64,000 nucleotides of DNA, from NCBI GenBank assembly GCA_009668225.1, contig WJYK01000003.1:248001-312000 (forward strand), given 5' to 3'. Below are positions 1 through 64,000 of this stretch, one piece after another. The position numbers were made by a program, and so were the translations under genes. The notes beneath the pieces are model-generated. The model worked only from the letters and a program-made list of their open reading frames with translations, searched no databases and was not told where the DNA came from. How positions within the stretch are numbered: the stretch's first letter is position 1; the number at the start of each line of letters is the position of its first letter. The stretch comes from Enterobacteriaceae bacterium RIT693. Lineage in GTDB: Bacteria > Pseudomonadota > Gammaproteobacteria > Enterobacterales > Enterobacteriaceae.

Positions 1-623
1 TGAGTCAGCAGGGTCTTACGGACGGTGTCTGCCGCAACCTCATCGCTGACCACGATGATGCGGGTAACGTTGGTTTCTTTCGTCCAGCGGGTAGCGACCT
101 GACCATGAATTAAACGGTCGTCGATACGTGCAAGACCGATCTTCATATAGTCGTTTGGCCCCATCGGTTTGGCCGGTGCTGTAGCCTTTGGCGTCGCGGT
201 GGGGGCCGGGGCGGCTTTTTCTGCCGGTTTGGCCTTCAGTGCCTTCACGCCTTCACGGCCGGTTTCGACAGCATGTGCAACCAGCTCATCAAAGGTCGGG
301 TTGTCGTCTCGCGACATAAGGGTTTCGACCAGCATCGGGATATTGACCCCGGCGACCACTTCGTAATGTTCTTTATCCACAACGATACGGCTTGCCGCAT
401 TGAATGGGCTGCCACCCCAGGTATCCACGAGGAATAACACGCCCTTGCTGGTGTCCAGTTTCTCCAGCTGTGCGTTATATTTCTCGATCAGGGTTTCAGC
501 ATTTTCACCCGGGACGAAATCTATCCAGCCAACGTTCTCTTGTTCGCCTAATAGCATTTCGGCGGTTTTCAGCAATTGTTCCGCTGCCCAGCCATGTGTG
601 CCTATGACAATAGCAATAGTCAC
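1..623 (-). CDS. manX: PTS mannose transporter subunit EIIAB (3' end cut by the window)
   Basis: This is the cytoplasmic EIIAB subunit that passes phosphate from HPr to mannose, glucose or glucosamine during uptake through ManYZ. The gene begins with GTG at 623, preceded by GGAGGTAG, the arrangement known for E. coli manX. The EIIA domain opens with MTIAIVIGTHGW, which holds the phospho-accepting His10. A Pro/Ala/Lys-rich linker follows at about residues 137-160. The EIIB domain then shows the RLIHGQVATRW motif carrying its own active histidine. About 207 codons are present and the C-terminus lies beyond base 1. manY and manZ are expected further left. Confidence 0.95.
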   Translation of the reverse strand, partial: MTIAIVIGTHGWAAEQLLKTAEMLLGEQENVGWIDFVPGENAETLIEKYNAQLEKLDTSKGVLFLVDTWGGSPFNAASRIVVDKEHYEVVAGVNIPMLVETLMSRDDNPTFDELVAHAVETGREGVKALKAKPAEKAAPAPTATPKATAPAKPMGPNDYMKIGLARIDDRLIHGQVATRWTKETNVTRIIVVSDEVAADTVRKTLLT

Positions 624-741
624 TTGCTACCTCCTGTTTTTGTCATTACGTCACCCCTCGAAGGGTGCGGTGGTGTATCGGTATCGGTTTTAGCGAATCG
701 ATTCAGATAATATGTTCAAGAAAGAACTCATCATTTGCCGG

Positions 742-785
742 AATTATTTTAGACAGTGAAAAAATAATTTATGTGATGAAGATCC
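742..785 (-). promoter_or_regulatory. manX control region: Mlc/NagC-type operator and possible CRP site
   Basis: An inverted repeat at 742-769 (AATTATTTT...AAAAAATAATT around a GACAGTG centre) has the shape of an Mlc/NagC operator. Just beyond it, near 771-785, is TGTGA-N6-TCCGT, a half-conserved CRP site. E. coli manXYZ is known to be repressed by Mlc and activated by CRP, so the position upstream of manX fits. Assignment to Mlc rather than NagC is inference. Confidence 0.5.
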
Positions 786-894
786 GTAATTCAACTTTGT
801 TACTTATTCAAGCAATTACGCTGTAAAATAGGGGCAGCGTAAGTTGCAAAAAAATTGCAAAGTCAGGTAAATCTTTGCCAACCCCTGGTTTCCT

Positions 895-1098
895 TTGATA
901 ATGTTAGCGTCCGATTCACTTTCAGGAGTAGCGGGCAGTAGCCCACCCTATGGACCGTCACCGACGTCTTTTCACTGCCGGGATGCCTAAATCCCCCCTT
1001 CTCAGCGGCGTTTCACGCCCGCAAATACGATTCACTAGCCACTTTGCGTCCGTAACCTACGGAATGCCGATTTGCTGCACCTTGAGCGGGAGTCCAAC
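895..1098 (+). promoter_or_regulatory. long structured leader of yoaE, possibly riboswitch-like
   Basis: About 200 bases separate the last promoter-like AT-rich stretch from the yoaE start. The leader carries GGAGTAGC followed by a short GGGC-AGTA-GCCC hairpin and CCCTATGGACCG. These resemble pieces of the yybP-ykoY manganese riboswitch found before alx and mntP in E. coli, and Alx, like YoaE, is a TerC-family protein. I cannot fold or align it, so the riboswitch reading is weak. Nothing else in 624-1098 looks coding. Confidence 0.3.
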
Positions 1099-2661
1099 AT
1101 GGAACTGCTAATGGACCCGCAAATCTGGGCCGGTTTGCTGACGCTGGTCGTGCTGGAAATCGTACTGGGTATTGATAACCTGGTGTTTATCGCCATCCTG
1201 GCGGACAAGCTGCCGCCGAAGCAGCGTGATAAGGCCCGCCTGATAGGCCTTTCGCTGGCGCTGGTTATGCGTCTGGGGCTGCTGTCGCTGATCTCCTGGC
1301 TGGTCACGCTGACGACGCCGCTGTTCAGTATCGCGGACTTCACGTTCTCAGGTCGTGACCTGATTATGCTGGTGGGGGGGATCTTCCTGCTGTTTAAAGC
1401 CACCACGGAGTTGCACGAGCGGCTTGAAAACCGCCAACACGATGACGGGCACGGTAAAGGCTATGCCAGCTTCTGGGTGGTCGTGTTGCAGATTGTAGTG
1501 CTCGACGCCGTTTTCTCGCTGGATGCGGTGATTACCGCAGTGGGGATGGTAAATCATCTGCCGGTAATGATGGCCGCGGTCGTCATTGCTATGGGGGTGA
1601 TGCTGCTGGCCTCGAAGCCGCTGACTAACTTTGTTAATCAGCATCCTACCGTGGTTGTGCTCTGCCTGAGCTTCCTGCTGATGATTGGTCTGAGCCTGGT
1701 TGCCGAAGGCTTTGGTTTCCATATTCCGAAAGGTTATTTGTACGCGGCAATTGGCTTCTCGATCATCATCGAGCTGTTTAACCAGATCGCGCGCCGTAAC
1801 TTTATTCGCCATCAGTCACGTCAGCCGCTACGTGCCCGTACCGCTGATGCAATTCTGCGCATGATGAGCGGCAAACGTCAGGAGCGTTTGCAAAGTAGCG
1901 AAGACAGCAAAGCCATGACGCCTATTGAGGCCGAATCTTTTGCTGAAGAAGAACGCTACATGATCAATGGCGTGCTGACGCTGGCCTCTCGTTCTCTGCG
2001 CAGCATCATGACGCCGCGCGGTGAGATCTCATGGGTGGATGCGGTGAAAAGTGTTCCGGAAATCCGCGAACAACTGCTGACGTCGCCGCACAGCCTGTTC
2101 CCGGTTTGCCGCGGTGAGCTGGACGAAATCATTGGCGTCGTTCGCGCTAAAGAGCTGCTGGTTGCTCTGGACGAAGGTGTTGATGTGGCGGCCATGGCTG
2201 CGCAGTCACCGGCTATTGTGGTGCCGGAAACGTTGGATCCCATTAACCTGCTCGGCGTGCTGCGCCGCGCTCGCGGCAGCTTCGTTATCGTTAACAACGA
2301 ATTTGGCGTGGTGCAGGGGCTGGTCACGCCGCTGGACGTACTGGAAGCGATTGCGGGTGAATTCCCGGATGCGGATGAAACCCCGGAGATCGTGCGCGAC
2401 GGCGAAGGCTGGCTGGTGAAAGGCTCAACTGACCTGCACGCACTGCAGCAGCGTCTGGACATTCATCGTCTGATGCACAATGAAGAAGACATCGCTTCCA
2501 TAGCCGGTCTGGTCATTTCGGTAAAGGGTCATATCCCGAAAGTGGGAGACGTTATCGACGTGCCGCCGCTGCGTATTCAGATAGTTGAAGCGAACGATTA
2601 CCGTGTCGATCTGGTTCGTGTGGAAAAAGAACGTTCCCCACACGAGGATGAAGAAGAGTAA
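1099..2661 (+). CDS. yoaE: TerC-family inner-membrane protein with CBS and CorC domains
   Basis: The 520-residue product matches E. coli YoaE along its length. Residues 1-240 are a TerC domain of about seven membrane helices, with the conserved acidic GIDN motif at 24-27 and a second, DAVFSLDAV, near 140. A linker leads to a pair of CBS domains at about 300-420 and a C-terminal CorC/HlyC domain. TerC proteins are linked to metal export or metalation of secreted proteins; the exact role of YoaE is not established. I chose ATG 1099, nine codons inside the longest frame, because GCGGGAG precedes it and it matches the family start. The gene converges on yoaD with a single base between stop codons and no obvious terminator. 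Confidence 0.9.
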
Positions 2662-2662
2662 A

Positions 2663-4261
2663 TTAGCGCATCGGGAAGGCCGGGATAGCCCGGTCTTCAT
2701 GGCGAGGGGGTGGCGGGGTGTTGCCCTCGAGCCAGTGAGCAAAATCCCGTAGCGGCATCGGTTTTGCGAATAAAAAGCCCTGTAGCACCGTCACACCGTT
2801 ATGCCGCAGATATTCTGCCTGCTCTTGTGTTTCCACCCCTTCAGCAACCAAATTGATACCCAGCCTTTGCCCAAGGGCAATAATAATATCCGTTACCGTT
2901 GAGTTAACCGCGTCCGTACCGATGGCGGCGGTAAAGGATTTGTCTATCTTCAGAACGTTGGGATTGAGCATTTCCAGATAGGCAAGCGAACTGTGTCCGG
3001 TGCCGAAATCATCTATCGCAAGGTCAATACCGAGCTGGTGTAGCTCCTGTACTACGCTGTGGTCTACTGCCGGTAAGGCATTTCGCTCGGTAAGTTCAAG
3101 CGTTAACTTTTGTTTAGGGTTAGCCGGGAACCAGTAACGTTTCAGGTCATGAATAATGGCTCCATCGTGAAAATGGCTTGCGGCAACGTTAAGGCCGATA
3201 TGAAAACCGGCTGTTTTGGGGAAAATGTCAAGGTTACGCACCATTTCATCCAGCACGAAGCGCGTGAGCGGGGCGATTTGCTGCTGCTGCTCCGCCAGGG
3301 GAATAAACACATCAGGGGAAATCCAGCCTTGACGGGGATTATTCCAGCGAAGCAGCAGCTCCACGCCAACGCAGTGTAAATTTCTGGCGCTGACCAGCGG
3401 CTGGCAAAAAACTTCAAATTCCCGGGCGGCGAGACCGAGGTTTATCTCCCAGGAAAAGCTCATTCGGTTGGCGGTAGCGAGCCAGGCAATGTAGCCCAAC
3501 AGCATGCTGAGCAGTAAAGCCAGTGGAAGCTGTGCCGGTAAGTTTTGCAGCGTCAGTTGGTCGGCAGATGGACCAATGGCGCTGATGGAATAGGGATAAA
3601 GCTTCGATGCCATTACCTGAACAACCCGATCGTCTTCGATCTTAACCTTTGCCAGCAGACCGGAACCGTACTCAAGATGATCGTCCCCGACGTTGAGCAC
3701 TGCCCGCGTAACCCAGGGATGTTCAGGCTTGAGCAGCAGGCCGGTAAGCATCTGTATATTGACAATCTGCATGACGCCGTCATTGGTTTTTCCGGACTGA
3801 GGACGCCAGAAGATAAGTACCGGCGTGCCTTTCAGCAGCGAGCTGTCACGCGACAAGAATAATAGTGGTTCAGGGGACGGCAGGCGCGTATGGAGCTGGT
3901 GAATACCCACATTGCGGGAACCATAAATACTGGAGCAGTAAAGAATACCGTCTTTAATTAACCCAATAGCACGCACCGTTTGCATTTTTGCCGCATGTTC
4001 GCGGATTTTTAACTGGGCATCATCGCACGAGGTGCCGACGAGCTGCATAATGTCGTCGCTAACGGTATTCAGCGGGGCGAGCAGGGTATCGAGGGTGGTA
4101 ATAATACGCTGGTTAAACTGGACGACGCGGTGCTCGTTAAGATTGCGCTCGATGGCGTATCTGACGCTAAGCGTGACGATTAAAACTAAAATGGCGAGCG
4201 CAGCGCAGACAATAACTCGCCTGCGGCGATAGTCAGAAATAATCCGCTGTGCCGTTTGCAT
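2663..4261 (-). CDS. pdeD: cyclic-di-GMP phosphodiesterase with CSS and EAL domains
   Basis: The 532-residue protein (YoaD/PdeD) has the same length as the E. coli protein. A membrane helix near 16-36 is followed by a periplasmic CSS domain (YCSSIYG at about 107), a second helix near 240-260, and an EAL domain from about 270. The catalytic set is intact: ELLLR, ELTER, IDDFGTG, the LKIDKS lysine and EGVE, so it should hydrolyse c-di-GMP to pGpG. In this family the periplasmic CSS cysteines connect activity to DsbA/DsbB redox state; dsbB lies further along this window. It is convergent with yoaE. Confidence 0.92.
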   Translation of the reverse strand: MQTAQRIISDYRRRRVIVCAALAILVLIVTLSVRYAIERNLNEHRVVQFNQRIITTLDTLLAPLNTVSDDIMQLVGTSCDDAQLKIREHAAKMQTVRAIGLIKDGILYCSSIYGSRNVGIHQLHTRLPSPEPLLFLSRDSSLLKGTPVLIFWRPQSGKTNDGVMQIVNIQMLTGLLLKPEHPWVTRAVLNVGDDHLEYGSGLLAKVKIEDDRVVQVMASKLYPYSISAIGPSADQLTLQNLPAQLPLALLLSMLLGYIAWLATANRMSFSWEINLGLAAREFEVFCQPLVSARNLHCVGVELLLRWNNPRQGWISPDVFIPLAEQQQQIAPLTRFVLDEMVRNLDIFPKTAGFHIGLNVAASHFHDGAIIHDLKRYWFPANPKQKLTLELTERNALPAVDHSVVQELHQLGIDLAIDDFGTGHSSLAYLEMLNPNVLKIDKSFTAAIGTDAVNSTVTDIIIALGQRLGINLVAEGVETQEQAEYLRHNGVTVLQGFLFAKPMPLRDFAHWLEGNTPPPPRHEDRAIPAFPMR

Positions 4262-4360
4262 CCCTGTGTCCCTGTTTCTCGCCGCAAGAAGTGAGGCGTA
4301 ACGTTATCATCAAAGTGTAGTGACATATCAGGGTGGCAAAAAAATAAAAATGCATAAGAT

Positions 4361-4520
4361 AAAAAACGCCGAATTCACGGCGCTGATAACGTTCATTGCT
4401 TACAAAAGCGGTCACTGTGGCCTTATAAAAACAATGAATAATGTTATTTGGATGACCTCAATTCGGCGAAACCACGTTTTTCGGCTGTTCGTCAGTAAAC
4501 AAAACGCCGCGTGAGCGGCG
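4361..4520 (-). repeat. diverged copy of the 148-bp intergenic repeat
   Basis: Read on the minus strand just after the sdaA terminator, this stretch shares three blocks with the tandem array at 23.8-24.3 kb, in the same order and nearly the same spacing: ACAGCCGAAAA(A)CGTGGTTT, AACATTATTCATTGTTTT (one mismatch) and CAATGAACGTTATCAGC (one mismatch). The distance from block 1 to block 2 is 49 bases in both places; from block 2 to block 3 it is 47 here and 46 in the array. It ends in its own hairpin with T-run (CGCCG...CGGCG then TTTTTT, 4361-4383). The rest of the sdaA-pdeD gap (4262-4360) shows nothing recognisable. Confidence 0.75.
4494..4520 (-). terminator. Rho-independent terminator of sdaA
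   Basis: On the minus strand CGCCGC-TCAC-GCGGCG is followed by TTTTGTTT, placed 15 bases after the sdaA stop codon. Confidence 0.85.
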
Positions 4521-4534
4521 CTTTGTATGACGGA

Positions 4535-5899
4535 TTAGTCGCACTGGACCTTGATGGCCAGGCCGCCTCGCGAGGTTTCGCGGTATTTGGCGTTCATGTC
4601 CTTTCCGGTCTCGTACATAGTTTCAATAACCTTATCGAGCGAGACGCGAGGTGCGCTGGTACGGCGCATCGCCATGCGGGTGGCGTTAATCGCCTTCACC
4701 GACGCGATAGCATTACGCTCGATGCACGGTACCTGAACCTGCCCGGCAACCGGGTCACACGTCAGGCCAAGGTTGTGTTCCATGCCGATTTCCGCCGCGA
4801 CGCAAACCTGCTCCGGGCTTGCGCCCAGTATTTCCGCAAGGCCGGCTGCCGCCATTGAGCAGGCTACGCCAACCTCACCCTGACAGCCGACTTCTGCGCC
4901 AGAGATGGACGCGTTCATCTTGTAGAGCACGCCGATGGCACCGGAAGCCAGGAAGTAACGGATCCAGGTGTCTGGCGTAACCGGCTCGATAAAGTGGTCG
5001 TAGTAGGCTAAAACCGCCGGGACAATACCGCAGGCGCCGTTGGTCGGTGCCGTCACTACGCGTCCACCGGCGGCGTTCTCTTCGTTTACCGCCAGCGCAA
5101 ACATATTCACCCAGTCAACCACGTTCATCGGGTCATTGGAGAGCTTGTCGCTGGAAACCAGCATACGGCGCAGGGCAGATGCACGGCGGGGCACACGCAG
5201 TGGGCCAGGCAAGACGCCTTCGGTGTTCATTCCACGGTCAATACAGGCACGCATGGTCTGCCAGATATTAGCGAAGTAGTCTTCGATTTCCTGGCGGCTG
5301 TGCTGCGCCAGCTCGTTCTGCATCACCATGCCGGACATGGAAAGCCCGGTGTCCTTGCAGTGCTGCAGCATCTCCTGCGCGGAATGGAACGGATAAGGCA
5401 CTGAGACTTCGCTTACCGCGTCCTTACCAAAGTGCTCCTCATCAACGATAAAGCCGCCGCCGATGGAGTAGTAAGTCTTGCTGTAGATCTCTTTATCGCC
5501 GTTGTAAGCGTGGATCTGCATGCCGTTTTCATGCAGCGGCAGGTTGTCGCTTCGAAAACGCATGCCGTTATCCTGCGGGAAATCGACTTCATGGCGGCCC
5601 TGAGCGATAAGCAAGCGGCCGCGGGTTTCCACGTCGCGGATGAAAGCAGGAATAGAGTCTATATCCACGTTATCCGGCTGGTTGCCCGCCAGACCCATGA
5701 TAATCGCGATATCGGTATGGTGGCCTTTCCCCGTCAGGGAAAGGGAACCATAGACGTCCACCGCGATGCGGGTGGTACTGTCCAGCAGCCCTTGCTCGAT
5801 CAGTGCGTCGACAAACTGTTTCCCGGCCTTCATTGGCCCGACGGTATGGGAGCTGGATGGCCCGATGCCGACCTTGAACATGTCGAATATGCTAATCAC
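4535..5899 (-). CDS. sdaA: L-serine ammonia-lyase (iron-sulfur type)
   Basis: SdaA converts L-serine to pyruvate and ammonia in the cytoplasm using an oxygen-sensitive 4Fe-4S cluster. The N-terminal beta domain contains the motif GPSSSHTVGP, and the alpha domain carries the cluster cysteines in GCQGEVG, LTCDP and VPCIERN. The longest frame starts at 5938, but I place the start at GTG 5899, which follows GAGGAG and gives 454 residues, exactly the E. coli length and also a GTG start there. It is a single-gene unit with its own terminator. Confidence 0.95.
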   Translation of the reverse strand: MISIFDMFKVGIGPSSSHTVGPMKAGKQFVDALIEQGLLDSTTRIAVDVYGSLSLTGKGHHTDIAIIMGLAGNQPDNVDIDSIPAFIRDVETRGRLLIAQGRHEVDFPQDNGMRFRSDNLPLHENGMQIHAYNGDKEIYSKTYYSIGGGFIVDEEHFGKDAVSEVSVPYPFHSAQEMLQHCKDTGLSMSGMVMQNELAQHSRQEIEDYFANIWQTMRACIDRGMNTEGVLPGPLRVPRRASALRRMLVSSDKLSNDPMNVVDWVNMFALAVNEENAAGGRVVTAPTNGACGIVPAVLAYYDHFIEPVTPDTWIRYFLASGAIGVLYKMNASISGAEVGCQGEVGVACSMAAAGLAEILGASPEQVCVAAEIGMEHNLGLTCDPVAGQVQVPCIERNAIASVKAINATRMAMRRTSAPRVSLDKVIETMYETGKDMNAKYRETSRGGLAIKVQCD

Positions 5900-6082
5900 T
5901 CTAAAACTCCTCTGATAGCACCCTGTTTCATGGAACATGATGCTTTGAAATGGCTAAGCGCTAGTTTAAAAATTTATTGGTTCCACCAGGAAACTATTCA
6001 CATGAATTAAACTAATGCTTAACCATAAACCACCTAATAGCAGGTGATTTATGGCCTTTCTATCTCTTAAATATAGCCATTG

Positions 6083-6679
6083 TCAGCGTTGTAAAGTGTC
6101 GGCTGGATCGCTATCCACTTGTAAAGAAAGTTCACGAATAATGCCCGCCGTCATGCCCCAGACAAAATAGCGTTGATACCAGGAAAGCCAGACTCGGTGC
6201 GCGTTGCCGCGGCGATGAATGTCTAAAGGATAGTAGCGTCCGAGGTGAAGCGCTTCGGCAAGCGGCATCTCAAAGACCGCCGACACTTCATCTTCGCTGG
6301 CGCGCCACGGTAAATCGGGCGGAATAATGCCGACAATGGGCGTGACCTGGAACCCGGTCACGCTGTCCACCGGGGGAAGAGTTCCGATAACCTCGACGGC
6401 GTCAGGGGGAATAGCGACTTCTTCCTGGGCCTCACGCAGCGCGGCGGCAATCAGTGAACTGTCGGTGTTATCCATCGCGCCGCCGGGAAAAGCCACCTGG
6501 CCTGCGTGTTTGCGTAGCATAATGGAACGCTGGGTGAGCAATAGCCCGGGCTGAGGGCGTCTGACGATAGGAACCAGCACTGCCGCCTGGCGCTTATTGC
6601 TTACCGGCCCGCTTTCTGCCGGGCGCAGTAGTTGAAAGCGGGTGAGGAAATCATTCAGCGTCAGGGACGAAACGGCCAT
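6083..6679 (-). CDS. nudL: Nudix hydrolase, probable CoA pyrophosphatase family
   Basis: The 198-residue product matches E. coli NudL (YeaB). The Nudix box lies at about 66-88 (GG...ALREAQEEV) and the CoA-type subgroup signature LLTQRS...GQVAFPGG precedes it. Members cleave CoA or related dinucleoside pyrophosphates; the substrate of NudL itself is less certain. The gene lies three bases after pabB on the same strand and is probably translated from the pabB transcript. Confidence 0.9.
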
Positions 6680-6682
6680 GCA

Positions 6683-8050
6683 TTAACTCTCCAGTAGGGG
6701 CAGAATACGGTTAACTTTATCAAACGTTTCCTGATATTCCGCCGCTTCGTTGCTGTCGGCGACAATCGCGCCACCGGCAGAACAGTATAATTTTCCGCCT
6801 TCGGCGGTTAGCGTGCGGATGGTGATGCTGGTATCCATATTTCCGCAGAAGCTAATGTAGCCGATGCTGCCACACCATGCGTTGCGCCGCTGCGGCTCCA
6901 GCTCTTCGATTATTTCCATCGCTCGCACCTTTGGCGCACCGGTAATCGACCCGCCGGGGAACGTTGCCTTTAACAAATCGCAGGCGCTGAGCGTCTCGGG
7001 AAGTTCGGCGGTAATCGTGCTCACCAGATGATGAACGGCGGGGAAAGGTTCAACCACAAACAGCTCCGGGACCCGGACGCTGCCCGGCACCGCCACCCGG
7101 CCAATGTCGTTACGGAGTAAATCAACAATCATCAGGTTTTCTGAGCGATCTTTAGCGGAGTTTGCCAGCTGAATTGCCTGTGCGTCATCGGCTTCAGGAT
7201 CGGCCAGACGAGGCAGGGTGCCCTTAATCGGTCGCGTTTGGATTTGTTTTCCTTTAAGCAGCACGAAGCGTTCAGGTGAAAGACTAAGCATGCAGCTTTC
7301 GGGAAGCCGAATAAAAGCGCTGAATGGCGCCCGGTTAGCCTGATTTAACGCCTCAAAAGCCTGCCATTCGTCGCCCTGATAGCTCGCGCTAAAACGCTGG
7401 GCAAGATTGACCTGGTAGCAGTCACCGCTTCTCAGGTAGGCCTGAATTTGGCGGAATTTCTCGCCATACGCTTCGCGTGACATATTGGCACGCCACTCGC
7501 TGGTGAGCCTGAAACGCTGAACAGGTTTCTGTGGTTTTAGTGCATTAAGCCAGGCCAGACGGGTCGCAAGATCGCCACGGCAGACCAGCGTCAGGCGCTG
7601 AAGCTGATGGTCAGCGATCAGCGCCCAGTCATAGATACCAACGGCCATATCGGGCGTGGTTAAGTCCTGCTTTGTTGTTGCGGGCAGTTTTTCAAGACGG
7701 CGCCCCAAATCGTAGCCAAACAACCCCAGCGCACCGCCGCAGAAGGGGAGGTCAGGATCGGGCGTTGCCGGCAGGGCATAACTATCCAGCGTTTGCTGCA
7801 GCAGCCCGAGCGGGCAATCCTCGTGGTAGGTCAAATTGCCGTCGCGCTCAATTACGGTCTCCTGCCCTCGCGTGACAAGCGTAGCCAGCGGGTTGGCGAC
7901 CATAATGTCGAAACGGTTATGGGGGTGCTCGGCAAACCCCGAGTGAAGCAGCATGGCCCACGGCTGGCCTGAAATCGGGCGGAAATAATGCTGAATAGCG
8001 TCGGGCTGCCAGTGGAGTTCGCAAAAAACGGGAGTGGTTATAACATTCAT
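6683..8050 (-). CDS. pabB: aminodeoxychorismate synthase component I
   Basis: PabB aminates chorismate to 4-amino-4-deoxychorismate, the first step towards p-aminobenzoate and folate, with ammonia supplied by PabA. The chorismate-binding domain fills residues ~185-455 and shows QTRPIKGTLPR (the catalytic lysine of this enzyme is in the PIKGT motif), SAKDRSENLMIVDLLRND and FPGGSITGAPK. The frame is open to 8095, but ATG 8050 aligns with the known E. coli start and gives 455 residues. The Shine-Dalgarno sequence there is weak. It is divergent from yoaH and leads into nudL. Confidence 0.93.
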   Translation of the reverse strand: MNVITTPVFCELHWQPDAIQHYFRPISGQPWAMLLHSGFAEHPHNRFDIMVANPLATLVTRGQETVIERDGNLTYHEDCPLGLLQQTLDSYALPATPDPDLPFCGGALGLFGYDLGRRLEKLPATTKQDLTTPDMAVGIYDWALIADHQLQRLTLVCRGDLATRLAWLNALKPQKPVQRFRLTSEWRANMSREAYGEKFRQIQAYLRSGDCYQVNLAQRFSASYQGDEWQAFEALNQANRAPFSAFIRLPESCMLSLSPERFVLLKGKQIQTRPIKGTLPRLADPEADDAQAIQLANSAKDRSENLMIVDLLRNDIGRVAVPGSVRVPELFVVEPFPAVHHLVSTITAELPETLSACDLLKATFPGGSITGAPKVRAMEIIEELEPQRRNAWCGSIGYISFCGNMDTSITIRTLTAEGGKLYCSAGGAIVADSNEAAEYQETFDKVNRILPLLES

Positions 8051-8112
8051 CTTGGTAGCATCGTCAGGAGCAGAGTAAAGTAGCGGCTTCAGCACTGTAA
8101 CAGGAGTTCAAA

Positions 8113-8316
8113 ATGATTTCAGGATTACCGGCGCTTAGTCACGAGCAGCAGCAGCAGGCCGTCGAGCGTATTCATGCACTGATGGCCGATGGCATGAGCA
8201 GCGGCGAAGCTATCGCCCTGGTTGCCAGTGAGATCCGTGCCTCCCATACCGGCGGTAACGTCGTCGCACGGTTTGAAGATGAAGACGACGACGGAGAGGA
8301 AGACCCGCAGGACTAG
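8113..8316 (+). CDS. yoaH: UPF0181 family protein YoaH
   Basis: This small 67-residue protein has the family motif [26 protein letters not shown] split over its first 35 residues and an acidic tail of Asp and Glu residues. The tail is slightly longer than in E. coli (59 residues). A good CAGGAG site precedes ATG 8113. The function is unknown; the conserved position beside pabB is the only context clue. Confidence 0.88.
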
Positions 8317-8337
8317 CCGGGCCTCAACGGCTCTGCG

Positions 8338-8682
8338 TTACACCGCTGCGATGATTTTGATTTCCACTTTGTAACGCGGGTTCATCAATTTAGCCTGTAC
8401 GGTGCAGCGTACCGGCGCTTTACCCGCCACAACCCACTCATCCCACGCTTTATTCATCGCCGCAAAGTCCTCGCCGTCCGGCAGGAAAATGGTGGCATCC
8501 AGAATGCGTGTCTTATCGCTACCAAGTTCAGCCAGCAGGGTGTCTATCTGCTCAAGGGTATTTGCCGTCTGCTGGTAGGCATCGGCATCCAGGTTTTCAG
8601 GCACGCCGGTGTAGTACACGGTCTGGTTATGGATAACAGCATCAGACCAGCGGGCTTCGGGTTTTATACGCGCAATACTCAT
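8338..8682 (-). CDS. yoaB: RidA/YjgF-family protein YoaB
   Basis: The 114-residue protein has the length and signature of the RidA (YjgF/YER057c/UK114) family, including a C-terminal VRCTVQAKLMNPRYKVEI segment with the conserved arginine that binds the substrate carboxylate. RidA proteins hydrolyse reactive enamine/imine intermediates from PLP enzymes; YoaB's own substrate is not established. It lies convergent to yoaH and divergent from yoaA. Confidence 0.9.
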   Translation of the reverse strand: MSIARIKPEARWSDAVIHNQTVYYTGVPENLDADAYQQTANTLEQIDTLLAELGSDKTRILDATIFLPDGEDFAAMNKAWDEWVVAGKAPVRCTVQAKLMNPRYKVEIKIIAAV

Positions 8683-8810
8683 GACAACTCCTTAACAACA
8701 AACGATATGTGCGGCACAGCCTGCCACAATCCGACTCACGGTTCCACCGGCTTGCTGGATAAACCTGGCCGGGGCTGACATAATCACTGGCAATTTAACC
8801 AGGGGGTAAC

Positions 8811-10721
8811 GTGACGGACGATTTTGCAGCAGACGGCCAACTGGCTCAGGTCATTCCCGGTTTCCGGCCGCGTGAGGCGCAGCGTGAAATGGCGGAGGCG
8901 GTAACCCGGGCGATTAAAGCCGGAGGAGAGTTGGTGGTAGAGGCCGGCACCGGCACAGGGAAAACTTACGCTTATCTTGCCCCCGCGCTGCGTTCTGGCA
9001 AAAAAGTCATTATTTCTACCGGCTCGAAAGCGCTGCAGGATCAGCTGTTTTCCCGCGATCTACCCACTATCTCACGCGCGCTGAAATTTACCGGGCGGGT
9101 GGCATTACTGAAAGGTCGCTCTAACTACCTTTGCCTGGAAAGGCTGGAGCAGCAGTCGCTGGCAGGCGGCGACCTGCCCGTGCAGGCGTTAAGCGACGTG
9201 ATGCATCTGCGCGGCTGGGCCAGTGAAACCGTGGATGGCGATATCAGTACCTGTGGCACCGTCGCCGAAGATTCCACCGTCTGGCCAATGGTCACCAGTA
9301 CCAACGATAATTGCCTGGGGCAGGATTGCCCACAATATCAGGACTGTTTTGTGGTGAAGGCGCGTAAGAAGGCGATGGATGCTGACGTAGTGGTAGTGAA
9401 CCACCATCTCTATCTTGCCGATATGGTGGTCAAAGAGAGCGGCTTTGCCGAGCTGATCCCTGAGGCCGAGGTTACCATTTTCGATGAAGCTCATCAGATC
9501 CCTGACATTGCCAGCCAGTATTTTGGCCAGTCGATCTCCAGCCGCCAGCTGCTTGATCTCGCCAAAGACATTTCTATTGCCTATCGCACAGAGGTGCGGG
9601 ACGCCCAGCAGCTGCAAAAAAGCGCCGACAGCCTTGCCCAGCGTACGCAGGATTTTCGCCTGCAAATAGGCGACCCGGGCTACCGCGGTAATTTACGGGA
9701 GCTGCTTGCCGACGCCAATATCCAGCGTTCACTGCTGCTGCTTGATGATGCCCTTGAGCTCTGCTACGACGTGGCGAAACTTTCCCTTGGCCGCTCTGCG
9801 CTGCTGGATGCTGCTTTTGAACGCGCGGTGATTTACCGTGGACGCATCAAAAGGCTGAAAGAGATTAACCAGCCGGGCTACAGCTACTGGTATGAATGCA
9901 ACGCCCGCCACTTCACGCTGGCCCTGACGCCGCTGTCCGTGGCCGACAAGTTTAAGGACGTTATCCGTGAAAAAGCGGGCTGCTGGGTCTTTACCTCGGC
10001 CACGCTTGCGGTGAATGACAAAATGAGCCACTTCACCGAGCGACTGGGTATCGACGAGGCGGAAACGCTGCTGCTTGCCAGTCCGTTTGATTACGCTAAG
10101 CAGGCGCTGCTGTGCGTGCCGAGAGGGCTGCCAACCCCAAATCAACCCCATGCTGGCCGTCACCTGGCAAACCTGCTTCGCCCGCTTATTGAAGCCAACA
10201 ACGGGCGCTGCTTTATGCTTTGTACCTCCCACGCCATGATGCGTGACCTGGCAGAGCAGTTTCGGGCGACCATGACGCTCCCCGTGCTGCTGCAGGGGGA
10301 GACCAGCAAGGGGCAATTGCTACAGCAGTTTGTTGAGGCCGGTAATGCCCTGCTGGTGGCGACCAGCAGCTTCTGGGAAGGCGTTGACGTTCGCGGTGAT
10401 ACGCTCTCACTAGTCATCATCGACAAGTTGCCCTTTACCTCCCCGGACGATCCGTTGCTCAAGGCCCGAATGGAGGATTGCCGTATCCGCGGCGGCGACC
10501 CGTTTGACGAGGTGCAACTGCCCGACGCGGTGATTACCCTCAAGCAGGGCGTCGGCCGCCTGATACGAGATGTGGAAGACCGTGGGGTATTGGTTATCTG
10601 CGATAACCGTCTGGTCATGCGGCCTTATGGCGCTGTTTTCCTTAATAGCCTGCCGCCAACGCCGCGTACCCGGGATATAAATCGGGCAGTTGAGTTCCTC
10701 AATGCCTCAGGCGCGCAGTAA
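8811..10721 (+). CDS. yoaA: XPD/DinG-like iron-sulfur DNA helicase
   Basis: The 636-residue superfamily 2 helicase starts with GTG at 8811 after AGGGGGTAAC. Walker A EAGTGTGK occupies 45-52, the DEAH box 225-228, and four cysteines at 108, 168, 173 and 179 are placed to hold the 4Fe-4S cluster. Motifs V-VI appear as FWEGVDVRG and QGVGRLIRD. The E. coli protein works in DNA damage tolerance together with the polymerase chi subunit HolC. It is followed by tsaB 68 bases downstream. Confidence 0.93.
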
Positions 10722-10789
10722 TTTGTGCCAGGCTATGGTATGATGCGCGCCGTTTTTTGACCTTATCTCCGCCAGAGGTTGGCAAGCTC

Positions 10790-11485
10790 ATGCGAATTTT
10801 AGCCATCGATACCGCAACAGAAGCCTGTTCTGTTGCTCTGCAAAACGACGCGGCGTCCTACGCCCATTTTGAACTCTGCCCGCGCGAGCATACGCAAAGA
10901 ATTTTGCCCATGGTGAAGGACATCCTGAACCAGGGCGAGATTACTTTGTCTGATGTGAACGCACTCGCTTACGGGCGTGGGCCGGGTAGTTTTACCGGCG
11001 TGCGAATTGGTATCGGCATTGCGCAAGGGCTGGCGCTGGGTGCTGAGCTGCCAATGATTGGCGTCTCAACGCTTGCGACGATGGCGCAGGGGGCATGGCG
11101 TCGTACCGGGGCAACCCGCGTACTGGCCGCCATAGATGCTCGTATGGGCGAAGTCTACTGGGCCGAATATCAGCGTGACGATCGGGGCGTCTGGCATGGC
11201 GAAGAAACCGAAGCCGTACTGAAGCCGGAAGGCGTTGCGGGACGGTTGAAGCAACTGAGCGGCAGCTGGACTACAGTCGGTACAGGCTGGCAGGCCTGGC
11301 CTGATATGGCGCAGGATAGCGGGCTTCTGTTGCAGGACGGCGAAACCACGCTGCCCGAAGCAGAAGACATGCTGCCGCTGGCGCTGCAGGCTTTTAACGC
11401 CGGAAAAACCGTCGCCGTGGAACACGCTGAACCGGTCTACCTGCGCAATGAAGTCACCTGGAAAAAGCTTCCTGGCAGAGAGTAA
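10790..11485 (+). CDS. tsaB: tRNA t6A modification protein TsaB
   Basis: TsaB is the dimerisation and scaffold partner of TsaD, with TsaE, in making threonylcarbamoyladenosine-37 of tRNAs reading ANN codons. It has the ASKHA fold: [12 protein letters not shown] at the N-terminus and [14 protein letters not shown] near residue 65. The frame is open from 10757, but ATG 10790 yields 231 residues, the E. coli length. The gene sits between yoaA and yeaY as in E. coli. Confidence 0.94.
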
Positions 11486-11527
11486 TACCCACCGCTCCGA
11501 ACGGAGTGGAGGTTAAGGAGATGAGGT

Positions 11528-12118
11528 ATGGCTGTTTGTAATGTCAAAAAATGCAGCTGGCTGCTTGCAGCCGCCGCGGCGTTGGTGCTGAGCGGCTGCG
11601 TGAGCGTGCCGGACGCCATCAAAGGAACCTCGGCGACGCCGCAGCAGGATCTGACGGTCGTCATGAATGCTCCCCAGCTTTACGTTGGGCAGGAAGCGCG
11701 TTTTGGCGGCCGGGTGGTGAACGTGGATAACCTGAAGGGCAAAACTCGCCTGGAGATTGCCACCGTCAGCCTGGACGAAGGTGCCCGCCCGGCGCTGAAT
11801 GAACCTTCTCACGGGCGTATTTATGCCGACGTGAACGGTTTCCTGGACCCGGTTGATTTTCGTAATCAGCTAGTCACCGTTGTGGGGCCAATCACCGGCA
11901 CCGCAGAAGGTAAAATTGGCCAGACACCGTATAAATTCATGACCATGCAGGCGACAGGGTATAAGCGCTGGAACGTGGTTCAGCAGGTCGTGATGCCGCC
12001 GCAGCCCATAGATCCGTGGTTCTGGGGCGGCCCGTACCCGTACCGTCATCACTATGATATGTGGGGCGGCTGGTATAATCCGGGACCCGCACAGGTACAA
12101 ACCGTCGTAACCGAATAA
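11528..12118 (+). CDS. yeaY: Slp-family outer-membrane lipoprotein YeaY
   Basis: The 196-residue protein has a signal sequence ending in the lipobox LSGC (Cys24) with Val following, so it should be lipid-anchored. The Slp domain follows, and the C-terminus is rich in Trp, Tyr, Gly and Pro ([10 protein letters not shown]). It matches E. coli YeaY. The function is unknown; Slp itself is a starvation and stationary-phase lipoprotein. A TAAGGAG site precedes ATG 11528, and a small hairpin (CGCTCC-GAAC-GGAGTG) sits between tsaB and this start. Confidence 0.9.
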
Positions 12119-12140
12119 TCTGTTGTTTTTTAATATTTTC

Positions 12141-12169
12141 AAACAGCGGCCTGGCCGCTGTTTGTTTTT
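12141..12169 (+). terminator. Rho-independent terminator of yeaY
   Basis: AAACAGCGGC-CTG-GCCGCTGTTT followed by GTTTTT, 22 bases after the yeaY stop. Confidence 0.9.
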
Positions 12170-12231
12170 ATCCAGGACGGATGAAAAAATTTAGTGATGC
12201 GCTTCGCAACCTTTAATCAGGTTAATTAATA

Positions 12232-12248
12232 AACTGGTACGCTGAGTT
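12232..12248 (+). promoter_or_regulatory. FadR operator upstream of fadD
   Basis: AACTGGTACGCTGAGTT agrees with the FadR consensus (A-x-CTGGT-x5-x-x-GTT) and lies 70 bases before the fadD start, where FadR represses fadD in E. coli. The fadR gene itself is in this window at 23.1 kb. Confidence 0.75.
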
Positions 12249-12318
12249 AATATTATGTTAACGAAATGTGTAGCCTGGGGTTGTGATGACGACAAATAAT
12301 AATTTCAGAGGTGGATCC

Positions 12319-14004
12319 TTGAATAAGGTTTGGCTTAACCGCTACCCGGCCGACGTTGCGGCTGAAATAAATCCCGATCGCTATCAATCCCTGGTTGATA
12401 TGTTTGAACAGGCCGTCACTCGCTATGCCGATAAGCCTGCGTTTATCAATATGGGGGAGGTGATGACCTTCCGTAAGCTGGAAGAGCGCAGTCGTGCATT
12501 CGCCGCTTACCTCCAGCAGGGCCTGGGGCTGAAAAAAGGCGACCGCGTTGCGCTGATGATGCCCAACCTGCTGCAGTACCCGGTGGCGCTCTTTGGCATA
12601 CTGCGTGCCGGAATGGTGGTGGTTAACGTTAACCCGCTTTATACCCCACGCGAGCTGGAGCACCAGCTGAACGACAGCGGAGCCAGCGCGATTGTCATCG
12701 TGTCGAACTTTGCCCACACGCTGGAAAAAGTGGTCGATAAAACCCAGGTGAAGCACGTGATCCTGACCCGCCTGGGAGACCAGATCTCCGGCCCGAAAGG
12801 CACGTTGGTTAACTTTGTCGTCAAATACATCAAGCGGCTGGTGCCTAAATACCATTTGCCAAACGCTATCTCCTTCCGCCGCGCGCTGCAAAGCGGCTAC
12901 CGCATGCAGTACATCAAGCCTGAAATTATCAACGACGATTTGGCCTTCCTGCAGTACACCGGCGGCACGACCGGCGTGGCGAAGGGCGCGATGCTGACGC
13001 ACCGCAACATGCTGGCCAACCTTGAGCAGGTGAGGGCAGCCTATAGCCCGCTGCTGCATGAAGGCAAGGAGCTGGTGGTCACCCCGCTGCCGCTCTACCA
13101 TATTTTTGCCCTGACCATTAACTGCCTGCTGTTTATCGATATGGGCGGTCAGAACCTGCTGATTACCAACCCGCGCGACATTCCCGGCCTGGTAAAGGAA
13201 CTGGCGAAATATCCTTTCACCGCCATGACCGCCGTGAACACGCTGTTTAACGCCTTGCTGAACAACAAAGAGTTTCAGCAGCTGGACTTCTCAAGCCTGC
13301 ACCTCTCCGCGGGCGGCGGCATGCCGGTTCAGCACGCCGTGGCTGAACGTTGGGAAAAATTAACCGGGCGCTTCCTGCTGGAAGGCTACGGCCTGACGGA
13401 GTGCGCGCCGCTGGTCAGCGCGAATCCGCATGACATGGATTACCACAGCGGCTCTATTGGCCTGCCGGTGCCGTCTACCGATGTGAAGCTGATTGATGAT
13501 GAAGGCAATGAAGTTCCTCCGGGCGAGCCCGGTGAGCTTTGCGTTAAAGGGCCTCAGGTGATGCTGGGCTACTGGCAGCGCCCGAAAGAGACCGATGAAA
13601 TTCTGAAAGACGGCTGGCTGCGCACCGGCGACATTGCGGTGATGAACGACGAAGGCTTTATGAACATCGTTGACCGTAAAAAAGACATGATCCTTGTTTC
13701 CGGTTTTAACGTTTATCCCAACGAAATTGAAGACGTGGTGATGCAGAACGAAGGCGTTCTGGAAGTGGCGGCAGTGGGCGTTCCAGCCGGCGTTAGCGGC
13801 GAGCACGTGAAAATCTTCGTCGTGAAGAAAGATCCTGCTCTGACGGAAGAAGCGCTTATCGCCTTCTGCCGCCGCCAGTTAACCGGCTATAAGGTGCCGA
13901 AACTGGTAGAATTCCGTACGGAATTGCCAAAATCCAACGTCGGGAAAATTTTACGACGAGAACTGCGTGACGAAGCAGGCAAGACAGGCAACAATAACGC
14001 CTGA
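12319..14004 (+). CDS. fadD: long-chain-fatty-acid CoA ligase
   Basis: FadD activates exogenous long-chain fatty acids to acyl-CoA at the inner membrane, feeding beta-oxidation and releasing FadR from DNA. I place the start at TTG 12319, behind AGAGGTGG, because it gives 561 residues, as in E. coli, which also uses TTG; an in-frame upstream start at 12283 is possible but less likely. The AMP-binding motif [12 protein letters not shown] is at 213-224, YGLTE near 365 and the C-terminal hinge/lysine segment [13 protein letters not shown] near 540. Confidence 0.95.
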
Positions 14005-14022
14005 GCTCCAAGTCACTCGTCC

Positions 14023-14048
14023 TGATGCCGGTTCGCCGGCATTTTTTA
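14023..14048 (+). terminator. Rho-independent terminator of fadD
   Basis: ATGCCGG-TTC-GCCGGCAT with a UUCG-type loop and a run of six T. Confidence 0.88.
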
Positions 14049-14073
14049 TGGGCGCAACCTAAGAGAACTGAAT

Positions 14074-15195
14074 TTGACTTACCAGATGATTACCACCGAT
14101 GAAGGGCTGGCCGCCGTTTGCCAGGCCGCTCGTCAGTTCCCCGCGCTGGCGCTGGACACCGAATTTGTCCGTACGCGAACCTATTACCCTCAGCTGGGAC
14201 TGATCCAGCTTTATGATGGCCAGCAGGCTTCGCTGATCGATCCCTTAGCCATTAGCGACTGGTCGCCGTTTAAGGCGTTGCTGCAGGATCCTGATACCAT
14301 CAAATATCTGCACGCGGGTAGTGAGGATCTTGAAGTCTTCCTTAATGCTTTTGGCATGCTGCCCGATCCGTTTATCGATACCCAGATTCTGGCTTCGTTT
14401 ACCGGCCGCCCGCTGTCCTGCGGCTTTGCCACCATCGTTGAGTCCTACACCGGTATTGCGCTGGATAAAAGTGAATCCCGCACCGACTGGCTTGCACGTC
14501 CGTTAACAGAACGGCAGTGCGAGTACGCGGCGGCAGACGTGCTCTATCTCTTGCCTATCGCTGAAAAGCTGATGGCCGAGACCGAAGCGGCCGGCTGGAT
14601 CAACGCGGCTTTAGACGAGTGCCAACTGATGTGTTCCCGCCGCCGTGACCAGCTCGACCCGGAAGAGGCCTGGCGTGAAATTGGCAACGCGTGGCAGCTT
14701 CGCACCCGTCAGCTGGCCTGCCTGAAGAAACTGGCCTCGTGGCGCCTGCGTAAAGCGCGTGAGCGCGATATGGCGGTGAATTTTGTCGTTCGTGAAGAAA
14801 ACCTGTGGCAGGTGGCGAGATATATGCCTGGCTCTCTCGGGGAACTGGATTCGCTTGGCCTGAGCGGCAGTGAAATCCGTTTCCACGGTAAAACGCTGAT
14901 CGCGCTGGTTGCGGAGGCACAGGCGCTGCCTGAAAGCGAGCTGCCCCAGCCGCTGCAAAACCTGGTGGATATGCCGGGTTACCGTAAAGTGTTTAAGGCA
15001 ATTAAAGCGCTGGTGCAGGAGGTGAGTGAGGCCCAGGGGCTGAGTGCCGAATTATTGGCCTCCCGTCGTCAAATCAATCAGCTGTTAAACTGGCACTGGA
15101 AATTGAAGCCACAGAACGTGATGCCGGAATTAATTAGCGGCTGGCGGGCAGAATTAATGGCAGAAGCGTTAACGAAATTACTGGCGGAATACTGA
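14074..15195 (+). CDS. rnd: ribonuclease D
   Basis: RNase D is a 3'-5' exonuclease that trims tRNA precursors and other small RNAs. The 373-residue protein has the DEDD exonuclease domain (ALDTEFVRTR with Asp28 and Glu30; HAGSEDLEVF; EYAAADVLYL), then two HRDC domains covering roughly 210-370. The start is TTG 14074 after AAGAGAACTG, an unusual start that is also known for E. coli rnd and keeps expression low. Confidence 0.94.
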   Translation: MTYQMITTDEGLAAVCQAARQFPALALDTEFVRTRTYYPQLGLIQLYDGQQASLIDPLAISDWSPFKALLQDPDTIKYLHAGSEDLEVFLNAFGMLPDPFIDTQILASFTGRPLSCGFATIVESYTGIALDKSESRTDWLARPLTERQCEYAAADVLYLLPIAEKLMAETEAAGWINAALDECQLMCSRRRDQLDPEEAWREIGNAWQLRTRQLACLKKLASWRLRKARERDMAVNFVVREENLWQVARYMPGSLGELDSLGLSGSEIRFHGKTLIALVAEAQALPESELPQPLQNLVDMPGYRKVFKAIKALVQEVSEAQGLSAELLASRRQINQLLNWHWKLKPQNVMPELISGWRAELMAEALTKLLAEY

Positions 15196-15206
15196 TTGCT
15201 TATATG

Positions 15207-15238
15207 ACCTGGGAATAATTACAGTATTATTCTCAGGT
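15207..15238 (+). other. AT-rich stem-loop after rnd
   Basis: ACCTGGGAATAAT and ATTATTCTCAGGT form a long hairpin with one mismatch 12 bases after the rnd stop. No T-run follows, so it may protect or process the 3' end rather than terminate. Confidence 0.55.
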
Positions 15239-15302
15239 TGAAATATATTAGCGGAGTGCAACGAGAAAGATCTTAATAAACGTTAAGTGACTGCGTAAAA
15301 AT

Positions 15303-15334
15303 AAAGCCCCCTGTAAATACAGGGGGCTTTTTAT
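15303..15334. terminator. bidirectional terminator between rnd and minE
   Basis: AAAGCCCCCTG-TAAATA-CAGGGGGCTTTTT has A-runs on one side and T-runs on the other. It sits against the minE stop and serves the convergent rnd and minCDE transcripts. Confidence 0.9.
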
Positions 15335-15610
15335 TCAGGCCGACTTACTGGCTTCTTCCGCTTCCGGGAGCGTGACGTTCAGCTCCAGAATTGAAATATC
15401 CCCATCCCGCTGCTCAAGTTGAACGCTGACCATTTCCGGATCGATTTGCACGTACTTGCAAATCACGTCGAGAATGTCTTTGCGCAGCTGAGGCAGGTAA
15501 TGCGGTTCTGCATCGCTCCGGCGACGCTCAGCAACAATAATCTGTAAACGCTCTTTCGCGATGTTGGCGGTGTTCTTTTTTCGTGACAGAAAAAAGTCGA
15601 GTAATGCCAT
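15335..15610 (-). CDS. minE: cell division topological specificity factor MinE
   Basis: MinE stimulates the MinD ATPase and drives the pole-to-pole oscillation that keeps the Z-ring at midcell. The 91-residue protein is near-identical to E. coli MinE in its first 80 residues: an N-terminal membrane-targeting/anti-MinCD helix ([20 protein letters not shown]) and the dimerisation domain. The C-terminus is three residues longer (ending EASKSA). It lies three bases after minD in the minC-minD-minE operon. Confidence 0.96.
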
Positions 15611-15613
15611 AAC

Positions 15614-16426
15614 TTATCCTCCGAACAGGCGTTTCAGGAAACCCTTCTTCTCTTCTTCAATGAAGCGGAAAGGGCGTTCTTCTCCGAGCAGGCGTTCCAC
15701 GGTATCGGCGTAGGCTTTACCCGCGTCAGATTCACCGTCAAGAATAACCGGCTCGCCTTGGTTGGACGCGCGCAGCACCGACTGGTCTTCCGGGATAACC
15801 CCAACCAGAGGAATGCGCAGAATTTCGAGCACGTCTTCCATGCTCAGCATATCGCCCCTATTGACGCGGCCAGGGTTGTAGCGGGTCAGCAATAAATGCT
15901 CTTTAATCGGCTCTTCGCCGTTTTCAGCGCGGCGTGATTTCGACGACAGAATGCCGAGAATACGGTCTGAGTCACGCACCGAAGAGACTTCCGGGTTGGT
16001 GGTAATCACCGCTTCATCTGCAAAGTACAGCGCCATCAGCGCGCCGGTTTCGATACCTGCCGGGGAGTCACAAACGATAAATTCGAAGTCCATGTTTTTC
16101 AGATCTTCCAGCACTTTGGCCACGCCTTCGCGGGTCAGGGCGTCTTTATCGCGGGTTTGTGAAGCAGGCAGGATATAGAGCTGTTCAGTGCGTTTATCAC
16201 GGATAAGCGCCTGATTCAGCGTGGCATCGCCCTGAATAACGTTAACGAAATCGTACACAACGCGGCGCTCGCAGCCCATGATCAGGTCAAGGTTACGCAG
16301 GCCGATGTCGAAATCAATAACGACGGTTTTTCTTCCCTTTTGGGCCAGACCCGTGGCGATGGCCGCGCTGGACGTGGTCTTACCAACGCCCCCTTTACCC
16401 GATGTAACAACAATAATGCGTGCCAT
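15614..16426 (-). CDS. minD: septum site-determining ATPase MinD
   Basis: MinD binds the membrane in its ATP form and recruits MinC. The deviant Walker A motif GKGGVGKTT with its signature lysine lies at residues 10-18, followed by VIDFDIGLRNLD and CDSPAGIE. The C-terminal amphipathic membrane-targeting helix ends EEKKGFLKRLFGG. The length of 270 residues is the family standard. It is the middle gene of minCDE. Confidence 0.97.
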   Translation of the reverse strand: MARIIVVTSGKGGVGKTTSSAAIATGLAQKGRKTVVIDFDIGLRNLDLIMGCERRVVYDFVNVIQGDATLNQALIRDKRTEQLYILPASQTRDKDALTREGVAKVLEDLKNMDFEFIVCDSPAGIETGALMALYFADEAVITTNPEVSSVRDSDRILGILSSKSRRAENGEEPIKEHLLLTRYNPGRVNRGDMLSMEDVLEILRIPLVGVIPEDQSVLRASNQGEPVILDGESDAGKAYADTVERLLGEERPFRFIEEEKKGFLKRLFGG

Positions 16427-16450
16427 AAAGGATTTCCTTGTTAAAAGGGC

Positions 16451-17161
16451 TTAATTCAAAGATTGAACGGAGAGCGCACCACTCGCCAGATTGAGGCGAG
16501 CCGCTTTTCCATAATAATCGGCTGGGATCTGCTCACTCAGCCAGTACTCGCCCGCAATAGAAACAAGCTCTGCTACCAGGTTAGTACAAAATATTTGTGC
16601 ATCACGATCGCCACTTGCACCAGCCAGCGCACGACCACGCATCATGCCGTAAATATGAATATTACCATCTGCTATCAGTTCTGCACCGGCGCTGACGTGA
16701 TTGGTCACAATCAAGTCACAGTTTGGCGCATAAATGCGCTGGCCGGAACGGACCGGGGTATCAATTAAACGCGTTTTTGTGACCGGGCTAACATCCGGCG
16801 CGGCAACGACCACGGGCTCAACGGGCGCGGCTTTCGGCGCTCTGGCAATCTTTTCTTTCCCTTCGGTCAGCAAGGGCAGGCCAGCACGCTCAATGTCAGC
16901 TTTTAACGCTTCATCTTTACACCCGCTGATACCCACCACGCGCAGGCCGGTTGCGGTGACGGCCTGTTGTACTTTCTTCCAGTTGGCGGAACCATCGAGA
17001 CTGGCGACGTTAACGACCACCGGGGCATTCTTTAAGAATGCGGGAGCCTGGGCGATTTTATCTTCCAGAGCCTGGCGAATAACCTCAGGTTGTGCATCAT
17101 GCAAATGAACCACAGATAAGGTAAAACTGCTGCCCTTTAACTCGATTGGCGTGTTTGACAT
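16451..17161 (-). CDS. minC: septum site-determining inhibitor MinC
   Basis: MinC inhibits FtsZ assembly away from midcell. An N-terminal FtsZ-binding domain (about 1-105) is joined by an Ala/Pro/Val-rich linker to the C-terminal beta-helix ([26 protein letters not shown]) that binds MinD. ATG 17161 aligns with E. coli ([13 protein letters not shown]) and gives 236 residues; an in-frame start at 17194 would add 11 residues not found in relatives. The linker is a few residues longer than in E. coli. Confidence 0.95.
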
Positions 17162-17189
17162 CCTGACCTTACTCAATTCAGTTTCAATC

Positions 17190-17203
17190 CCCACAACTGT
17201 GGG
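17190..17203. promoter_or_regulatory. palindrome in the minC-ycgL divergent promoter region
   Basis: CCCACA-AC-TGTGGG lies between the divergent minC and ycgL starts. It has operator symmetry, but I cannot name a regulator. Confidence 0.25.
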
Positions 17204-17287
17204 ACGATATTCCGAAGTACATCAGGCATGTTATAGTCCAGCTTATATTCAGGCAAGCCACTCGCTGGCGAAAATAGAGTAAAAAAA

Positions 17288-17563
17288 ATGTTTTGTGTGA
17301 TCTACAGAAGTACCAAACGCGATCGGACATATCTTTATGTCGAAAAAAAAGACGATTTCTCTCGAGTGCCGGAAGAACTGATGAAAGGCTTCGGCAAACC
17401 CGTACTGTCGATGCTGTTGCCGCTGGACGGCAGTAAAAAACTGGCTAATGCCGATTTGGATAAAGTGAAACAGGCGCTGGAAACTGAGGGTTATTATTTA
17501 CAGATCCCACCTCCGGTAGAAAGCTTGCTCACCGTGCATCTGGAAAAGAGTCCTAAAAAATAA
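17288..17563 (+). CDS. ycgL: YcgL-domain protein
   Basis: The 91-residue protein matches E. coli YcgL from its MFCVIYRS segment onward. E. coli annotations often have a longer N-terminus, but here MFC is the first in-frame start. The family has a compact fold of unknown function and is conserved next to minC. It is divergent from minCDE. Confidence 0.9.
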
Positions 17564-17638
17564 TTTTCGGACTGAAGGCCAATCTTTTCCAGGTATTCAG
17601 CCTGAAAATGTGTAAAACACATTATTGCGGAAAAGACG

Positions 17639-18682
17639 ATGAAAAATGCAGCCCTGCGTTATACCTTCAGCGCCTTAATTCTCGCCAACGGGGCCGGTTA
17701 TCTCAGCCCCGCAGAGGCGGCCTCTGCCGCCTCAGTACCTCAAACCACAACGCTCGCTGAACAAGGGCGAGACCCGGCTGAATTCCCGGCTTACGTCGAA
17801 AAATTAAAGCAACAAGCCAGAGTGCAGGGCATCAGCAATGCAACGCTGACAAAAGCTTTTGCCAATATTCATTTTGTTGATCGGGTCATTCAATCCGACC
17901 GCAATCAGCTGGAAAAGAAAATAACGCTTGATGACTATTTAAACCGCGTTATCACCCCCGCAAAAATAAAACAGGCGCGTAGCCTGGCGAAGCTTCATCA
18001 GGCTGAGCTGGAAAAAGTCAGTGCGAATACGGGGGTTCAAAGCCGCTATATCGTCGCCCTCTGGGCAATGGAAAGTAACTTCGGCAAGCTTCAGGGTAAA
18101 GAAGACATCATTTCTGCTTTGGCGACGCTCGCTTTTGAGGGCCGCCGCGAAGCATTTTTTACCAATGAACTCATCGCCGCGCTGAAAATCATCCAGCGGG
18201 GTGACGTTAGCGCCTCACAGATGAAAGGCTCATGGGCTGGGGCGATGGGGCAAAATCAGTTTATGCCGAGTTCGCTGCTGCGCTACGGCAAAGACGGTGA
18301 CGGAGACGGTAAAATTGATATCTGGAATAACACCCGCGATGTTTTTGCTTCCACGGCAAACTACCTGGCGGTAGAGGGCTGGCAGCGTGGCGGGGCGTGG
18401 GGCTATGAGGTGAAACTGCCGGCAGGCTTTAATACTGCACTGCTGGGCACCAGTCCGGGGCAGGGCAAGCCTGTGGCCCGGTGGAAAAAACTAGGGATAA
18501 CGCTGCCGGGAGGAACCCATCTCCCTGCCTCCTCAAAAACGGCCTGGCTGGTGAAGCCAGACGATGGCCTGGGACGTTCGTTCCTGGTCTACAACAACTT
18601 CCGCACCTTGATGCACTGGAACCGCTCTTATTATTTCGCCATTAGCATCGGCAAGATGGCGGACGCTATCGCGAATAAATAA
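17639..18682 (+). CDS. lytic murein transglycosylase of the MltB type
   Basis: This periplasmic enzyme is predicted to cleave the MurNAc-GlcNAc bond of peptidoglycan and form 1,6-anhydro ends. A signal peptide covers about residues 1-27 (cleavage after AEA). The catalytic glutamate is probably Glu145 in ALWAMESNFGK, followed by GSWAGAMGQNQFMPSSLL and DGDGDGKIDIWN, the MltB_2 signature. No lipobox is visible, so it should be soluble in the periplasm, unlike MltB itself. At 347 residues it is full length. E. coli K-12 does not, as I recall, carry a gene at this position. Confidence 0.85.
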   Translation: MKNAALRYTFSALILANGAGYLSPAEAASAASVPQTTTLAEQGRDPAEFPAYVEKLKQQARVQGISNATLTKAFANIHFVDRVIQSDRNQLEKKITLDDYLNRVITPAKIKQARSLAKLHQAELEKVSANTGVQSRYIVALWAMESNFGKLQGKEDIISALATLAFEGRREAFFTNELIAALKIIQRGDVSASQMKGSWAGAMGQNQFMPSSLLRYGKDGDGDGKIDIWNNTRDVFASTANYLAVEGWQRGGAWGYEVKLPAGFNTALLGTSPGQGKPVARWKKLGITLPGGTHLPASSKTAWLVKPDDGLGRSFLVYNNFRTLMHWNRSYYFAISIGKMADAIANK

Positions 18683-18700
18683 GGCACGCTTAGAAACACT

Positions 18701-18727
18701 TCCCCGGTATTCAGCGGGGATTTTTTT
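18701..18727 (+). terminator. Rho-independent terminator after the transglycosylase gene
   Basis: TCCCCG-GTATTCAG-CGGGGA followed by seven T. Confidence 0.9.
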
Positions 18728-18772
18728 ATCTAGTATCAAAGGCAGTTAACACAAACGACACAGAGGAAAGGC

Positions 18773-19432
18773 ATGTATCAACATCATAACTGGCAGGGTG
18801 CACTGCTGGATTTTCCGGTAAACAAGGTAGTCTGTGTTGGCAGCAACTATGCCAAACATATTAAAGAGATGGGCAGCGCGACGCCGGACGAACCGGTGGT
18901 GTTTATCAAGCCCGAGAGCGCATTGTGTGACATTCGCCAGCCGCTGGCACTGCCGCAGGAGTTTGGCTCTGTACATCATGAAGTGGAGCTGGCTATCCTG
19001 ATCGGCGCCACCCTTAAGCAGGCAAGCGAAGAGCACGTCCTTAAGGCGATTGCCGGTTATGGCGTTGCGCTGGACCTCACGCTGCGTGACCTGCAGGCCA
19101 AACTGAAAAAAGCTGGCCAGCCGTGGGAAAAAGCGAAGGGGTTTGATAACTCATGCCCGATCTCCGGTTTTATCCCTGCGGCGCAGTTTACGCACGATCC
19201 GCAAAACACGCCTCTTGAGCTGAAGATCAACGGCGAAGTTCGCCAGCAGGGCAATACCGAAGATATGATCCACAAGATCGTGCCGCTGATTGCTTACATG
19301 AGCAAATTCTTCACTCTGCGTGCGGGAGACGTGATCCTGACCGGAACGCCGGAAGGCGTTGGCCCGCTGCACAGCGGCGATGAGCTGGAAGTGAGCTTTG
19401 CCGGCCACAGCCTGAACACGCGCATTTTATAA
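18773..19432 (+). CDS. ycgM: fumarylacetoacetate hydrolase-family protein YcgM
   Basis: The 219-residue protein matches E. coli YcgM in length and sequence. The FAH fold shows CVGSNYAKHIKEMG, FIKPESAL, the metal-binding acidic segment VHHEVELAILIG and LTGTPEGVGPL. FAHD1-type members act as acylpyruvases, oxaloacetate decarboxylases or, as more recently proposed for this family, oxaloacetate tautomerases that repair enol-oxaloacetate. Which activity dominates here cannot be told from sequence. AGAGGAAAGGC precedes the ATG. Confidence 0.9.
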   Translation: MYQHHNWQGALLDFPVNKVVCVGSNYAKHIKEMGSATPDEPVVFIKPESALCDIRQPLALPQEFGSVHHEVELAILIGATLKQASEEHVLKAIAGYGVALDLTLRDLQAKLKKAGQPWEKAKGFDNSCPISGFIPAAQFTHDPQNTPLELKINGEVRQQGNTEDMIHKIVPLIAYMSKFFTLRAGDVILTGTPEGVGPLHSGDELEVSFAGHSLNTRIL

Positions 19433-19436
19433 ACAA

Positions 19437-19458
19437 TTTGCCGCTTCAGGGCGGCAAA
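19437..19458. other. stem-loop after ycgM
   Basis: TTTGCCGC-TTCAGG-GCGGCAAA is a perfect eight-base-pair stem just after the ycgM stop. No T-run follows on the plus strand, so termination is uncertain. Confidence 0.4.
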
Positions 19459-19521
19459 ACTTGCATCCGAGTGTCAGACTGTTTATAAGGTGCAGCTTAA
19501 TTTTTAAATGCAGGAACCGCT

Positions 19522-19968
19522 ATGACACCCACTCCCTTTTGGCAAAGTAAAACTCTCGACGAAATGAGCGACGCCGAGTGGGAATCACTGTGTGACGGCT
19601 GCGGTCAATGCTGCCTGCATAAGCTGATGGACGAAGATACCGACGAGATCTACTTCACCAACGTCGCGTGTAAGCAGCTTAATATCAAAACCTGTCAGTG
19701 TAAGAACTACGCCCGCCGCTTTGAATACGAGCCGGACTGTATCAAACTCACCCGCGACAACCTGCCGACCTTTGAGTGGCTTCCGCACACCTGTGCCTAT
19801 CGTCTGCTGGCCGAAGGCAAACCGCTGCCGGAATGGCACCCGCTGATCTGCGGGTCGAAAGCTGCGATGCACGGGGAGCGTATTTCGGTGCGCCATATTG
19901 CGGTGAAAGAGTCTGAAGTTCGCGACTGGCAGGACCATATCCTCAACAAGCCTGAATGGGCGGATTGA
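19522..19968 (+). CDS. ycgN: UPF0260 cysteine-cluster protein YcgN
   Basis: The 148-residue protein carries the family's cysteine pattern CDGCGQCC near residue 26-33 and further cysteines at CK, TCQCKNY and PDC, suggesting it binds zinc or an iron-sulfur cluster. No function has been shown. It matches E. coli YcgN and follows ycgM in the same order. CAGGAACCGCT precedes the start. Confidence 0.9.
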
Positions 19969-20079
19969 TGCGTTGACGTCTCTTCTGTTCCAGACCTTTA
20001 TTGATGGTGAAAATAAGTCCTTCTTATAACTGATTTTGTGATAGGATTGATTTCCCATAACCAAAATAAGAGAGTTTTT

Positions 20080-20292
20080 ATCCTGAATTTAACATTCCAG
20101 TGTCCGTCATGCGGCGGATCGCAGTATCGCACTTCCTCCTACGATGTCCGAGAATCAAATCCCCATGGCGCAGTCTGTATCTTTTGCAAATCGGTCATGC
20201 AGGTTTCCGCTCATCGTCCGTCCAATGCGACTTTCTCAGATTTTACGCTGCTGGCACAACAGGCTTTGCCTTTATCTCAGCCACGCTGTTAA
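20080..20292 (+). CDS. YmcF/YnfQ-like zinc-ribbon small protein, probable non-AUG start
   Basis: The frame encodes LNLTFQCPSCGGSQYRTSSYD then NPHGAVCIFCKS, with two CxxC pairs spaced like a zinc ribbon. It resembles YmcF and YnfQ, E. coli cold-shock small proteins reported to start at ATT codons. No ATG is in frame upstream of the cysteines. A strong site AAGAGAG (20068-20074) sits five bases before ATC 20080 and eight before CTG 20083, so one of these is the likely start. A GTG at 20038 is also in frame but lacks a ribosome site. I give the ATC version (70 residues). No cold-shock leader is obvious. Confidence 0.65.
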   Translation: MLNLTFQCPSCGGSQYRTSSYDVRESNPHGAVCIFCKSVMQVSAHRPSNATFSDFTLLAQQALPLSQPRC

Positions 20293-20316
20293 TATCCCTT
20301 CCTCACAGGAGGGATA

Positions 20317-20556
20317 ATGAAAAAACTGAAGTTAATTATTGGCATACTGCTGTTAAGCGGCTGTGCGACCGCAGAGCGCGATGCACCAACACCACCACAA
20401 ACGATCGGCATGGCGAATCCCGCATCGGTCTATTGCCAGCAAAAGGGTGGTAAATCACTCCTGGTGAAAACGCCGCAGGGCGAGCGTGCTGACTGCCTGT
20501 TACCGGGTGGTGAAAAAATTGACGAGTGGGCGCTGTTCCGACGCGACCACCCATAA
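20317..20556 (+). CDS. yoaF: DUF333 lipoprotein YoaF
   Basis: The 79-residue protein has a signal peptide with lipobox LSGC (Cys16) and the DUF333 motif GMANPASVYCQQKGG...LPGG..IDEWALFRRDHP, matching E. coli YoaF. It is predicted to be an envelope lipoprotein of unknown function. It begins 24 bases after the zinc-ribbon gene and is convergent with dsbB. GGAGGGATA precedes the start. Confidence 0.88.
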   Translation: MKKLKLIIGILLLSGCATAERDAPTPPQTIGMANPASVYCQQKGGKSLLVKTPQGERADCLLPGGEKIDEWALFRRDHP

Positions 20557-20589
20557 AAAAATAGCCCACCTAAGGTGGGCTATTTTTTT
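20555..20589. terminator. bidirectional terminator between yoaF and dsbB
   Basis: AAAAAAATAGCCCACC-TTAA-type loop-GGTGGGCTATTTTTTT has A and T runs on both sides, fitting the convergent genes. Confidence 0.92.
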
Positions 20590-20605
20590 AGCGGGGCTGA
20601 TGCAA

Positions 20606-21136
20606 TTAGCGGCCAAAGAGATCGCGACGCTTTGGCTTGAAGAACTGGGCAATCAGCACCAGTACCGCAATAACCAGGAACACGGCGAAGATCCCCAGCA
20701 GCCACTGCACCATATCCAGCGACAGGAATTCCCACTGGCGCACGGAGCAGTCACCGCTGGCAACAAACACCTGCGGCAGCCATTTGTCCAGCGGCAGCCA
20801 GCTCGGGAAACGGGCGAAGAAATCGCAGGTCACGAACGGTGACGGATGAAGCTGGAGCATGGTGTGATCCCAGGCCAGCTGAACGCCTTTCCCTGCGCTG
20901 TACAGCCAGATAGCCAGCGCGCCGTAACGTAGCGGGCTTTTAGGGGCAATGGCGCCAATCAAACCTGCACCCATTACGCCGAACAGCGCACAACGTTCAT
21001 AAATACACATCACACAAGGTTTCAGCCCCATAACGTGCTGGAACCACAATGCCACCATTTCAAGCACGAACGCCGTAAAGGCCAGAAGCAGCCAGGCGGT
21101 ACGTCCTTGGGAGCATTGGTTTAAATATCGCAACAT
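20606..21136 (-). CDS. dsbB: disulfide bond formation protein DsbB
   Basis: DsbB reoxidises DsbA in the periplasm and passes electrons to quinones. The 176-residue inner-membrane protein has four helices and both redox pairs: Cys41-Cys44 (KPCVMC) and Cys104/Cys130. ATG 21136 aligns with the E. coli start ([11 protein letters not shown]), while the open frame to 21181 adds 15 unrelated residues. It lies downstream of nhaB on the same strand, 145 bases apart. Confidence 0.95.
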
Positions 21137-21240
21137 AATCAGTTTCCCTGCAGCATGCGTAGAATCGGCAGTGTAAACCAATTCCCTATCTGCGCCAGTA
21201 GCGCAGATGAAAATAACGTACTAATCGGATGTTTATAAGG

Positions 21241-21271
21241 AAAAAAATTGTAACGGGAAGCGGACTTCCCG
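21241..21271 (-). terminator. probable terminator of nhaB
   Basis: On the minus strand CGGGAAG-TCCG-CTTCCCG is followed by TTACAA and a run of seven T, 11 bases after the nhaB stop. Confidence 0.65.
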
Positions 21272-21281
21272 CCAAATTACC

Positions 21282-22847
21282 TTAATGCGGTGCAACCAGA
21301 GCGTCCGGCGTGGTTAACCAGCCGCTGGCAAGCATCCATTCCGTTGCAGGTGTAAGCGTGTATTCAACGCATAGCAGGCCCACAATCGTCAGAACCAGGG
21401 TGTAGGGCAGCGCCATCACAACCATGCGTCCATAGGACAGACGGATCAACGGTGCCAGCGCGGACGTCAGCAGGAACAGGAACGCCGCCTGCCCGTTTGG
21501 TGTGGCAACGGACGGCAGGTTAGTGCCCGTATTGATCGCCACCGCTAACAGTTCGAACTGCTGCATATTGATAGCGCCATTGTGCAGCGCGGTTTTCGCC
21601 TCATTGATATAAACGGTACCGACGAAGACGTTGTCCGATATTGAAGAGAGCAGGCCATTAAAGATGTAAAACAGCGACAGCTGAGCATGTGGGGAGGCGT
21701 TCAGCACGTACTGAATAATCGGGCTAAACAGATGCTGGTCTATGATCACTGCCACTATGGTGAAGAAGACGGTCAACAGCGCGGTAAAGGGCAGGGCTTC
21801 GGTAAAGGCTTTGCCGATAGCATGTTCGTCGGTCACGCCGCAAAGCGAAGTTGCCAGAATAATCACCGACAGCCCAATCAAACCCACTTCGGCCAGATGC
21901 AGCGCAAGGGCAATAATCAGCCAGACCCCAATCAGGGCCTGAATCAGCAGCTTCATTTTGTCCTGCTTCGTGCGTTTTTTCGCACTTTGAGCGTCAAAGT
22001 CGTGCAGGATACCGCGAACTTTTTCCGGCAGCGTTTGCCCGTAGCCGAGCACTTTAAATCGCTCCAGCAGGATACACGTCAGCAGGCCACAAATCAGCAC
22101 AGGTACCGTTACCGGCATCATTCGCAGGAAGAAATCACCGAAATGCCAGCCGGCATTTTTAGCAATAATCAGGTTCTGTGGCTCGCCGACCATGGTCATC
22201 ACGCCGCCGAGCGCGGTCCCCACGCCGGCGTGCATCATCAGGCTACGCAGGAAAGCGCGGAACTGCTCAAGGATCTCCCGGCTGTCGGTCTGAATATGGC
22301 TATCGTCCTGGACGTTGCCGTCATCCTGCGCCTCAGATGCCACGCGGTGATAGATGCTGTAGAAGCCAACGGCCACGCTGATAACCACCGCGACCACGGT
22401 TAAGGCATCGAGAAATGCGGAGAGAAAAGCCGCAGCAATGCAAAAGGCCAGGGAGAGGGCGGTTTTTGAACGAATTCCCAGCAACATGCGGGTAAATAAC
22501 AGCAGCAATAGCTGCTTCATAAAGTAGATGCCAGCCACCATAAACATCAGTAGCAGCAGAACTTCCAGGTTAGATGCGACTTCGGCACGCACGTGTTCGG
22601 CGTTGGTCATCCCGACAATCACTGCCTCTATGGCCAGCAGGCCGCCCGGCAGTAGTGGATAACACTTAAGCGCCATCGCCAGTGTAAAGATAAACTCAAC
22701 AACCAGCATCCAGCCCGCGATAAATGGGCTGACAAACCAAAAGACCAGCGGATTAACCACTAAAAAGGCAATCAGCGTAAGTTTGTACCAGTCAGGTGAT
22801 TGACCCAAAAAATTGCGGTACAGCGCCCGCCCAGAGGACATTTCCAT
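21282..22847 (-). CDS. nhaB: Na+/H+ antiporter NhaB
   Basis: NhaB exports sodium in exchange for protons across the inner membrane. The 521-residue protein has about 12 hydrophobic helices and matches E. coli NhaB, including the [18 protein letters not shown] and [16 protein letters not shown] segments. It is divergent from fadR, the classic nhaB-fadR arrangement. The C-terminus is a few residues longer than in E. coli. Confidence 0.94.
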
Positions 22848-23024
22848 CGTAAAATTACCATTATCCGTTGTATTATGTTGATGTTTAAAAATATAAACCT
22901 TCAGGGTACTCGCATAACGCTAAGAGGATCAAGCCGCAGGAAATCCTGAGTTAAGGCATTTATTGTCAAAATTCAACGCCGATCCCGCATTTGCACGCCG
23001 CCCCCGCTATCTGGCGCGCATGGC

Positions 23025-23041
23025 ATCTGGTATGATGAGTC
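23025..23041 (+). promoter_or_regulatory. fadR promoter with extended -10 and a FadR-like site
   Basis: ATCTGGTATGATGAGTC resembles a FadR operator (CTGGT...GAGT) and also contains an extended -10 element, TGGTATGAT. It lies 35 bases before the fadR start. Autoregulation is inference. Confidence 0.45.
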
Positions 23042-23075
23042 CAATTTGCAAAACCTGAGTAATGGAAATCTTACT

Positions 23076-23795
23076 ATGGTCATTAAGGCGCAGAGCCCAG
23101 CGGGTTTCGCGGAAGAATACATTATAGAAAGTATCTGGAATAGTCGTTTCCCGCCTGGCTCTATCCTTCCGGCTGAACGCGAATTATCAGAGCTTATTGG
23201 CGTAACCCGCACTACCTTGCGTGAGGTGCTTCAGCGCCTTGCTCGCGATGGCTGGTTGACTATTCAGCACGGAAAACCGACGCGGGTTAACAATTTTTGG
23301 GAAACATCAGGCCTAAATATTCTTGAAACGCTGGCGCGTCTCGATCACGATAGCGTGCCGCAGTTGATTGATAACCTGCTTTCCGTTCGCACTAATATCT
23401 CAACGATATTTATTCGCACCGCTATTCGTCAGTATCCAGATAAAGCGCAGGAAGTGCTGGCAACGGCCGGTAAAGTTGAAGATCACGCAGATGCCTTTGC
23501 TGAGCTGGACTATAACATTTTCCGTGGCCTGGCATTTGCTTCGGGCAACCCAATTTATGGCCTGATCCTTAACGGCATGAAAGGTCTCTATACTCGTATC
23601 GGGCGTCACTATTTTTCAAATCCTGAAGCCCGCAGCCTGGCGCTCGGTTTTTACCATCGCCTGGCGGAAATCTGCCAGCAGGGGCTTTACGATCAGGTCT
23701 TTGATACCGTACGTAAATATGGGCGTGAAAGCGGCGAGATTTGGCACCGTATGCAGAAAAACCTGCCGGGCGATTTAGCGATGCATAGCCGCTAA
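23076..23795 (+). CDS. fadR: fatty acid metabolism regulator FadR
   Basis: FadR represses fad genes and activates fabA/fabB; long-chain acyl-CoA, made by FadD, releases it from DNA. The winged helix-turn-helix of the GntR family covers residues 1-70 ([26 protein letters not shown] split across the domain) and the acyl-CoA-binding helical domain follows. ATG 23076 gives 239 residues, as in E. coli; a start at 23046 would add ten. It is divergent from nhaB and convergent with ycgB across the repeat array. Confidence 0.96.
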
Positions 23796-23800
23796 GCCCG

Positions 23801-23830
23801 AATAAAAAACGCTTCCTTCAGGAAGCGTTG
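23801..23830 (-). terminator. terminator of ycgB (left copy of hairpin A)
   Basis: Read on the minus strand, hairpin A of the first unit is followed by TTTTTTATT, so it can end ycgB transcription after crossing the array. Confidence 0.7.
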
Positions 23831-24273
23831 TATTGATGACAAACAGCCGAAAACGTGGTTTTCGACTGTTTGGGGCAAACCAGAGAACATCATTCATTGT
23901 TTTGTGCGAGTAGCGATAAACTTTTCCAGGACAATGGACGTTATCAGCAGTTTCAAACGCTTCCTTCAGGAAGCGTTGTATTGATGACAAACAGCCGAAA
24001 ACGTGGTTTTCGACTGTTTGGGGCAAACCAGAGAACATCATTCATTGTTTTGTGCGAGTAGCGATAAGCTTTTCGAGGACAATGGACGTTATCAGCAGTT
24101 TCAAACGCTTCCTTCAGGAAGCGTTGTATTGATGACAAACAGCCGAAAACGTGGTTTTCGACTGTTTGGGGCAAACCAGAAAACATCATTCATTGTTTTG
24201 TGCGAGTAGCGATAAACTTTTCCAGGACAATGGACGTTATCAGCAGTTTCAAACGCTTCCTTCAGGAAGCGTT
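23809..24273 (+). repeat. tandem array of three 148-bp repeats bounded by terminator hairpins
   Basis: Three units start at 23809, 23957 and 24105, exactly 148 bases apart, and a fourth partial unit (hairpin only) at 24253. Each unit opens with hairpin A (ACGCTTCC-TTCA-GGAAGCGT) and then carries inverted repeat B (AAACAG.CGAAAAC-GTG-GTTTTCG.CTGTTT). The units differ at only a few bases (for example GAGAACATC versus GAAAACATC, and GATAAACTTTTCC versus GATAAGCTTTTCG). Frames open through the array are artefacts of the repeat. The whole fadR-ycgB gap is filled by it. A diverged copy lies after sdaA. Confidence 0.9.
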
Positions 24274-24281
24274 TTTTTTTG
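24252..24281 (+). terminator. terminator of fadR (right copy of hairpin A)
   Basis: The last hairpin A runs into nine T on the plus strand. Internal copies lack the T-run (GTTGTATTG), so only the outermost hairpins look like working terminators. Confidence 0.75.
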
Positions 24282-24297
24282 CGCTTAATTTTTTCCG

Positions 24298-25830
24298 TTA
24301 TAGCGTGTTTTTCTGCGGGCAACGCTCAAGCAACTCGACGCTGCCATCCGCGTTTTGCTGCTCCATGATCACGTCAAATCCCCACAGGCGATGCACATGC
24401 TTCAGTACCTCCTTCCTCCCTTTATCCAGCGGTGCACGGTTGTGCGGAATATAGCGCAGCGTTAAAGAGCGGTCGCCACGCAGATCCACATCCCAGACCT
24501 GAATATTTGGCTCCAGGTTGCTGAGGTTGTACTGGGCGGACAGCTGGGAGCGAATTTCCCGATAACCTTCTTCGTTATGGATGGCCGAAATCTCCAGGAA
24601 ATTATTACGGTCGTCATCCAGCACGGTGAACAGGCGGAAGTCTCGCATCAGCTTAGGCGACAGAAACTGGCTGATAAAACTCTCGTCCTTGAAGTCGCGC
24701 ATGGCAAAGTGCAGCGTTTCCAGCCAGTCTTTACCGGCAATATCCGGGAACCAGTAGCGGTCTTCTTCCGTCGGTGACTGGCAGATGCGTTTGATGTCCT
24801 GGAACATCGCAAACCCGAGCGCGTAAGGGTTAATGCCGTTGTACCACGGGCTGTTATACGGCGGCTGAAACACCACGTTGGTGTGGCTATGGAGAAACTC
24901 CAGCATAAAGCGGTCGCTGACTTTTCCCTCGTCATACAGATGGTTGAGAATAGTGTAATGCCAGAATGTCGCCCAGCCTTCGTTCATCACCTGGGTTTGC
25001 TTTTGCGGATAAAAATACTGGCTGACCTTGCGCACAATGCGCAGGACCTCACGCTGCCACGGCTCCAGCAGCGGAGCGTTCTTCTCCATGAAATACAGCA
25101 GATTCTCCTGCGGTTCGGAAGGGAAGCGATGGGCGGACTCCGCGGTTTTTTCCTCTTCCTTACGCGGCAACGTACGCCACAGCGTGTTTACCTGGCTTTG
25201 CAGATACTCCTCGCGGCTTTTCTGGCGCGCTTTTTCTTCCTGCAGCGAAATCTTCTGCGGGCGTTTGTAGCGGTCCACGCCATAGTTCATCAGGGCATGG
25301 CACGAGTCCAGCAGCCGCTCTACTTCATCCACACCGTAGCGCTCCTCGCACTGGGTAATGTAGTTTTTGGCAAAAATAAGGTAGTCGATTATCGAGCTGG
25401 CATCCGTCCAGCTGCGAAACAGGTAGTTATTTTTAAAGAAGGAATTATGCCCGTAACAGGCGTGTGCAATCACCAGCGCCTGCATAGTGATGGTGTTCTC
25501 CTCCATCAGATAGGCAATGCAGGGATTCGAATTGATGACGATTTCATACGCCAGCCCTTGCTGCCCGTGTTTATACAGGCGCTCGGTCTCGATGAATTTT
25601 TTGCCAAAAGACCAGTGCGGATAATTAATCGGCATCCCCACGCTTGAGTAGGCATCCATCATCTGTTCTGAGGTGATGACCTCAATCTGGTGGGGGTAGG
25701 TGTCCAGCCTGTAGAGCTTTGCTACCCGGTCAATCTCAGCCAGGTAGATATCCAGTAGCTCAAACGTCCAGTCGGGTCCGTCGCTCAGACGGTTGGGATC
25801 CTTTGTGGCGAAATCAGTTACGGTAGCCAT
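24298..25830 (-). CDS. ycgB: SpoVR-family protein YcgB
   Basis: The 510-residue cytoplasmic protein is almost the same as E. coli YcgB in length and sequence (SFGKKFIETERLYKHG, MNEGWATFWHYTILN, ALGFAMFQDIKRICQSP). SpoVR was named for a Bacillus cortex-formation gene, and in enteric bacteria ycgB is associated with stationary phase; its biochemistry is unresolved. The HYT/HxH-like histidines could bind metal. ATG 25830 behind GAGGGCGC is chosen over the open frame to 25893. It is divergent from dadA. Confidence 0.9.
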   Translation of the reverse strand: MATVTDFATKDPNRLSDGPDWTFELLDIYLAEIDRVAKLYRLDTYPHQIEVITSEQMMDAYSSVGMPINYPHWSFGKKFIETERLYKHGQQGLAYEIVINSNPCIAYLMEENTITMQALVIAHACYGHNSFFKNNYLFRSWTDASSIIDYLIFAKNYITQCEERYGVDEVERLLDSCHALMNYGVDRYKRPQKISLQEEKARQKSREEYLQSQVNTLWRTLPRKEEEKTAESAHRFPSEPQENLLYFMEKNAPLLEPWQREVLRIVRKVSQYFYPQKQTQVMNEGWATFWHYTILNHLYDEGKVSDRFMLEFLHSHTNVVFQPPYNSPWYNGINPYALGFAMFQDIKRICQSPTEEDRYWFPDIAGKDWLETLHFAMRDFKDESFISQFLSPKLMRDFRLFTVLDDDRNNFLEISAIHNEEGYREIRSQLSAQYNLSNLEPNIQVWDVDLRGDRSLTLRYIPHNRAPLDKGRKEVLKHVHRLWGFDVIMEQQNADGSVELLERCPQKNTL

Positions 25831-26081
25831 CAGCGCGCCCTCATTGTTTTCGGCTCTCTCTGAATGGAAAGCCTCACTTTCAAGAATAGACAACTCCTGA
25901 AAGATAGCGCCGACAAGTAAAATTTTTTATTCGCGATTTATTGATTCCGATACCCGGCTTTTTGCCCGCCATCTAGCATTTTATTTTGGTTAAAATGTTT
26001 TCCCGTGCAGGAGATGCTAATTATTCCGGGCCAGTGCTGGCGGGCAAACCTGTGAGGTTAGTCACCATAATAAAGCCATAT

Positions 26082-26100
26082 GTTGAATAACATATTCAAC
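26082..26100. promoter_or_regulatory. perfect palindrome in the dadA upstream region
   Basis: GTTGAATA-ACA-TATTCAAC lies 56 bases before the dadA start. The rest of 25831-26155 is AT-rich promoter sequence for divergent ycgB and dadA with no gene. In E. coli dadAX is controlled by Lrp and CRP; this palindrome does not clearly match either. Confidence 0.4.
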
Positions 26101-26155
26101 TGAGTTATCAATATGTAATCAGAAGATTATTCTTTTAGCTAATTGCGGAGCAGAT

Positions 26156-27454
26156 ATGCGTGTTGTGGTGCTGGGAAGTGGTGTCGTTGGCGTGGCAAGC
26201 GCCTGGTATTTACGTCAGGCCGGGCATGAAGTCACCGTTATCGATCGCGAATCAGGGCCGGCGCAGGAAACCAGCGCTGCCAACGCCGGGCAGATCTCAC
26301 CGGGCTACGCTGCGCCGTGGGCGGCACCGGGCGTCCCGTTAAAAGCCATCAAGTGGATGTTCCAGCGCCATGCGCCTCTGGCCATCAGCCTGGACGGCAC
26401 CCAGTTCCAGCTAAAATGGATGTGGCAAATGTTGCGCAACTGCGATACCCGCCACTACATGGAAAACAAAGGCCGCATGGTGCGCCTGGCCGAATACAGC
26501 CGCGATTGCCTGAAAGAGCTGCGCCACGCTACCGGGATTCAGTATGAAGGACGGCAGGGCGGGACTCTGCAACTGTTCCGTACCGAGCAGCAGTATGAAA
26601 GCGCGGCAAAAGATATCGCGGTGTTGAAAGATGCCGGAGTGCCGTATGAGCTTCTGGAAGCCAGCCAGCTCAATCGCGTAGAGCCAGCGCTGGCGGACGT
26701 TGCCCATAAGCTGACCGGCGGGCTGCGTTTACCTAACGATGAAACAGGTGACTGCCAGCTGTTTACCCAAAACCTGGCGCGCATGGCGGCGGAAGCGGGC
26801 GTTGAGTTTCGCTTCAATACGCCGGTCGATCGCCTGCTGTACGAAAATCAGCAAATCAGCGGCGTGCAGTGCGGCCAGGAAGTGGTGAAGGGTGATGCTT
26901 ACGTGGTGGCTTTTGGCTCGTACTCCACCGGCCTGCTCAAGGGCATTGCCGATATTCCTGTCTATCCTTTAAAAGGCTACTCGCTGACTATCCCGATTGC
27001 CGATGTGCAGGGCGCGCCGGTCTCGACCATTCTCGACGAGACCTACAAAATTGCCATTACCCGCTTTGATAACCGTATTCGCGTCGGTGGAATGGCGGAA
27101 ATCGTTGGCTTCAATACCGACCTGCTGCAGCCGCGTCGCGAGACGCTGGAGATGGTCGTCAGGGATCTCTATCCGCGCGGTGGGCACGTGGAGCAGGCGA
27201 CTTTCTGGACCGGCCTGCGCCCAATGACGCCGGACGGTACGCCGATTGTTGGGCGGACACCGTTCAAGAATCTCTGGCTGAATACTGGACACGGCACGTT
27301 GGGTTGGACAATGGCCTGCGGCTCAGGCCAGATGTTGAGCGACCTGATCTCCGGTCGCACGCCGGCGATACCGAGCGAGGATTTAGGTATTGCCCGCTAC
27401 ACGCCAGGCTTTACGCCCCTGAGCGCTCGCCATCTTCATGGCGCACATAACTAA
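26156..27454 (+). CDS. dadA: D-amino acid dehydrogenase small subunit
   Basis: DadA is a membrane-associated flavoenzyme that oxidises D-alanine to pyruvate and passes electrons to the respiratory chain. The FAD-binding motif is VLGSGVVG (GxGxxG at 7-12), and the C-terminus has the flavin motif [14 protein letters not shown]. The length of 432 residues equals that of E. coli. GCGGAG precedes the start, and dadX follows 11 bases later in the same operon. Confidence 0.95.
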
Positions 27455-27465
27455 AAGGAGCCGTC

Positions 27466-28536
27466 ATGTCCCGTCCTGTGGTAGCGACGCTGGATCTCAG
27501 CGCGCTGCGCAATAATCTCGACGTGGTGCGCCGAGCCGCACCGCATTCTCGCGTCTGGTCGGTCGTTAAGGCCAACGCTTATGGCCACGGCCTGGATCGC
27601 GTCTGGTCGGCGCTCAGCGCGACAGATGGTTTTGCGATGTTGAATCTCGAAGAGGCCATTTTACTGCGAGAGCGCGGTTGGAAAGGCCCAATCCTGATGC
27701 TGGAAGGTTTCTTCCACGCCGATGAGCTGGCGCTGTTCGACAAATACCGGCTGACCACCAGCCTGCACAGCAACTGGCAGGTTAAGGCGATAGCAAACGC
27801 GAAGCTGAGTGCACCGCTGGATGTGTATCTCAAAATTAACAGCGGGATGAATCGTCTCGGGTTTACGCCCGATCGGGTGCACGGCATCTGGCAAAAACTC
27901 CGTTCTATCCCGAATGTGGGTCAACTGACGCTGATGGCACATTTTGCCGATGCTGAGCAGCCAGAAGGCATTGTTGAGCCGATGAAACGCATTGAGCAGG
28001 CCGCGGAGGGCATTGATGCACCTCGCTCACTGTCAAATTCGGCCGCTACGCTGTGGCATCCTGAAGCGCATTTTAACTGGGTTCGCCCGGGCATCATCCT
28101 TTATGGCGCTTCTCCGAGCGGGCAGTGGCAGGATGTGGCAACCAGCGGTATACAGCCGGTGATGACGCTCGGCAGCGAAATTATCGGCATCCAGACCCTG
28201 AAAGCGGGCGATACCGTAGGCTACGGCAGCCGCTATATGGCAAGCGGTGAACAGCGTATCGGCATCGTCGCGGGTGGCTACGCGGACGGTTATCCACGCA
28301 TAGCCCCGGACGGCACGCCGGTGATGGTGGACGGCGTGATGACCAGAGTGGTAGGAAAAGTGTCGATGGACATGATTACCGTGGACCTGACGCCATGCCC
28401 GCAAGCCGGTATCGGCAGCCCGGTCGAGCTGTGGGGCAAAAACGTCAAAATTGACGATGTCGCCAGCGCCGCAGGTACGGTTGGTTATGAGCTGATGTGT
28501 GCGTTAGCGCCGCGAGTGCCGGTGGTGGTGAGTTAA
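27466..28536 (+). CDS. dadX: catabolic alanine racemase
   Basis: DadX converts L-alanine to D-alanine, the substrate of DadA, and also supports cell-wall synthesis. The PLP lysine is Lys35 in [10 protein letters not shown], and the second catalytic residue is the tyrosine in VGYGSRY. At 356 residues it is full length. AAGGAG lies in front of ATG 27466. The operon ends before the structured element at 28.6 kb; no clear terminator is visible directly after the stop. Confidence 0.95.
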
Positions 28537-28600
28537 TGTTCCTGTTTCTCTAGAGAAGCTGTTTCGTCGTCATAAATACAGCCCATAAAAGATTGGCGGA

Positions 28601-29173
28601 TATTCCGTTCACTTCCAGCCCTGTTTCATATGCAGCCACCGAACCGGTGAACGTCTCGGGAGAATCACCGTCACTTCCCCGAGACCCCGGACTCCCGGCC
28701 AAATAAATCGCCGCAAGCGGTAAACCTCCGTTTTATCTCCCAGTCCTGGGTCGGCTGAGATGCGTTCCCGACGCTCTCAGCCTCCGGCCGTTCCCGACGT
28801 CCGGACCCTGGCCAGTCGGAGAGAAAACGGAGGCGATTTAAGCCGGAACCGAGCCCCGCTTCAAACCCACAGCTACACAGAACGTTACAGCCGCTTCAAG
28901 ACCTACAGCCACACCCTTGTTCCCGGCTCTCATCGCCCCCGGTTATGACCCAACTCAGGCGGGGTTGAGCTGCCGGGAGCAGCGAAAGAGAGCGATCGTC
29001 GGGAACGAATCGCGAACGACCCCGACTGTTTGGGTGATGGCCGGTGGGTTTACCGCTTCAGCGGCGATGAGCTTGCCGGGCGCCGGGGCTGTTCGGGGGA
29101 TGGCGTTATCCCCCGGACACGTTCACCGTGCTCTGAACGTGCAGGGAAAACAGATTTATGGGTGAACGGAATA
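28601..29173. repeat. 573-bp non-coding element with long inverted-repeat ends and many hairpins
   Basis: The ends are imperfect inverted repeats with matching spacing: ATTCCGTTCAC-N8-CTGTTT-N18-CGGTGAACGT at 28602 inward, and the same pattern (N8, then N19) read inward from 29172. Inside are strong stems: GTCTCGGG/CCCGAGAC, CCTCCGTTTT/AAAACGGAGG next to AAATCGCC/GGCGATTT, GGCTGAGA/TCTCAGCC, CCCGGC/GCCGGG, GGGGGAT/ATCCCCC and ACGTTCA/TGAACGT. No convincing gene is present, and no flanking target duplication is evident. Base composition is richer in G+C than the flanks. Classification as a MITE-like or structured-RNA element is inference. Confidence 0.7.
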
Positions 29174-29255
29174 ACTGCAGAGCGAAAGATAACTCCCGGA
29201 AGATTTTGAAAGAAAAATAGGTATAAGAGACAGCGCCCGTTGAGGCGAGAAGAGG

Positions 29256-30986
29256 CTACTCCTCTTCTTCCTCGGCCACCCGGACACCAATCTTACGTAC
29301 CAGGTTGTCTTCTTTCTCCGCCACCGTCCAAATCATCCCGGCGAACTCAACCTGGTCACCGACAACCGGCGCGCCGCCAAGCATCCCCAGCACAAAATCA
29401 CCGAGCGACTGCTGGGTATTGACCTCTTCATCCAGCGTCAGGCCGTAAATGGTCGCCACGTCGGAGAACTGGGCGCTGGCCTCCAGAATAAAGTCGCCAA
29501 AGAAGCGCTGATCCAAATCCACGGGCGGCGACTGGCTAAACAGCTTACCGAGCGCGGGAAGGTCACGTTCGCGACCGATCACGCAGAGCACATCGCCCTC
29601 GCGAAGCCGGGTGCTGCCCGTCGGGTGCAGCAGCTCGTTATCGCGGAACAGTGCGGCAATGCGCGTCTCTTCCGGCATATGCAGGTCACGCAAGGCGGCA
29701 CCTACGCACCATTTCTCTTCGCTCAGCTGATAGACAAACTGCTCCCACGGGTTATCAGGATGGATATCCAACCCTACGCGGGAAACCGGCCAGCCGACCG
29801 GTGGCACCACGACTTTTGCTTTTTTGGCCGCCCAGCCGAGGGAGGTTCCCTGAAGCAGCAGGGAAACCAGCACCACAAAGAAGGCGACGTTGAAGAACAG
29901 GCGGGCGTTATCCAGCCCGGCCATCATCGGGAAGACCGCCAGAATGATAGGCACGGCGCCACGCAGCCCAACCCAGCTGATGAACACACGTTCTCGCAGG
30001 TTAAAACCGCGGAAAGGCAGCAGGCCGGCAAAAATGGAAAGCGGACGAGCAAAAAAGATCATCCACGCTGAAAGCAGCAGTGCAGGGACCGCAATCGGCA
30101 GCAGGTCGGAAGGGTTCACCAGCAGGCCAAGCACCAGGAACATGCCGATTTGCGCCATCCAGGCCAGCCCGTCAAAGGTTTGCAGAATACCAAAGCGGCT
30201 GCGGATAGGGCGGTTACCCATCACGAAGCCACACAGGTAAACCGCCAGAATACCGCTGCCGTCCAGCGCCGTTGTCACGCCAAACACCATGATACCGCCG
30301 CTCAGCGCCAGCATCGGGTATAGCCCCTGAGGCAGGGTGATACGGTTGATCATCTGCAGCAGCAGATAGCCGCCGCCGAGGCCAAGCACGATCCCCAGCC
30401 CGAACTGCTGAATGATATGCACCAGGAACATCCAGCTCAGACCGGTCTGGTGCTGCTGGATCATCTCAATCAGCGTAATGGTGAGAAATACCGCCATCGG
30501 GTCATTACTGCCCGACTCAATCTCAAGCGTTGCGCCTACGCGCTCGTTAAGGCCTTTACCGCCGAGCAGCGAAAAGACCGCTGCGGCATCGGTCGAGCCG
30601 ACGATGGCACCGATAAGCAAGCCGTCAATGAGGTTGAGATTGAACAGCCAGGCGGCTGCAACACCGGTCAAGCCGGAGGTAATTAATACGCCAACGGTTG
30701 CCAGTGAAAGCGCGGGGCCAAGCGCAACACGAAATGAACTGGCCTGGGTTCGCATGCCGCCGTCAAGCAGGATAACCGCCAGCGCCAGGTTACTGATCAG
30801 ATAGGCGAAGGGATAATTATCAAACGGGATACCGCCCAGGCCGTCGATACCGGCCAGCATGCCGATAGCCAAAAAGATAACCAGAATGGGAATGCCCAGA
30901 CGAGAGGAGAATGAACTTAATAAGATACTGCAAGTTACCAGAACGGAACCCAAAATAAACAAACTGACTATCGCCCCTGCGTCCAA
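29256..30986 (-). CDS. cvrA: CPA1-type cation/proton antiporter with RCK domain
   Basis: The 576-residue protein matches E. coli CvrA (YcgO, NhaP2-like). Residues 1-390 form about 12-13 membrane helices with the ion-site motif [13 protein letters not shown] TrkA-C/RCK domain (400-490: [20 protein letters not shown]) and a CorC-like C-terminal domain follow. It is a predicted potassium/proton antiporter for volume or osmotic control. The start is TTG 30986 behind AAGGAGAAGA; no in-frame ATG is nearer. Confidence 0.92.
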
Positions 30987-31065
30987 ATCATTCTTCTCCT
31001 TTATCTATGTTGTGGAATTTTAACATGTAACCTGCAGGTTAAATGCCCAAAAAGGGCGCTTAAAG

Positions 31066-31986
31066 TTATCTTCTTTCGCGCAAAACCGGGTGACCGCTTA
31101 CCGTCAGATAGGCTGTCTTACCGTCATGCTGCAATTGTGCGAGGGCGCCTACAGGCAGGGTGACAGTTTGCGGTTCGTGGCCAAACGGCAGACCGGAAAG
31201 GATCGGCACTTTCAGGCGTTGCTGCAGGTTTTTTCGCATCTCATCGAAGGTATATCCTGCATCGTAATCTGTCGTTGTTGCCCCATTAAAACTTCCTAAA
31301 ACAATCACTTTCTGGCGCGCCAGAATACCCGCGTGGTAAAGCTGCAGCAGCATACGCTCCACGCGGAATGGGTGTTCGTTGATGTCTTCAACCACCAGAA
31401 TCCCCCCCTCTATTAACGGTAGCCAGGGCGTACCAATCAGCGACACCAGCATCGCCAGGTTCCCTCCCCATAACGTACCGCTGGCATGCACTGCGGGGGC
31501 GTCGCTTTCCCATCTGACGGTGAATTCGGGTTCACGTAGCGCTTTCCAGAAGTGGTGCCAGGTGTATTCATCCATCTCTTCAGCGCCAAAATTTCCGGCC
31601 AGCATCGGCCCGCTAAAGGTAATCGCACCGCACTGCGCCAGCAGACCGAGCTGGAACGCGGTAAAGTCGCTGTGGCCACAGATGATTTGCGGGCGTGCGC
31701 GGAGCGCGGCACCGAGACGTGAAAAGTCGATGTTTTCAAGCAGGCGGCTTGCGCCGTAGCCCCCGCGCACGGCGAGCACAATGTCAGTTTCAGCAGGCAG
31801 CGTTACCAGATGATTGATCTCCGCAAGCCGCTCGCTGTCCGTGCCGGCAAAACGCTGGAAACGCCTCGTCACTGCCTGCTGATTGACCACCTGATGCCCA
31901 TCGTCTTCCAGTCTACGAATACCGCGCGCGGCGGCCTGCTGGTTGACGCAATAGCCAGATGGAGCAATTAAATGAATCAGAGACAT
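31066..31986 (-). CDS. ldcA: L,D-carboxypeptidase (murein tetrapeptide carboxypeptidase)
   Basis: LdcA removes the terminal D-alanine from recycled murein tetrapeptides in the cytoplasm. The S66 serine peptidase fold is clear: the nucleophile is Ser106 in ICGHSDFTA, and LWGGNLAML and [15 protein letters not shown] follow. At 306 residues it is full length. It is divergent from emtA, another murein enzyme, with 98 bases between the starts. Confidence 0.93.
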
Positions 31987-32084
31987 GGTATTTCCTTGCT
32001 GAATATGATTTGGTTATCATGCCGCTCTCGAGAGTGCTTGTCATCGCCGTTACGAGGCGAGCCACATTAATTAAGGATAGATGC

Positions 32085-32696
32085 GTGAAATTAAGATGGT
32101 TTATCGTTCTGGTGCTATTTCTGGCCGGGTGTTCCAGCCATTCGCAGCAGCAGCAGGCACCGTGGGACCCGACTATCCCCACTCAGAGAGCGTTGAACTG
32201 GATGCCAATCACCGAGCAGTCCGGGCAGCAATGGGGCGTGAGCCCAAGGCTAGTAACCGCGATTATCGCGGTGGAGTCCGGAGGCAACCCACAGCTGGTT
32301 AGCGCCTCGAACGCCATTGGGCTTATGCAGATTAAGGCCTCTACGGCAGGAAGAGAAGTATACCGCAATCAGGGCTTCAGCGGACAGCCATCGAACAGTG
32401 AACTGAGAGACCCTGCGCGCAATATTGATATCGGTACGGCCTATCTGAGTATTCTTGAGCACGGTATTTTGCGGGGAATCAACGACCCGCAGGTAATGCA
32501 ATACGCGCTTATTGTCTCTTACGTGAACGGAGCGGGGGCGTTATTAAGAACCTTTGATTCTGACAGGCAGGATGCAATAGATAAAATCAACCGCCTGAGT
32601 CCGGACGAATTTTACCAGCATATTGCGACTAATCACCCGGCTCCGCAGGCACCGCGCTACCTGTATAAGGTGACGCGGGCCATGAACGCTATTTGA
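32085..32696 (+). CDS. emtA: membrane-bound endo-type lytic transglycosylase A
   Basis: EmtA (MltE) cleaves inside glycan strands of peptidoglycan. The 203-residue lipoprotein starts at GTG 32085 behind AAGGATAG; the lipobox is LAGC (Cys16). The SLT domain shows the catalytic glutamate in [10 protein letters not shown] and [12 protein letters not shown]. The longer open frame from 31959 overlaps ldcA and is rejected because the E. coli protein is also 203 residues. Its stop directly abuts the stop of convergent ycgR. Confidence 0.93.
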
Positions 32697-33428
32697 TTAT
32701 TTCACGCGGTTGGCCTTTTCCCGGGCTGACCGCTCCAGTGAGAAAATAATCTTTTGCAGTTCGCGCTCCACTGCCGGGTTGACGTTTAAGAAGCGGAAGC
32801 TTAAGCGCGGCGTTGAAATAGTTTCATTTTTGCTGTCCACCACTTTACGTTCTGAAACCATCACCAGCTGCATATCAAAATAAAACTTACCCCATTCCAC
32901 CAGGTCCATCTCCACGCGACCAAAACGCAGGCCGGGCGCAAGGCCTGGGGGTAACGAGCCGTCAACCAACGCACCCATCCCGCCAAGCGACAGGTCGCAG
33001 AGTCGGAATGCAAACTCGGAGCCATCGGCCAGTTCGGTACGGCAGTAGTACTGCGGCTGCATCGGCGCGGTAATACGGAAATATTCCCGACGTTGAACGA
33101 ACCACAGCGACGGCGGCAGCGGCGTCGTGAACGCCGGCAGGTTCTGATATTCCGTCGCTTTCAGGCCGGGTAACGTGAACTCTACTTTTGCGCCCTGCGT
33201 TTCAGCGATGAAGTCGATGTGGTTTGCCTTCTGCACGGAAAGGTTTTCCTGCGCCTGGCTACCAAAGTCCAGAATTAAACGATCCGCTGAGACGTCGAGT
33301 ATTTTGCTAATGAACTGCCCGTTAGACCATTCCAGCCTGACGGGAACCTGCTGTTTGTGTAAGTCGCGTAGCACACCTAATACTGCCAGAGGAGACTGCT
33401 TAAGGAACTGCTCGTTATAGTGACTCAA
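32697..33428 (-). CDS. ycgR: c-di-GMP-binding flagellar brake protein
   Basis: YcgR binds c-di-GMP and acts on the flagellar motor to slow swimming. An N-terminal YcgR domain (1-110) precedes a PilZ domain with the ligand motifs QRREYFR and DLSLGG. The length is 243 residues; E. coli has 244. The start is TTG 33428 with AAGGA nine bases upstream. The gene is convergent with emtA with zero bases between stops. Together with pdeD, it gives this window two c-di-GMP components. Confidence 0.94.
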   Translation of the reverse strand: MSHYNEQFLKQSPLAVLGVLRDLHKQQVPVRLEWSNGQFISKILDVSADRLILDFGSQAQENLSVQKANHIDFIAETQGAKVEFTLPGLKATEYQNLPAFTTPLPPSLWFVQRREYFRITAPMQPQYYCRTELADGSEFAFRLCDLSLGGMGALVDGSLPPGLAPGLRFGRVEMDLVEWGKFYFDMQLVMVSERKVVDSKNETISTPRLSFRFLNVNPAVERELQKIIFSLERSAREKANRVK

Positions 33429-33564
33429 GGCTCAAGTCCTTGTTGTTTTTTCAGGTTGTGGTATCGAAGCTTATCGGCAAAACCGGACAAAACTTAATAC
33501 AAATTTTTGATTTTTTTTGCCTGAAAATGAGTATAACCGGGTGAGATTCATCACGTTTTTACGC

Positions 33565-33580
33565 AACCGGGCTATACTCT
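33565..33580 (+). promoter_or_regulatory. probable ymgE promoter -10 region
   Basis: CTATACT (33572-33578), preceded by CCGGG, has the form of a stationary-phase (sigma-S) -10 element. It lies about 85 bases before ymgE; the GC-rich leader between them carries no gene. Confidence 0.4.
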
Positions 33581-33664
33581 TTTTGACAGTAGGCCGCTGA
33601 CTTGGGTGCAGAAGGCGCCCGGCGAGCCTGCTAAAGCTCACAATGTAGAAGAGGACGTTCTAAA

Positions 33665-33916
33665 ATGGGTATCCTGGCCTGGATTATTTTTGGTCTCATC
33701 GCGGGTGTGGTTGCTAAGTTAATTATGCCTGGCAAAGACGGCGGCGGCATTATCCTCACTTGTATTCTGGGGATCGTGGGCGCGGTGGTAGGCGGCTGGG
33801 TGGCAACGGCATTGCACCTTGGCGGGCCGGTAACCGGCTTTAACTGGCCAAGTTTCTTTGTGGCGGTGATTGGCGCCATTATTGTGCTGGCTATTTTCAG
33901 GATGGTACGACGGTAG
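33665..33916 (+). CDS. ymgE: GlsB/YeaQ/YmgE-family membrane protein
   Basis: The 83-residue protein has three hydrophobic helices and the glycine-rich family pattern IFGLIAGVVAKLIMPGKDGGG. These small inner-membrane proteins are called transglycosylase-associated and are usually stress or stationary-phase induced; the function is unknown. In E. coli the homologue lies near ycgR and treA, so by position it is ymgE rather than yeaQ. GAGGACG precedes the start. Confidence 0.85.
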   Translation: MGILAWIIFGLIAGVVAKLIMPGKDGGGIILTCILGIVGAVVGGWVATALHLGGPVTGFNWPSFFVAVIGAIIVLAIFRMVRR

Positions 33917-33931
33917 AAAGTCATTGATTAA

Positions 33932-33957
33932 AAAAACGGCCCTTCGGGGCCGTTTTT
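33932..33957. terminator. bidirectional terminator between ymgE and the TonB receptor gene
   Basis: AAAAACGGCCC-TTCG-GGGCCGTTTTT serves the convergent genes. Confidence 0.92.
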
Positions 33958-33975
33958 ACGTTTTAAGCTTTGCGA

Positions 33976-36153
33976 TTAAAAGTCATAGCCTACGGTGGCA
34001 ATAACCGAACGTTCCGCACCCCAATAGCAATAGCCCGTCCCATAGCAGCCCGCCACATAATCACGGCCGGTCAGGTTTGTGGCATTAAGCTGTACAAATG
34101 CGCCTTTCATCGACGGTGTCCATGCGCCCAGATCTGCCCGAACCATGGCATCCAGCAGCGTTGCGGAAGGTACCCGCAGGGTATTTTCGTTGTCGGCCCA
34201 CTGTTTGCCGATGTAGCGAATCCCTGCGCCCAGGCTGATGCCGTAATCGGCTTTGAACGTGCTCCACAGGCTCGCCAATTGATTTGGCGTGACGTATGGC
34301 GTGTTGCCGTCGTTACCGTCAATCGCGTCTTTATAGCGTACACGGTTGAGGGTATAGCTGGCGATGGTCGACAGGCGTGGCGTCAGCTGAGTACGCGCCT
34401 CCAGCTCAAGCCCCTGGGAATGCACTTTGCCCGCGGGTTCAAAATATCCGCCCTGAACGTTACGGTTGCCCACATCTTTCTGGGTCAGATCGTAAACGGC
34501 GGCACTATACAAATCGCTGGTGCCGGCCGGCTGGTATTTAACCCCGGCTTCGTACTGTTCAGCGGTCGTAGGTTTCAGCAGCTTGCCTTCGGCATCGGAA
34601 AGCACCTGCGGCGTGACGGCCTGGCTGTAGCTCACATACGGAGAAATACCGTTATCAAAGGCGTACAGCAGGGAAGCGCGGCCGCTAAAGTGGTTATCTG
34701 TGCGGTTGTCCGTCACGTCGCTGTCGATAGCCGTCGCCACCAGGTGGCTTTTGGTGACCAAATGGTCGTAGCGGCCAGACAGCGTCATATGCCAGCGGTC
34801 CCACTTCATTTCGTCCTGCAGGTACGCCCCGGTTTGCTCATACTGGCGGCGGCCAGCTTTAACCAGCAGCCCCTGATTGATGGTCTGGTAGCTATCGTCG
34901 CGCGGGTCAAAGTAATAGTAGCCGCCAATGCCGCCAGAAACGCCGGTCCACGGATTCAGGTTGGTGGTATAGCCAGTCCCGTCCGTCAGATCGTTGGTGA
35001 ACCGGTGATATTCGCCGCCAAGCACCACTTTATGCTGCAGCTCGCCGGTCGCGAAGTCGGCTTCAAGCTGATTGTCGATGGCCCAGGCATCCAGCGAGGA
35101 GTTTTCGCTGCTGTAATAGCGTGACAGTTCGTTGTGTGCGGTGTCCGCCCAGCCAATCTGATAGGCCTGGCGCAGCGCGACGTTAGAGTGGGTGTAGCTG
35201 GCGTTCGAGCGGAACGACCAGACATCATCGAAGGCGTGAGCAAACTCGTAGCTGTAGATCTGCTGGTGGCGCTTAAAGGCGTCATCGCCCGGTTGCACGT
35301 CAGAGAACCCGGTATCCAGCTTGCGTCCCGTGGTGCTGTAAAGACTGCCGTCGCCCGGAACGGAACCGTGGTAGCCGCCGGAGGGATCTTTTTCCAGGTA
35401 AGCTCTCAGCACCAGAGACGTAGCGTCGTCAGGTTGCCACAGCAGAGAAGGCGAAATGGCGTAGCGCTCGTCGCGCGTGTTTTCATACTGCGTATCGCTA
35501 TTTTTGGTCAGGCCGGTGATGCGGAAGGCCCACTGGTCGTTAATCGCATTGGTGTAATCAAACGCCGTGCCGTTGGTGTTATGGTTGCCGTACATCGTCC
35601 GCACGTGGCCTTCTTCAACAAACTGCGGGCGTTTCGAGGTTTCCATCACCAGGCCGCCCGGTACGGTCTGGCCGTAAAGTGCGGAAGAGGGGCCTTTGAT
35701 CACATCAAGGCGCTCCAGGAACCACGGATCGACCTGCACGACGTTAAAGCTTCCCGCGTCGCTCATCAGGCGAAGGCCATCAAGGAAGATGTTATTCACA
35801 TCGCCACCGTGGAAACCGCGCAGCGCAACGGTGTCGTAGCGGGTTGCACCGCCGGCAAAACCTGTAAACACGCCAGGCGTGTAGTTCAGCGCGCTGTTAA
35901 TGGTCTGCGCGCCCTGGTCTTCCATTTGCTGGCGGGTAACGACGGAGATGCTTTGTCCGGTGGTAATCAGCGGCTGGTCAGTCTTTGTTGCGCCGCGTGT
36001 GGTGGTGGCAGTGTAACCAATCGTCGGGGATGTTGCGGTATCAGCCGGTTTGGCGGTGACAACCAGCGTTTCTTCAGCCGATGCGGAAATAGGTGCGATG
36101 AGAGCAAGCGCGCAGAACAAAGCAGAACGCTTTACGGTAAAAGCCTTTATCAT
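33976..36153 (-). CDS. TonB-dependent siderophore receptor, FhuA/FoxA-like
   Basis: The 725-residue outer-membrane receptor has a signal peptide of about 26 residues (cleavage after SASA), a TonB box EETLVVTA, a plug domain (VALRGF, DGLRLM, VIKGPSSALYGQTVPGG) and a 22-strand barrel ending in ATVGYDF. The extreme C-terminal segment with paired cysteines (VAGCYGTGYCYWGAERS) resembles FhuA, which suggests a hydroxamate siderophore such as ferrichrome or ferrioxamine. A Fur box lies upstream. It stands alone, with no siderophore synthesis gene nearby. The exact ligand is unknown. Confidence 0.85.
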   Translation of the reverse strand: MIKAFTVKRSALFCALALIAPISASAEETLVVTAKPADTATSPTIGYTATTTRGATKTDQPLITTGQSISVVTRQQMEDQGAQTINSALNYTPGVFTGFAGGATRYDTVALRGFHGGDVNNIFLDGLRLMSDAGSFNVVQVDPWFLERLDVIKGPSSALYGQTVPGGLVMETSKRPQFVEEGHVRTMYGNHNTNGTAFDYTNAINDQWAFRITGLTKNSDTQYENTRDERYAISPSLLWQPDDATSLVLRAYLEKDPSGGYHGSVPGDGSLYSTTGRKLDTGFSDVQPGDDAFKRHQQIYSYEFAHAFDDVWSFRSNASYTHSNVALRQAYQIGWADTAHNELSRYYSSENSSLDAWAIDNQLEADFATGELQHKVVLGGEYHRFTNDLTDGTGYTTNLNPWTGVSGGIGGYYYFDPRDDSYQTINQGLLVKAGRRQYEQTGAYLQDEMKWDRWHMTLSGRYDHLVTKSHLVATAIDSDVTDNRTDNHFSGRASLLYAFDNGISPYVSYSQAVTPQVLSDAEGKLLKPTTAEQYEAGVKYQPAGTSDLYSAAVYDLTQKDVGNRNVQGGYFEPAGKVHSQGLELEARTQLTPRLSTIASYTLNRVRYKDAIDGNDGNTPYVTPNQLASLWSTFKADYGISLGAGIRYIGKQWADNENTLRVPSATLLDAMVRADLGAWTPSMKGAFVQLNATNLTGRDYVAGCYGTGYCYWGAERSVIATVGYDF

Positions 36154-36251
36154 TTTAGGGGTCCGGAAGTATTGAGGTCATCATCCTGATGGAATTCCTC
36201 CGTCGGACTGGGCGACGGGAAAGCGCAGTGAATCTACATGCGATTTCGAAT

Positions 36252-36270
36252 GCGAATTATTATCGTTATT
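36252..36270 (-). promoter_or_regulatory. Fur box of the siderophore receptor gene
   Basis: GCGAATTATTATCGTTATT is a fair match to the 19-base Fur consensus and lies about 100 bases upstream of the receptor start. The remaining bases to 36434 show nothing else. Confidence 0.65.
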
Positions 36271-36434
36271 ATTACATCACACAAGCGTTGTTATGTTTTT
36301 TTATGCGTGAAAGTCCATGAAATAATGAGTGATTTAGTTTGTTGATTGTTCCGGATGTAACCATTCAGGCAGGAATAAATGCGCAGTAACTGACCCCTAC
36401 GGCCCGGCAGATCCGCAGGGGGGTTGACTTAGGA

Positions 36435-38399
36435 TCAAAATTTATATTCGATACCGGCCCAAACGTTGCGGCCTTCCTCAATAAACCCTTCGCTTAGTGC
36501 ATATTTACTGTCGAACAGGTTGTTAACTGATGCATTAACGCTTATGCCATAGCCCACGTTGTAGTCGGCACGCAGATGCGTGACGGCGAAGCCAGCGGCT
36601 TTTTGGGTGCCGCTGCTGTTGCTGTAACTGGATGAGCGAGCTTCTTCCGAGAGAGTAAATCGTAAGGAGTCCAGCGGTCTGAACGTTAGCCATGAAGTTA
36701 GCGTTTGGGTTGGCTGGCCGGTGGGTTTACCCGCTTCGCGGGATTTGATATCCGCGTGAATAAGGCCGTAGCTGGCGCCAACGTCGAGCATATCCAATGG
36801 ACTGCCGTTGATGCCGATATCCACGCCGCTATAATTAATGCGACCGCTGTTCTGGTTCTGCGTCAGCCTGTCGCTGATGGACTTTGACACAATAGCGTCG
36901 CTGACGCGGTTGTACCAGATGCTGGTTTCATAGCGCCAGCTTCCATTGATATGCCCGCTCCAGGTCAGCGCTATGTTTTGTGCTCGCTCCGCCTTCAGCT
37001 GGGGGTTGACCAACGCAATTTGGTTCATCGCCGGTTTCATGGTGGTGTAGCGCTCTTTCAGCGTCGGGAAGCGGGTACGATCTGATAGCGAGAGTGACAG
37101 CCAGTCCTGATGGTTAAGATGATAGCGTGCCAATGTTTCCCAGTTAAATGCCGACTTGCTGTTGTTTTCATAGAAGGTCAGACTGCCATTTTTTTCATGC
37201 TTCATACCCTGAACGCTGTCACGCCAGTCGTAACTTATGCCGCTGACGATGTCCAGATTCTGGGTAGCAGCCCACTGATATTCGCTGGCAATGGACCAGG
37301 TTCGATCCCGATAGCGGTCGTACGGTGCTGTCGGAGCGCCTTTCTCCCTGTGGGTATCGTTTTTCCAGTTAATGGCAAAAGACAAGAGATCGCTTTCACG
37401 TACATCCGCTGAGAGCTGCAGACCGCCGCCGGTACTGAAGTCCGCATAGTGGCTGTAGCCCCCACGCTTATTCTGTAAATCTTCCAGCGTGTTGTTCAAC
37501 AGCAGCGTATTTTTAAAACTGTCGTGATAGAGACGGCTTTTCAGCGTAAAGCGTTCACCTAAATGCGTCGTGCCCTGATAGTAATAGCTCTCTTTGTCAT
37601 ACTGCGGCCACTGCCAGTAGCGTGGCGTTTGCAGGGTTCCAGCATAAGGTGGGCTGTCCTTTTCTCCGTTCTGATTAATATAAGTAAAGGTGTATTCGTC
37701 GTTAACCCGTGGCGTAAAGCCGACTTTGATTACGCCATTAGTATCCTCTGCCGATGAGTTGATCATCCTGCCATGTGTCCCGACAGTATCGCTGCTTACG
37801 CCGTGCGGCAGGCCGAGATAATCCTGCTTTAACTTGCTGCCGTTAAGCTGAATAAACCCCCGATCGTTGCTAAGACCCAGAGAAGCATGCATATCTTTGG
37901 CATTATCGCTCCCACGACTCCAGCCCTGGCGGTAGCCCAGCCCTCCTTCCAGCGGTTTACTCGGTTTCTGAGTGGTAATATTGATGGCTCCGCCCATCTG
38001 GTTGGGTCCCAGCAGCAGGGATGAATAGTCTTTCGACACCTCAAGAGAGGCGATATCAGAGGTTAAGATACGGCCTAAATCGAAGTTTCCGTCATAGGGA
38101 ACGTAGATAGGCACGCCGTCGAGAAAGATGGGTATCTGGCGGCTATCGAAACCGCGCACTTTGACCTGCAGTTCGTTACGTCCCCCTGATTTTTGTAGCG
38201 TAACGCCGGGTACGGTTGCCAGGGCGCTGGCCACGTTCTGTTTATCCAGTTTTTCCATCATCTCCTGCCCGAGAATGGTGGTGGTTGCAGAGGCCGGGCT
38301 TGACCAGACGGTCATTCTGTCGGCTTCCTGATCCGCGATCGCCGGCTGTACCAGCGCGAGGCCTATTGAAATGCAGAGGGGTGTCATTCCTGTTTTCAT
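36435..38399 (-). CDS. TonB-dependent receptor of the ModE-linked uptake operon
   Basis: The 654-residue outer-membrane receptor has a signal peptide to about residue 22, a TonB box (DRMTVWSS), a plug (VRGFDSRQIPIFLDGVPI, LLGPNQMGGAINI) and a barrel ending in the expected aromatic residue (GIEYKF). It is the last gene of a six-gene operon and starts 23 bases after modD. The operon's ModE-type operator and ModD point to a molybdenum or tungsten compound as ligand, but the receptor sequence alone does not tell. Confidence 0.82.
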   Translation of the reverse strand: MKTGMTPLCISIGLALVQPAIADQEADRMTVWSSPASATTTILGQEMMEKLDKQNVASALATVPGVTLQKSGGRNELQVKVRGFDSRQIPIFLDGVPIYVPYDGNFDLGRILTSDIASLEVSKDYSSLLLGPNQMGGAINITTQKPSKPLEGGLGYRQGWSRGSDNAKDMHASLGLSNDRGFIQLNGSKLKQDYLGLPHGVSSDTVGTHGRMINSSAEDTNGVIKVGFTPRVNDEYTFTYINQNGEKDSPPYAGTLQTPRYWQWPQYDKESYYYQGTTHLGERFTLKSRLYHDSFKNTLLLNNTLEDLQNKRGGYSHYADFSTGGGLQLSADVRESDLLSFAINWKNDTHREKGAPTAPYDRYRDRTWSIASEYQWAATQNLDIVSGISYDWRDSVQGMKHEKNGSLTFYENNSKSAFNWETLARYHLNHQDWLSLSLSDRTRFPTLKERYTTMKPAMNQIALVNPQLKAERAQNIALTWSGHINGSWRYETSIWYNRVSDAIVSKSISDRLTQNQNSGRINYSGVDIGINGSPLDMLDVGASYGLIHADIKSREAGKPTGQPTQTLTSWLTFRPLDSLRFTLSEEARSSSYSNSSGTQKAAGFAVTHLRADYNVGYGISVNASVNNLFDSKYALSEGFIEEGRNVWAGIEYKF

Positions 38400-38422
38400 T
38401 TTTGTCTTCCATGGTGTGAGGG

Positions 38423-39277
38423 TTATTCAGCGGTATCCGGCCCTAGCCTGACCTGAATATCGGCCGGTGGCGCATAGTAAGGGGAGGAGGTGATAAACAG
38501 CGTGATGCCGCAGTCAAGATAGCGTTCAAGCGAGGTACGCGTTATCCCGCCCGTTAACGCCAGTTTGCAATTTGGTGCAAGACGTGAAGCCCGGGCCGCG
38601 ATATCGGTGGCCTGCTCAGGGGTAAATTTATCCAGCTGTAAAACATCCGGCTCAGCGGCCAGCGCCGACAGGGCTTCTTCCGGCGTTTCGGCCTCAACAA
38701 CGATCTTTTTCTCCGGCGCCGCCTGCCTTAGCTTGCTTATCAGGCCGAACCAGTCATGACCGTCATGAACAAAACGGCGATGGTTAGCGAACAGAAGAAT
38801 CGTCTCGCCGCAGCCAGCCCGGTGAATCAAGCCACCGGCAGCCAGAACGGCCTGGGTTGCCAGAAGCTTCGTGCCGGGGATTGTTTTACGCGTACAGGCG
38901 ATGTGCCCATTGGGGTGGCGCTTGTGCAGGATAGCCAGCATGCTGGCCATTTCATTTGAGACGCCGCAGCTCCACTCGATGATATTTTGCGCGGCCTTCC
39001 AGCCCTGATGGAGCGCAGCCGCGCTTCCGCTAGCCGTGAGCAGGAGCCGATCGGGCTGAGCGTGTTCGCCGTCGCGGAATGAAGTACACACGGTAAGGCC
39101 CAGGCTATGGAGCATTTGGGTGGCCGCCGCAAGCCCGCTTACACAGCCGCCGTCCCGGTGAACAAACGTCATTCTTCCCGGACGTAAGCTAATACCCAGC
39201 GCCCGGGTAGTCAGGTCACCCTGAGCGATATCCTCAAGCAGCCAGGCGTCAGTTTGTGCCTGCGGGATAAAGATCAT
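38423..39277 (-). CDS. modD: ModD, quinolinate phosphoribosyltransferase-like protein
   Basis: The 284-residue protein has the NadC/QPRTase fold: CTRKTIPGTKLL, a histidine/glycine segment GGLIHRAGCGETILLFANH, and LALTGGITRTSLERY. ModD proteins are found in molybdate transport operons of several proteobacteria; their reaction is unknown. It overlaps the methyltransferase gene upstream by four bases (ATGA) and is followed by the TonB receptor. NadC itself is unlikely because of the context and the altered active-site segment. Confidence 0.8.
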   Translation of the reverse strand: MIFIPQAQTDAWLLEDIAQGDLTTRALGISLRPGRMTFVHRDGGCVSGLAAATQMLHSLGLTVCTSFRDGEHAQPDRLLLTASGSAAALHQGWKAAQNIIEWSCGVSNEMASMLAILHKRHPNGHIACTRKTIPGTKLLATQAVLAAGGLIHRAGCGETILLFANHRRFVHDGHDWFGLISKLRQAAPEKKIVVEAETPEEALSALAAEPDVLQLDKFTPEQATDIAARASRLAPNCKLALTGGITRTSLERYLDCGITLFITSSPYYAPPADIQVRLGPDTAE

Positions 39278-40086
39278 CCCCGCTCTCCTGGGGGCACAGT
39301 GTCCCAGTAGAGCAACGCCCAGTCGCGGGACGGTGAGGCAATGGCGCTCGGATCTTGCTGCTGGTACCAGTCACGAAGGCATAGACGTTCGTCTTCCGTG
39401 AGTTCGCCGTGAGTCCAGATTACGTTATCGAGGAATAATGCGAAGGTACTGTTATCGTGGCGCTGGCTATGCCCGTTAATAAAATCTACACGTGCACGTA
39501 TACCCAGCTGGTAAAGTACATTCAGCGCATAAATATAGGTCGGAAGTTCAACCACTTCCCGGCCCATTACCCGTTGAATAACGGGGGACATAAAGGTTGG
39601 ATTGACCAGGTGAGTGGTATAAACGCGCCGCTTTGCCTGGCGGTTTAGCTTGCTCATGGCCTGATGCATGTCGGCGACAAGCGTTGAGCGGGACGCTACG
39701 GCGATATCACATTGTGGCAAATCGTCCCAGGCATCCTCCCAGGCTCGCTTTACCCAGGTGGCATTTATGGTGCCAAGTTCATCCGCACGGCGGGCGGAGA
39801 CGTCAAGCATGCCCTGGCTATAGTCTATGCCATAAACGTGGCTCAAGCGGTTAGCGAGCGCCAGCGCCACTGTTCCCGGGCCGCAGCCCATATCGAACAG
39901 CGTTTCAGCGCCCCGCAGGTCGATTTTTTGCAGCAGTTGCTGAAGATAGCTGTCGGTGGGCGAAGTGCAATTAGCCGCCATTTTTTCTGCTTTGGCATCC
40001 CAGTGCTCGGGCTTTTTCTCCGAGCGATGTGCGAGCCGTAGCTGCTGTTGATAGAGTGCTGAGAAATCAATTTCGTCGATAAGCAT
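39274..40086 (-). CDS. class I SAM-dependent methyltransferase
   Basis: The 270-residue protein carries the SAM-binding motif I LFDMGCGPGTVALAL and GIDYSQGML. The substrate is not recognisable. It lies nine bases after the ABC ATPase and overlaps modD by four bases, so it is translated as part of the uptake operon. Its presence suggests modification of an imported chelate, or of a chelator. The protein is cytoplasmic, with no signal peptide. Confidence 0.8.
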   Translation of the reverse strand: MLIDEIDFSALYQQQLRLAHRSEKKPEHWDAKAEKMAANCTSPTDSYLQQLLQKIDLRGAETLFDMGCGPGTVALALANRLSHVYGIDYSQGMLDVSARRADELGTINATWVKRAWEDAWDDLPQCDIAVASRSTLVADMHQAMSKLNRQAKRRVYTTHLVNPTFMSPVIQRVMGREVVELPTYIYALNVLYQLGIRARVDFINGHSQRHDNSTFALFLDNVIWTHGELTEDERLCLRDWYQQQDPSAIASPSRDWALLYWDTVPPGERG

Positions 40087-40095
40087 AATGCGTCC

Positions 40096-40854
40096 TTATG
40101 GCAGAACATGTCCGAGGTGGCTGCGTATTTGCCCGGTAGTCAGGCCGTAAAGATCTGCGAGACTGTCGGCGCCGAGTTGAGTTTCAGGCGAGCCATGGGT
40201 AAGGCATCCATCCGGCTCGATACGTATCACGCTATCGGCTATCGCCCTGGCGTGAAGGGGGTGATGGGTCGCCATCAGCAGCGTGGTACCTGCTTCTTTT
40301 AGCTGTATCAGGGTATCCAGTAGCCTGATTTGATTGCCAAAGTCGAGGCTGGAGGCCGGTTCATCGAGAAGCAGCAGGCGAGGCTGCTGTACCAGGGCGC
40401 GGGCAATCAGTACCAGCTGACGCTCTCCACCGCTAAGCGCTGTCCAGTGGCGTAGGGCGAGATGCGCAATGCCCATGGTTTCTAGCTGCTTCATTGCCAA
40501 CTGGTGTTCGTTTGCACCGGGAGTGGAGAAGGTATTCATCTGTGGATTCAGCCCCATCATCACCATTTCAATGACGCTGAAAGCAAATGCGCCTTCATGG
40601 GCCTGAGGCACCCAGGCAACGAGCCTCGCTTTTTCGCGGGTTGAAAGGCCGGCGAGCGCGACACCCTTAATGCTTATCTCGCCGGACTGAAGGGGAAGCA
40701 CGCCGAGAATGCTGCGCAGCAGGGTGGTTTTTCCACAGCCGTTGCTACCCAGCAGGCAGCAAAATGTACCGGCATTGAGCGAAAAAGAGAGGTGGCGCAG
40801 CACAGGCCTGCCGGCATAGCACAGCGTCGCCTGCTTCACGTTAAGCAGCGTCAT
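40096..40854 (-). CDS. ABC transporter ATP-binding protein, Fec/BtuD type
   Basis: The 252-residue ATPase shows Walker A (LLGSNGCGKTTLL), the Q-loop WVPQ, the signature LSGGERQ, Walker B LLLLDEPASSLD and the switch histidine MATHH. It belongs to the family that powers import of siderophores, haem, cobalamin and (MolBC) molybdate or tungstate. It overlaps the permease gene by four bases. Confidence 0.9.
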   Translation of the reverse strand: MTLLNVKQATLCYAGRPVLRHLSFSLNAGTFCCLLGSNGCGKTTLLRSILGVLPLQSGEISIKGVALAGLSTREKARLVAWVPQAHEGAFAFSVIEMVMMGLNPQMNTFSTPGANEHQLAMKQLETMGIAHLALRHWTALSGGERQLVLIARALVQQPRLLLLDEPASSLDFGNQIRLLDTLIQLKEAGTTLLMATHHPLHARAIADSVIRIEPDGCLTHGSPETQLGADSLADLYGLTTGQIRSHLGHVLP

Positions 40855-41843
40855 TTATGCCGCCTTAGCAGCAAGCTCAAAAAGAAGGGGGCACCGATAA
40901 AAGCGGTGAGAATACCTAACGGAATTTCCGTACCGGCAAGCGTTCGGGCGAGCGTGTCGGTTGTCAGCAGCAATGTGGCCCCAAGGCACATGGACACCGG
41001 CAGCAGGCGTTGGTGGTTACTGCCGACCATCAGGCGGCCAATATGGGGAACCACCAGACCAATCCAGCCGATAATCCCCGCGACGGAAACGGCGCTGGCC
41101 GTGATCAGCGTGGCGCAGATGATAAGCATTAGCCGCAGTTGTTTTACGTTGACGCCGAGAGACGTAGCCTCATCATCAGACAGCGTCAGCAGGTTCATCT
41201 TCCAGCGCAGCAGCAGGAGTGGCAGCGTTGCCAAAATGATGAGCGGTGCGCAGAGCAGTAAATCAGCAGGGGTAACCGTAGAAAGGCCGCCAAGCAGCCA
41301 GAAGGTTATTGACGGCAGCTGGGTATAAGGGTCGGCGATGATTTTAATCAGTGAGATCCCGGCACCGGCTACCGTGCCAAGCGCGATACCAACAAGTACC
41401 AGGGTCAATACCGGATCGTGACGTGTGCTGGCTCGGGTGACAAGCAATACGCCGCCTACAACTAATAACCCGCCGCTGAATGCAAAAAACTGAACTATCC
41501 ACATCGGCATACCGCACCAGATGGCCACGCTTGCGCCTAACCCTGCACCGGCGGAAACGCCAAGAATGTCCGGTGAGACTAATGGGTTACGGAAGATGCC
41601 CTGGTAAGCGGTACCCGCGGCAGACAGCGCAGCGCCAATCAGTAATCCGGTCATCATGCGCGGCAGGCGAATTTGCCAGAAGACTATTTGTGCCTGTGGT
41701 GAAACGCTGGTTTCGCCAAACGGAGAAATCAGTTCCGCAATTTGCGGCAGACTGAGATGCCAGGGACCCGAAAGTGTGGCAACCACGATAGCCCCAAGAA
41801 GGCTCAGGCAAAGAAAAGCAGGGAGCGGGAAACGATTCATCAT
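40851..41843 (-). CDS. ABC transporter permease, FecCD/BtuC family
   Basis: The 330-residue inner-membrane protein has about ten helices and family motifs RLPRMMTGLLIGAALSAAG, NPLVSPDILGVSAGAGLGA and IGWIGLVVPHIGR (each conserved in BtuC/FecCD). It presumably works as a homodimer with the ATPase and the binding protein of this operon. It overlaps its neighbours on both sides by four bases, a sign of translational coupling. Confidence 0.9.
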   Translation of the reverse strand: MMNRFPLPAFLCLSLLGAIVVATLSGPWHLSLPQIAELISPFGETSVSPQAQIVFWQIRLPRMMTGLLIGAALSAAGTAYQGIFRNPLVSPDILGVSAGAGLGASVAIWCGMPMWIVQFFAFSGGLLVVGGVLLVTRASTRHDPVLTLVLVGIALGTVAGAGISLIKIIADPYTQLPSITFWLLGGLSTVTPADLLLCAPLIILATLPLLLLRWKMNLLTLSDDEATSLGVNVKQLRLMLIICATLITASAVSVAGIIGWIGLVVPHIGRLMVGSNHQRLLPVSMCLGATLLLTTDTLARTLAGTEIPLGILTAFIGAPFFLSLLLRRHK

Positions 41844-42862
41844 GCATCCACGAGCGTTTTATATCGCTGTTCGCTAAGCTCGTTATGCCAAAAAAGCCGA
41901 CTGTAAAGCTGCATGTCGCTCTGGAACTGAGGGCGAATGGTTGGATCAATCCAGGCCTGCAGTCTGCGCATGCCGAGCAGGCGATTAATACCCGGTGGCG
42001 CATCCAGCCAGCCAAAGGGCAGGCCCTGGAGCAGCAATATGCGGTGGTGGGCGACAGCGGAAACGCCCCGCCACGCCGGGTCGTTCAGCAGGCTCGTCAG
42101 CGTAGTTTTATCCTGAACCAGGATAATATCCGGCTGCCAGAGCAGCAGGTTCTCTATCGAAACCTGAGTCAGCCCGCTGCGGCCTGCAATACGTGCCACG
42201 TTTTCTAATCCTAATAGTTCTGCTGCTTCGGTGTGCAATGAGCCTTGCAGGCCAGTTTCCAGCCCACGCGGCCCCCTCGCAGCATAAAAACGAAGATTAG
42301 CGGCAGCGCTGCGCGAGAAGGTTAATGCATCAGAAATAAAGTGCTGTGCCAGTTCAGCTTGATTATGCGTTCGTTCTTCAACGCCGAGAATTTCACCCAC
42401 GGTAGTTAATTGCCGTGCGGAATGAATTAATTCTCCGTTAATTAAAACCCAGGGGATTTGCGTCTGGTCGCTAATGCGTTTTGCCTGAGAGAGCCATGTT
42501 TCATCCGCACTGCCACAATCGATAATAACGTCGGGTTTAAGTGATAATAGTGTTTCCAGCGGGAGCGTGCTTCCACCGCCGACAAGTCTGCCATATTTAG
42601 GCAGTTGACGAATAGTTTCTGGCAACAGACCGTTCGCTTTACGGCTGAAGTCGAAAGAAGAAAGGCCGAGGAGTTTCTCTGGCGCAGCGGCAATCATTAA
42701 AACATCGGCCGGTGACCCCGCACTCACGACGCGCCGAATCGCCCCCGGCGCGGGAAGCGTATTGATTGTCTGCTTCAGTGGCGCAGAGGCAAACAGTGAA
42801 GTTGTGGGTAACAGTGCGCCGGTGGCCAGCGCCTGTAAAAACATCCTTCTTGTCAGCGACAT
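41840..42862 (-). CDS. periplasmic metal/metallophore-binding protein with Tat-type signal
   Basis: The 340-residue protein begins with a twin-arginine signal (TRRMFLQAL) and a hydrophobic stretch ending near LFASA, so it may be exported folded. The rest is a BtuF/FecB-type class III binding protein (VVSAGSPADVLMIAAAPEKL, LLSLKPDVIIDCG, LLLWQPDIILVQ). The MolA protein of Haemophilus belongs to the same class and binds molybdate and tungstate. It is the first gene of the operon, 33 bases downstream of the ModE-type box. Confidence 0.85.
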   Translation of the reverse strand: MSLTRRMFLQALATGALLPTTSLFASAPLKQTINTLPAPGAIRRVVSAGSPADVLMIAAAPEKLLGLSSFDFSRKANGLLPETIRQLPKYGRLVGGGSTLPLETLLSLKPDVIIDCGSADETWLSQAKRISDQTQIPWVLINGELIHSARQLTTVGEILGVEERTHNQAELAQHFISDALTFSRSAAANLRFYAARGPRGLETGLQGSLHTEAAELLGLENVARIAGRSGLTQVSIENLLLWQPDIILVQDKTTLTSLLNDPAWRGVSAVAHHRILLLQGLPFGWLDAPPGINRLLGMRRLQAWIDPTIRPQFQSDMQLYSRLFWHNELSEQRYKTLVDA

Positions 42863-42894
42863 TTATTCTTTCCAATAAAATCCTGAATAAAGTT

Positions 42895-42918
42895 CGTTAT
42901 ATACTCACATATATATCG
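42895..42918 (-). promoter_or_regulatory. ModE-type operator of the TonB/ABC uptake operon
   Basis: CGTTATATA-CTCACA-TATATATCG is a 24-base inverted repeat that agrees with the ModE consensus (CGnTATATA-N6-TATATnnCG). Molybdate-bound ModE represses modABC in E. coli through such a site. Its place just before the binding-protein start suggests repression of all six genes when molybdate is plentiful. Confidence 0.72.
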
Positions 42919-43086
42919 TCTATTTAATTGTCTGGGGTCAATTTATAGACGTTTAACGTGCTATTTACCTCTAAAGAGTAGAGCCGGATCTCTATTGAAT
43001 GTATTCATTTAAGGAATGGGTGAGTGATGTTTTATTTCTGGATTATATGGCTTCGCCGGTAATGGCGTTTGTGCAGGCTGGTCAGG

Positions 43087-43111
43087 AAATAAAAAAGCGG
43101 CCGTAGCCGCT
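43087..43111 (-). terminator. Rho-independent terminator of treA
   Basis: On the minus strand AGCGGC-TACG-GCCGCT runs into TTTTTATTT, seven bases after the treA stop, which separates treA from the uptake operon. Confidence 0.88.
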
Positions 43112-43117
43112 AAGATA

Positions 43118-44872
43118 TTATTCAGCTGATTTATTGTCAGCAGGCGGTGGGGCTGTTTTCGCTGCCGCCGGTTTAACCGTGTCGGTCACGGGGCCGGGGG
43201 TTGCAGAAGGCAGTTTATCCGGCGCATTGTCGCAGGGTTTTTCTTTATCGCAGAGCAGGTCCAGCATTTTGAGCGTGACGCCATTCGTCCAGCCGAAGCC
43301 ATCCTGGAGCGGATATTCGCCACCGCCGCTCGCCCCGGTGGTGGTGACATCGTATTTCTCGACCAGCTTCTGCTCTTTGTTGTAGATGTGCTGCACGTTG
43401 TTCAGGAAACGGAAGCTGACCTCCAGCGCAAGGTCTTTGTGCCCGTAATTTTGCAGGCCTTCGGTTGCCACCCACTGCAGCGGCGCCCAGCCGTTTGGCG
43501 CATCCCATTGCTGGCTGGTTTTCACACTGGTGGTGGCGAGTCCACCCGCGTTGAGCAGATGCTGGCGTGTTGCTTTTGCCATTTTATCCGCGTGGTCCTG
43601 CGAGGCGGCATGAACATAAAGCGGGAATAAAGCCGCAGCGGTCAGCGGGTTACGAACTGCATTACTTTTAAGATCGTAGTCCGCGTACCAGCCTTCTTTT
43701 GCATTCCACAGATTTTGCTCAATCGCTTTTTGGCGATCATCAGCGGCTTGCTTATAGCGCTCTGCCGCTGCGTCATCTCCGCTAAGCTTGCTGGCGTGAG
43801 AAAGCGTTTTTTCTAGCTGATAAAGCAGGGCATTGAGGTCGATCGGTACAATACTTGTGGTTCGAATGGTGCCGAGCTGCGCCGGGTTGTCCATCCAGCG
43901 TGAGCTAAAGTCCCAGCCGGACGCGGCTGCGGCTCGCAGATCGCGATAAATATCGGTTGCCGCACGGGCCGGTGTGCTTTTCGCGGTGGCCACATCGTCC
44001 AGGTATGACTCCGTGCGAGGCGTGTCTTTGTCATCCCAGTAGCGATTGAGCAGAGCGCCGTTTTTTAGCTTAACCACGCGTTTGTGGGCATCGCCTGTCT
44101 TCAGTGCATCGCTACCGTCCATCCACCAGGCATACTCTTGTTTTAGCTGCGGCAAATAGGTTTTGTAGACGTCATCCCCTTTGTTCTGCGCCAGCAATTC
44201 GACCATCATGGCGAAGAACGGCGGCTGCGAACGGCCAAGGTAGTAGCTGCGGTTGCCGTTTGGAACGTAGCCCCAGGTGTCTATCTCATCGGCGAAGTTG
44301 TCCACCATGTCCTGCACATTATCCCAGTGGCCACTTTCAGCCAGACCGAGCATCGTGAAATAGCTGTCCCAATAATAGACTTCCCGAAAGCGGCCACCGG
44401 GCACAACGTAAGGCTTCGGAAGCGGAAGCAACGAGTCCCATTTACTTGTGCTGTCGGTGGTGGTGCGTGTCAGTACAGGCCACAGCCCGTTGATATGCTC
44501 GCGTAGGCTTTCTCCTTCCTGCGGCACATATTTATCCTCGTCCCTGGGCAGAATAAAGTTCACGTCAACAAAGTGGCGCAAATCGAACCCTGAGAGCCTG
44601 CGCTGCATACGATAATCGGCGAGGATCATCAGCGGGTCGCCTTTGGGCACCGCATCAGCAAAAGTTTTCTGATCGGGGAAAAGCTTTGCCGTTTGAACAT
44701 CAATAAACAATGGTCCAAAAAGCTCATCAGGTGATTGAGGCTGGGGAGGGCGAACGGTTTCCTGGGCTGCAAATGAAGCAAGCGGCGCGAAGCCAAAAAC
44801 GACACCGGTAACGGCTATCTGGACCGCAAGACAGAGTGCATGAGGCCGGTGCAAAACGGGTTTTATCATCAT
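43118..44872 (-). CDS. treA: periplasmic trehalase
   Basis: TreA hydrolyses trehalose to two glucose molecules in the periplasm. The 584-residue protein has a signal peptide to about residue 35 (ASFAA) and both GH37 signatures: [15 protein letters not shown] and [13 protein letters not shown], with the glycine-rich [19 protein letters not shown]. The C-terminus has a Pro/Ala-rich tail beyond the catalytic domain. E. coli TreA is 565 residues, and the gene is near ymgE there too; here about nine kilobases of uptake genes lie between. Confidence 0.95.
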
Positions 44873-44998
44873 TTATTCTCCTTTGACTGGACGCAACACG
44901 CTACGTTGCGATCAACTCCCTGAAAACCTTAGTTGAATTTTCCGAATTTCGTGTGCGGTTGATAATAAAAATGGAAAAACCAGACAATTTACCGGCGT

Positions 44999-45022
44999 AA
45001 AAAAGCCCCGCGTGCCGGGGCT
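44999..45022 (-). terminator. Rho-independent terminator of the pseudokinase operon
   Basis: On the minus strand AGCCCCG-GCACG-CGGGGCT is followed by TTTTT. It lies 60 bases after the kinase-like stop. The rest of the gap to treA (44873-44998) is AT-rich and probably holds the treA promoter. Confidence 0.88.
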
Positions 45023-45082
45023 GAAATAATGAGGCTGGAGAATTGCTGTCAAAGTCGACATTCTGGTCCTGCTTGTACGTCC

Positions 45083-46465
45083 TTACCCCTGCGGATTCAC
45101 CAGCCACGTGCCTGGGTTCGCCACCACAATGGTTTGTTTGCGGGACTGCTCGCCACCGCTTAGCGTTAGCAGATATTTTCCTGCAGGAAGCTGGAGCGAC
45201 GCAAATCCGTTGGCTGCCGGCGTTACCTTTTGCGCTTTGCCATTGACCGTCAGCTGCTCGCCTTCGTTCATGCGGATGTAGACGCGAGCAAGGGCGCTGT
45301 CGGTACTGGCCGCTGCGGGCGCTCCGCCCACCTGAGGAGTGCTTTTGCTGGCGACAACCGGCTCGGCGCCAGTCTCTGGAGTGGGTGCCGACGAGCTTCC
45401 CCGGCCAAACAGCAGCGCGCCGACAATCAGGCCAGCCAGGGCGCCAGCGGCAATTTGCAGGGCGGATTGACAGCGCTTCCAGAGCGGGAGAGTCGCGGTG
45501 TCTTCAGGCTCTTCCACCGGCACCAGCGCGGTTCCGGTCTTTTTGTTGCTGACCAGCTCCCGTACATCCTCTACGGGGATATTAAGCCGCTCGGCGAAGT
45601 CATCAACGGATTGTGGCCGGTCCTCTGGCTTAAGGGAGAGCGCCTTATCTACCGCCTGCAGCAGGTTGAGGGAATAGCCTTCAGGCTGGCTTTCCGCAAG
45701 CGTAATACAGCTGTCCTGAATGCTGCGCGCGACGCTTGCCGGCGGCGCATTTCCGGTAATTAGCGTATACAGCACGGCACCCAGCGCGTAGATATCGGTC
45801 CACGGCCCAAGCTGGCTTGCCAGGTCACCAGTGTACTGCTCGAGCGGAGCAAAGCCCGGATGGAGCAGGGTGTTGCCTTCATCAAGCGACCCCTGGCTGC
45901 GACGTGCGGCACCGGTATTGAGCAGGATAGGCAGGCCGTTGTCCTGAATCTGGATGCTTCTCAGCGACAGGTTACGGTGGAGATGTTCTGCCGCATGCAG
46001 CGTTGCCAGCGCCCCGCAGAGCATCGGCAGCATGCGGCGGATCCAGGCTTCATCAATAAGCGACGGCTGCTGCTTTTGCAGCTCATCAAGCGTAATGCCG
46101 CTATAGAATAGCGTGACAACGTAGGCGGTATTGTTGTCGCTCCAGACGCGCAGCACCTGAGGTAAGTTGGGGTGGTTGAAATGAGCCAGCTGACGCGCTT
46201 CTTGTATAAAACCGTTCAGGCCGGTGGTGTACACCAGATGATCGCGTTCACTGTGCAGCACCAACTCCATAACGTCATTACGCATGGCGTAGGCTTTAGG
46301 CATATATTCACGAATAGCCACCAGGCGTTCGAGCTGGTGATCCCAGGCCCGATAAACGATGCTGGTCGTGCTGGCATCAATAGCTTCCTGAATCTCGAAT
46401 TCATCAAAGCGGTAGCCAGGCGGCAGAGCGTTGGGCACTCTCGGAATAAAATCGTTATCTGTCAT
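45083..46465 (-). CDS. membrane-anchored protein-kinase-like protein, probable pseudokinase
   Basis: The 460-residue product (start ATG 46465 behind AGAGAA; the open frame to 46603 runs into the preceding gene) has a Hanks-type kinase fold at 20-290, one membrane helix at about 335-354, and a PEGA-like extracytoplasmic tail. Key catalytic residues are replaced: VAIK is VAIR (Arg52), HRD is HRN (163-165), the DFG position reads LNT (182-184), and the glycine-rich loop lacks glycines. Structural motifs remain (GFAPLEQY, DIYALGAVLYTLITG). It is therefore predicted to bind partners rather than phosphorylate. It is last in a three-gene operon, 38 bases after the preceding gene. Confidence 0.72.
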   Translation of the reverse strand: MTDNDFIPRVPNALPPGYRFDEFEIQEAIDASTTSIVYRAWDHQLERLVAIREYMPKAYAMRNDVMELVLHSERDHLVYTTGLNGFIQEARQLAHFNHPNLPQVLRVWSDNNTAYVVTLFYSGITLDELQKQQPSLIDEAWIRRMLPMLCGALATLHAAEHLHRNLSLRSIQIQDNGLPILLNTGAARRSQGSLDEGNTLLHPGFAPLEQYTGDLASQLGPWTDIYALGAVLYTLITGNAPPASVARSIQDSCITLAESQPEGYSLNLLQAVDKALSLKPEDRPQSVDDFAERLNIPVEDVRELVSNKKTGTALVPVEEPEDTATLPLWKRCQSALQIAAGALAGLIVGALLFGRGSSSAPTPETGAEPVVASKSTPQVGGAPAAASTDSALARVYIRMNEGEQLTVNGKAQKVTPAANGFASLQLPAGKYLLTLSGGEQSRKQTIVVANPGTWLVNPQG

Positions 46466-46503
46466 GATGTTCTCTGCGCGAAATCGTGCAACATGCGAAA
46501 TAT

Positions 46504-47463
46504 TTATTTTTGGGCGCGCCACGCACCGGCAGCAGGATCGCGCAACTGCGGGTGCAGTGACTCGATCAACAGCAACGTAATAGCCGTATTCGGCGTCAGC
46601 CAACCGGACCAGAGTTTGCGCACCTCGTTTAGCCGTGCCTGAAGACGCGGCTCATCAAGCGCCATGTCGCGTGGCACCTCAACGGCGATTGTGCCGCTGG
46701 CTTTCCAGCCGTTTATTTCCGGGTGATAAGGTAAAATTAACCAGCTTTGTGGCGCCTGTTCATTGCTGACGACCATACGCTCGTTATTCACGCTGGTGAT
46801 AAGCAGCGTATCGGCGTCGGCAGCAGGGTTCAGCCCGCTGACCGGGAAACCGTGCACGAAAGACATCGTGATGCGTTTCTCGCCACCCGTGCCGCGCTGA
46901 ATCACTTCGCTACTGCCGTTCAGCCAGCCACCTTTTTCGCATTTGCCGTTTTGTTTACTGGGAATAAACAGCGCGGTGCTGTTGGCGTCGCCCTGCCAGA
47001 ACGTTCGCAGATGGCAGCCGTCCTGTAAGGTAAATTCCAGCCATGGGGTACGATCGAGCGGTGTGGAAAGGTCTTCCGGGCGTTCGTTACGGGTCGCAAC
47101 GGATGACAGCGGAGATTCAATAGCAACGTCCCAGTCGCTGGCCTTAGTGGCTGAGCCACGAGCAAGCGAAGCACCCGCGGTATCTTCAAGCTGCCAGTTT
47201 ACACGCTCAATTTCGCCGCACTGGTTTTCCAGGAGTGCACCGAGGCGGGGCATGAAGGTTTTGAGAATGAGCGGGTTTTTATCACCGTTCGCCACAATAC
47301 GCACCGGCAGCTCGGCAGCACACCAGTTTTGCGGGGCGTTACTTTTAATATTGTCTATCCACACATCCAGCTTCTGGGAAGGCGACTGAACGATGCGGTA
47401 GTTCCCTGCCCAGACGGTAGTTGATGCCAGCAGCAACGCCATACCCGAAAGCCAGAGTTTCAT
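46504..47463 (-). CDS. secreted periplasmic protein of unknown function
   Basis: I do not recognise this 319-residue protein. It has a clear signal peptide (MKLWLSGMALLLA..., cleavage near VWA-GN) and no further membrane helix. Cysteines are few (NWCAAEL, NQCGEIE, DGCHL, GKCEKG) and could form two disulfides. ATG 47463, behind AAGGA, is preferred over the open frame to 47550. It sits between a SH3 lipoprotein and the kinase-like protein, which suggests a shared envelope role. Confidence 0.7.
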   Translation of the reverse strand: MKLWLSGMALLLASTTVWAGNYRIVQSPSQKLDVWIDNIKSNAPQNWCAAELPVRIVANGDKNPLILKTFMPRLGALLENQCGEIERVNWQLEDTAGASLARGSATKASDWDVAIESPLSSVATRNERPEDLSTPLDRTPWLEFTLQDGCHLRTFWQGDANSTALFIPSKQNGKCEKGGWLNGSSEVIQRGTGGEKRITMSFVHGFPVSGLNPAADADTLLITSVNNERMVVSNEQAPQSWLILPYHPEINGWKASGTIAVEVPRDMALDEPRLQARLNEVRKLWSGWLTPNTAITLLLIESLHPQLRDPAAGAWRAQK

Positions 47464-47586
47464 AAAAATCCTTGTTAGCCTGTGTGTAAAGTGGAGGGCT
47501 AAAATCAACTCCTGCACAGGTTGCCGGGCCGACCGTTGCCATGCTCTCACGGTAATAACTTGTTATAAACTTCCCTATCGGAAAGT

Positions 47587-48081
47587 TTAGTTAATGATCC
47601 ACGTTCCGTTATCAGCGTTCTGGCAAGCTTTGCTTTTATTATCTACCGCAACGCAGGTGGATTTTTTAGCCGCACGACGAGGGCGAGGGCGGTCTTTTTT
47701 CAGCGCCTGATTATAAAGTTCACTCTTCACCAGCGCTCTTAACGGGGCATAGCCCAGTAGCTCTTGCTTATCCTGCTCAGCAATAGCAAGCCAGTGATTT
47801 TCTACCTCACCAAGCACCGTATAGCTCTGACCATTCTCCAACTGGGCTATCACTTTGCCGCCAAAATCAGGTTTACTCATAATTGAGCCAGGATAAAGTG
47901 CCCGGTAGCTGGCATCCACAGGCGTAAATTCTTGTGGTGCCTCAACAGCATAGCGGTGGGTCAGGGTGACGCCGTTTACCGTGCTGGTCACAATGGTGTC
48001 GTCAGTCATCTTCGGCGGTGGCGCTTTACAACCGACAACCGTGGTGACAACAAGAAGGACTAACAGGCTTCGCAATTTCAT
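47587..48081 (-). CDS. SH3-domain lipoprotein
   Basis: The 164-residue protein has a signal peptide with lipobox VVGC (Cys18) and a bacterial SH3-like segment at about 60-115 (GKVIAQLENGQSYTVLGEVE ending in LLGYAPLRALV). The tail is basic, then has two cysteines (STCVAV and KACQN). It is predicted to be anchored in the envelope and to bind a peptide or glycan partner. It is first in the operon; 123 bases without a gene separate it from the next. Confidence 0.72.
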   Translation of the reverse strand: MKLRSLLVLLVVTTVVGCKAPPPKMTDDTIVTSTVNGVTLTHRYAVEAPQEFTPVDASYRALYPGSIMSKPDFGGKVIAQLENGQSYTVLGEVENHWLAIAEQDKQELLGYAPLRALVKSELYNQALKKDRPRPRRAAKKSTCVAVDNKSKACQNADNGTWIIN

Positions 48082-48402
48082 TGAGACGTTCCCTGAGAAA
48101 AAGGTTAAAACCCAACCGCCGCGGAATGCGAGGAGCGCCGCACAGGAAAATGGTCCACGACGTGAGATACGCCCACGCAAAACAGTACGGTGGCCTGCCA
48201 GGCTCACCGCGACAAAGGAATTCGCGTGGTTTCAGTATAGTAGCGTGATTTTACATAGCCTGGTTAACAATTCAATGGCGATATAACACCTGAATAACCG
48301 ATAACACGCATGTATGTTTGATGGCGGCTTTGCGCCGGCGAAAATTTGCCTGATGCAAAAGTAACCTGCGCGGCGGTCGGCGGTGCTGAAAAATAGGAAG
48401 AT

Positions 48403-48501
48403 ATGTCTAATTTTTTGAATTTATTTGAAAAATTCAGCATTTTCGACGAAGTCTTATTTTCATTGCCCGGTCAATACTTAAGCCGCACAGGTTTTTTTTG
48501 A
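48403..48501 (+). CDS. possible 32-residue small protein
   Basis: AGGAAG stands five bases before ATG 48403, opening a frame of 32 codons (MSNFLNLFEKFSIFDEVLFS then LPGQYLSRTGFF) that ends at TGA 48501. The first 20 residues could form an amphipathic helix. It lies alone in the 487-base gap between the SH3 lipoprotein and the XRE regulator. No homologue is known to me; it could be chance in AT-rich DNA. Confidence 0.3.
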   Translation: MSNFLNLFEKFSIFDEVLFSLPGQYLSRTGFF

Positions 48502-48568
48502 GGAAATTCTTAAATCAAAGAAAAATAGTGCAGCTTGTCCATAAGCTGCCGGGCCGCATGCGATGACA

Positions 48569-49444
48569 TCAGTTCCCACTTTGTTGTGAAAACAGCCTCA
48601 GCGCGCGTTCTCCGGTTTCATCAATGGGTAAATAAACCAGCAGTCGGGAACCATCTCGCGGCGCGGAATACCAGTTGACCTGCTGCATGCCGAAGGTACC
48701 AATTTGCGGGTGGGTATACTGCTTAATATGGTTCTCTATATTGCGAATTTCGTAGCGCTGCTCCCAGAGCGTTTTAAAAGTCGGAGAGGCGGCGAAAAAC
48801 GATTCAAGTAAAGCTTCCCAGCGTGGGTCACCGCGATGCTCCGTGATCCCCGCGCGGAACCAGCCAACAAACTTGGGTAATACGTCTTCGTTACAGTCTA
48901 CCCGGCTGCGCCAGGTTTCATTCGTCAGGTACTGATAGATGCAGTTGCGGTGTTCTGGCGGCTCGTTATCAAGATCAACGCCCATCAGCTGACAAAAATG
49001 CGAGTTGTAGCCAAGGATGTCGAAGTTGGGCTTCTGAATACTGGCCGGATTCGGCATTAACGCATCAAGCATGCGGCGCGCGGCGGGACTTAGCCCCTCA
49101 CACTGAGCAGCAGCCGGGGCCTCGGAAGGCGGAAGGCCGGCCAGGATAAACAGATGACGAGTCTCCGCTGGGGAACACTGCAGCGCGCTGGCAATCGCCG
49201 TCATTGCCGTCGCTGAGGGATTCACCTCTCGCCCTTGTTCGAGCCAGGTATACCAGGTCACGCCAATGTCGGCGAGTAACGCCACCTCTTCACGGCGCAG
49301 GCCAGGCGTGCGGCGCCGTCCGCTGCGGGGCAGGCCAAGACGCTGAGGGTCAAGGCTTTCACGTCGGGTACGTAAAAAAAGCGCCAGCATTTTACGGCTG
49401 TCATCCAGCGGGCCGGTTCGCAGTTCAGACTGAGTGATGAGCAT
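48569..49444 (-). CDS. XRE-family regulator with MmyB-type ligand-binding domain
   Basis: The 291-residue protein has an N-terminal helix-turn-helix (RRTPGLRREEVALLADIGV, WLEQGREVNPS) and a C-terminal MmyB-like domain (LDALMPNPASIQKPNFDIL; YLPIDETGERALRLF) typical of regulators that sense small organic ligands. ATG 49444 is preferred to the adjacent GTG 49447. It is divergent from a drug-efflux gene, which it probably controls. Confidence 0.85.
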   Translation of the reverse strand: MLITQSELRTGPLDDSRKMLALFLRTRRESLDPQRLGLPRSGRRRTPGLRREEVALLADIGVTWYTWLEQGREVNPSATAMTAIASALQCSPAETRHLFILAGLPPSEAPAAAQCEGLSPAARRMLDALMPNPASIQKPNFDILGYNSHFCQLMGVDLDNEPPEHRNCIYQYLTNETWRSRVDCNEDVLPKFVGWFRAGITEHRGDPRWEALLESFFAASPTFKTLWEQRYEIRNIENHIKQYTHPQIGTFGMQQVNWYSAPRDGSRLLVYLPIDETGERALRLFSQQSGN

Positions 49445-49509
49445 CACAACTACTCCAGTATAGTAGTGCCAATACCCGTATAAGCAGGAACTGGTACCCG
49501 GTTAAATTA

Positions 49510-49535
49510 TCAGGAATGCTACGTCGGTATCCTGA
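49510..49535. promoter_or_regulatory. inverted repeat between the XRE regulator and the MFS gene
   Basis: TCAGGA-N14-TCCTGA is a perfect inverted repeat 20 bases before the MFS start and 65 bases from the regulator start. It is the best operator candidate for the XRE protein. Confidence 0.45.
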
Positions 49536-49555
49536 ACTATGCAATGGAGTCCCTG

Positions 49556-50977
49556 ATGAATAATTCGCCTGTTTCACCCGGTCGTGCTGGCCTGGTGCTG
49601 TTGTTAACGGGCCAGATGCTGCCGTTAATCGACACATCTATCACCAACGTCGCGCTGGACTCAATAACGCAGTCACTTGGCACGACGCCCACCCAGCTGG
49701 AGCTTATCGTTGCGCTGTACGGCGTTGCCTTTGCCGTCAGCCTTGCAGTGGGCAGCAAGCTGGGTGATAACCACGGCCGCCGCCGGATCCTGATGTGGGG
49801 CGTGGTGCTTTTCGGCATCGCCTCATTCCTTTGTGGTATTGCCGGCTCAGTTAGCGAACTGTTGGCAGCGCGGACCCTGCAGGGTGTTGGCGCGGCGCTC
49901 ATCGTGCCGCAAATCCTCGCCACGCTGCACGTCACGCTCAAGGGCACCGCTCACGCCCGCGCCATCAGCCTGTACGGCGGCATTGGCGGGATTGCTTTTA
50001 TTATCGGTCAAATGGGCGGCGGCTGGCTGGTATCGGCGGATATTGCCGGCCTGGGCTGGCGTAATGCGTTCTTTATCAACGTGCCTATTTGCCTGTTAGT
50101 GCTGGTGCTGAGCCGCTTTTATATTCCAGAAACGCGCAGTGAAAGCCATTCGCGCATCGACTGGCAGGGCACCGTCACGCTTGCCCTGATGCTTTGCTGC
50201 CTGCTGTTCCCGATGGCGCTTGGCCCCGACCTGCACTGGCCGTGGCCGATGCAGCTGATGCTGGTGGCCACACTGCCGCTGGGTTACCTGATGCGCGTCG
50301 GAGCGCTGGGCCAGCAACAGCGCGGCCTACAGCCGCTGCTGCCGCCGAGGCTGCTGAAGCTGGGCAGCATACGTTTTGGCCTGCTGATCGCGCTGCTGTT
50401 CTTTACCTGCTGGTCGGGCTTTATGTTCTGCATGGCGCTGACGCTGCAGTCGGGCATGGGCATGGCGCCGTGGCAGTCCGGGAACAGCTTTATTGCGATG
50501 GGCATTTCTTATTTTGTTTCAGCGTGGTTTGCGCCGAGGCTTATCGTGCGCCATTCGCTCAGCACAATTCTGCTGAGCGGGATTGCGATTCAGGTTGTGG
50601 GCCTCCTGGGGCTGATATTTACGCTCTACCATTTTGGCACCCACGCCAGCCCGCTGGCTATCGCGCCTGCCACGCTGGTGACCGGCTACGGGCAGGCGCT
50701 GATTGTGAACAGCTTCTACCGTATCGGGATGCGCGATATCGATCTGAACGATGCCGGAGCGGCAAGCGCCATACTGAGCACCTTGCAGCAATCGGCCCTG
50801 GGGCTTGGTCCTGCCGTGCTGGGGGCATTGTTCCTGCATTTGCAGCGCCAAAGTGGCGATTACTCACTGGCGATGATGGGCTTCCTTGCGGCGGAGATCG
50901 TGATGATGCTGGCGCTTGCGGCGGCGGCAGTCACCCGGCGTCAGCTTTTGTCCGGTGAGAAGGTGCCCTTGAGATAA
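49556..50977 (+). CDS. MFS multidrug efflux protein, DHA2 (14-helix) family
   Basis: The 473-residue inner-membrane protein has about 14 helices and family motifs LPLIDTSITNVAL (motif D1), GDNHGRRRILMWG (motif A) and GGIGGIAFIIGQMGGGWLV (motif C of drug/H+ antiporters). ATG 49556 with GGAG six bases upstream is chosen over 49544. Substrates are unknown. The 3' end overlaps the remnant AraC gene on the other strand by 37 bases. Confidence 0.88.
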   Translation: MNNSPVSPGRAGLVLLLTGQMLPLIDTSITNVALDSITQSLGTTPTQLELIVALYGVAFAVSLAVGSKLGDNHGRRRILMWGVVLFGIASFLCGIAGSVSELLAARTLQGVGAALIVPQILATLHVTLKGTAHARAISLYGGIGGIAFIIGQMGGGWLVSADIAGLGWRNAFFINVPICLLVLVLSRFYIPETRSESHSRIDWQGTVTLALMLCCLLFPMALGPDLHWPWPMQLMLVATLPLGYLMRVGALGQQQRGLQPLLPPRLLKLGSIRFGLLIALLFFTCWSGFMFCMALTLQSGMGMAPWQSGNSFIAMGISYFVSAWFAPRLIVRHSLSTILLSGIAIQVVGLLGLIFTLYHFGTHASPLAIAPATLVTGYGQALIVNSFYRIGMRDIDLNDAGAASAILSTLQQSALGLGPAVLGALFLHLQRQSGDYSLAMMGFLAAEIVMMLALAAAAVTRRQLLSGEKVPLR

Positions 50978-51075
50978 CGCCCCGGTGGCGTACCGATAAT
51001 GCGGGTAAAGGCAGTGGTAAAACTGCTGGCGCTTTGATAGCCCATATCATAGGCCACCCGTGTTATTGGCCCACC
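50941..51075 (-). pseudogene. remnant of an AraC-family regulator (C-terminal end only)
   Basis: On the minus strand the frame reads GGPITRVAYDMGYQS, then ASSFTTAFTRIIG, TPPGRYLKGTFSPDKS and a stop at 50941. This is the last helix-turn-helix of an AraC regulator. Upstream (51076 onward) the similarity stops abruptly and a TAA lies in frame a few codons further, so about 85 percent of the gene is missing. The break faces the RADAR locus, which suggests deletion when that locus arrived. Confidence 0.8.
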
Positions 51076-51324
51076 TTTAATTGTTTAAATAATCCGCAAA
51101 TAATTCCTCAGGCATAAATAGTCCCCCGGTTAAGGCTGGGATCAAAATAACGTGGCGTGGTAATATCAGCTCCCAGATGATATTTGAATTAATTGCCATC
51201 CGTTATTACATCGGTGTTAATTATTCGTATCCGCTTTAATGTGAAATTCATCACTATTTATACTGTTGCTCAGAAGGGTCCTGCCTGAGCTAAACATCCA
51301 ATTTTACGTATCTCTGAGGGAATT
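51076..51324 (+). promoter_or_regulatory. AT-rich leader and promoter region of rdrAB
   Basis: This stretch has no gene. TATACT at 51259-51264 is the best -10 element, about 60 bases before rdrA; no matching -35 is clear. The composition changes from the GC-rich MFS gene to AT-rich here, marking the left edge of acquired DNA. Confidence 0.4.
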
Positions 51325-53889
51325 ATGGCTGGCGAAATTATTCTGAATCTTGATTTGCCCGAATATCAAGATGATTTTCTTTCTTCGAAAGACGGCGGGG
51401 AGCCAAATGGACTTTGGCAGCAAGAGGCTAACAAAACGCTGGTCAGCCATCTGGATAAAATGGGTAGGGCGGCAAAAGATTATAAAAAGAATGTCAATCA
51501 ATGCAAAAATCAAGCTACCAAATTAAGTAGTTATCACCATGCGATTTTTATCAGCGGTGCACGGGGCACAGGTAAGACGGTTTTCTTACGGAATATCCAG
51601 GCAGTCTGGGAGACTAACAAAAAACGGCATGTTGAAAATGTAAGCGATTTGCCAGATCTTTATTTTATCGATGCAATAGATCCGACCTTGCTTAATATAC
51701 ACGATCGTTTTTCAGAAGTGATTATTGCTTCCGTTTATGCAGCCGTCGAAAAGAAACTGAAACTCCCTAATATTGAACAATCAAAAAAAGACACTTTCTA
51801 CGGCGCGTTGAAAACTCTGTCAGGGGCTTTAGGGGTTGCATCAGAGTTTGATGAGTACAGAGGTATCGATCGGTTGCAAAAATACCGCTCCGGCATTCAC
51901 CTTGAAAAATATTTCCACCAGTTTCTTATCGCCAGCGTCGATCTCCTCGGCTGTGATGCCTTAGTGTTGCCAATTGATGACGTCGATATGAAGATCGACA
52001 ATGCCTTTGGCGTGCTGGACGATATTCGCTGCATCCTTTCTTGTCCACTGATCCTGCCCCTTGTCAGTGGAGATGACGACCTTTATCGGCATATTACAAC
52101 CATGCAGTTTGAAAGTTCACTGGCGAAAAGCAACCATGCCGGTAATTTTAACGAAGGCAAGATTATGGCAGAGCGTCTGTCAAAGGCATATTTGACCAAG
52201 GTTTTCCCTAACCATACTCGTTTACCTCTGGTGCCCATCAGCCAGCTTCTTTCCAAACTCAAAATTCAAAGCCAGGCGCAAAAAGGTCCCTACACATTTT
52301 CTGAATATGAGAATAAAATCAAGCGTGTGTTCTATCCGTTATGTAACGGGCAGGAGCGCAGCACCGACTGGCCAAAGCCTGACAGCGCCCGCGAAGTGAC
52401 GCAGCTGGTCCGTTTGTTAACACCTTCACAGCTTGATGAAGACAAAACCGCAGACGAGTTGTGGCGGAGATTTTTAATCTGGGCAGAAGAAAAGCAGGAC
52501 GGCATTGCACTGACTAACGCCGAGTCATTTCTTAAGGTGAGCACGATGCAACCGTCTGAGGCGCTGGATTTGAACTCGCTGATTGCTTTTAACCCGCTGC
52601 TGCAGAAAAATCGTTATAACTGGGCTAAAAAGGATTTTTACGATCAGCAAGCCAATAACATCGCAGATTTAAAAGCACATAAAACTAATAAAGGAATATT
52701 GGATACAGTATTTTCTCAGCGGAGTGACAGTATCTTAGACAGTCGAGATTATACGTTACGCAGTTTACCACCGCTTGAATTAATAATGGAGCCACTATTT
52801 CTCAGTAAGGAAATTGCTGAAAATAAAGAAGGGCGGAATGAGAGGTTATTGGCTATATACACTTATAATAACTATTATAGTCGTCAGCACAATAGGCGAT
52901 ATCATATTTTCTTTAGCCGCGCCTTTGAGGTTTTGGCATGGTCACTACTGGCTGTTACTGGTAATCTTTCATCGACATTTGATGATAAAAACGTGTTCAA
53001 AGAACAAATTAAAAATATGTTCATGAGAGCGCCGTTTTATTCAATATTTGCTTTAAATCCGACAAGAATCATCGATGAAGATGGAGAAGACGCATTGGAT
53101 TTTGATGGTTCAATTTCATATGCCGCCGAGATTGATAAAATTGGTGATGAAATATATGACTGGTGGTGTGATTATGAAATTTCATCACTTAGGGGGAAGA
53201 ACTTAATTCCGTTATTGTCCGTTGTGTTTAACAAAACATTTTCTCAGCTTAGTGTTTTGAGAAAAAATATTGTTACAGATAGAAAAAAGTTTAGCGATGA
53301 ACATCTTTCTGATTTGTCAAATAGATTTGAATACATTTTTATTAATGCCTTGACGTCATTTTTGCGTGATGGAATTGTCATCAATACCAATGTGGCGACT
53401 GGAGCAAGATCTAACTCGGTTAGGAGTTTTGATGAATTCAATAAGTATGACAGAACAGTTTCAAGAAACCTTGGTCATATGCTGGGGATTATCGAGAGTG
53501 ATAATAGGAAAGTATTGATAGAAAATGAAAGTGATAATGTTAAGTTAATCGTTGCAATGTCTCAAAATCCTGTTTTTTTCTGGGGTGAAAATGAGCAGTA
53601 TCTCATTGGTAATAGCCGTGCAGAAAACGATTTGAATATGGAGGCGTTGAGGGTTGAAATAAATAGTCTAAACTTTAGTGGTGTTAGAGATTATTATTAT
53701 TCCAGGTCGGGTCATAAAACCATCAGGGTTAGGGAAGTAGCAATATGGGCTGCTTCAAATATGGATGCGGCTCGTTTGTTATATGAAAAAATAAAGAATG
53801 ATGAATATATAAGTCTTGATATATATTCTGGTGGCCAGGTTGAATGGATGTATAAAGGCCTGGCCCGTGGCTTAGGCAAAGAAGAATAA
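51325..53889 (+). CDS. rdrA: RADAR antiphage system ATPase RdrA
   Basis: RdrA is the ATPase partner in RADAR, where it assembles as a ring and works with the deaminase RdrB to stop phage growth. The 854-residue protein has Walker A GARGTGKT at 78-85 and Walker B LVLPIDDVD at 213-221, both in the N-terminal third, as in STAND-like AAA+ proteins. The remaining two thirds have no recognised motif. AGGGAATT precedes ATG 51325. The second half of the gene is visibly richer in A+T than the first half and the backbone genes, a sign of transfer. Identification rests on the ATPase motif, the length and the neighbouring rdrB. Confidence 0.85.
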   Translation: MAGEIILNLDLPEYQDDFLSSKDGGEPNGLWQQEANKTLVSHLDKMGRAAKDYKKNVNQCKNQATKLSSYHHAIFISGARGTGKTVFLRNIQAVWETNKKRHVENVSDLPDLYFIDAIDPTLLNIHDRFSEVIIASVYAAVEKKLKLPNIEQSKKDTFYGALKTLSGALGVASEFDEYRGIDRLQKYRSGIHLEKYFHQFLIASVDLLGCDALVLPIDDVDMKIDNAFGVLDDIRCILSCPLILPLVSGDDDLYRHITTMQFESSLAKSNHAGNFNEGKIMAERLSKAYLTKVFPNHTRLPLVPISQLLSKLKIQSQAQKGPYTFSEYENKIKRVFYPLCNGQERSTDWPKPDSAREVTQLVRLLTPSQLDEDKTADELWRRFLIWAEEKQDGIALTNAESFLKVSTMQPSEALDLNSLIAFNPLLQKNRYNWAKKDFYDQQANNIADLKAHKTNKGILDTVFSQRSDSILDSRDYTLRSLPPLELIMEPLFLSKEIAENKEGRNERLLAIYTYNNYYSRQHNRRYHIFFSRAFEVLAWSLLAVTGNLSSTFDDKNVFKEQIKNMFMRAPFYSIFALNPTRIIDEDGEDALDFDGSISYAAEIDKIGDEIYDWWCDYEISSLRGKNLIPLLSVVFNKTFSQLSVLRKNIVTDRKKFSDEHLSDLSNRFEYIFINALTSFLRDGIVINTNVATGARSNSVRSFDEFNKYDRTVSRNLGHMLGIIESDNRKVLIENESDNVKLIVAMSQNPVFFWGENEQYLIGNSRAENDLNMEALRVEINSLNFSGVRDYYYSRSGHKTIRVREVAIWAASNMDAARLLYEKIKNDEYISLDIYSGGQVEWMYKGLARGLGKEE

Positions 53890-53898
53890 GGGCAGCCC

Positions 53899-56478
53899 AT
53901 GTACAACCAGGACCCTTATTGGCTAATACCCAGCGCTTATCTGGCTTCCGACAGGATTTTTAATCGCTGCCTGCAGCAGCATGTCGGCGGTGTACTTTTC
54001 CAGGAGGATGGGAGGGAAGGCGAACGCGATGCCTTGCTGCTGGCCGCTCAGGACTATCAGTTTTATTTTGGTGGTCGCCTGAGAAAAGAAGACATTAAAA
54101 ATAATGCAGAGCTCTGGCGTCTTCCCTCCGTAGAGTTGGGCATTCATAAATTACTTGAGAAATACGTTGACCACTTTCTTATCTGGCAGGGAGATTGCTT
54201 TGAGGTTCGGCGTGAAAAGCTTGAGTCCTGGGTCATGCTTTGTTCTATCGTCGATCCCGCCTGGATCATTGCCAGCGCTTATGTTCGGCTGCTGAAAGAG
54301 AATATTTTATCTGAGCATGAGTTTATTGCTGCCGTTATCGGGCGGCAATGTGCTTTCGCTTTTCCCGGTGAACGCAATGATGCTGAATATGCCGATAACC
54401 ATGTGCATTTTAACGGCCACGGCTATTCCTCTTTGTCCATGTTAAGTTTTATTGATGGGGATTTTAAGCTTCAAGAAGGGCTGAGCTGGCCGCACCGCGA
54501 AGAATATACGCTTTTTGAAAGTGAGCACCTCGATAAGAATAATCTCCCTCACTGGCTTTCAACCTATGTTGCCTGTTTATTGCCTGTTATTTATAACGAT
54601 GCCGCGCCGTCAGGAACAGGTTCAAACAAAGATATTGATTTTACAAAGCTCAATAATGCGACTGCTGTGTCAACGTCCGTCGATGAGCGGTGGGGACTTC
54701 TGGACAGGACCAGCCTCCACGAACCCGTTACACAGCAGCAACGTATTTTACAGATTGCAATCCAGTCCGACGAGCAGGGGCATAAACGCTGGATGCTTTT
54801 TTGCTGTGGATTGATGCTGGGAGAGCACGCTGCCGGATATGAACACTGTCTCGGAAACCTCATCCGCGTGAGTAACATATTACGCAACTATATGGTGGTC
54901 TCTGCGGTGGGTCTCGGCCAGTTTGTGGAATATTTCAGCTTTGGCGCTCGTCGGGCGGATAAGGATTTATTCCGGCGTGAGGCGGTGCGTTATGACCTTG
55001 GGAAGCATACTTCCCGAGAATATCGTGTGTCCCCCAACTTTATATTGGGAGAAAAAGACAGGCCGAATATTTACCATCACGATCTTAGTGACTTCTACGC
55101 CAATCATCACCAACAGGCGTTACCTGAACAGGCCCATCTGGTCATCCATTTTACCCGTGAGTTGCCGGACCAGGAGAAGCCTCATGACCGAAGGGTCCAG
55201 AAGCGTCGCGATGAACTGTTGCAGCAGGTCAGAGGGCTTGAGGATTTCAACGCCTCCGTCACGCTGAAAAATGGTGAGCATGTCAGCAGCATAGATGCTG
55301 AGCCACAGCCTGTGGATTTACGCCGCCTGGTGCGCGGATATGATGTGGCAGGAAATGAAAATGATTTGCCGATTGAAATATTTGCTCCGGTGCTCAGGGT
55401 TCTTCGGGCAGCAAAACATCCCGGCGGCATGCCGATGTCGACGCGATTGCAGCGGCCTTTTATTACCGTGCACTGCGGCGAAGACTACAGCCATTTGTTA
55501 AGCGGTTTGCGCGCGATGGACGAAGCCGTAGAGTTTTGCCAACTCAGGGAAGGGGACCGGCTCGGGCACGGGCTGGCTCTGGGCGTGGATGTCGGCCAGT
55601 GGGCAAATCGGCAGCGCCGGGCCTGGCTCACCGCGGGTCAGCATCTGGATAATTTAGTCTGGGCTTATCACCAGGCTGTTCAGCTATCTCAACACACCAC
55701 TGAGCATATTCCCGTGATGCATGAGCTAAGGGATAAAATACATCGCTGGTCTCAACGGCTTTATAACGAGATCTGCACGCCCGATCTGCTTTATCGTGCG
55801 TGGCTGCTCAGGCGCAACTGGCCTGATTTTGAAGAGATGCAGTCCGACATCAGCAATGTTACCGAATGGGCGCCCGATCATGAGTGGCTGCGCAAAGATG
55901 ACAAGGATGAAGTGCTGCAAAAAGCCACGCAGTTTTGGGAGCGTTATTTGAACAGTGGCTTAGAAGATAACAACCCTTTCAATCGTATTATTTCAGTGAA
56001 TTGTCAGCCTGAAGCGGGGGCGCTTTTCGCGCCTGACATTCACGACAATGAAGATGTATTATCCCAGGGAGAACAACGTCTGTATGAAGCCATTCAGGAT
56101 TTCTTGATGGAGAAATATAGTCGAAAAGGACTGATCGTCGAAGCCTGCCCCACATCCAATATTTATATTGGACGTTTTGAAAAATACCATGAGCACCCGC
56201 TGTTTCGCTGGAACCCGCCGCAGCAAGAGTGGCTCAAACCCGGAGAGAAGTTTAACCGCTATGGTTTGCGTTCAGGCCCGCTGGCCGTTTGCATCAATAC
56301 GGATGATTGCGCGCTGATGCCGACGACGATCGCGAATGAACATAGGGTAATACGTGAAACTGCCATTCAGTGTTTTGGCGTGGGGGCATGGGCGGCAGAT
56401 TTATGGATCGACGCAATCCGACGTAAGGGAGTAAGTACGTTCAGATCAAATCATCTGCTGCAGGAGCAGACAAATTAG
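53899..56478 (+). CDS. rdrB: RADAR antiphage system adenosine deaminase RdrB
   Basis: RdrB is a large, divergent adenosine deaminase; in studied systems it forms a dodecameric shell and converts adenosine nucleotides (reported as RNA adenosines or free ATP/dATP) to inosine forms during infection. The 859-residue protein keeps the zinc-enzyme motifs in order: HVHFNGHG (168-175, metal-binding HxH), TVHCGED (523-529, catalytic HxGE), RLGHG (554-558), EACPTSN (748-754) and NTDD (800-803, metal-binding aspartate). The 350-residue insertion between the first two motifs is typical of RdrB. It begins nine bases after rdrA. No third gene (rdrC) is present. Confidence 0.9.
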   Translation: MYNQDPYWLIPSAYLASDRIFNRCLQQHVGGVLFQEDGREGERDALLLAAQDYQFYFGGRLRKEDIKNNAELWRLPSVELGIHKLLEKYVDHFLIWQGDCFEVRREKLESWVMLCSIVDPAWIIASAYVRLLKENILSEHEFIAAVIGRQCAFAFPGERNDAEYADNHVHFNGHGYSSLSMLSFIDGDFKLQEGLSWPHREEYTLFESEHLDKNNLPHWLSTYVACLLPVIYNDAAPSGTGSNKDIDFTKLNNATAVSTSVDERWGLLDRTSLHEPVTQQQRILQIAIQSDEQGHKRWMLFCCGLMLGEHAAGYEHCLGNLIRVSNILRNYMVVSAVGLGQFVEYFSFGARRADKDLFRREAVRYDLGKHTSREYRVSPNFILGEKDRPNIYHHDLSDFYANHHQQALPEQAHLVIHFTRELPDQEKPHDRRVQKRRDELLQQVRGLEDFNASVTLKNGEHVSSIDAEPQPVDLRRLVRGYDVAGNENDLPIEIFAPVLRVLRAAKHPGGMPMSTRLQRPFITVHCGEDYSHLLSGLRAMDEAVEFCQLREGDRLGHGLALGVDVGQWANRQRRAWLTAGQHLDNLVWAYHQAVQLSQHTTEHIPVMHELRDKIHRWSQRLYNEICTPDLLYRAWLLRRNWPDFEEMQSDISNVTEWAPDHEWLRKDDKDEVLQKATQFWERYLNSGLEDNNPFNRIISVNCQPEAGALFAPDIHDNEDVLSQGEQRLYEAIQDFLMEKYSRKGLIVEACPTSNIYIGRFEKYHEHPLFRWNPPQQEWLKPGEKFNRYGLRSGPLAVCINTDDCALMPTTIANEHRVIRETAIQCFGVGAWAADLWIDAIRRKGVSTFRSNHLLQEQTN

Positions 56479-56525
56479 TCTTTTTGTGCCGCTCGTTTTG
56501 ACTGATATTCAGGCAGAAATAAACC

Positions 56526-56560
56526 GCAGCAGGATCGCCTTCAAGGTGATTTTGCTGCGA
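56526..56560 (+). terminator. long stem-loop after rdrB, possible terminator or processing site
   Basis: CGCAGCA-GG-ATCGCCTT-C-AAGGTGAT-TT-TGCTGCG folds into an almost continuous stem 47 bases after rdrB. No T-run follows. The rest of the 315-base gap to mqo is AT-rich and should hold the mqo promoter. Confidence 0.5.
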
Positions 56561-56793
56561 ATAATGTGCACCGGTGGCCGTAACTCTCTAAAATAATTAA
56601 CCATTGCCGTTGAAATTATCCAGAATGATTAATTCATAGATTCTGTTGTTATTTGGTTTTTTTAATTAAAAAAACACTGGCATTAATTGTATGGATTATT
56701 AAAGATGTGAATGAGATTTTAAAATATCGTGAAAGTAGGTTAACATAGAGACACTTCATTCACCTGCGATGCAATATAATTATTATGCCTGCA

Positions 56794-58443
56794 ATGAAAA
56801 AGACAATTATTTCTCTGACAACACTGGCGTTATTCGTAAGCTCTGCTAGCTACGCTAACGCGGATTCCACGCAAAAAACCGACTTCCTGCTGATTGGCGG
56901 CGGTATCATGAGCGCCTCTCTCGGGACGTGGCTCCAGGAGCTGCAGCCGGACTGGAAACAGGTCATGGTTGAGAAGCTCGACGGCGTGGCGCTTGAGTCC
57001 TCTAACGGCTGGAATAACGCCGGTACCGGTCACTCGGCAAATATGGAACTGAACTATACGCCGGAGCGCCCGGACGGTTCTATTGATGTCAGTAAAGCGC
57101 TGGAAATTAATGAACAGTTTATGATTTCTCGTCAGTTCTGGTCTGCGCAAATTCAGCGCGGTATTTTGAACGACCCTCATTCATTTATTAATTCCACGCC
57201 ACACATGAGTTTTGTCTGGGGCGATAAAAACGTTGAGTATCTGACCAAGCGTTATGATGCGCTGCAGAAAACGACGCTGTTCCAGGGCATGAAATTCTCC
57301 ACTGACCATGAGCAAATTAAGCAGTGGGCTCCGCTGGTCATGGCTGGACGAGATCCGAATCAAAAAGTGGCGGCAACCTGGACGCCGGTTGGTACCGACG
57401 TCAACTACGGTGAAATTACCCGTCAGCTGATCGGTAGCCTGAAAAAAAGCCAGAACTTCTCCCTGCAAACTTCTTCTGAAGTCACCGACTTCAAACGCAA
57501 CGGCGATAATTCCTGGCACGTTACCATTAAAGACGTGAATAGCGGCAAAGAGCAGGCTATCGATGCCAAATATGTCTTCATTGGTGCCGGCGGCGGTGCG
57601 CTGAAACTGCTGCAGGAAACCGGTATCCCGGAAGCGAAAAACTACGCCGGTTTCCCGGTGGGTGGTTCGTTCCTGATGACCGAAAACCCGGCGGTAACCA
57701 GCCAGCATCTTGAAAAAGTGTACGGCCAGGCTTCCGTAGGGGCGCCACCGATGTCCGTGCCGCACATTGATGCTCGCTTTATCGACGGTAAACGCGTAGT
57801 GCTGTTCGGGCCGTTCGCGACCTTCTCTACTAAGTTCCTGAAAAACGGTTCCTTCTTCGATCTGCTGAGCACCACCACGACCAGCAACTTTATGCCGATG
57901 ACCGACGTAGGGCTGGATAACTTCGACCTGGTTAAATACCTGATTGGTCAGGTTATGCTGAGTGATGAAGACCGCTTCGAAGCGCTGAAAGAGTACTATC
58001 CGCAGGCGCGTAAAGAGGACTGGAAGCTGATTCAGGCCGGCCAGCGTGTACAGATCATCAAGAAAGATGAGAACAAAGGCGGCGTGTTGAAACTGGGTAC
58101 CGAAGTTGTTGTTGACCAGCAGAAAACCATCTCTGCGCTGCTGGGCGCATCGCCTGGGGCTTCTACCGCTGCGCCAATCACGCTGAACGTGCTTAAGCAG
58201 ATGTTCCCGCAGCAGTTCAACTCTCCGGAATGGCAGAACAAGATCCGTGCCGTGGTGCCAAGCTACGGTCAGGAGATGAACGGCAATGCGGCGCTGACTC
58301 AGAAAGTTTGGGATGACACCGCGGCCACGCTGCAGCTGACCAAACCGCCGGTCATTCAAATGAACGATCAGAGCGCTACGCCGGTCGCTAAACCTGCTGA
58401 AAGCAAAGCTGAAGCCTCTCAACAGCACGATATGGCGCTGTAA
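56794..58443 (+). CDS. mqo: malate:quinone oxidoreductase
   Basis: Mqo oxidises malate to oxaloacetate and passes electrons to the quinone pool. The 549-residue flavoprotein has an FAD motif [13 protein letters not shown] near residue 35 and [21 protein letters not shown] after it, and matches E. coli Mqo (548 residues). An N-terminal hydrophobic segment ([14 protein letters not shown]...) looks like a signal or anchor sequence. Start choice is uncertain: ATG 56785 is three codons upstream and neither has a good ribosome site; MKK fits the family better. The C-terminus ends in a Lys/Ala/Glu-rich tail. Confidence 0.92.
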
Positions 58444-58467
58444 GCTTCACGCGTTAAATAAGTAAGA

Positions 58468-58497
58468 AAGCCTTTGCCAGCGCAGGGGCTTTTTTTT
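58468..58497 (+). terminator. Rho-independent terminator of mqo
   Basis: GCCTTTGC-CAGC-GCAGGGGC (with G-U pairs) followed by eight T. Confidence 0.85.
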
Positions 58498-58526
58498 GCG
58501 TATTAAATGCCGCCTTCTTATCTAAT

Positions 58527-58541
58527 GGGGGATATTCCCCC
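58527..58541. other. short perfect hairpin GGGGGA-TAT-TCCCCC
   Basis: It lies between the mqo terminator and the hydrolase gene. It may act as an operator or processing stem; nothing more can be said. Confidence 0.3.
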
Positions 58542-58623
58542 GCTAACCGATATCTCTTATTGAGCGATCTGCCCTACAGTCCGCGTGTTGACAGGCGATA
58601 ACGCCACTTTCAAGGAAAACACG

Positions 58624-59934
58624 ATGACTAAACTGAATACCGGAATTTGCCTGCTTACCCTTTGCCTTGGTGCCGCCCTGCAGGTGAACGCCGCTCCTGT
58701 AACTGCGGATTGCCAGACGCTCCAGCTTGCAACTTGTCCCGCTCCCACGGACACGAAACTGCCTGACGTAAAAGACATGCTGACCTGGAACCAGCAGCAG
58801 CGCGTCGTGGGCTTTCGTAATGATTACCGTTCCTATGAGGGCGATGTTTTCAAAGCCGGGCAGTCTGTGCCTGTCCCACGCGCAGCAAAAGATCTCTCGG
58901 GCGTAAGCTATCAGTACGACGGACACGATTTTAAGCTGGGGGAATACCTCAAGCGAAACAGCGTGACCGGCATGATGGTCATTAAGGACGGCAAAATCGT
59001 CTGGGATTACTACGGGGAAGGCAACACGCCGACTACGCTCTGGACATCCCGCTCTGTTGGGAAATCTGTGGTCTCCACGCTGGTGGGCGTGGCGGTAAAA
59101 GAGGGGAAAATCACCTCGCTGGACGACGAGATTGTGAAATATAACCCGGACGTAAAAGGCACCGCCTGGGAGCACGTCACGGTACGCCAGCTGCTGCAGC
59201 ACACCTCGGGCGTTAGCTGGGGGGAGGATTACACCAATCCGAAGTCCGACTTTGCCAGGCTGACGCAGTGCGAAGCGAACAGCGATACCTATGATTGCGT
59301 GAACAAGCTGGTGAAAGATCCGCAGCGTAAAGCCTACGCGAAGCCGGGTGAGGCCTGGTCTTACTCCTCCGGCGGCGCCTGGCTGTTGGGCGATACGCTG
59401 GAGAAAGCGACCGGCAAATCTCTGGCACAAAACCTTCAGGAGGCCATCTGGCAGCCATACGGCATGACGCACGACGGCGTGTGGCACAGCTATCAGAAAG
59501 GGAAGCATGATGTCGGCGCGCACGGCTTCAACGCCACGCTCGAAGACTGGGGTAAATTTGGCCTGTTTATCATGAACAACGGCGTGCTGCCGGACGGCAA
59601 GAAAATGCTGCCTGATGGCTGGGTGTCACAGGCTCGTGGCTGGAATAAAGCGCAAAAATCCGTCACCGCCGCGCATCCGGACGGCAGCTACGGTTTTGAA
59701 TGGTGGAACAACAGCGTTCCGGCGAATGCGAGCGATGTAGGGCCGAAACACGGTCTGGAAAGCAAAGACTCCATGTGGGCGCTGGGGATTTTTGGGCAGC
59801 TGATCATGGTGAACCAGAAAGAGAAGCTGGTGATTGTCCAGTGGTCGACCTGGCCGAAGGCGGAGCCGTCTTTCAGCGCCCAGCCGCTGGAGGCGTCCCT
59901 GATGTTTAACGCCATCGCGAATTCGCTTAAGTAA
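58624..59934 (+). CDS. exported serine hydrolase of the beta-lactamase/EstB family
   Basis: The 436-residue protein has a signal peptide (cleavage near VNA-AP) and class C beta-lactamase-like active-site motifs: SVGK at 144-147 (nucleophile Ser144) and YSS at 247-249. The third KTG-type motif is not clear; HGLES may stand in for it. Relatives include esterases, D-aminopeptidases and 6-aminohexanoate-dimer hydrolases, so a resistance role should not be assumed. ATG 58624 behind AAGGAAA is chosen over the frame start at 58585. Confidence 0.8.
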   Translation: MTKLNTGICLLTLCLGAALQVNAAPVTADCQTLQLATCPAPTDTKLPDVKDMLTWNQQQRVVGFRNDYRSYEGDVFKAGQSVPVPRAAKDLSGVSYQYDGHDFKLGEYLKRNSVTGMMVIKDGKIVWDYYGEGNTPTTLWTSRSVGKSVVSTLVGVAVKEGKITSLDDEIVKYNPDVKGTAWEHVTVRQLLQHTSGVSWGEDYTNPKSDFARLTQCEANSDTYDCVNKLVKDPQRKAYAKPGEAWSYSSGGAWLLGDTLEKATGKSLAQNLQEAIWQPYGMTHDGVWHSYQKGKHDVGAHGFNATLEDWGKFGLFIMNNGVLPDGKKMLPDGWVSQARGWNKAQKSVTAAHPDGSYGFEWWNNSVPANASDVGPKHGLESKDSMWALGIFGQLIMVNQKEKLVIVQWSTWPKAEPSFSAQPLEASLMFNAIANSLK

Positions 59935-59940
59935 CAGACA

Positions 59941-59970
59941 AGCCAGCCGAAAGGCTGGCTTTTTACTTTT
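59941..59970 (+). terminator. Rho-independent terminator of the serine hydrolase gene
   Basis: AGCCAGCC-GAAA-GGCTGGCT then TTTTACTTTTTTT. The convergent GAPDH gene ends just beyond it. Confidence 0.92.
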
Positions 59971-59978
59971 TTTAGGTC

Positions 59979-60989
59979 TTACAGGCCGCGTTTATCCATC
60001 AGTAAGGCAAGGTCAACAAGGCGATTCGAGAAGCCCCATTCGTTGTCGTACCAGGCCAGAATTTTGACCAGGTTACCGCCAATCACCAGCGTAGACAGCC
60101 CGTCAATAATCGAAGAGCGTGGGTCGCCCTGATAATCGCTGGACACCAACGGTTCATCGCTATAGCCCAGAATGTTTTTCAGCGGGCCTGATTCTGCGGC
60201 TTTACGGAACGCCGTGTTCACTTCCTCTGCGGTCACATCGCGTTTAAGCGTCACGGTTAAATCGACGATAGATACCACCGGCACCGGCACGCGCAGCGAG
60301 TAGCCGGTCAGGCGGCCGTCCAGTTCAGGGATAACTTTACCGAGGGCTTTTGCCGCGCCGCTGGAGTAGGGAACTATCGACAACGCTGACGCACGCGCCC
60401 CGCGCAGGTCTTTTTCCGGCTGGTCGTGCAGCGCCTGGCTGTTGGTGTAGGCATGGGTGGTGTTCATCAGGCCGTGTTCAATACCGAATGCCTGATGCAG
60501 GACCTGAGCGGCAGGGGCAAGTCCGTTGGTAGTACAGCTGCCGTTGCTAACCACAAAGTGCTTCTGCGGATCGTAGCTTTCGTGGTTTACGCCCAGCACA
60601 ATGGTCAGATCGTCGTCTTTACCAGGTGCAGAAATGATCACGCGTTTTGCGCCGCCGTGGGTGATGTGAACTTCAGCTTTTTCGCGGCTGGTGAAAAAAC
60701 CGGTGGCCTCAATAACAATATCTACGCCGACGTCACGCCACGGAATTTGCGCCGGGTCTCTTTCGCTGAAGACGCGAACCGGCTTGCCGTCAACGTGGAG
60801 CAGCCCTTCGGAGGCCTCCACCGGCGCGGGCAGTTTTCCCATCAGCGAGTCGTGCTTGAGCAGGTGTGCGAGCGTTTTGCTGTCCGTCAAATCGTTGATT
60901 GCTACGATCTCAATATTGGGGTTACCCAGGGCAGCACGCAGCACGTTACGCCCGATCCTGCCAAAACCATTAATCCCGACCTTAACCAT
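59979..60989 (-). CDS. second glyceraldehyde-3-phosphate dehydrogenase
   Basis: The 336-residue protein has the NAD motif GINGFGRIG, an Asn-Asp pair at 32-33 that favours NAD over NADP, the active cysteine Cys152 in SCTTN and His179. The residue four after the catalytic cysteine is glycine (SCTTNG) where most GAPDHs have cysteine. The sequence NDLTDSKTLAHLLKHDS is nearer to Bacillus-type GAPDH than to E. coli GapA, and it is not Epd. E. coli gapA is not in this position, so this is probably an accessory enzyme, perhaps horizontally acquired. Confidence 0.85.
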   Translation of the reverse strand: MVKVGINGFGRIGRNVLRAALGNPNIEIVAINDLTDSKTLAHLLKHDSLMGKLPAPVEASEGLLHVDGKPVRVFSERDPAQIPWRDVGVDIVIEATGFFTSREKAEVHITHGGAKRVIISAPGKDDDLTIVLGVNHESYDPQKHFVVSNGSCTTNGLAPAAQVLHQAFGIEHGLMNTTHAYTNSQALHDQPEKDLRGARASALSIVPYSSGAAKALGKVIPELDGRLTGYSLRVPVPVVSIVDLTVTLKRDVTAEEVNTAFRKAAESGPLKNILGYSDEPLVSSDYQGDPRSSIIDGLSTLVIGGNLVKILAWYDNEWGFSNRLVDLALLMDKRGL

Positions 60990-61067
60990 GATTCACTCCT
61001 TCTCTTGAATGTCTGGGGTCAGAGTATGCTCAGGGGGGAATGGCGTAAATGACAAAAAAGGATCAAT

Positions 61068-62048
61068 TCACGCCAACTTACGGCAGTGGAAGCGTTCGCG
61101 GTATTCTCCCGGGGTAAGGTGGAGCTGGCGCTCAAAAACGCGGCGGAGGTTAATGGCGCTGCCAAAGCCTGCTGCCGCTGCGACCCGCTCAAGCGTGTCG
61201 GTTGACTGTTCAAGGTGGTGGCGCGCGGCGGCAAGCCTGGCCTCTTCCACGTAGCGAGCGGGGGTAACGCCGGTTTCGCGGGTAAAGACGCGGGTAAAAT
61301 TCCGTGGGCTCATGGCAACTCGCTCCGCCAGTTTTTCCACCGACAAATCGTCCGCAAGGTTATCCAGCAGCCAGTCCTGAAGCTGGCCTATAGGCCCGGT
61401 ATTGGCGGCCTGGCGCAGATGATAGCGGCTAAACTGCAGCTGGCCGCCGGGGCGGTGCAGGTACATCACTAAATCCTGAGCGACGTCACGGGCGAGGGTG
61501 AAACCGTAATCGGCCTCCACCAGCGCCAGCGTAAGATCGAAGCCGGAACTCACGCCGCCCGAAGTCCATACCGGCCCGTCCTGAATGTACAGCGGGCCGC
61601 CTTCGACTTTAATTTGCGGCCATTTGGCCTGCATTTCCTCAAGCATCCGCCAGTGGGTCGTTGCCCTGCGGCCATTCAGCAGCCCGGCCTGGGCTAATAA
61701 CATGGCACCGCCACAGATGGAGGCAATGCGTTCGGTATGCGGCGACGCGCGGCGTATCCACTCCACCACGGCGCTGCCTTCGGGCTCGCTCAGGCCTTTA
61801 CCGGTGATCATGATGGTGTCGCGAGGCTCGTCGGGATCGAGGTCTGCCAGCCGGTGGTCGGCCAGCAGGTTGAGCCCGGACATGCCGTGCACAACGTGAT
61901 GAGGCTGCGTGGTTGCGATGCTGATGCGGTAGCGAGGTTCGGCGAGCGCCTCCGTATGCAGGCGGTTGGCCTGCATCAGAATATCGGCGATACCGGCGGC
62001 TTCGAACAGCATGCCGCCGTCAGGGACAATAACCAGAATAGTTTTCAT
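61068..62048 (-). CDS. GlxA-type AraC-family regulator with DJ-1/PfpI domain
   Basis: The 326-residue protein has an N-terminal amidotransferase-like DJ-1/PfpI domain (ASICGGAMLLAQAGLL, RRATTHW) and a C-terminal AraC helix-turn-helix (LAERVAMSPRNFTRVFTRETG; VAAAAGFGSAINLRRVF). Such regulators often control catabolic or amine/aldehyde genes. It may act on the adjacent GAPDH gene or on hut genes; both are inference. It sits 78 bases upstream of the GAPDH gene on the same strand. Confidence 0.88.
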   Translation of the reverse strand: MKTILVIVPDGGMLFEAAGIADILMQANRLHTEALAEPRYRISIATTQPHHVVHGMSGLNLLADHRLADLDPDEPRDTIMITGKGLSEPEGSAVVEWIRRASPHTERIASICGGAMLLAQAGLLNGRRATTHWRMLEEMQAKWPQIKVEGGPLYIQDGPVWTSGGVSSGFDLTLALVEADYGFTLARDVAQDLVMYLHRPGGQLQFSRYHLRQAANTGPIGQLQDWLLDNLADDLSVEKLAERVAMSPRNFTRVFTRETGVTPARYVEEARLAAARHHLEQSTDTLERVAAAAGFGSAINLRRVFERQLHLTPGEYRERFHCRKLA

Positions 62049-62088
62049 GTCCTGAAAAGTACGCTTTTAACAAATTAAGTCAATAGGG

Positions 62089-62886
62089 CTAGCCGTAGTG
62101 TCGTTTTCCCCAGTCGAGCGCCGTCTCAATCAGCTGAGTCAGCAACTGCTGGAATTGGCTGCCTTTATCGTCTGACCATGCAAAACTCTCTTCATCCATA
62201 TAGCAGCACTGCGCCACTTCCAGCTGCACGGCATGAATGTTGTGCTCCGGCGCGCCGTAGTGGCGCGTGATGTAGCCGCCCTTGAAGCGCCCGTTCAGCA
62301 CTTTGCTGTAGCCGTTGAAATGCTCGCTGGTTTTCAACAGCTCGGCGCTGAGCGCCGGGTCACAGCTGGCTCCGTCTGCGGTACCGAAGTTAAGGTCCGG
62401 CAGGCGACCTTCGAACAGCCGAGGTACCACGGACTTGATGGAATGCGCGTCCCACAGAATCGCATAGCCGAAGGTTTCTTTCAGTCGGGCGAGTTCCTGA
62501 GCAAGCGCCTGATGATACGGCTGCCAGATGTTGGTCAGAATGTCGGCTCTGGCCTGCGGGTCGGGGGATTTTCCTGGCTCAAACAGCGGCTCTCCGTCGA
62601 AAAAAATATCCGGATACAGCCCGGTGGTGGCGGTGGTGTAAAGCGGCTTATCGTCCGACGGGCGATTCAAATCAACCACGTAGCGGGAGTAGTTGGCGCT
62701 GAGCGTGCTGGCGCCCATTTCGCGTACCGGTTGGTAAAGTTTTGGAATGTGCCAGTCGGTATCTTCCCGTTTTTTTGCCCGTTCGGTCAGCCCGTTGGCC
62801 ACTTCCGGCGTCAAATGCGTGCCGGGGTGCGGCATGCTGATAAGCAGCGGCAGTTTGCCCTGGTGAAGCTCAAAGCCTTTAATCAT
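62089..62886 (-). CDS. hutG: N-formylglutamate deformylase
   Basis: HutG hydrolyses N-formylglutamate to formate and glutamate at the end of the histidine utilisation pathway. The 265-residue protein carries [10 protein letters not shown], a metal-site [23 protein letters not shown] and [12 protein letters not shown] 62886 overlaps the end of hutI by eight bases, showing translational coupling; the longer frame to 62934 is rejected. Confidence 0.92.
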
Positions 62887-64000
62887 TCCACACCTCTTTA
62901 CCGTGATAGATAACCTGTTTGGAGAGCGTGCCACCCAGCCAATAGCTGAGTTCGGCGGGATGTTCTACCTCCCAGGCGACAAAGTTTGCTTCTTTACCGG
63001 CTTCAAGCGAGCCCGTTGTCTGGCTAATGCCCAGCGCCCGCGCCGCATTCAGCGTGACGCCCGCCAGCGCTTCCTCTGGCGTCAGGCCAAACAACGTACA
63101 GGCCATGTTCATCATCAGTCGCAGCGACTGCACCGGCGAAGTGCCGGGGTTGAGATCGCTGGAAATAGCCATCGGCACGTGATGTTTACGCAGCAGCGCA
63201 ACCGGCGGTTTTTGCGTTTCACGCAGGAAGTAAAACGCTCCCGGCAGCAGGACGGCGGTTGTGCCATGCTCTGCCATCAGGCGAATATCCTCCTCGCAGA
63301 GATATTCGAGATGGTCGGCAGAAAGCGCATTATGGCGTGCGGCGAGCCCTGCGCCGTGCAACAGCGAAAGCTGCTCGGCGTGAAGCTTGACCGGCAGGCC
63401 GAGTTCATTTGCTTTCGTGAACACGCGATCAACCTGCGGGACGGAAAACGCCAGGTGTTCGCAAAAGGCATCCACGGCGTCGACCAGCCCTTCGTTATGC
63501 AAAGCGGGTAACCAGCGTTCGCACACCTCGGTGATAAAGTCGTCGCTGCGGTCTTTGTATTCCGGCGGCAGGGCGTGCGCGGCCAGGCAGGTGCTGTAAA
63601 TCGTCAGCGGCAGGCTCTGCGCCAGCTGGCGGATCGCGCGCAGCATTTTGCGCTCGTCTTCAAAGCTGAGGCCGTAGCCTGATTTCACTTCCAGCGTGGT
63701 TACGCCGTCTTTGCGCAGCGCATTAATGCGGCGGCTGGCGCTTGTCAGCAGGTCGGCTTCGCTCGCCTGACGCGTGGCCTTCACCGTGCTGGCGATGCCC
63801 CCACCCGCCGCGGCAATGTCAGCGTAGGTTGCGCCGTTAAGGCGCATCTCAAATTCCTGACTGCGGTTGCCGCCGAATACGCTATGGGTGTGGCAGTCGA
63901 TAAGGCCGGGGGTAACAAGTTTGTCGTGCAGGTCGCGCTCTTCGTCATAAGGCTGGTCGGGACGCTGGCTACAGGGGCCAACCCAGGCAATTTTGTCGCC
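62879..64000 (-). CDS. hutI: imidazolonepropionase (5' end cut by the window)
   Basis: HutI opens the imidazolone ring to N-formimino-glutamate in histidine catabolism. 374 codons are present, out of about 405 in relatives, so only some 30 N-terminal residues lie beyond base 64000. The metal-binding GLIDCHTH segment, [15 protein letters not shown] and [19 protein letters not shown] (binding-site residues) are visible. It overlaps hutG. hutU and hutH would be expected to the right. Confidence 0.93.

What the first reader, a model, noticed from the sequence alone, without database searches (positions are those of the whole stretch)
51325..56478. A complete two-gene RADAR antiphage locus
rdrA carries Walker A/B motifs in the N-terminal third and rdrB keeps all adenosine-deaminase motifs (HVHFNGHG, HCGED, RLGHG, NTDD) spread across 859 residues with the long insertion typical of RdrB. 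The two genes are nine bases apart and lie alone among housekeeping genes. RADAR is a described defence system; this copy lacks rdrC, so it is the minimal form. Whether it acts on RNA or on free nucleotides cannot be read from sequence.
Basis: partly seen in the sequence, partly recalled or inferred. Interest (0 to 1): 0.9.

Follow-up and report, generated by a model that had tools for sequence, protein, structure and literature searches.

The report
Stand-alone RADAR anti-phage defence locus
This is an ordinary, intact two-gene RADAR anti-phage defence locus of a known type, sitting alone among metabolic genes where related species carry a regulator and a reductase gene instead.

Summary
Window 51325-53889 (854 aa) and 53899-56478 (859 aa) are rdrA and rdrB of a RADAR system: both pass NCBIfam's curated cut-offs and match PADLOC models end to end. 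All five zinc/catalytic residues of E. coli RdrB and all seven Walker/sensor residues of E. coli RdrA are present. No accessory gene was found beside them, so this is the stand-alone rdrAB form already in print (PMC7699616, passages). The pair replaces an AraC-regulator and FMN-reductase gene pair present in 6 of 8 genomes of the genus; G393 has RADAR at the same site. Both genes are under purifying selection; the C-terminal end of RdrA, the proposed sensor, changes fastest (one genome pair). By homology it most likely turns ATP/dATP into ITP/dITP on infection; structure prediction was too poor to help. A new member of a known kind, of low interest in itself. A better side lead: in a relative (G035) a RADAR of another clade is followed by a HAM1-SIR2 cassette resembling the dITP-reading NADase of Kongming.

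The parts
51325..53889 (+). rdrA: AAA+ ATPase of RADAR, 854 aa. Walker A G83-K84-T85, Walker B D218-D219, sensor 1 D250, sensor 2 R356; beyond about residue 363 no similarity to the E. coli RdrA clade was detected by profile comparison, and the last 150 or so residues evolve fastest
   Evidence: NF041743 735.8 bits (cut-off 600); PDLC02217 1394 bits, residues 1-853; residues mapped; fast C-terminus; similarity confined to residues 3-363
53899..56478 (+). rdrB: adenosine deaminase of RADAR, 859 aa. Zinc ligands H168, H170, H525, H557; catalytic E528; D802-D803
   Evidence: NF041744 939.2 bits (cut-off 800); PDLC02218 1577 bits, residues 1-857; PF00962 27.3 bits just over its cut-off 27; residues mapped
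53890..53898 (+). 9-base gap between the two genes; a Shine-Dalgarno-like AAGGG overlaps the rdrA stop and the gap
   Evidence: sequence, (Shine-Dalgarno reading is by eye)
51081..56648 (.). inserted segment, 45% G+C against 53.9% for the window; ends are approximate, where similarity to RADAR-less relatives stops
   Evidence: left edge 51069-51080 and right edge 56642-56650 in 6 of 6 RADAR-less genus genomes; G+C
50973..51081 (-). remnant (approximate limits) of the C-terminal end of an AraC-type regulator that is whole in RADAR-less relatives
   Evidence: reads GGPITRVAYDMGYQSASSFTTAFTRIIGTPPGRY on the minus strand; whole gene in L036-L041; AraC family by Pfam in 3 of 3 tested

Best explanation
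A functional, chromosomal, stand-alone RADAR (rdrAB) locus. RdrA is an AAA+ ATPase whose C-terminal lobe probably senses infection and which docks on and stimulates RdrB. RdrB, a zinc adenosine deaminase built into a shell, then turns ATP and dATP into ITP and dITP, poisoning the nucleotide pool so that phage replication and the infected cell stop. Shown here: family membership, intact frames, catalytic residues, gene order, no accessory gene found, site history, purifying selection. Inferred from E. coli and C. rodentium RADAR in print: the ATP-to-ITP chemistry, the assembly, and defence. Proposed in print and only weakly supported here: sensing by the RdrA C-terminus.
For: Curated-cut-off matches to RdrA and RdrB and near full-length PADLOC matches. 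Solved E. coli RdrA and RdrB are the only PDB sequences matched at E < 0.001: 8hr7/8fnt (E 4e-13, 5e-13) and 8fnw/8fnv (E 1e-19). E. coli RdrB H152, H154, H498, E501, H530 map to H168, H170, H525, E528, H557, identical in 18 of 18 aligned proteins; E. coli RdrA G81, K82, T83, D221, D222, D253, R377 map to G83, K84, T85, D218, D219, D250, R356, six identical in 18 of 18, the T in 16 of 18 (Ser in 2). In 23 of 23 distinct loci compared an RdrA match precedes an RdrB match on the same strand. Genus mate G393 keeps both genes open at the same site, with dN/dS 0.107 (RdrA) and 0.084 (RdrB) against the window. Mechanism in print: PMC9994260 sections 8-11, 13, 14.
Against: Profile-profile similarity to the E. 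coli clade covers only RdrA 3-363 and RdrB 413-833; the rest, including the RdrA C-terminus and the RdrB N-terminal half, could not be linked. Interface residues tested by mutation in E. coli are only partly kept: K150 is K155, but E151 is D, R162 is G, and E595-E597 align to a gap, E and I. AlphaFold models were poor (mean pLDDT 41.5 and 47.6), so the fold was not confirmed independently. dN/dS, though low, is higher than in five flanking genes (0.010-0.042). No expression, ITP or phage data exist for this copy.
Confidence: 0.88

Rival explanations
1. It is RADAR by sequence, but defends by editing adenosine to inosine in RNA, as first proposed, and not by making ITP/dITP.
For: The name and the first report, as retold in PMC7699616 and PMC9994260, rest on A-to-G signatures in RNA of infected cells.
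Against: PMC9994260 reports no strong evidence of editing (a minor A-to-G signature was recorded), no deamination of a hairpin RNA by E. coli RdrB in vitro, and massive ITP/dITP. The active-site residues here are those of the mononucleotide deaminases of that study.
Confidence: 0.04
2. The inosine nucleotides made by this locus act mainly as a signal read by another protein (as dITP is read by KomB-KomC in Kongming), and not as a poison.
For: In G035 a HAM1-like gene with D to H in its active-site motif and an overlapping SIR2 gene follow RADAR directly. dITP is a known messenger for KomB-KomC (PMC12948488, passages).
Against: The window's own genome has a single HAM1-family gene, of housekeeping type and on another contig. 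tblastn with the HAM1-like and SIR2 proteins of G035 finds nothing in the 9 loci of the window's RADAR clade (window searched over 46001-62000 only). Co-occurrence in the family is weak: 2 of 15 RADAR genomes against 9 of 377 others, P = 0.06.
Confidence: 0.05
3. A decaying or silent copy, no longer under selection for defence.
For: No promoter could be assigned with confidence: one plus-strand promoter-like site lies before rdrA (51066-51093, 9 of 12), among 21 sites found against 11.3 expected. G+C differs from the host.
Against: Both frames are whole; dN/dS is 0.107 and 0.084 against G393, and all mapped catalytic residues are kept.
Confidence: 0.03

Closest known systems
Stand-alone RADAR (rdrAB), as tested from Citrobacter rodentium DBS100
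   Same: rdrA and rdrB; large ATPase and large adenosine deaminase (PMC9994260). That the C. rodentium locus has no accessory gene is recalled
E. coli RADAR (P0304799.3; PDB 8fnt, 8fnv, 8fnw, 8hr7)
   Same: Same gene order, same Walker, sensor, zinc and catalytic residues
   Different: 18% (RdrB) and 20% (RdrA) identity to L054, its near-identical relative; RdrA C-terminus and RdrB N-terminal half not aligned by profile comparison; E. coli triple-glutamate and crown residues only partly kept
[not shown]
   Same: Homologous RdrA/RdrB (29% identity in RdrB)
   Different: Carries RdrD (NF041745 284 bits for L042; L043 by tblastn; annotated in the E. coli strain), with four hydrophobic stretches, right after rdrB; the window has none
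Salmonella plasmid pIndS104-CTX and Aliivibrio plasmid pVSAL840 RADAR
   Same: Nearest to the window's group: RdrB 55.9% and 42.6% identical; no RdrD match
   Different: Plasmid-borne; the window copy is on a 457-kb contig among conserved genes
Cad1 (CARF-fused adenosine deaminase of type III CRISPR)
   Same: Adenosine deaminase making ITP from ATP for defence (PMC11645235, title and start of abstract in a search listing); weak hit of RdrB to PDLC01908, CARF_ADA (E 0.001)
   Different: Gated by cyclic oligoadenylate through a CARF domain (same listing); no RdrA partner (recalled)

Membership tests
RADAR | RdrA: ATPase scoring above the curated RdrA cut-off | tested here: met
   NF041743 735.8 bits, cut-off 600
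RADAR | RdrB: adenosine deaminase scoring above the curated RdrB cut-off | tested here: met
   NF041744 939.2 bits, cut-off 800
RADAR | rdrA and rdrB encoded in tandem | tested here: met
   same strand, 9 bases apart
RADAR | Walker A, Walker B, sensor 1 and sensor 2 residues of RdrA | tested here: met
   7 of 7 residues
RADAR | Histidine tetrad and catalytic glutamate of RdrB | tested here: met
   5 of 5 residues
RADAR | Insertions in RdrB that build the dodecamer; RdrA C-terminal lobe and crown | tested here: inconclusive
   long extra segments present (859 aa) but not aligned to the solved clade by profile; interface residues partly kept; AlphaFold models too poor
RADAR | ATP/dATP to ITP/dITP conversion and phage defence | not testable with these tools
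   needs bench work
RADAR with accessory membrane protein (Csx27- or SLATT-associated subtypes) | small membrane protein beside rdrAB | tested here: not met
   no ORF of 80 aa or more wholly within 50978-51324 or 56479-56784; RdrD query finds nothing in window 46001-62000; no Csx27 model was run
Kongming-like signalling (KomB-KomC reading dITP) | HAM1-like and SIR2 genes in the locus or genome | tested here: not met
   only one HAM1-family gene in the genome, housekeeping type; SIR2 searched only in window 46001-62000

The most novel reading that the evidence does not exclude
RADAR is a generator of inosine nucleotides that can be wired to different outputs. In the window it is the receptor-less form that poisons the nucleotide pool, with a fast-changing RdrA C-terminus as phage sensor. 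In a relative (G035) a RADAR of the RdrD-bearing clade is followed by a HAM1-like protein whose active-site aspartate is replaced by histidine and an overlapping SIR2 gene, so that RdrB-made (d)ITP would be a second messenger that triggers NAD+ depletion. The evidence is one linked locus plus the conserved HAM1-SIR2 cassette, and concerns the relative, not the window copy.
Probability: 0.2. Interest if true: 0.7.

Novelty: new member of a known kind. Interest (0 to 1): 0.25.

Why it matters
In itself it adds one clean stand-alone RADAR to a rare system (270 of about 38,000 genomes in PMC9994260, section 8). It has a sister copy at the same site in G393, so the pair can be used to ask which part of RdrA follows the phage. 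The comparison also turned up a RADAR locus joined to a HAM1-SIR2 cassette, which would make the question of how RADAR's inosine nucleotides stop phages directly testable: poison or messenger.

Tried and rejected
Rejected: a chance ORF pair (profile scores); a housekeeping adenosine deaminase (adenosine-deaminase equivalog models score 13.5-30.9 bits against cut-offs of 216.55-530); a prophage or plasmid origin visible at the site (no tRNA in the window; the genes flanking the junctions are not mobile genes); a close copy in E. coli (no megablast match of the locus in 20,395 records) or an RdrB in the phage collection (no tblastn match in 50,697 records).

AlphaFold with 4-sequence alignments gave poor models: some stretches of either protein reach block means of 70-86, most residues lie below 50, and no fold search was obtained. 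A 480-aa ORF after rdrB in L047 looked like an accessory gene but is antisense to ychF. Association of HAM1-SIR2 with RADAR across the family is not significant (P = 0.06). Two rows (G283, G348; short deaminase-only hits) were dropped before counting 15 RADAR genomes of 392; L056 was dropped from the 23 loci as the same place as L046. I take the 392 genomes to be the same set (same request, same handles).

Full report
What is there. The window is G000:C23:248001-312000 of a 5.04-Mb genome in 51 contigs, in which the RdrB model finds one match.

Identity. RdrA matches NCBIfam NF041743 with 735.8 bits (cut-off 600) and PADLOC PDLC02217 with 1394 bits over residues 1-853. RdrB matches NF041744 with 939.2 bits (cut-off 800) and PDLC02218 with 1577 bits over residues 1-857. 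Pfam sees only fragments: an AAA region below every cut-off and A_deaminase at 27.3 bits, cut-off 27. In the PDB the only sequences matched at E < 0.001 are E. coli-type RdrA and RdrB chains.

Catalytic residues. Locus L054 carries near-identical relatives of the solved E. coli proteins (1765 and 2004 bits over their full length), so it gives their numbering. On an 18-protein alignment the E. coli RdrB zinc ligands and glutamate (H152, H154, H498, H530, E501; named in PMC9994260, passages) fall on H168, H170, H525, H557, E528, identical in 18 of 18. The seven Walker and sensor residues of E. coli RdrA (PMC9994260 section 9) are all kept in the window. Interface residues tested by mutation in E. 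coli are not well kept: K150 is K, but E151 is D, R162 is G, and E595-E597 align to a gap, E and I. The alignments are unsure in those regions.

How far the homology reaches. Profile-profile comparison of the window clade (8 proteins) with the E. coli clade (6) aligns RdrA residues 3-363 (probability 99.9) and RdrB 413-833 (99.8) and reports nothing else. The paper reports the same pattern between RADAR systems (section 8). Heptamer, dodecamer and docking are therefore carried over by family, not shown here. AlphaFold on 4-sequence alignments gave mean pLDDT 41.5 (RdrB) and 47.6 (RdrA), too poor to use.

Subtype. A tree of 18 RdrB proteins gives three groups: the window's, one that includes the RdrD loci, and the E. 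coli one (window with L035 1.00, but two inner nodes near the window have support 0.28 and 0.37). In 23 distinct loci (14, 5, plasmids L063 and L064, L035 and the window; L056 is the same place as L046) an RdrA match precedes an RdrB match on the same strand in all 23. A match to RdrD lies in 2 and to HAM1-SIR2 in 1; neither lies in the 9 loci assigned to the window's clade, L107 being assigned by best match and not by the tree. Some stretches are short (L108 7.6 kb, L049 9.6 kb), and a divergent accessory protein would be missed. PMC7699616 (passages) names the stand-alone rdrAB subtype; PMC11676413 (passages) says some variants add a SLATT or Csx27 membrane protein. The primary paper (Science 2020) is not held.

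Distribution. RdrB matches were found in 17 of 392 genomes of the family (9 over the cut-off; two of the 17 are short deaminase-only hits), 2 of 8 of the genus, 3 of 369 of the class (1 over the cut-off, the window's own; the other two weak) and 28 of 295 of the order (4 over the cut-off, 3 more with clear partial matches, 21 weak). The plasmid collection has 7 of 72,556 records, 2 covering at least 80% of the query: Salmonella pIndS104-CTX (55.9%) and Aliivibrio pVSAL840 (42.6%).

The site. In 6 of 8 genomes of the genus the same flanks enclose about 1.45 kb with an AraC-type regulator and a divergent reductase gene (regulator by Pfam in 3 of 3 tested, FMN reductase in 2 of 2). In the window and in G393 this stretch is replaced by RADAR, leaving a C-terminal remnant of the regulator at the same place. 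Similarity to RADAR-less relatives stops at 51069-51080 and resumes at 56642-56650. I saw no mobile gene at the junctions. The shared remnant argues for one insertion before the two lineages split, or later exchange together with the flanks; the data do not separate these. The segment is 45% G+C against 53.9% for the window, and rdrA from base 1501 on 35.6%.

Selection. Window against G393: RdrA dN 0.106, dS 0.986, ratio 0.107; RdrB 0.078, 0.928, 0.084. Five flanking genes have ratios 0.010-0.042, lower than RADAR. dS in RADAR exceeds that of four of the five flanking genes, which could mean exchange or weaker codon bias. Along RdrA, in windows of 100 codons, the ratio is 0.04-0.11 in the 12 windows starting at residues 1 to 552 and 0.19, 0.33 and 0.30 in those starting at 702, 752 and 802; two windows (602, 652) have saturated dS and no ratio. 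The first 100 codons of RdrB are also fast (0.18). This is one pair of genomes and all ratios are below 1: it fits, but does not prove, the idea in PMC9994260 (section 14) that the RdrA C-terminus is the sensor.

Surroundings. The ten flanking genes scanned include a trehalase, a protein-kinase-domain protein, an MmyB-like regulator and an MFS transporter upstream, and mqo, a beta-lactamase-fold protein, GAPDH and an AraC/DJ-1 regulator downstream; two upstream genes have no Pfam match. Only the kinase-domain protein matches PADLOC models, kinase-type ones, as any such domain might.

Mechanism. From PMC9994260 (sections 8-11, 13 and 14 read): E. coli RdrB turns ATP and dATP into ITP and dITP, RdrA enhances this, both proteins are needed, and C. 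rodentium RADAR makes ITP and dITP in infected cells. With the same catalytic residues and gene order the window copy most likely works likewise. That it is RADAR I hold near 0.99; that it is a working one acting through (d)ITP as poison, 0.88.

Side lead. In G035 (L049) the gene starting 148 bases after rdrB is HAM1-family (PF01725, E 9e-35; below the cut-offs of the NCBIfam XTP/dITP diphosphatase models) and overlaps a gene matching SIR2 defence models, ThsA best. The HAM1-like protein has VEHTGL where the window genome's housekeeping protein has ADDSGL (that the second D is catalytic is recalled). The same cassette is in 11 of 392 family genomes (E < 1e-60), with the SIR2 gene adjoining and the same motif in 11 of 11; 95 Pantoea plasmid records match the HAM1-like protein and 96 the SIR2 protein, and in the one inspected (L062) the two genes overlap and no RADAR is annotated within 4 kb. 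In Kongming, dITP binds KomB and activates KomC to deplete NAD+ (PMC12948488 and PMC12774641, passages); that KomB is HAM1-like and KomC SIR2-like is recalled. Three paper searches (CC-licensed PMC papers only) listed one review that names both RADAR and Kongming (PMC12948488), and the passages I saw do not link them; a link elsewhere in print is not excluded. Only 2 of 15 RADAR genomes have the cassette against 9 of 377 others (P = 0.06), and only one is linked; in G020 the two lie 1.2 Mb apart. Of 14 genomes of G035's genus only G035 has the HAM1-like gene.

Noticed in passing
L049 (G035:C53) 242-7254: RADAR of the RdrD-bearing clade, without an RdrD match, is followed 148 bases on by a HAM1-like gene (D to H in the active-site motif) and an overlapping SIR2 gene, resembling the dITP-sensing KomB-KomC pair; RdrB would supply the dITP.
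   Followed up: partly
L069-L079; L062 (Pantoea plasmid CP077748.1 204357-205708): A conserved two-gene HAM1-SIR2 cassette with motif VEHTGL, in 11 of 392 family genomes (9 of them without any RdrB match); 95 Pantoea plasmid records match its HAM1-like protein.
   Followed up: partly
L051 (G048:C1) 9048-18431: A Dsr1-type SIR2 gene lies directly before rdrA on the same strand, 133 bases apart: a second RADAR beside a NADase-type gene.
   Followed up: no
L042 (G242) and L047 (G355): Two RADAR loci of different clades (one with RdrD) sit beside ychF and a sulfate permease gene in different genera: a shared integration spot, found in 2 of the 14 loci searched.
   Followed up: partly
L050 (G275) 4196-14193; L045 (G208), L046 (G097): RADAR lies between cheZ and flhB of a flagellar cluster in L050, and beside secretin and CesT-type chaperone genes in L045 (L046 has the same layout, not scanned): like the window, lone insertions into conserved gene clusters.
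   Followed up: partly
L045 (G208) 10871-13442: RdrA reads as 785 aa with 213 bases before rdrB, yet tblastn similarity runs on in the same frame to 10896: probably an early stop that removes the RdrA C-terminal end.
   Followed up: no
window 52825-53889: The last two-fifths of rdrA are 35.6% G+C against 43.8% for its first 1500 bases and 50.4% for rdrB, and include the fastest-changing part of the protein.
   Followed up: partly
window 45083-46603: A protein-kinase-domain protein 4.7 kb before rdrA matches many PADLOC kinase models (best E 1e-30); probably general kinase similarity.
   Followed up: no
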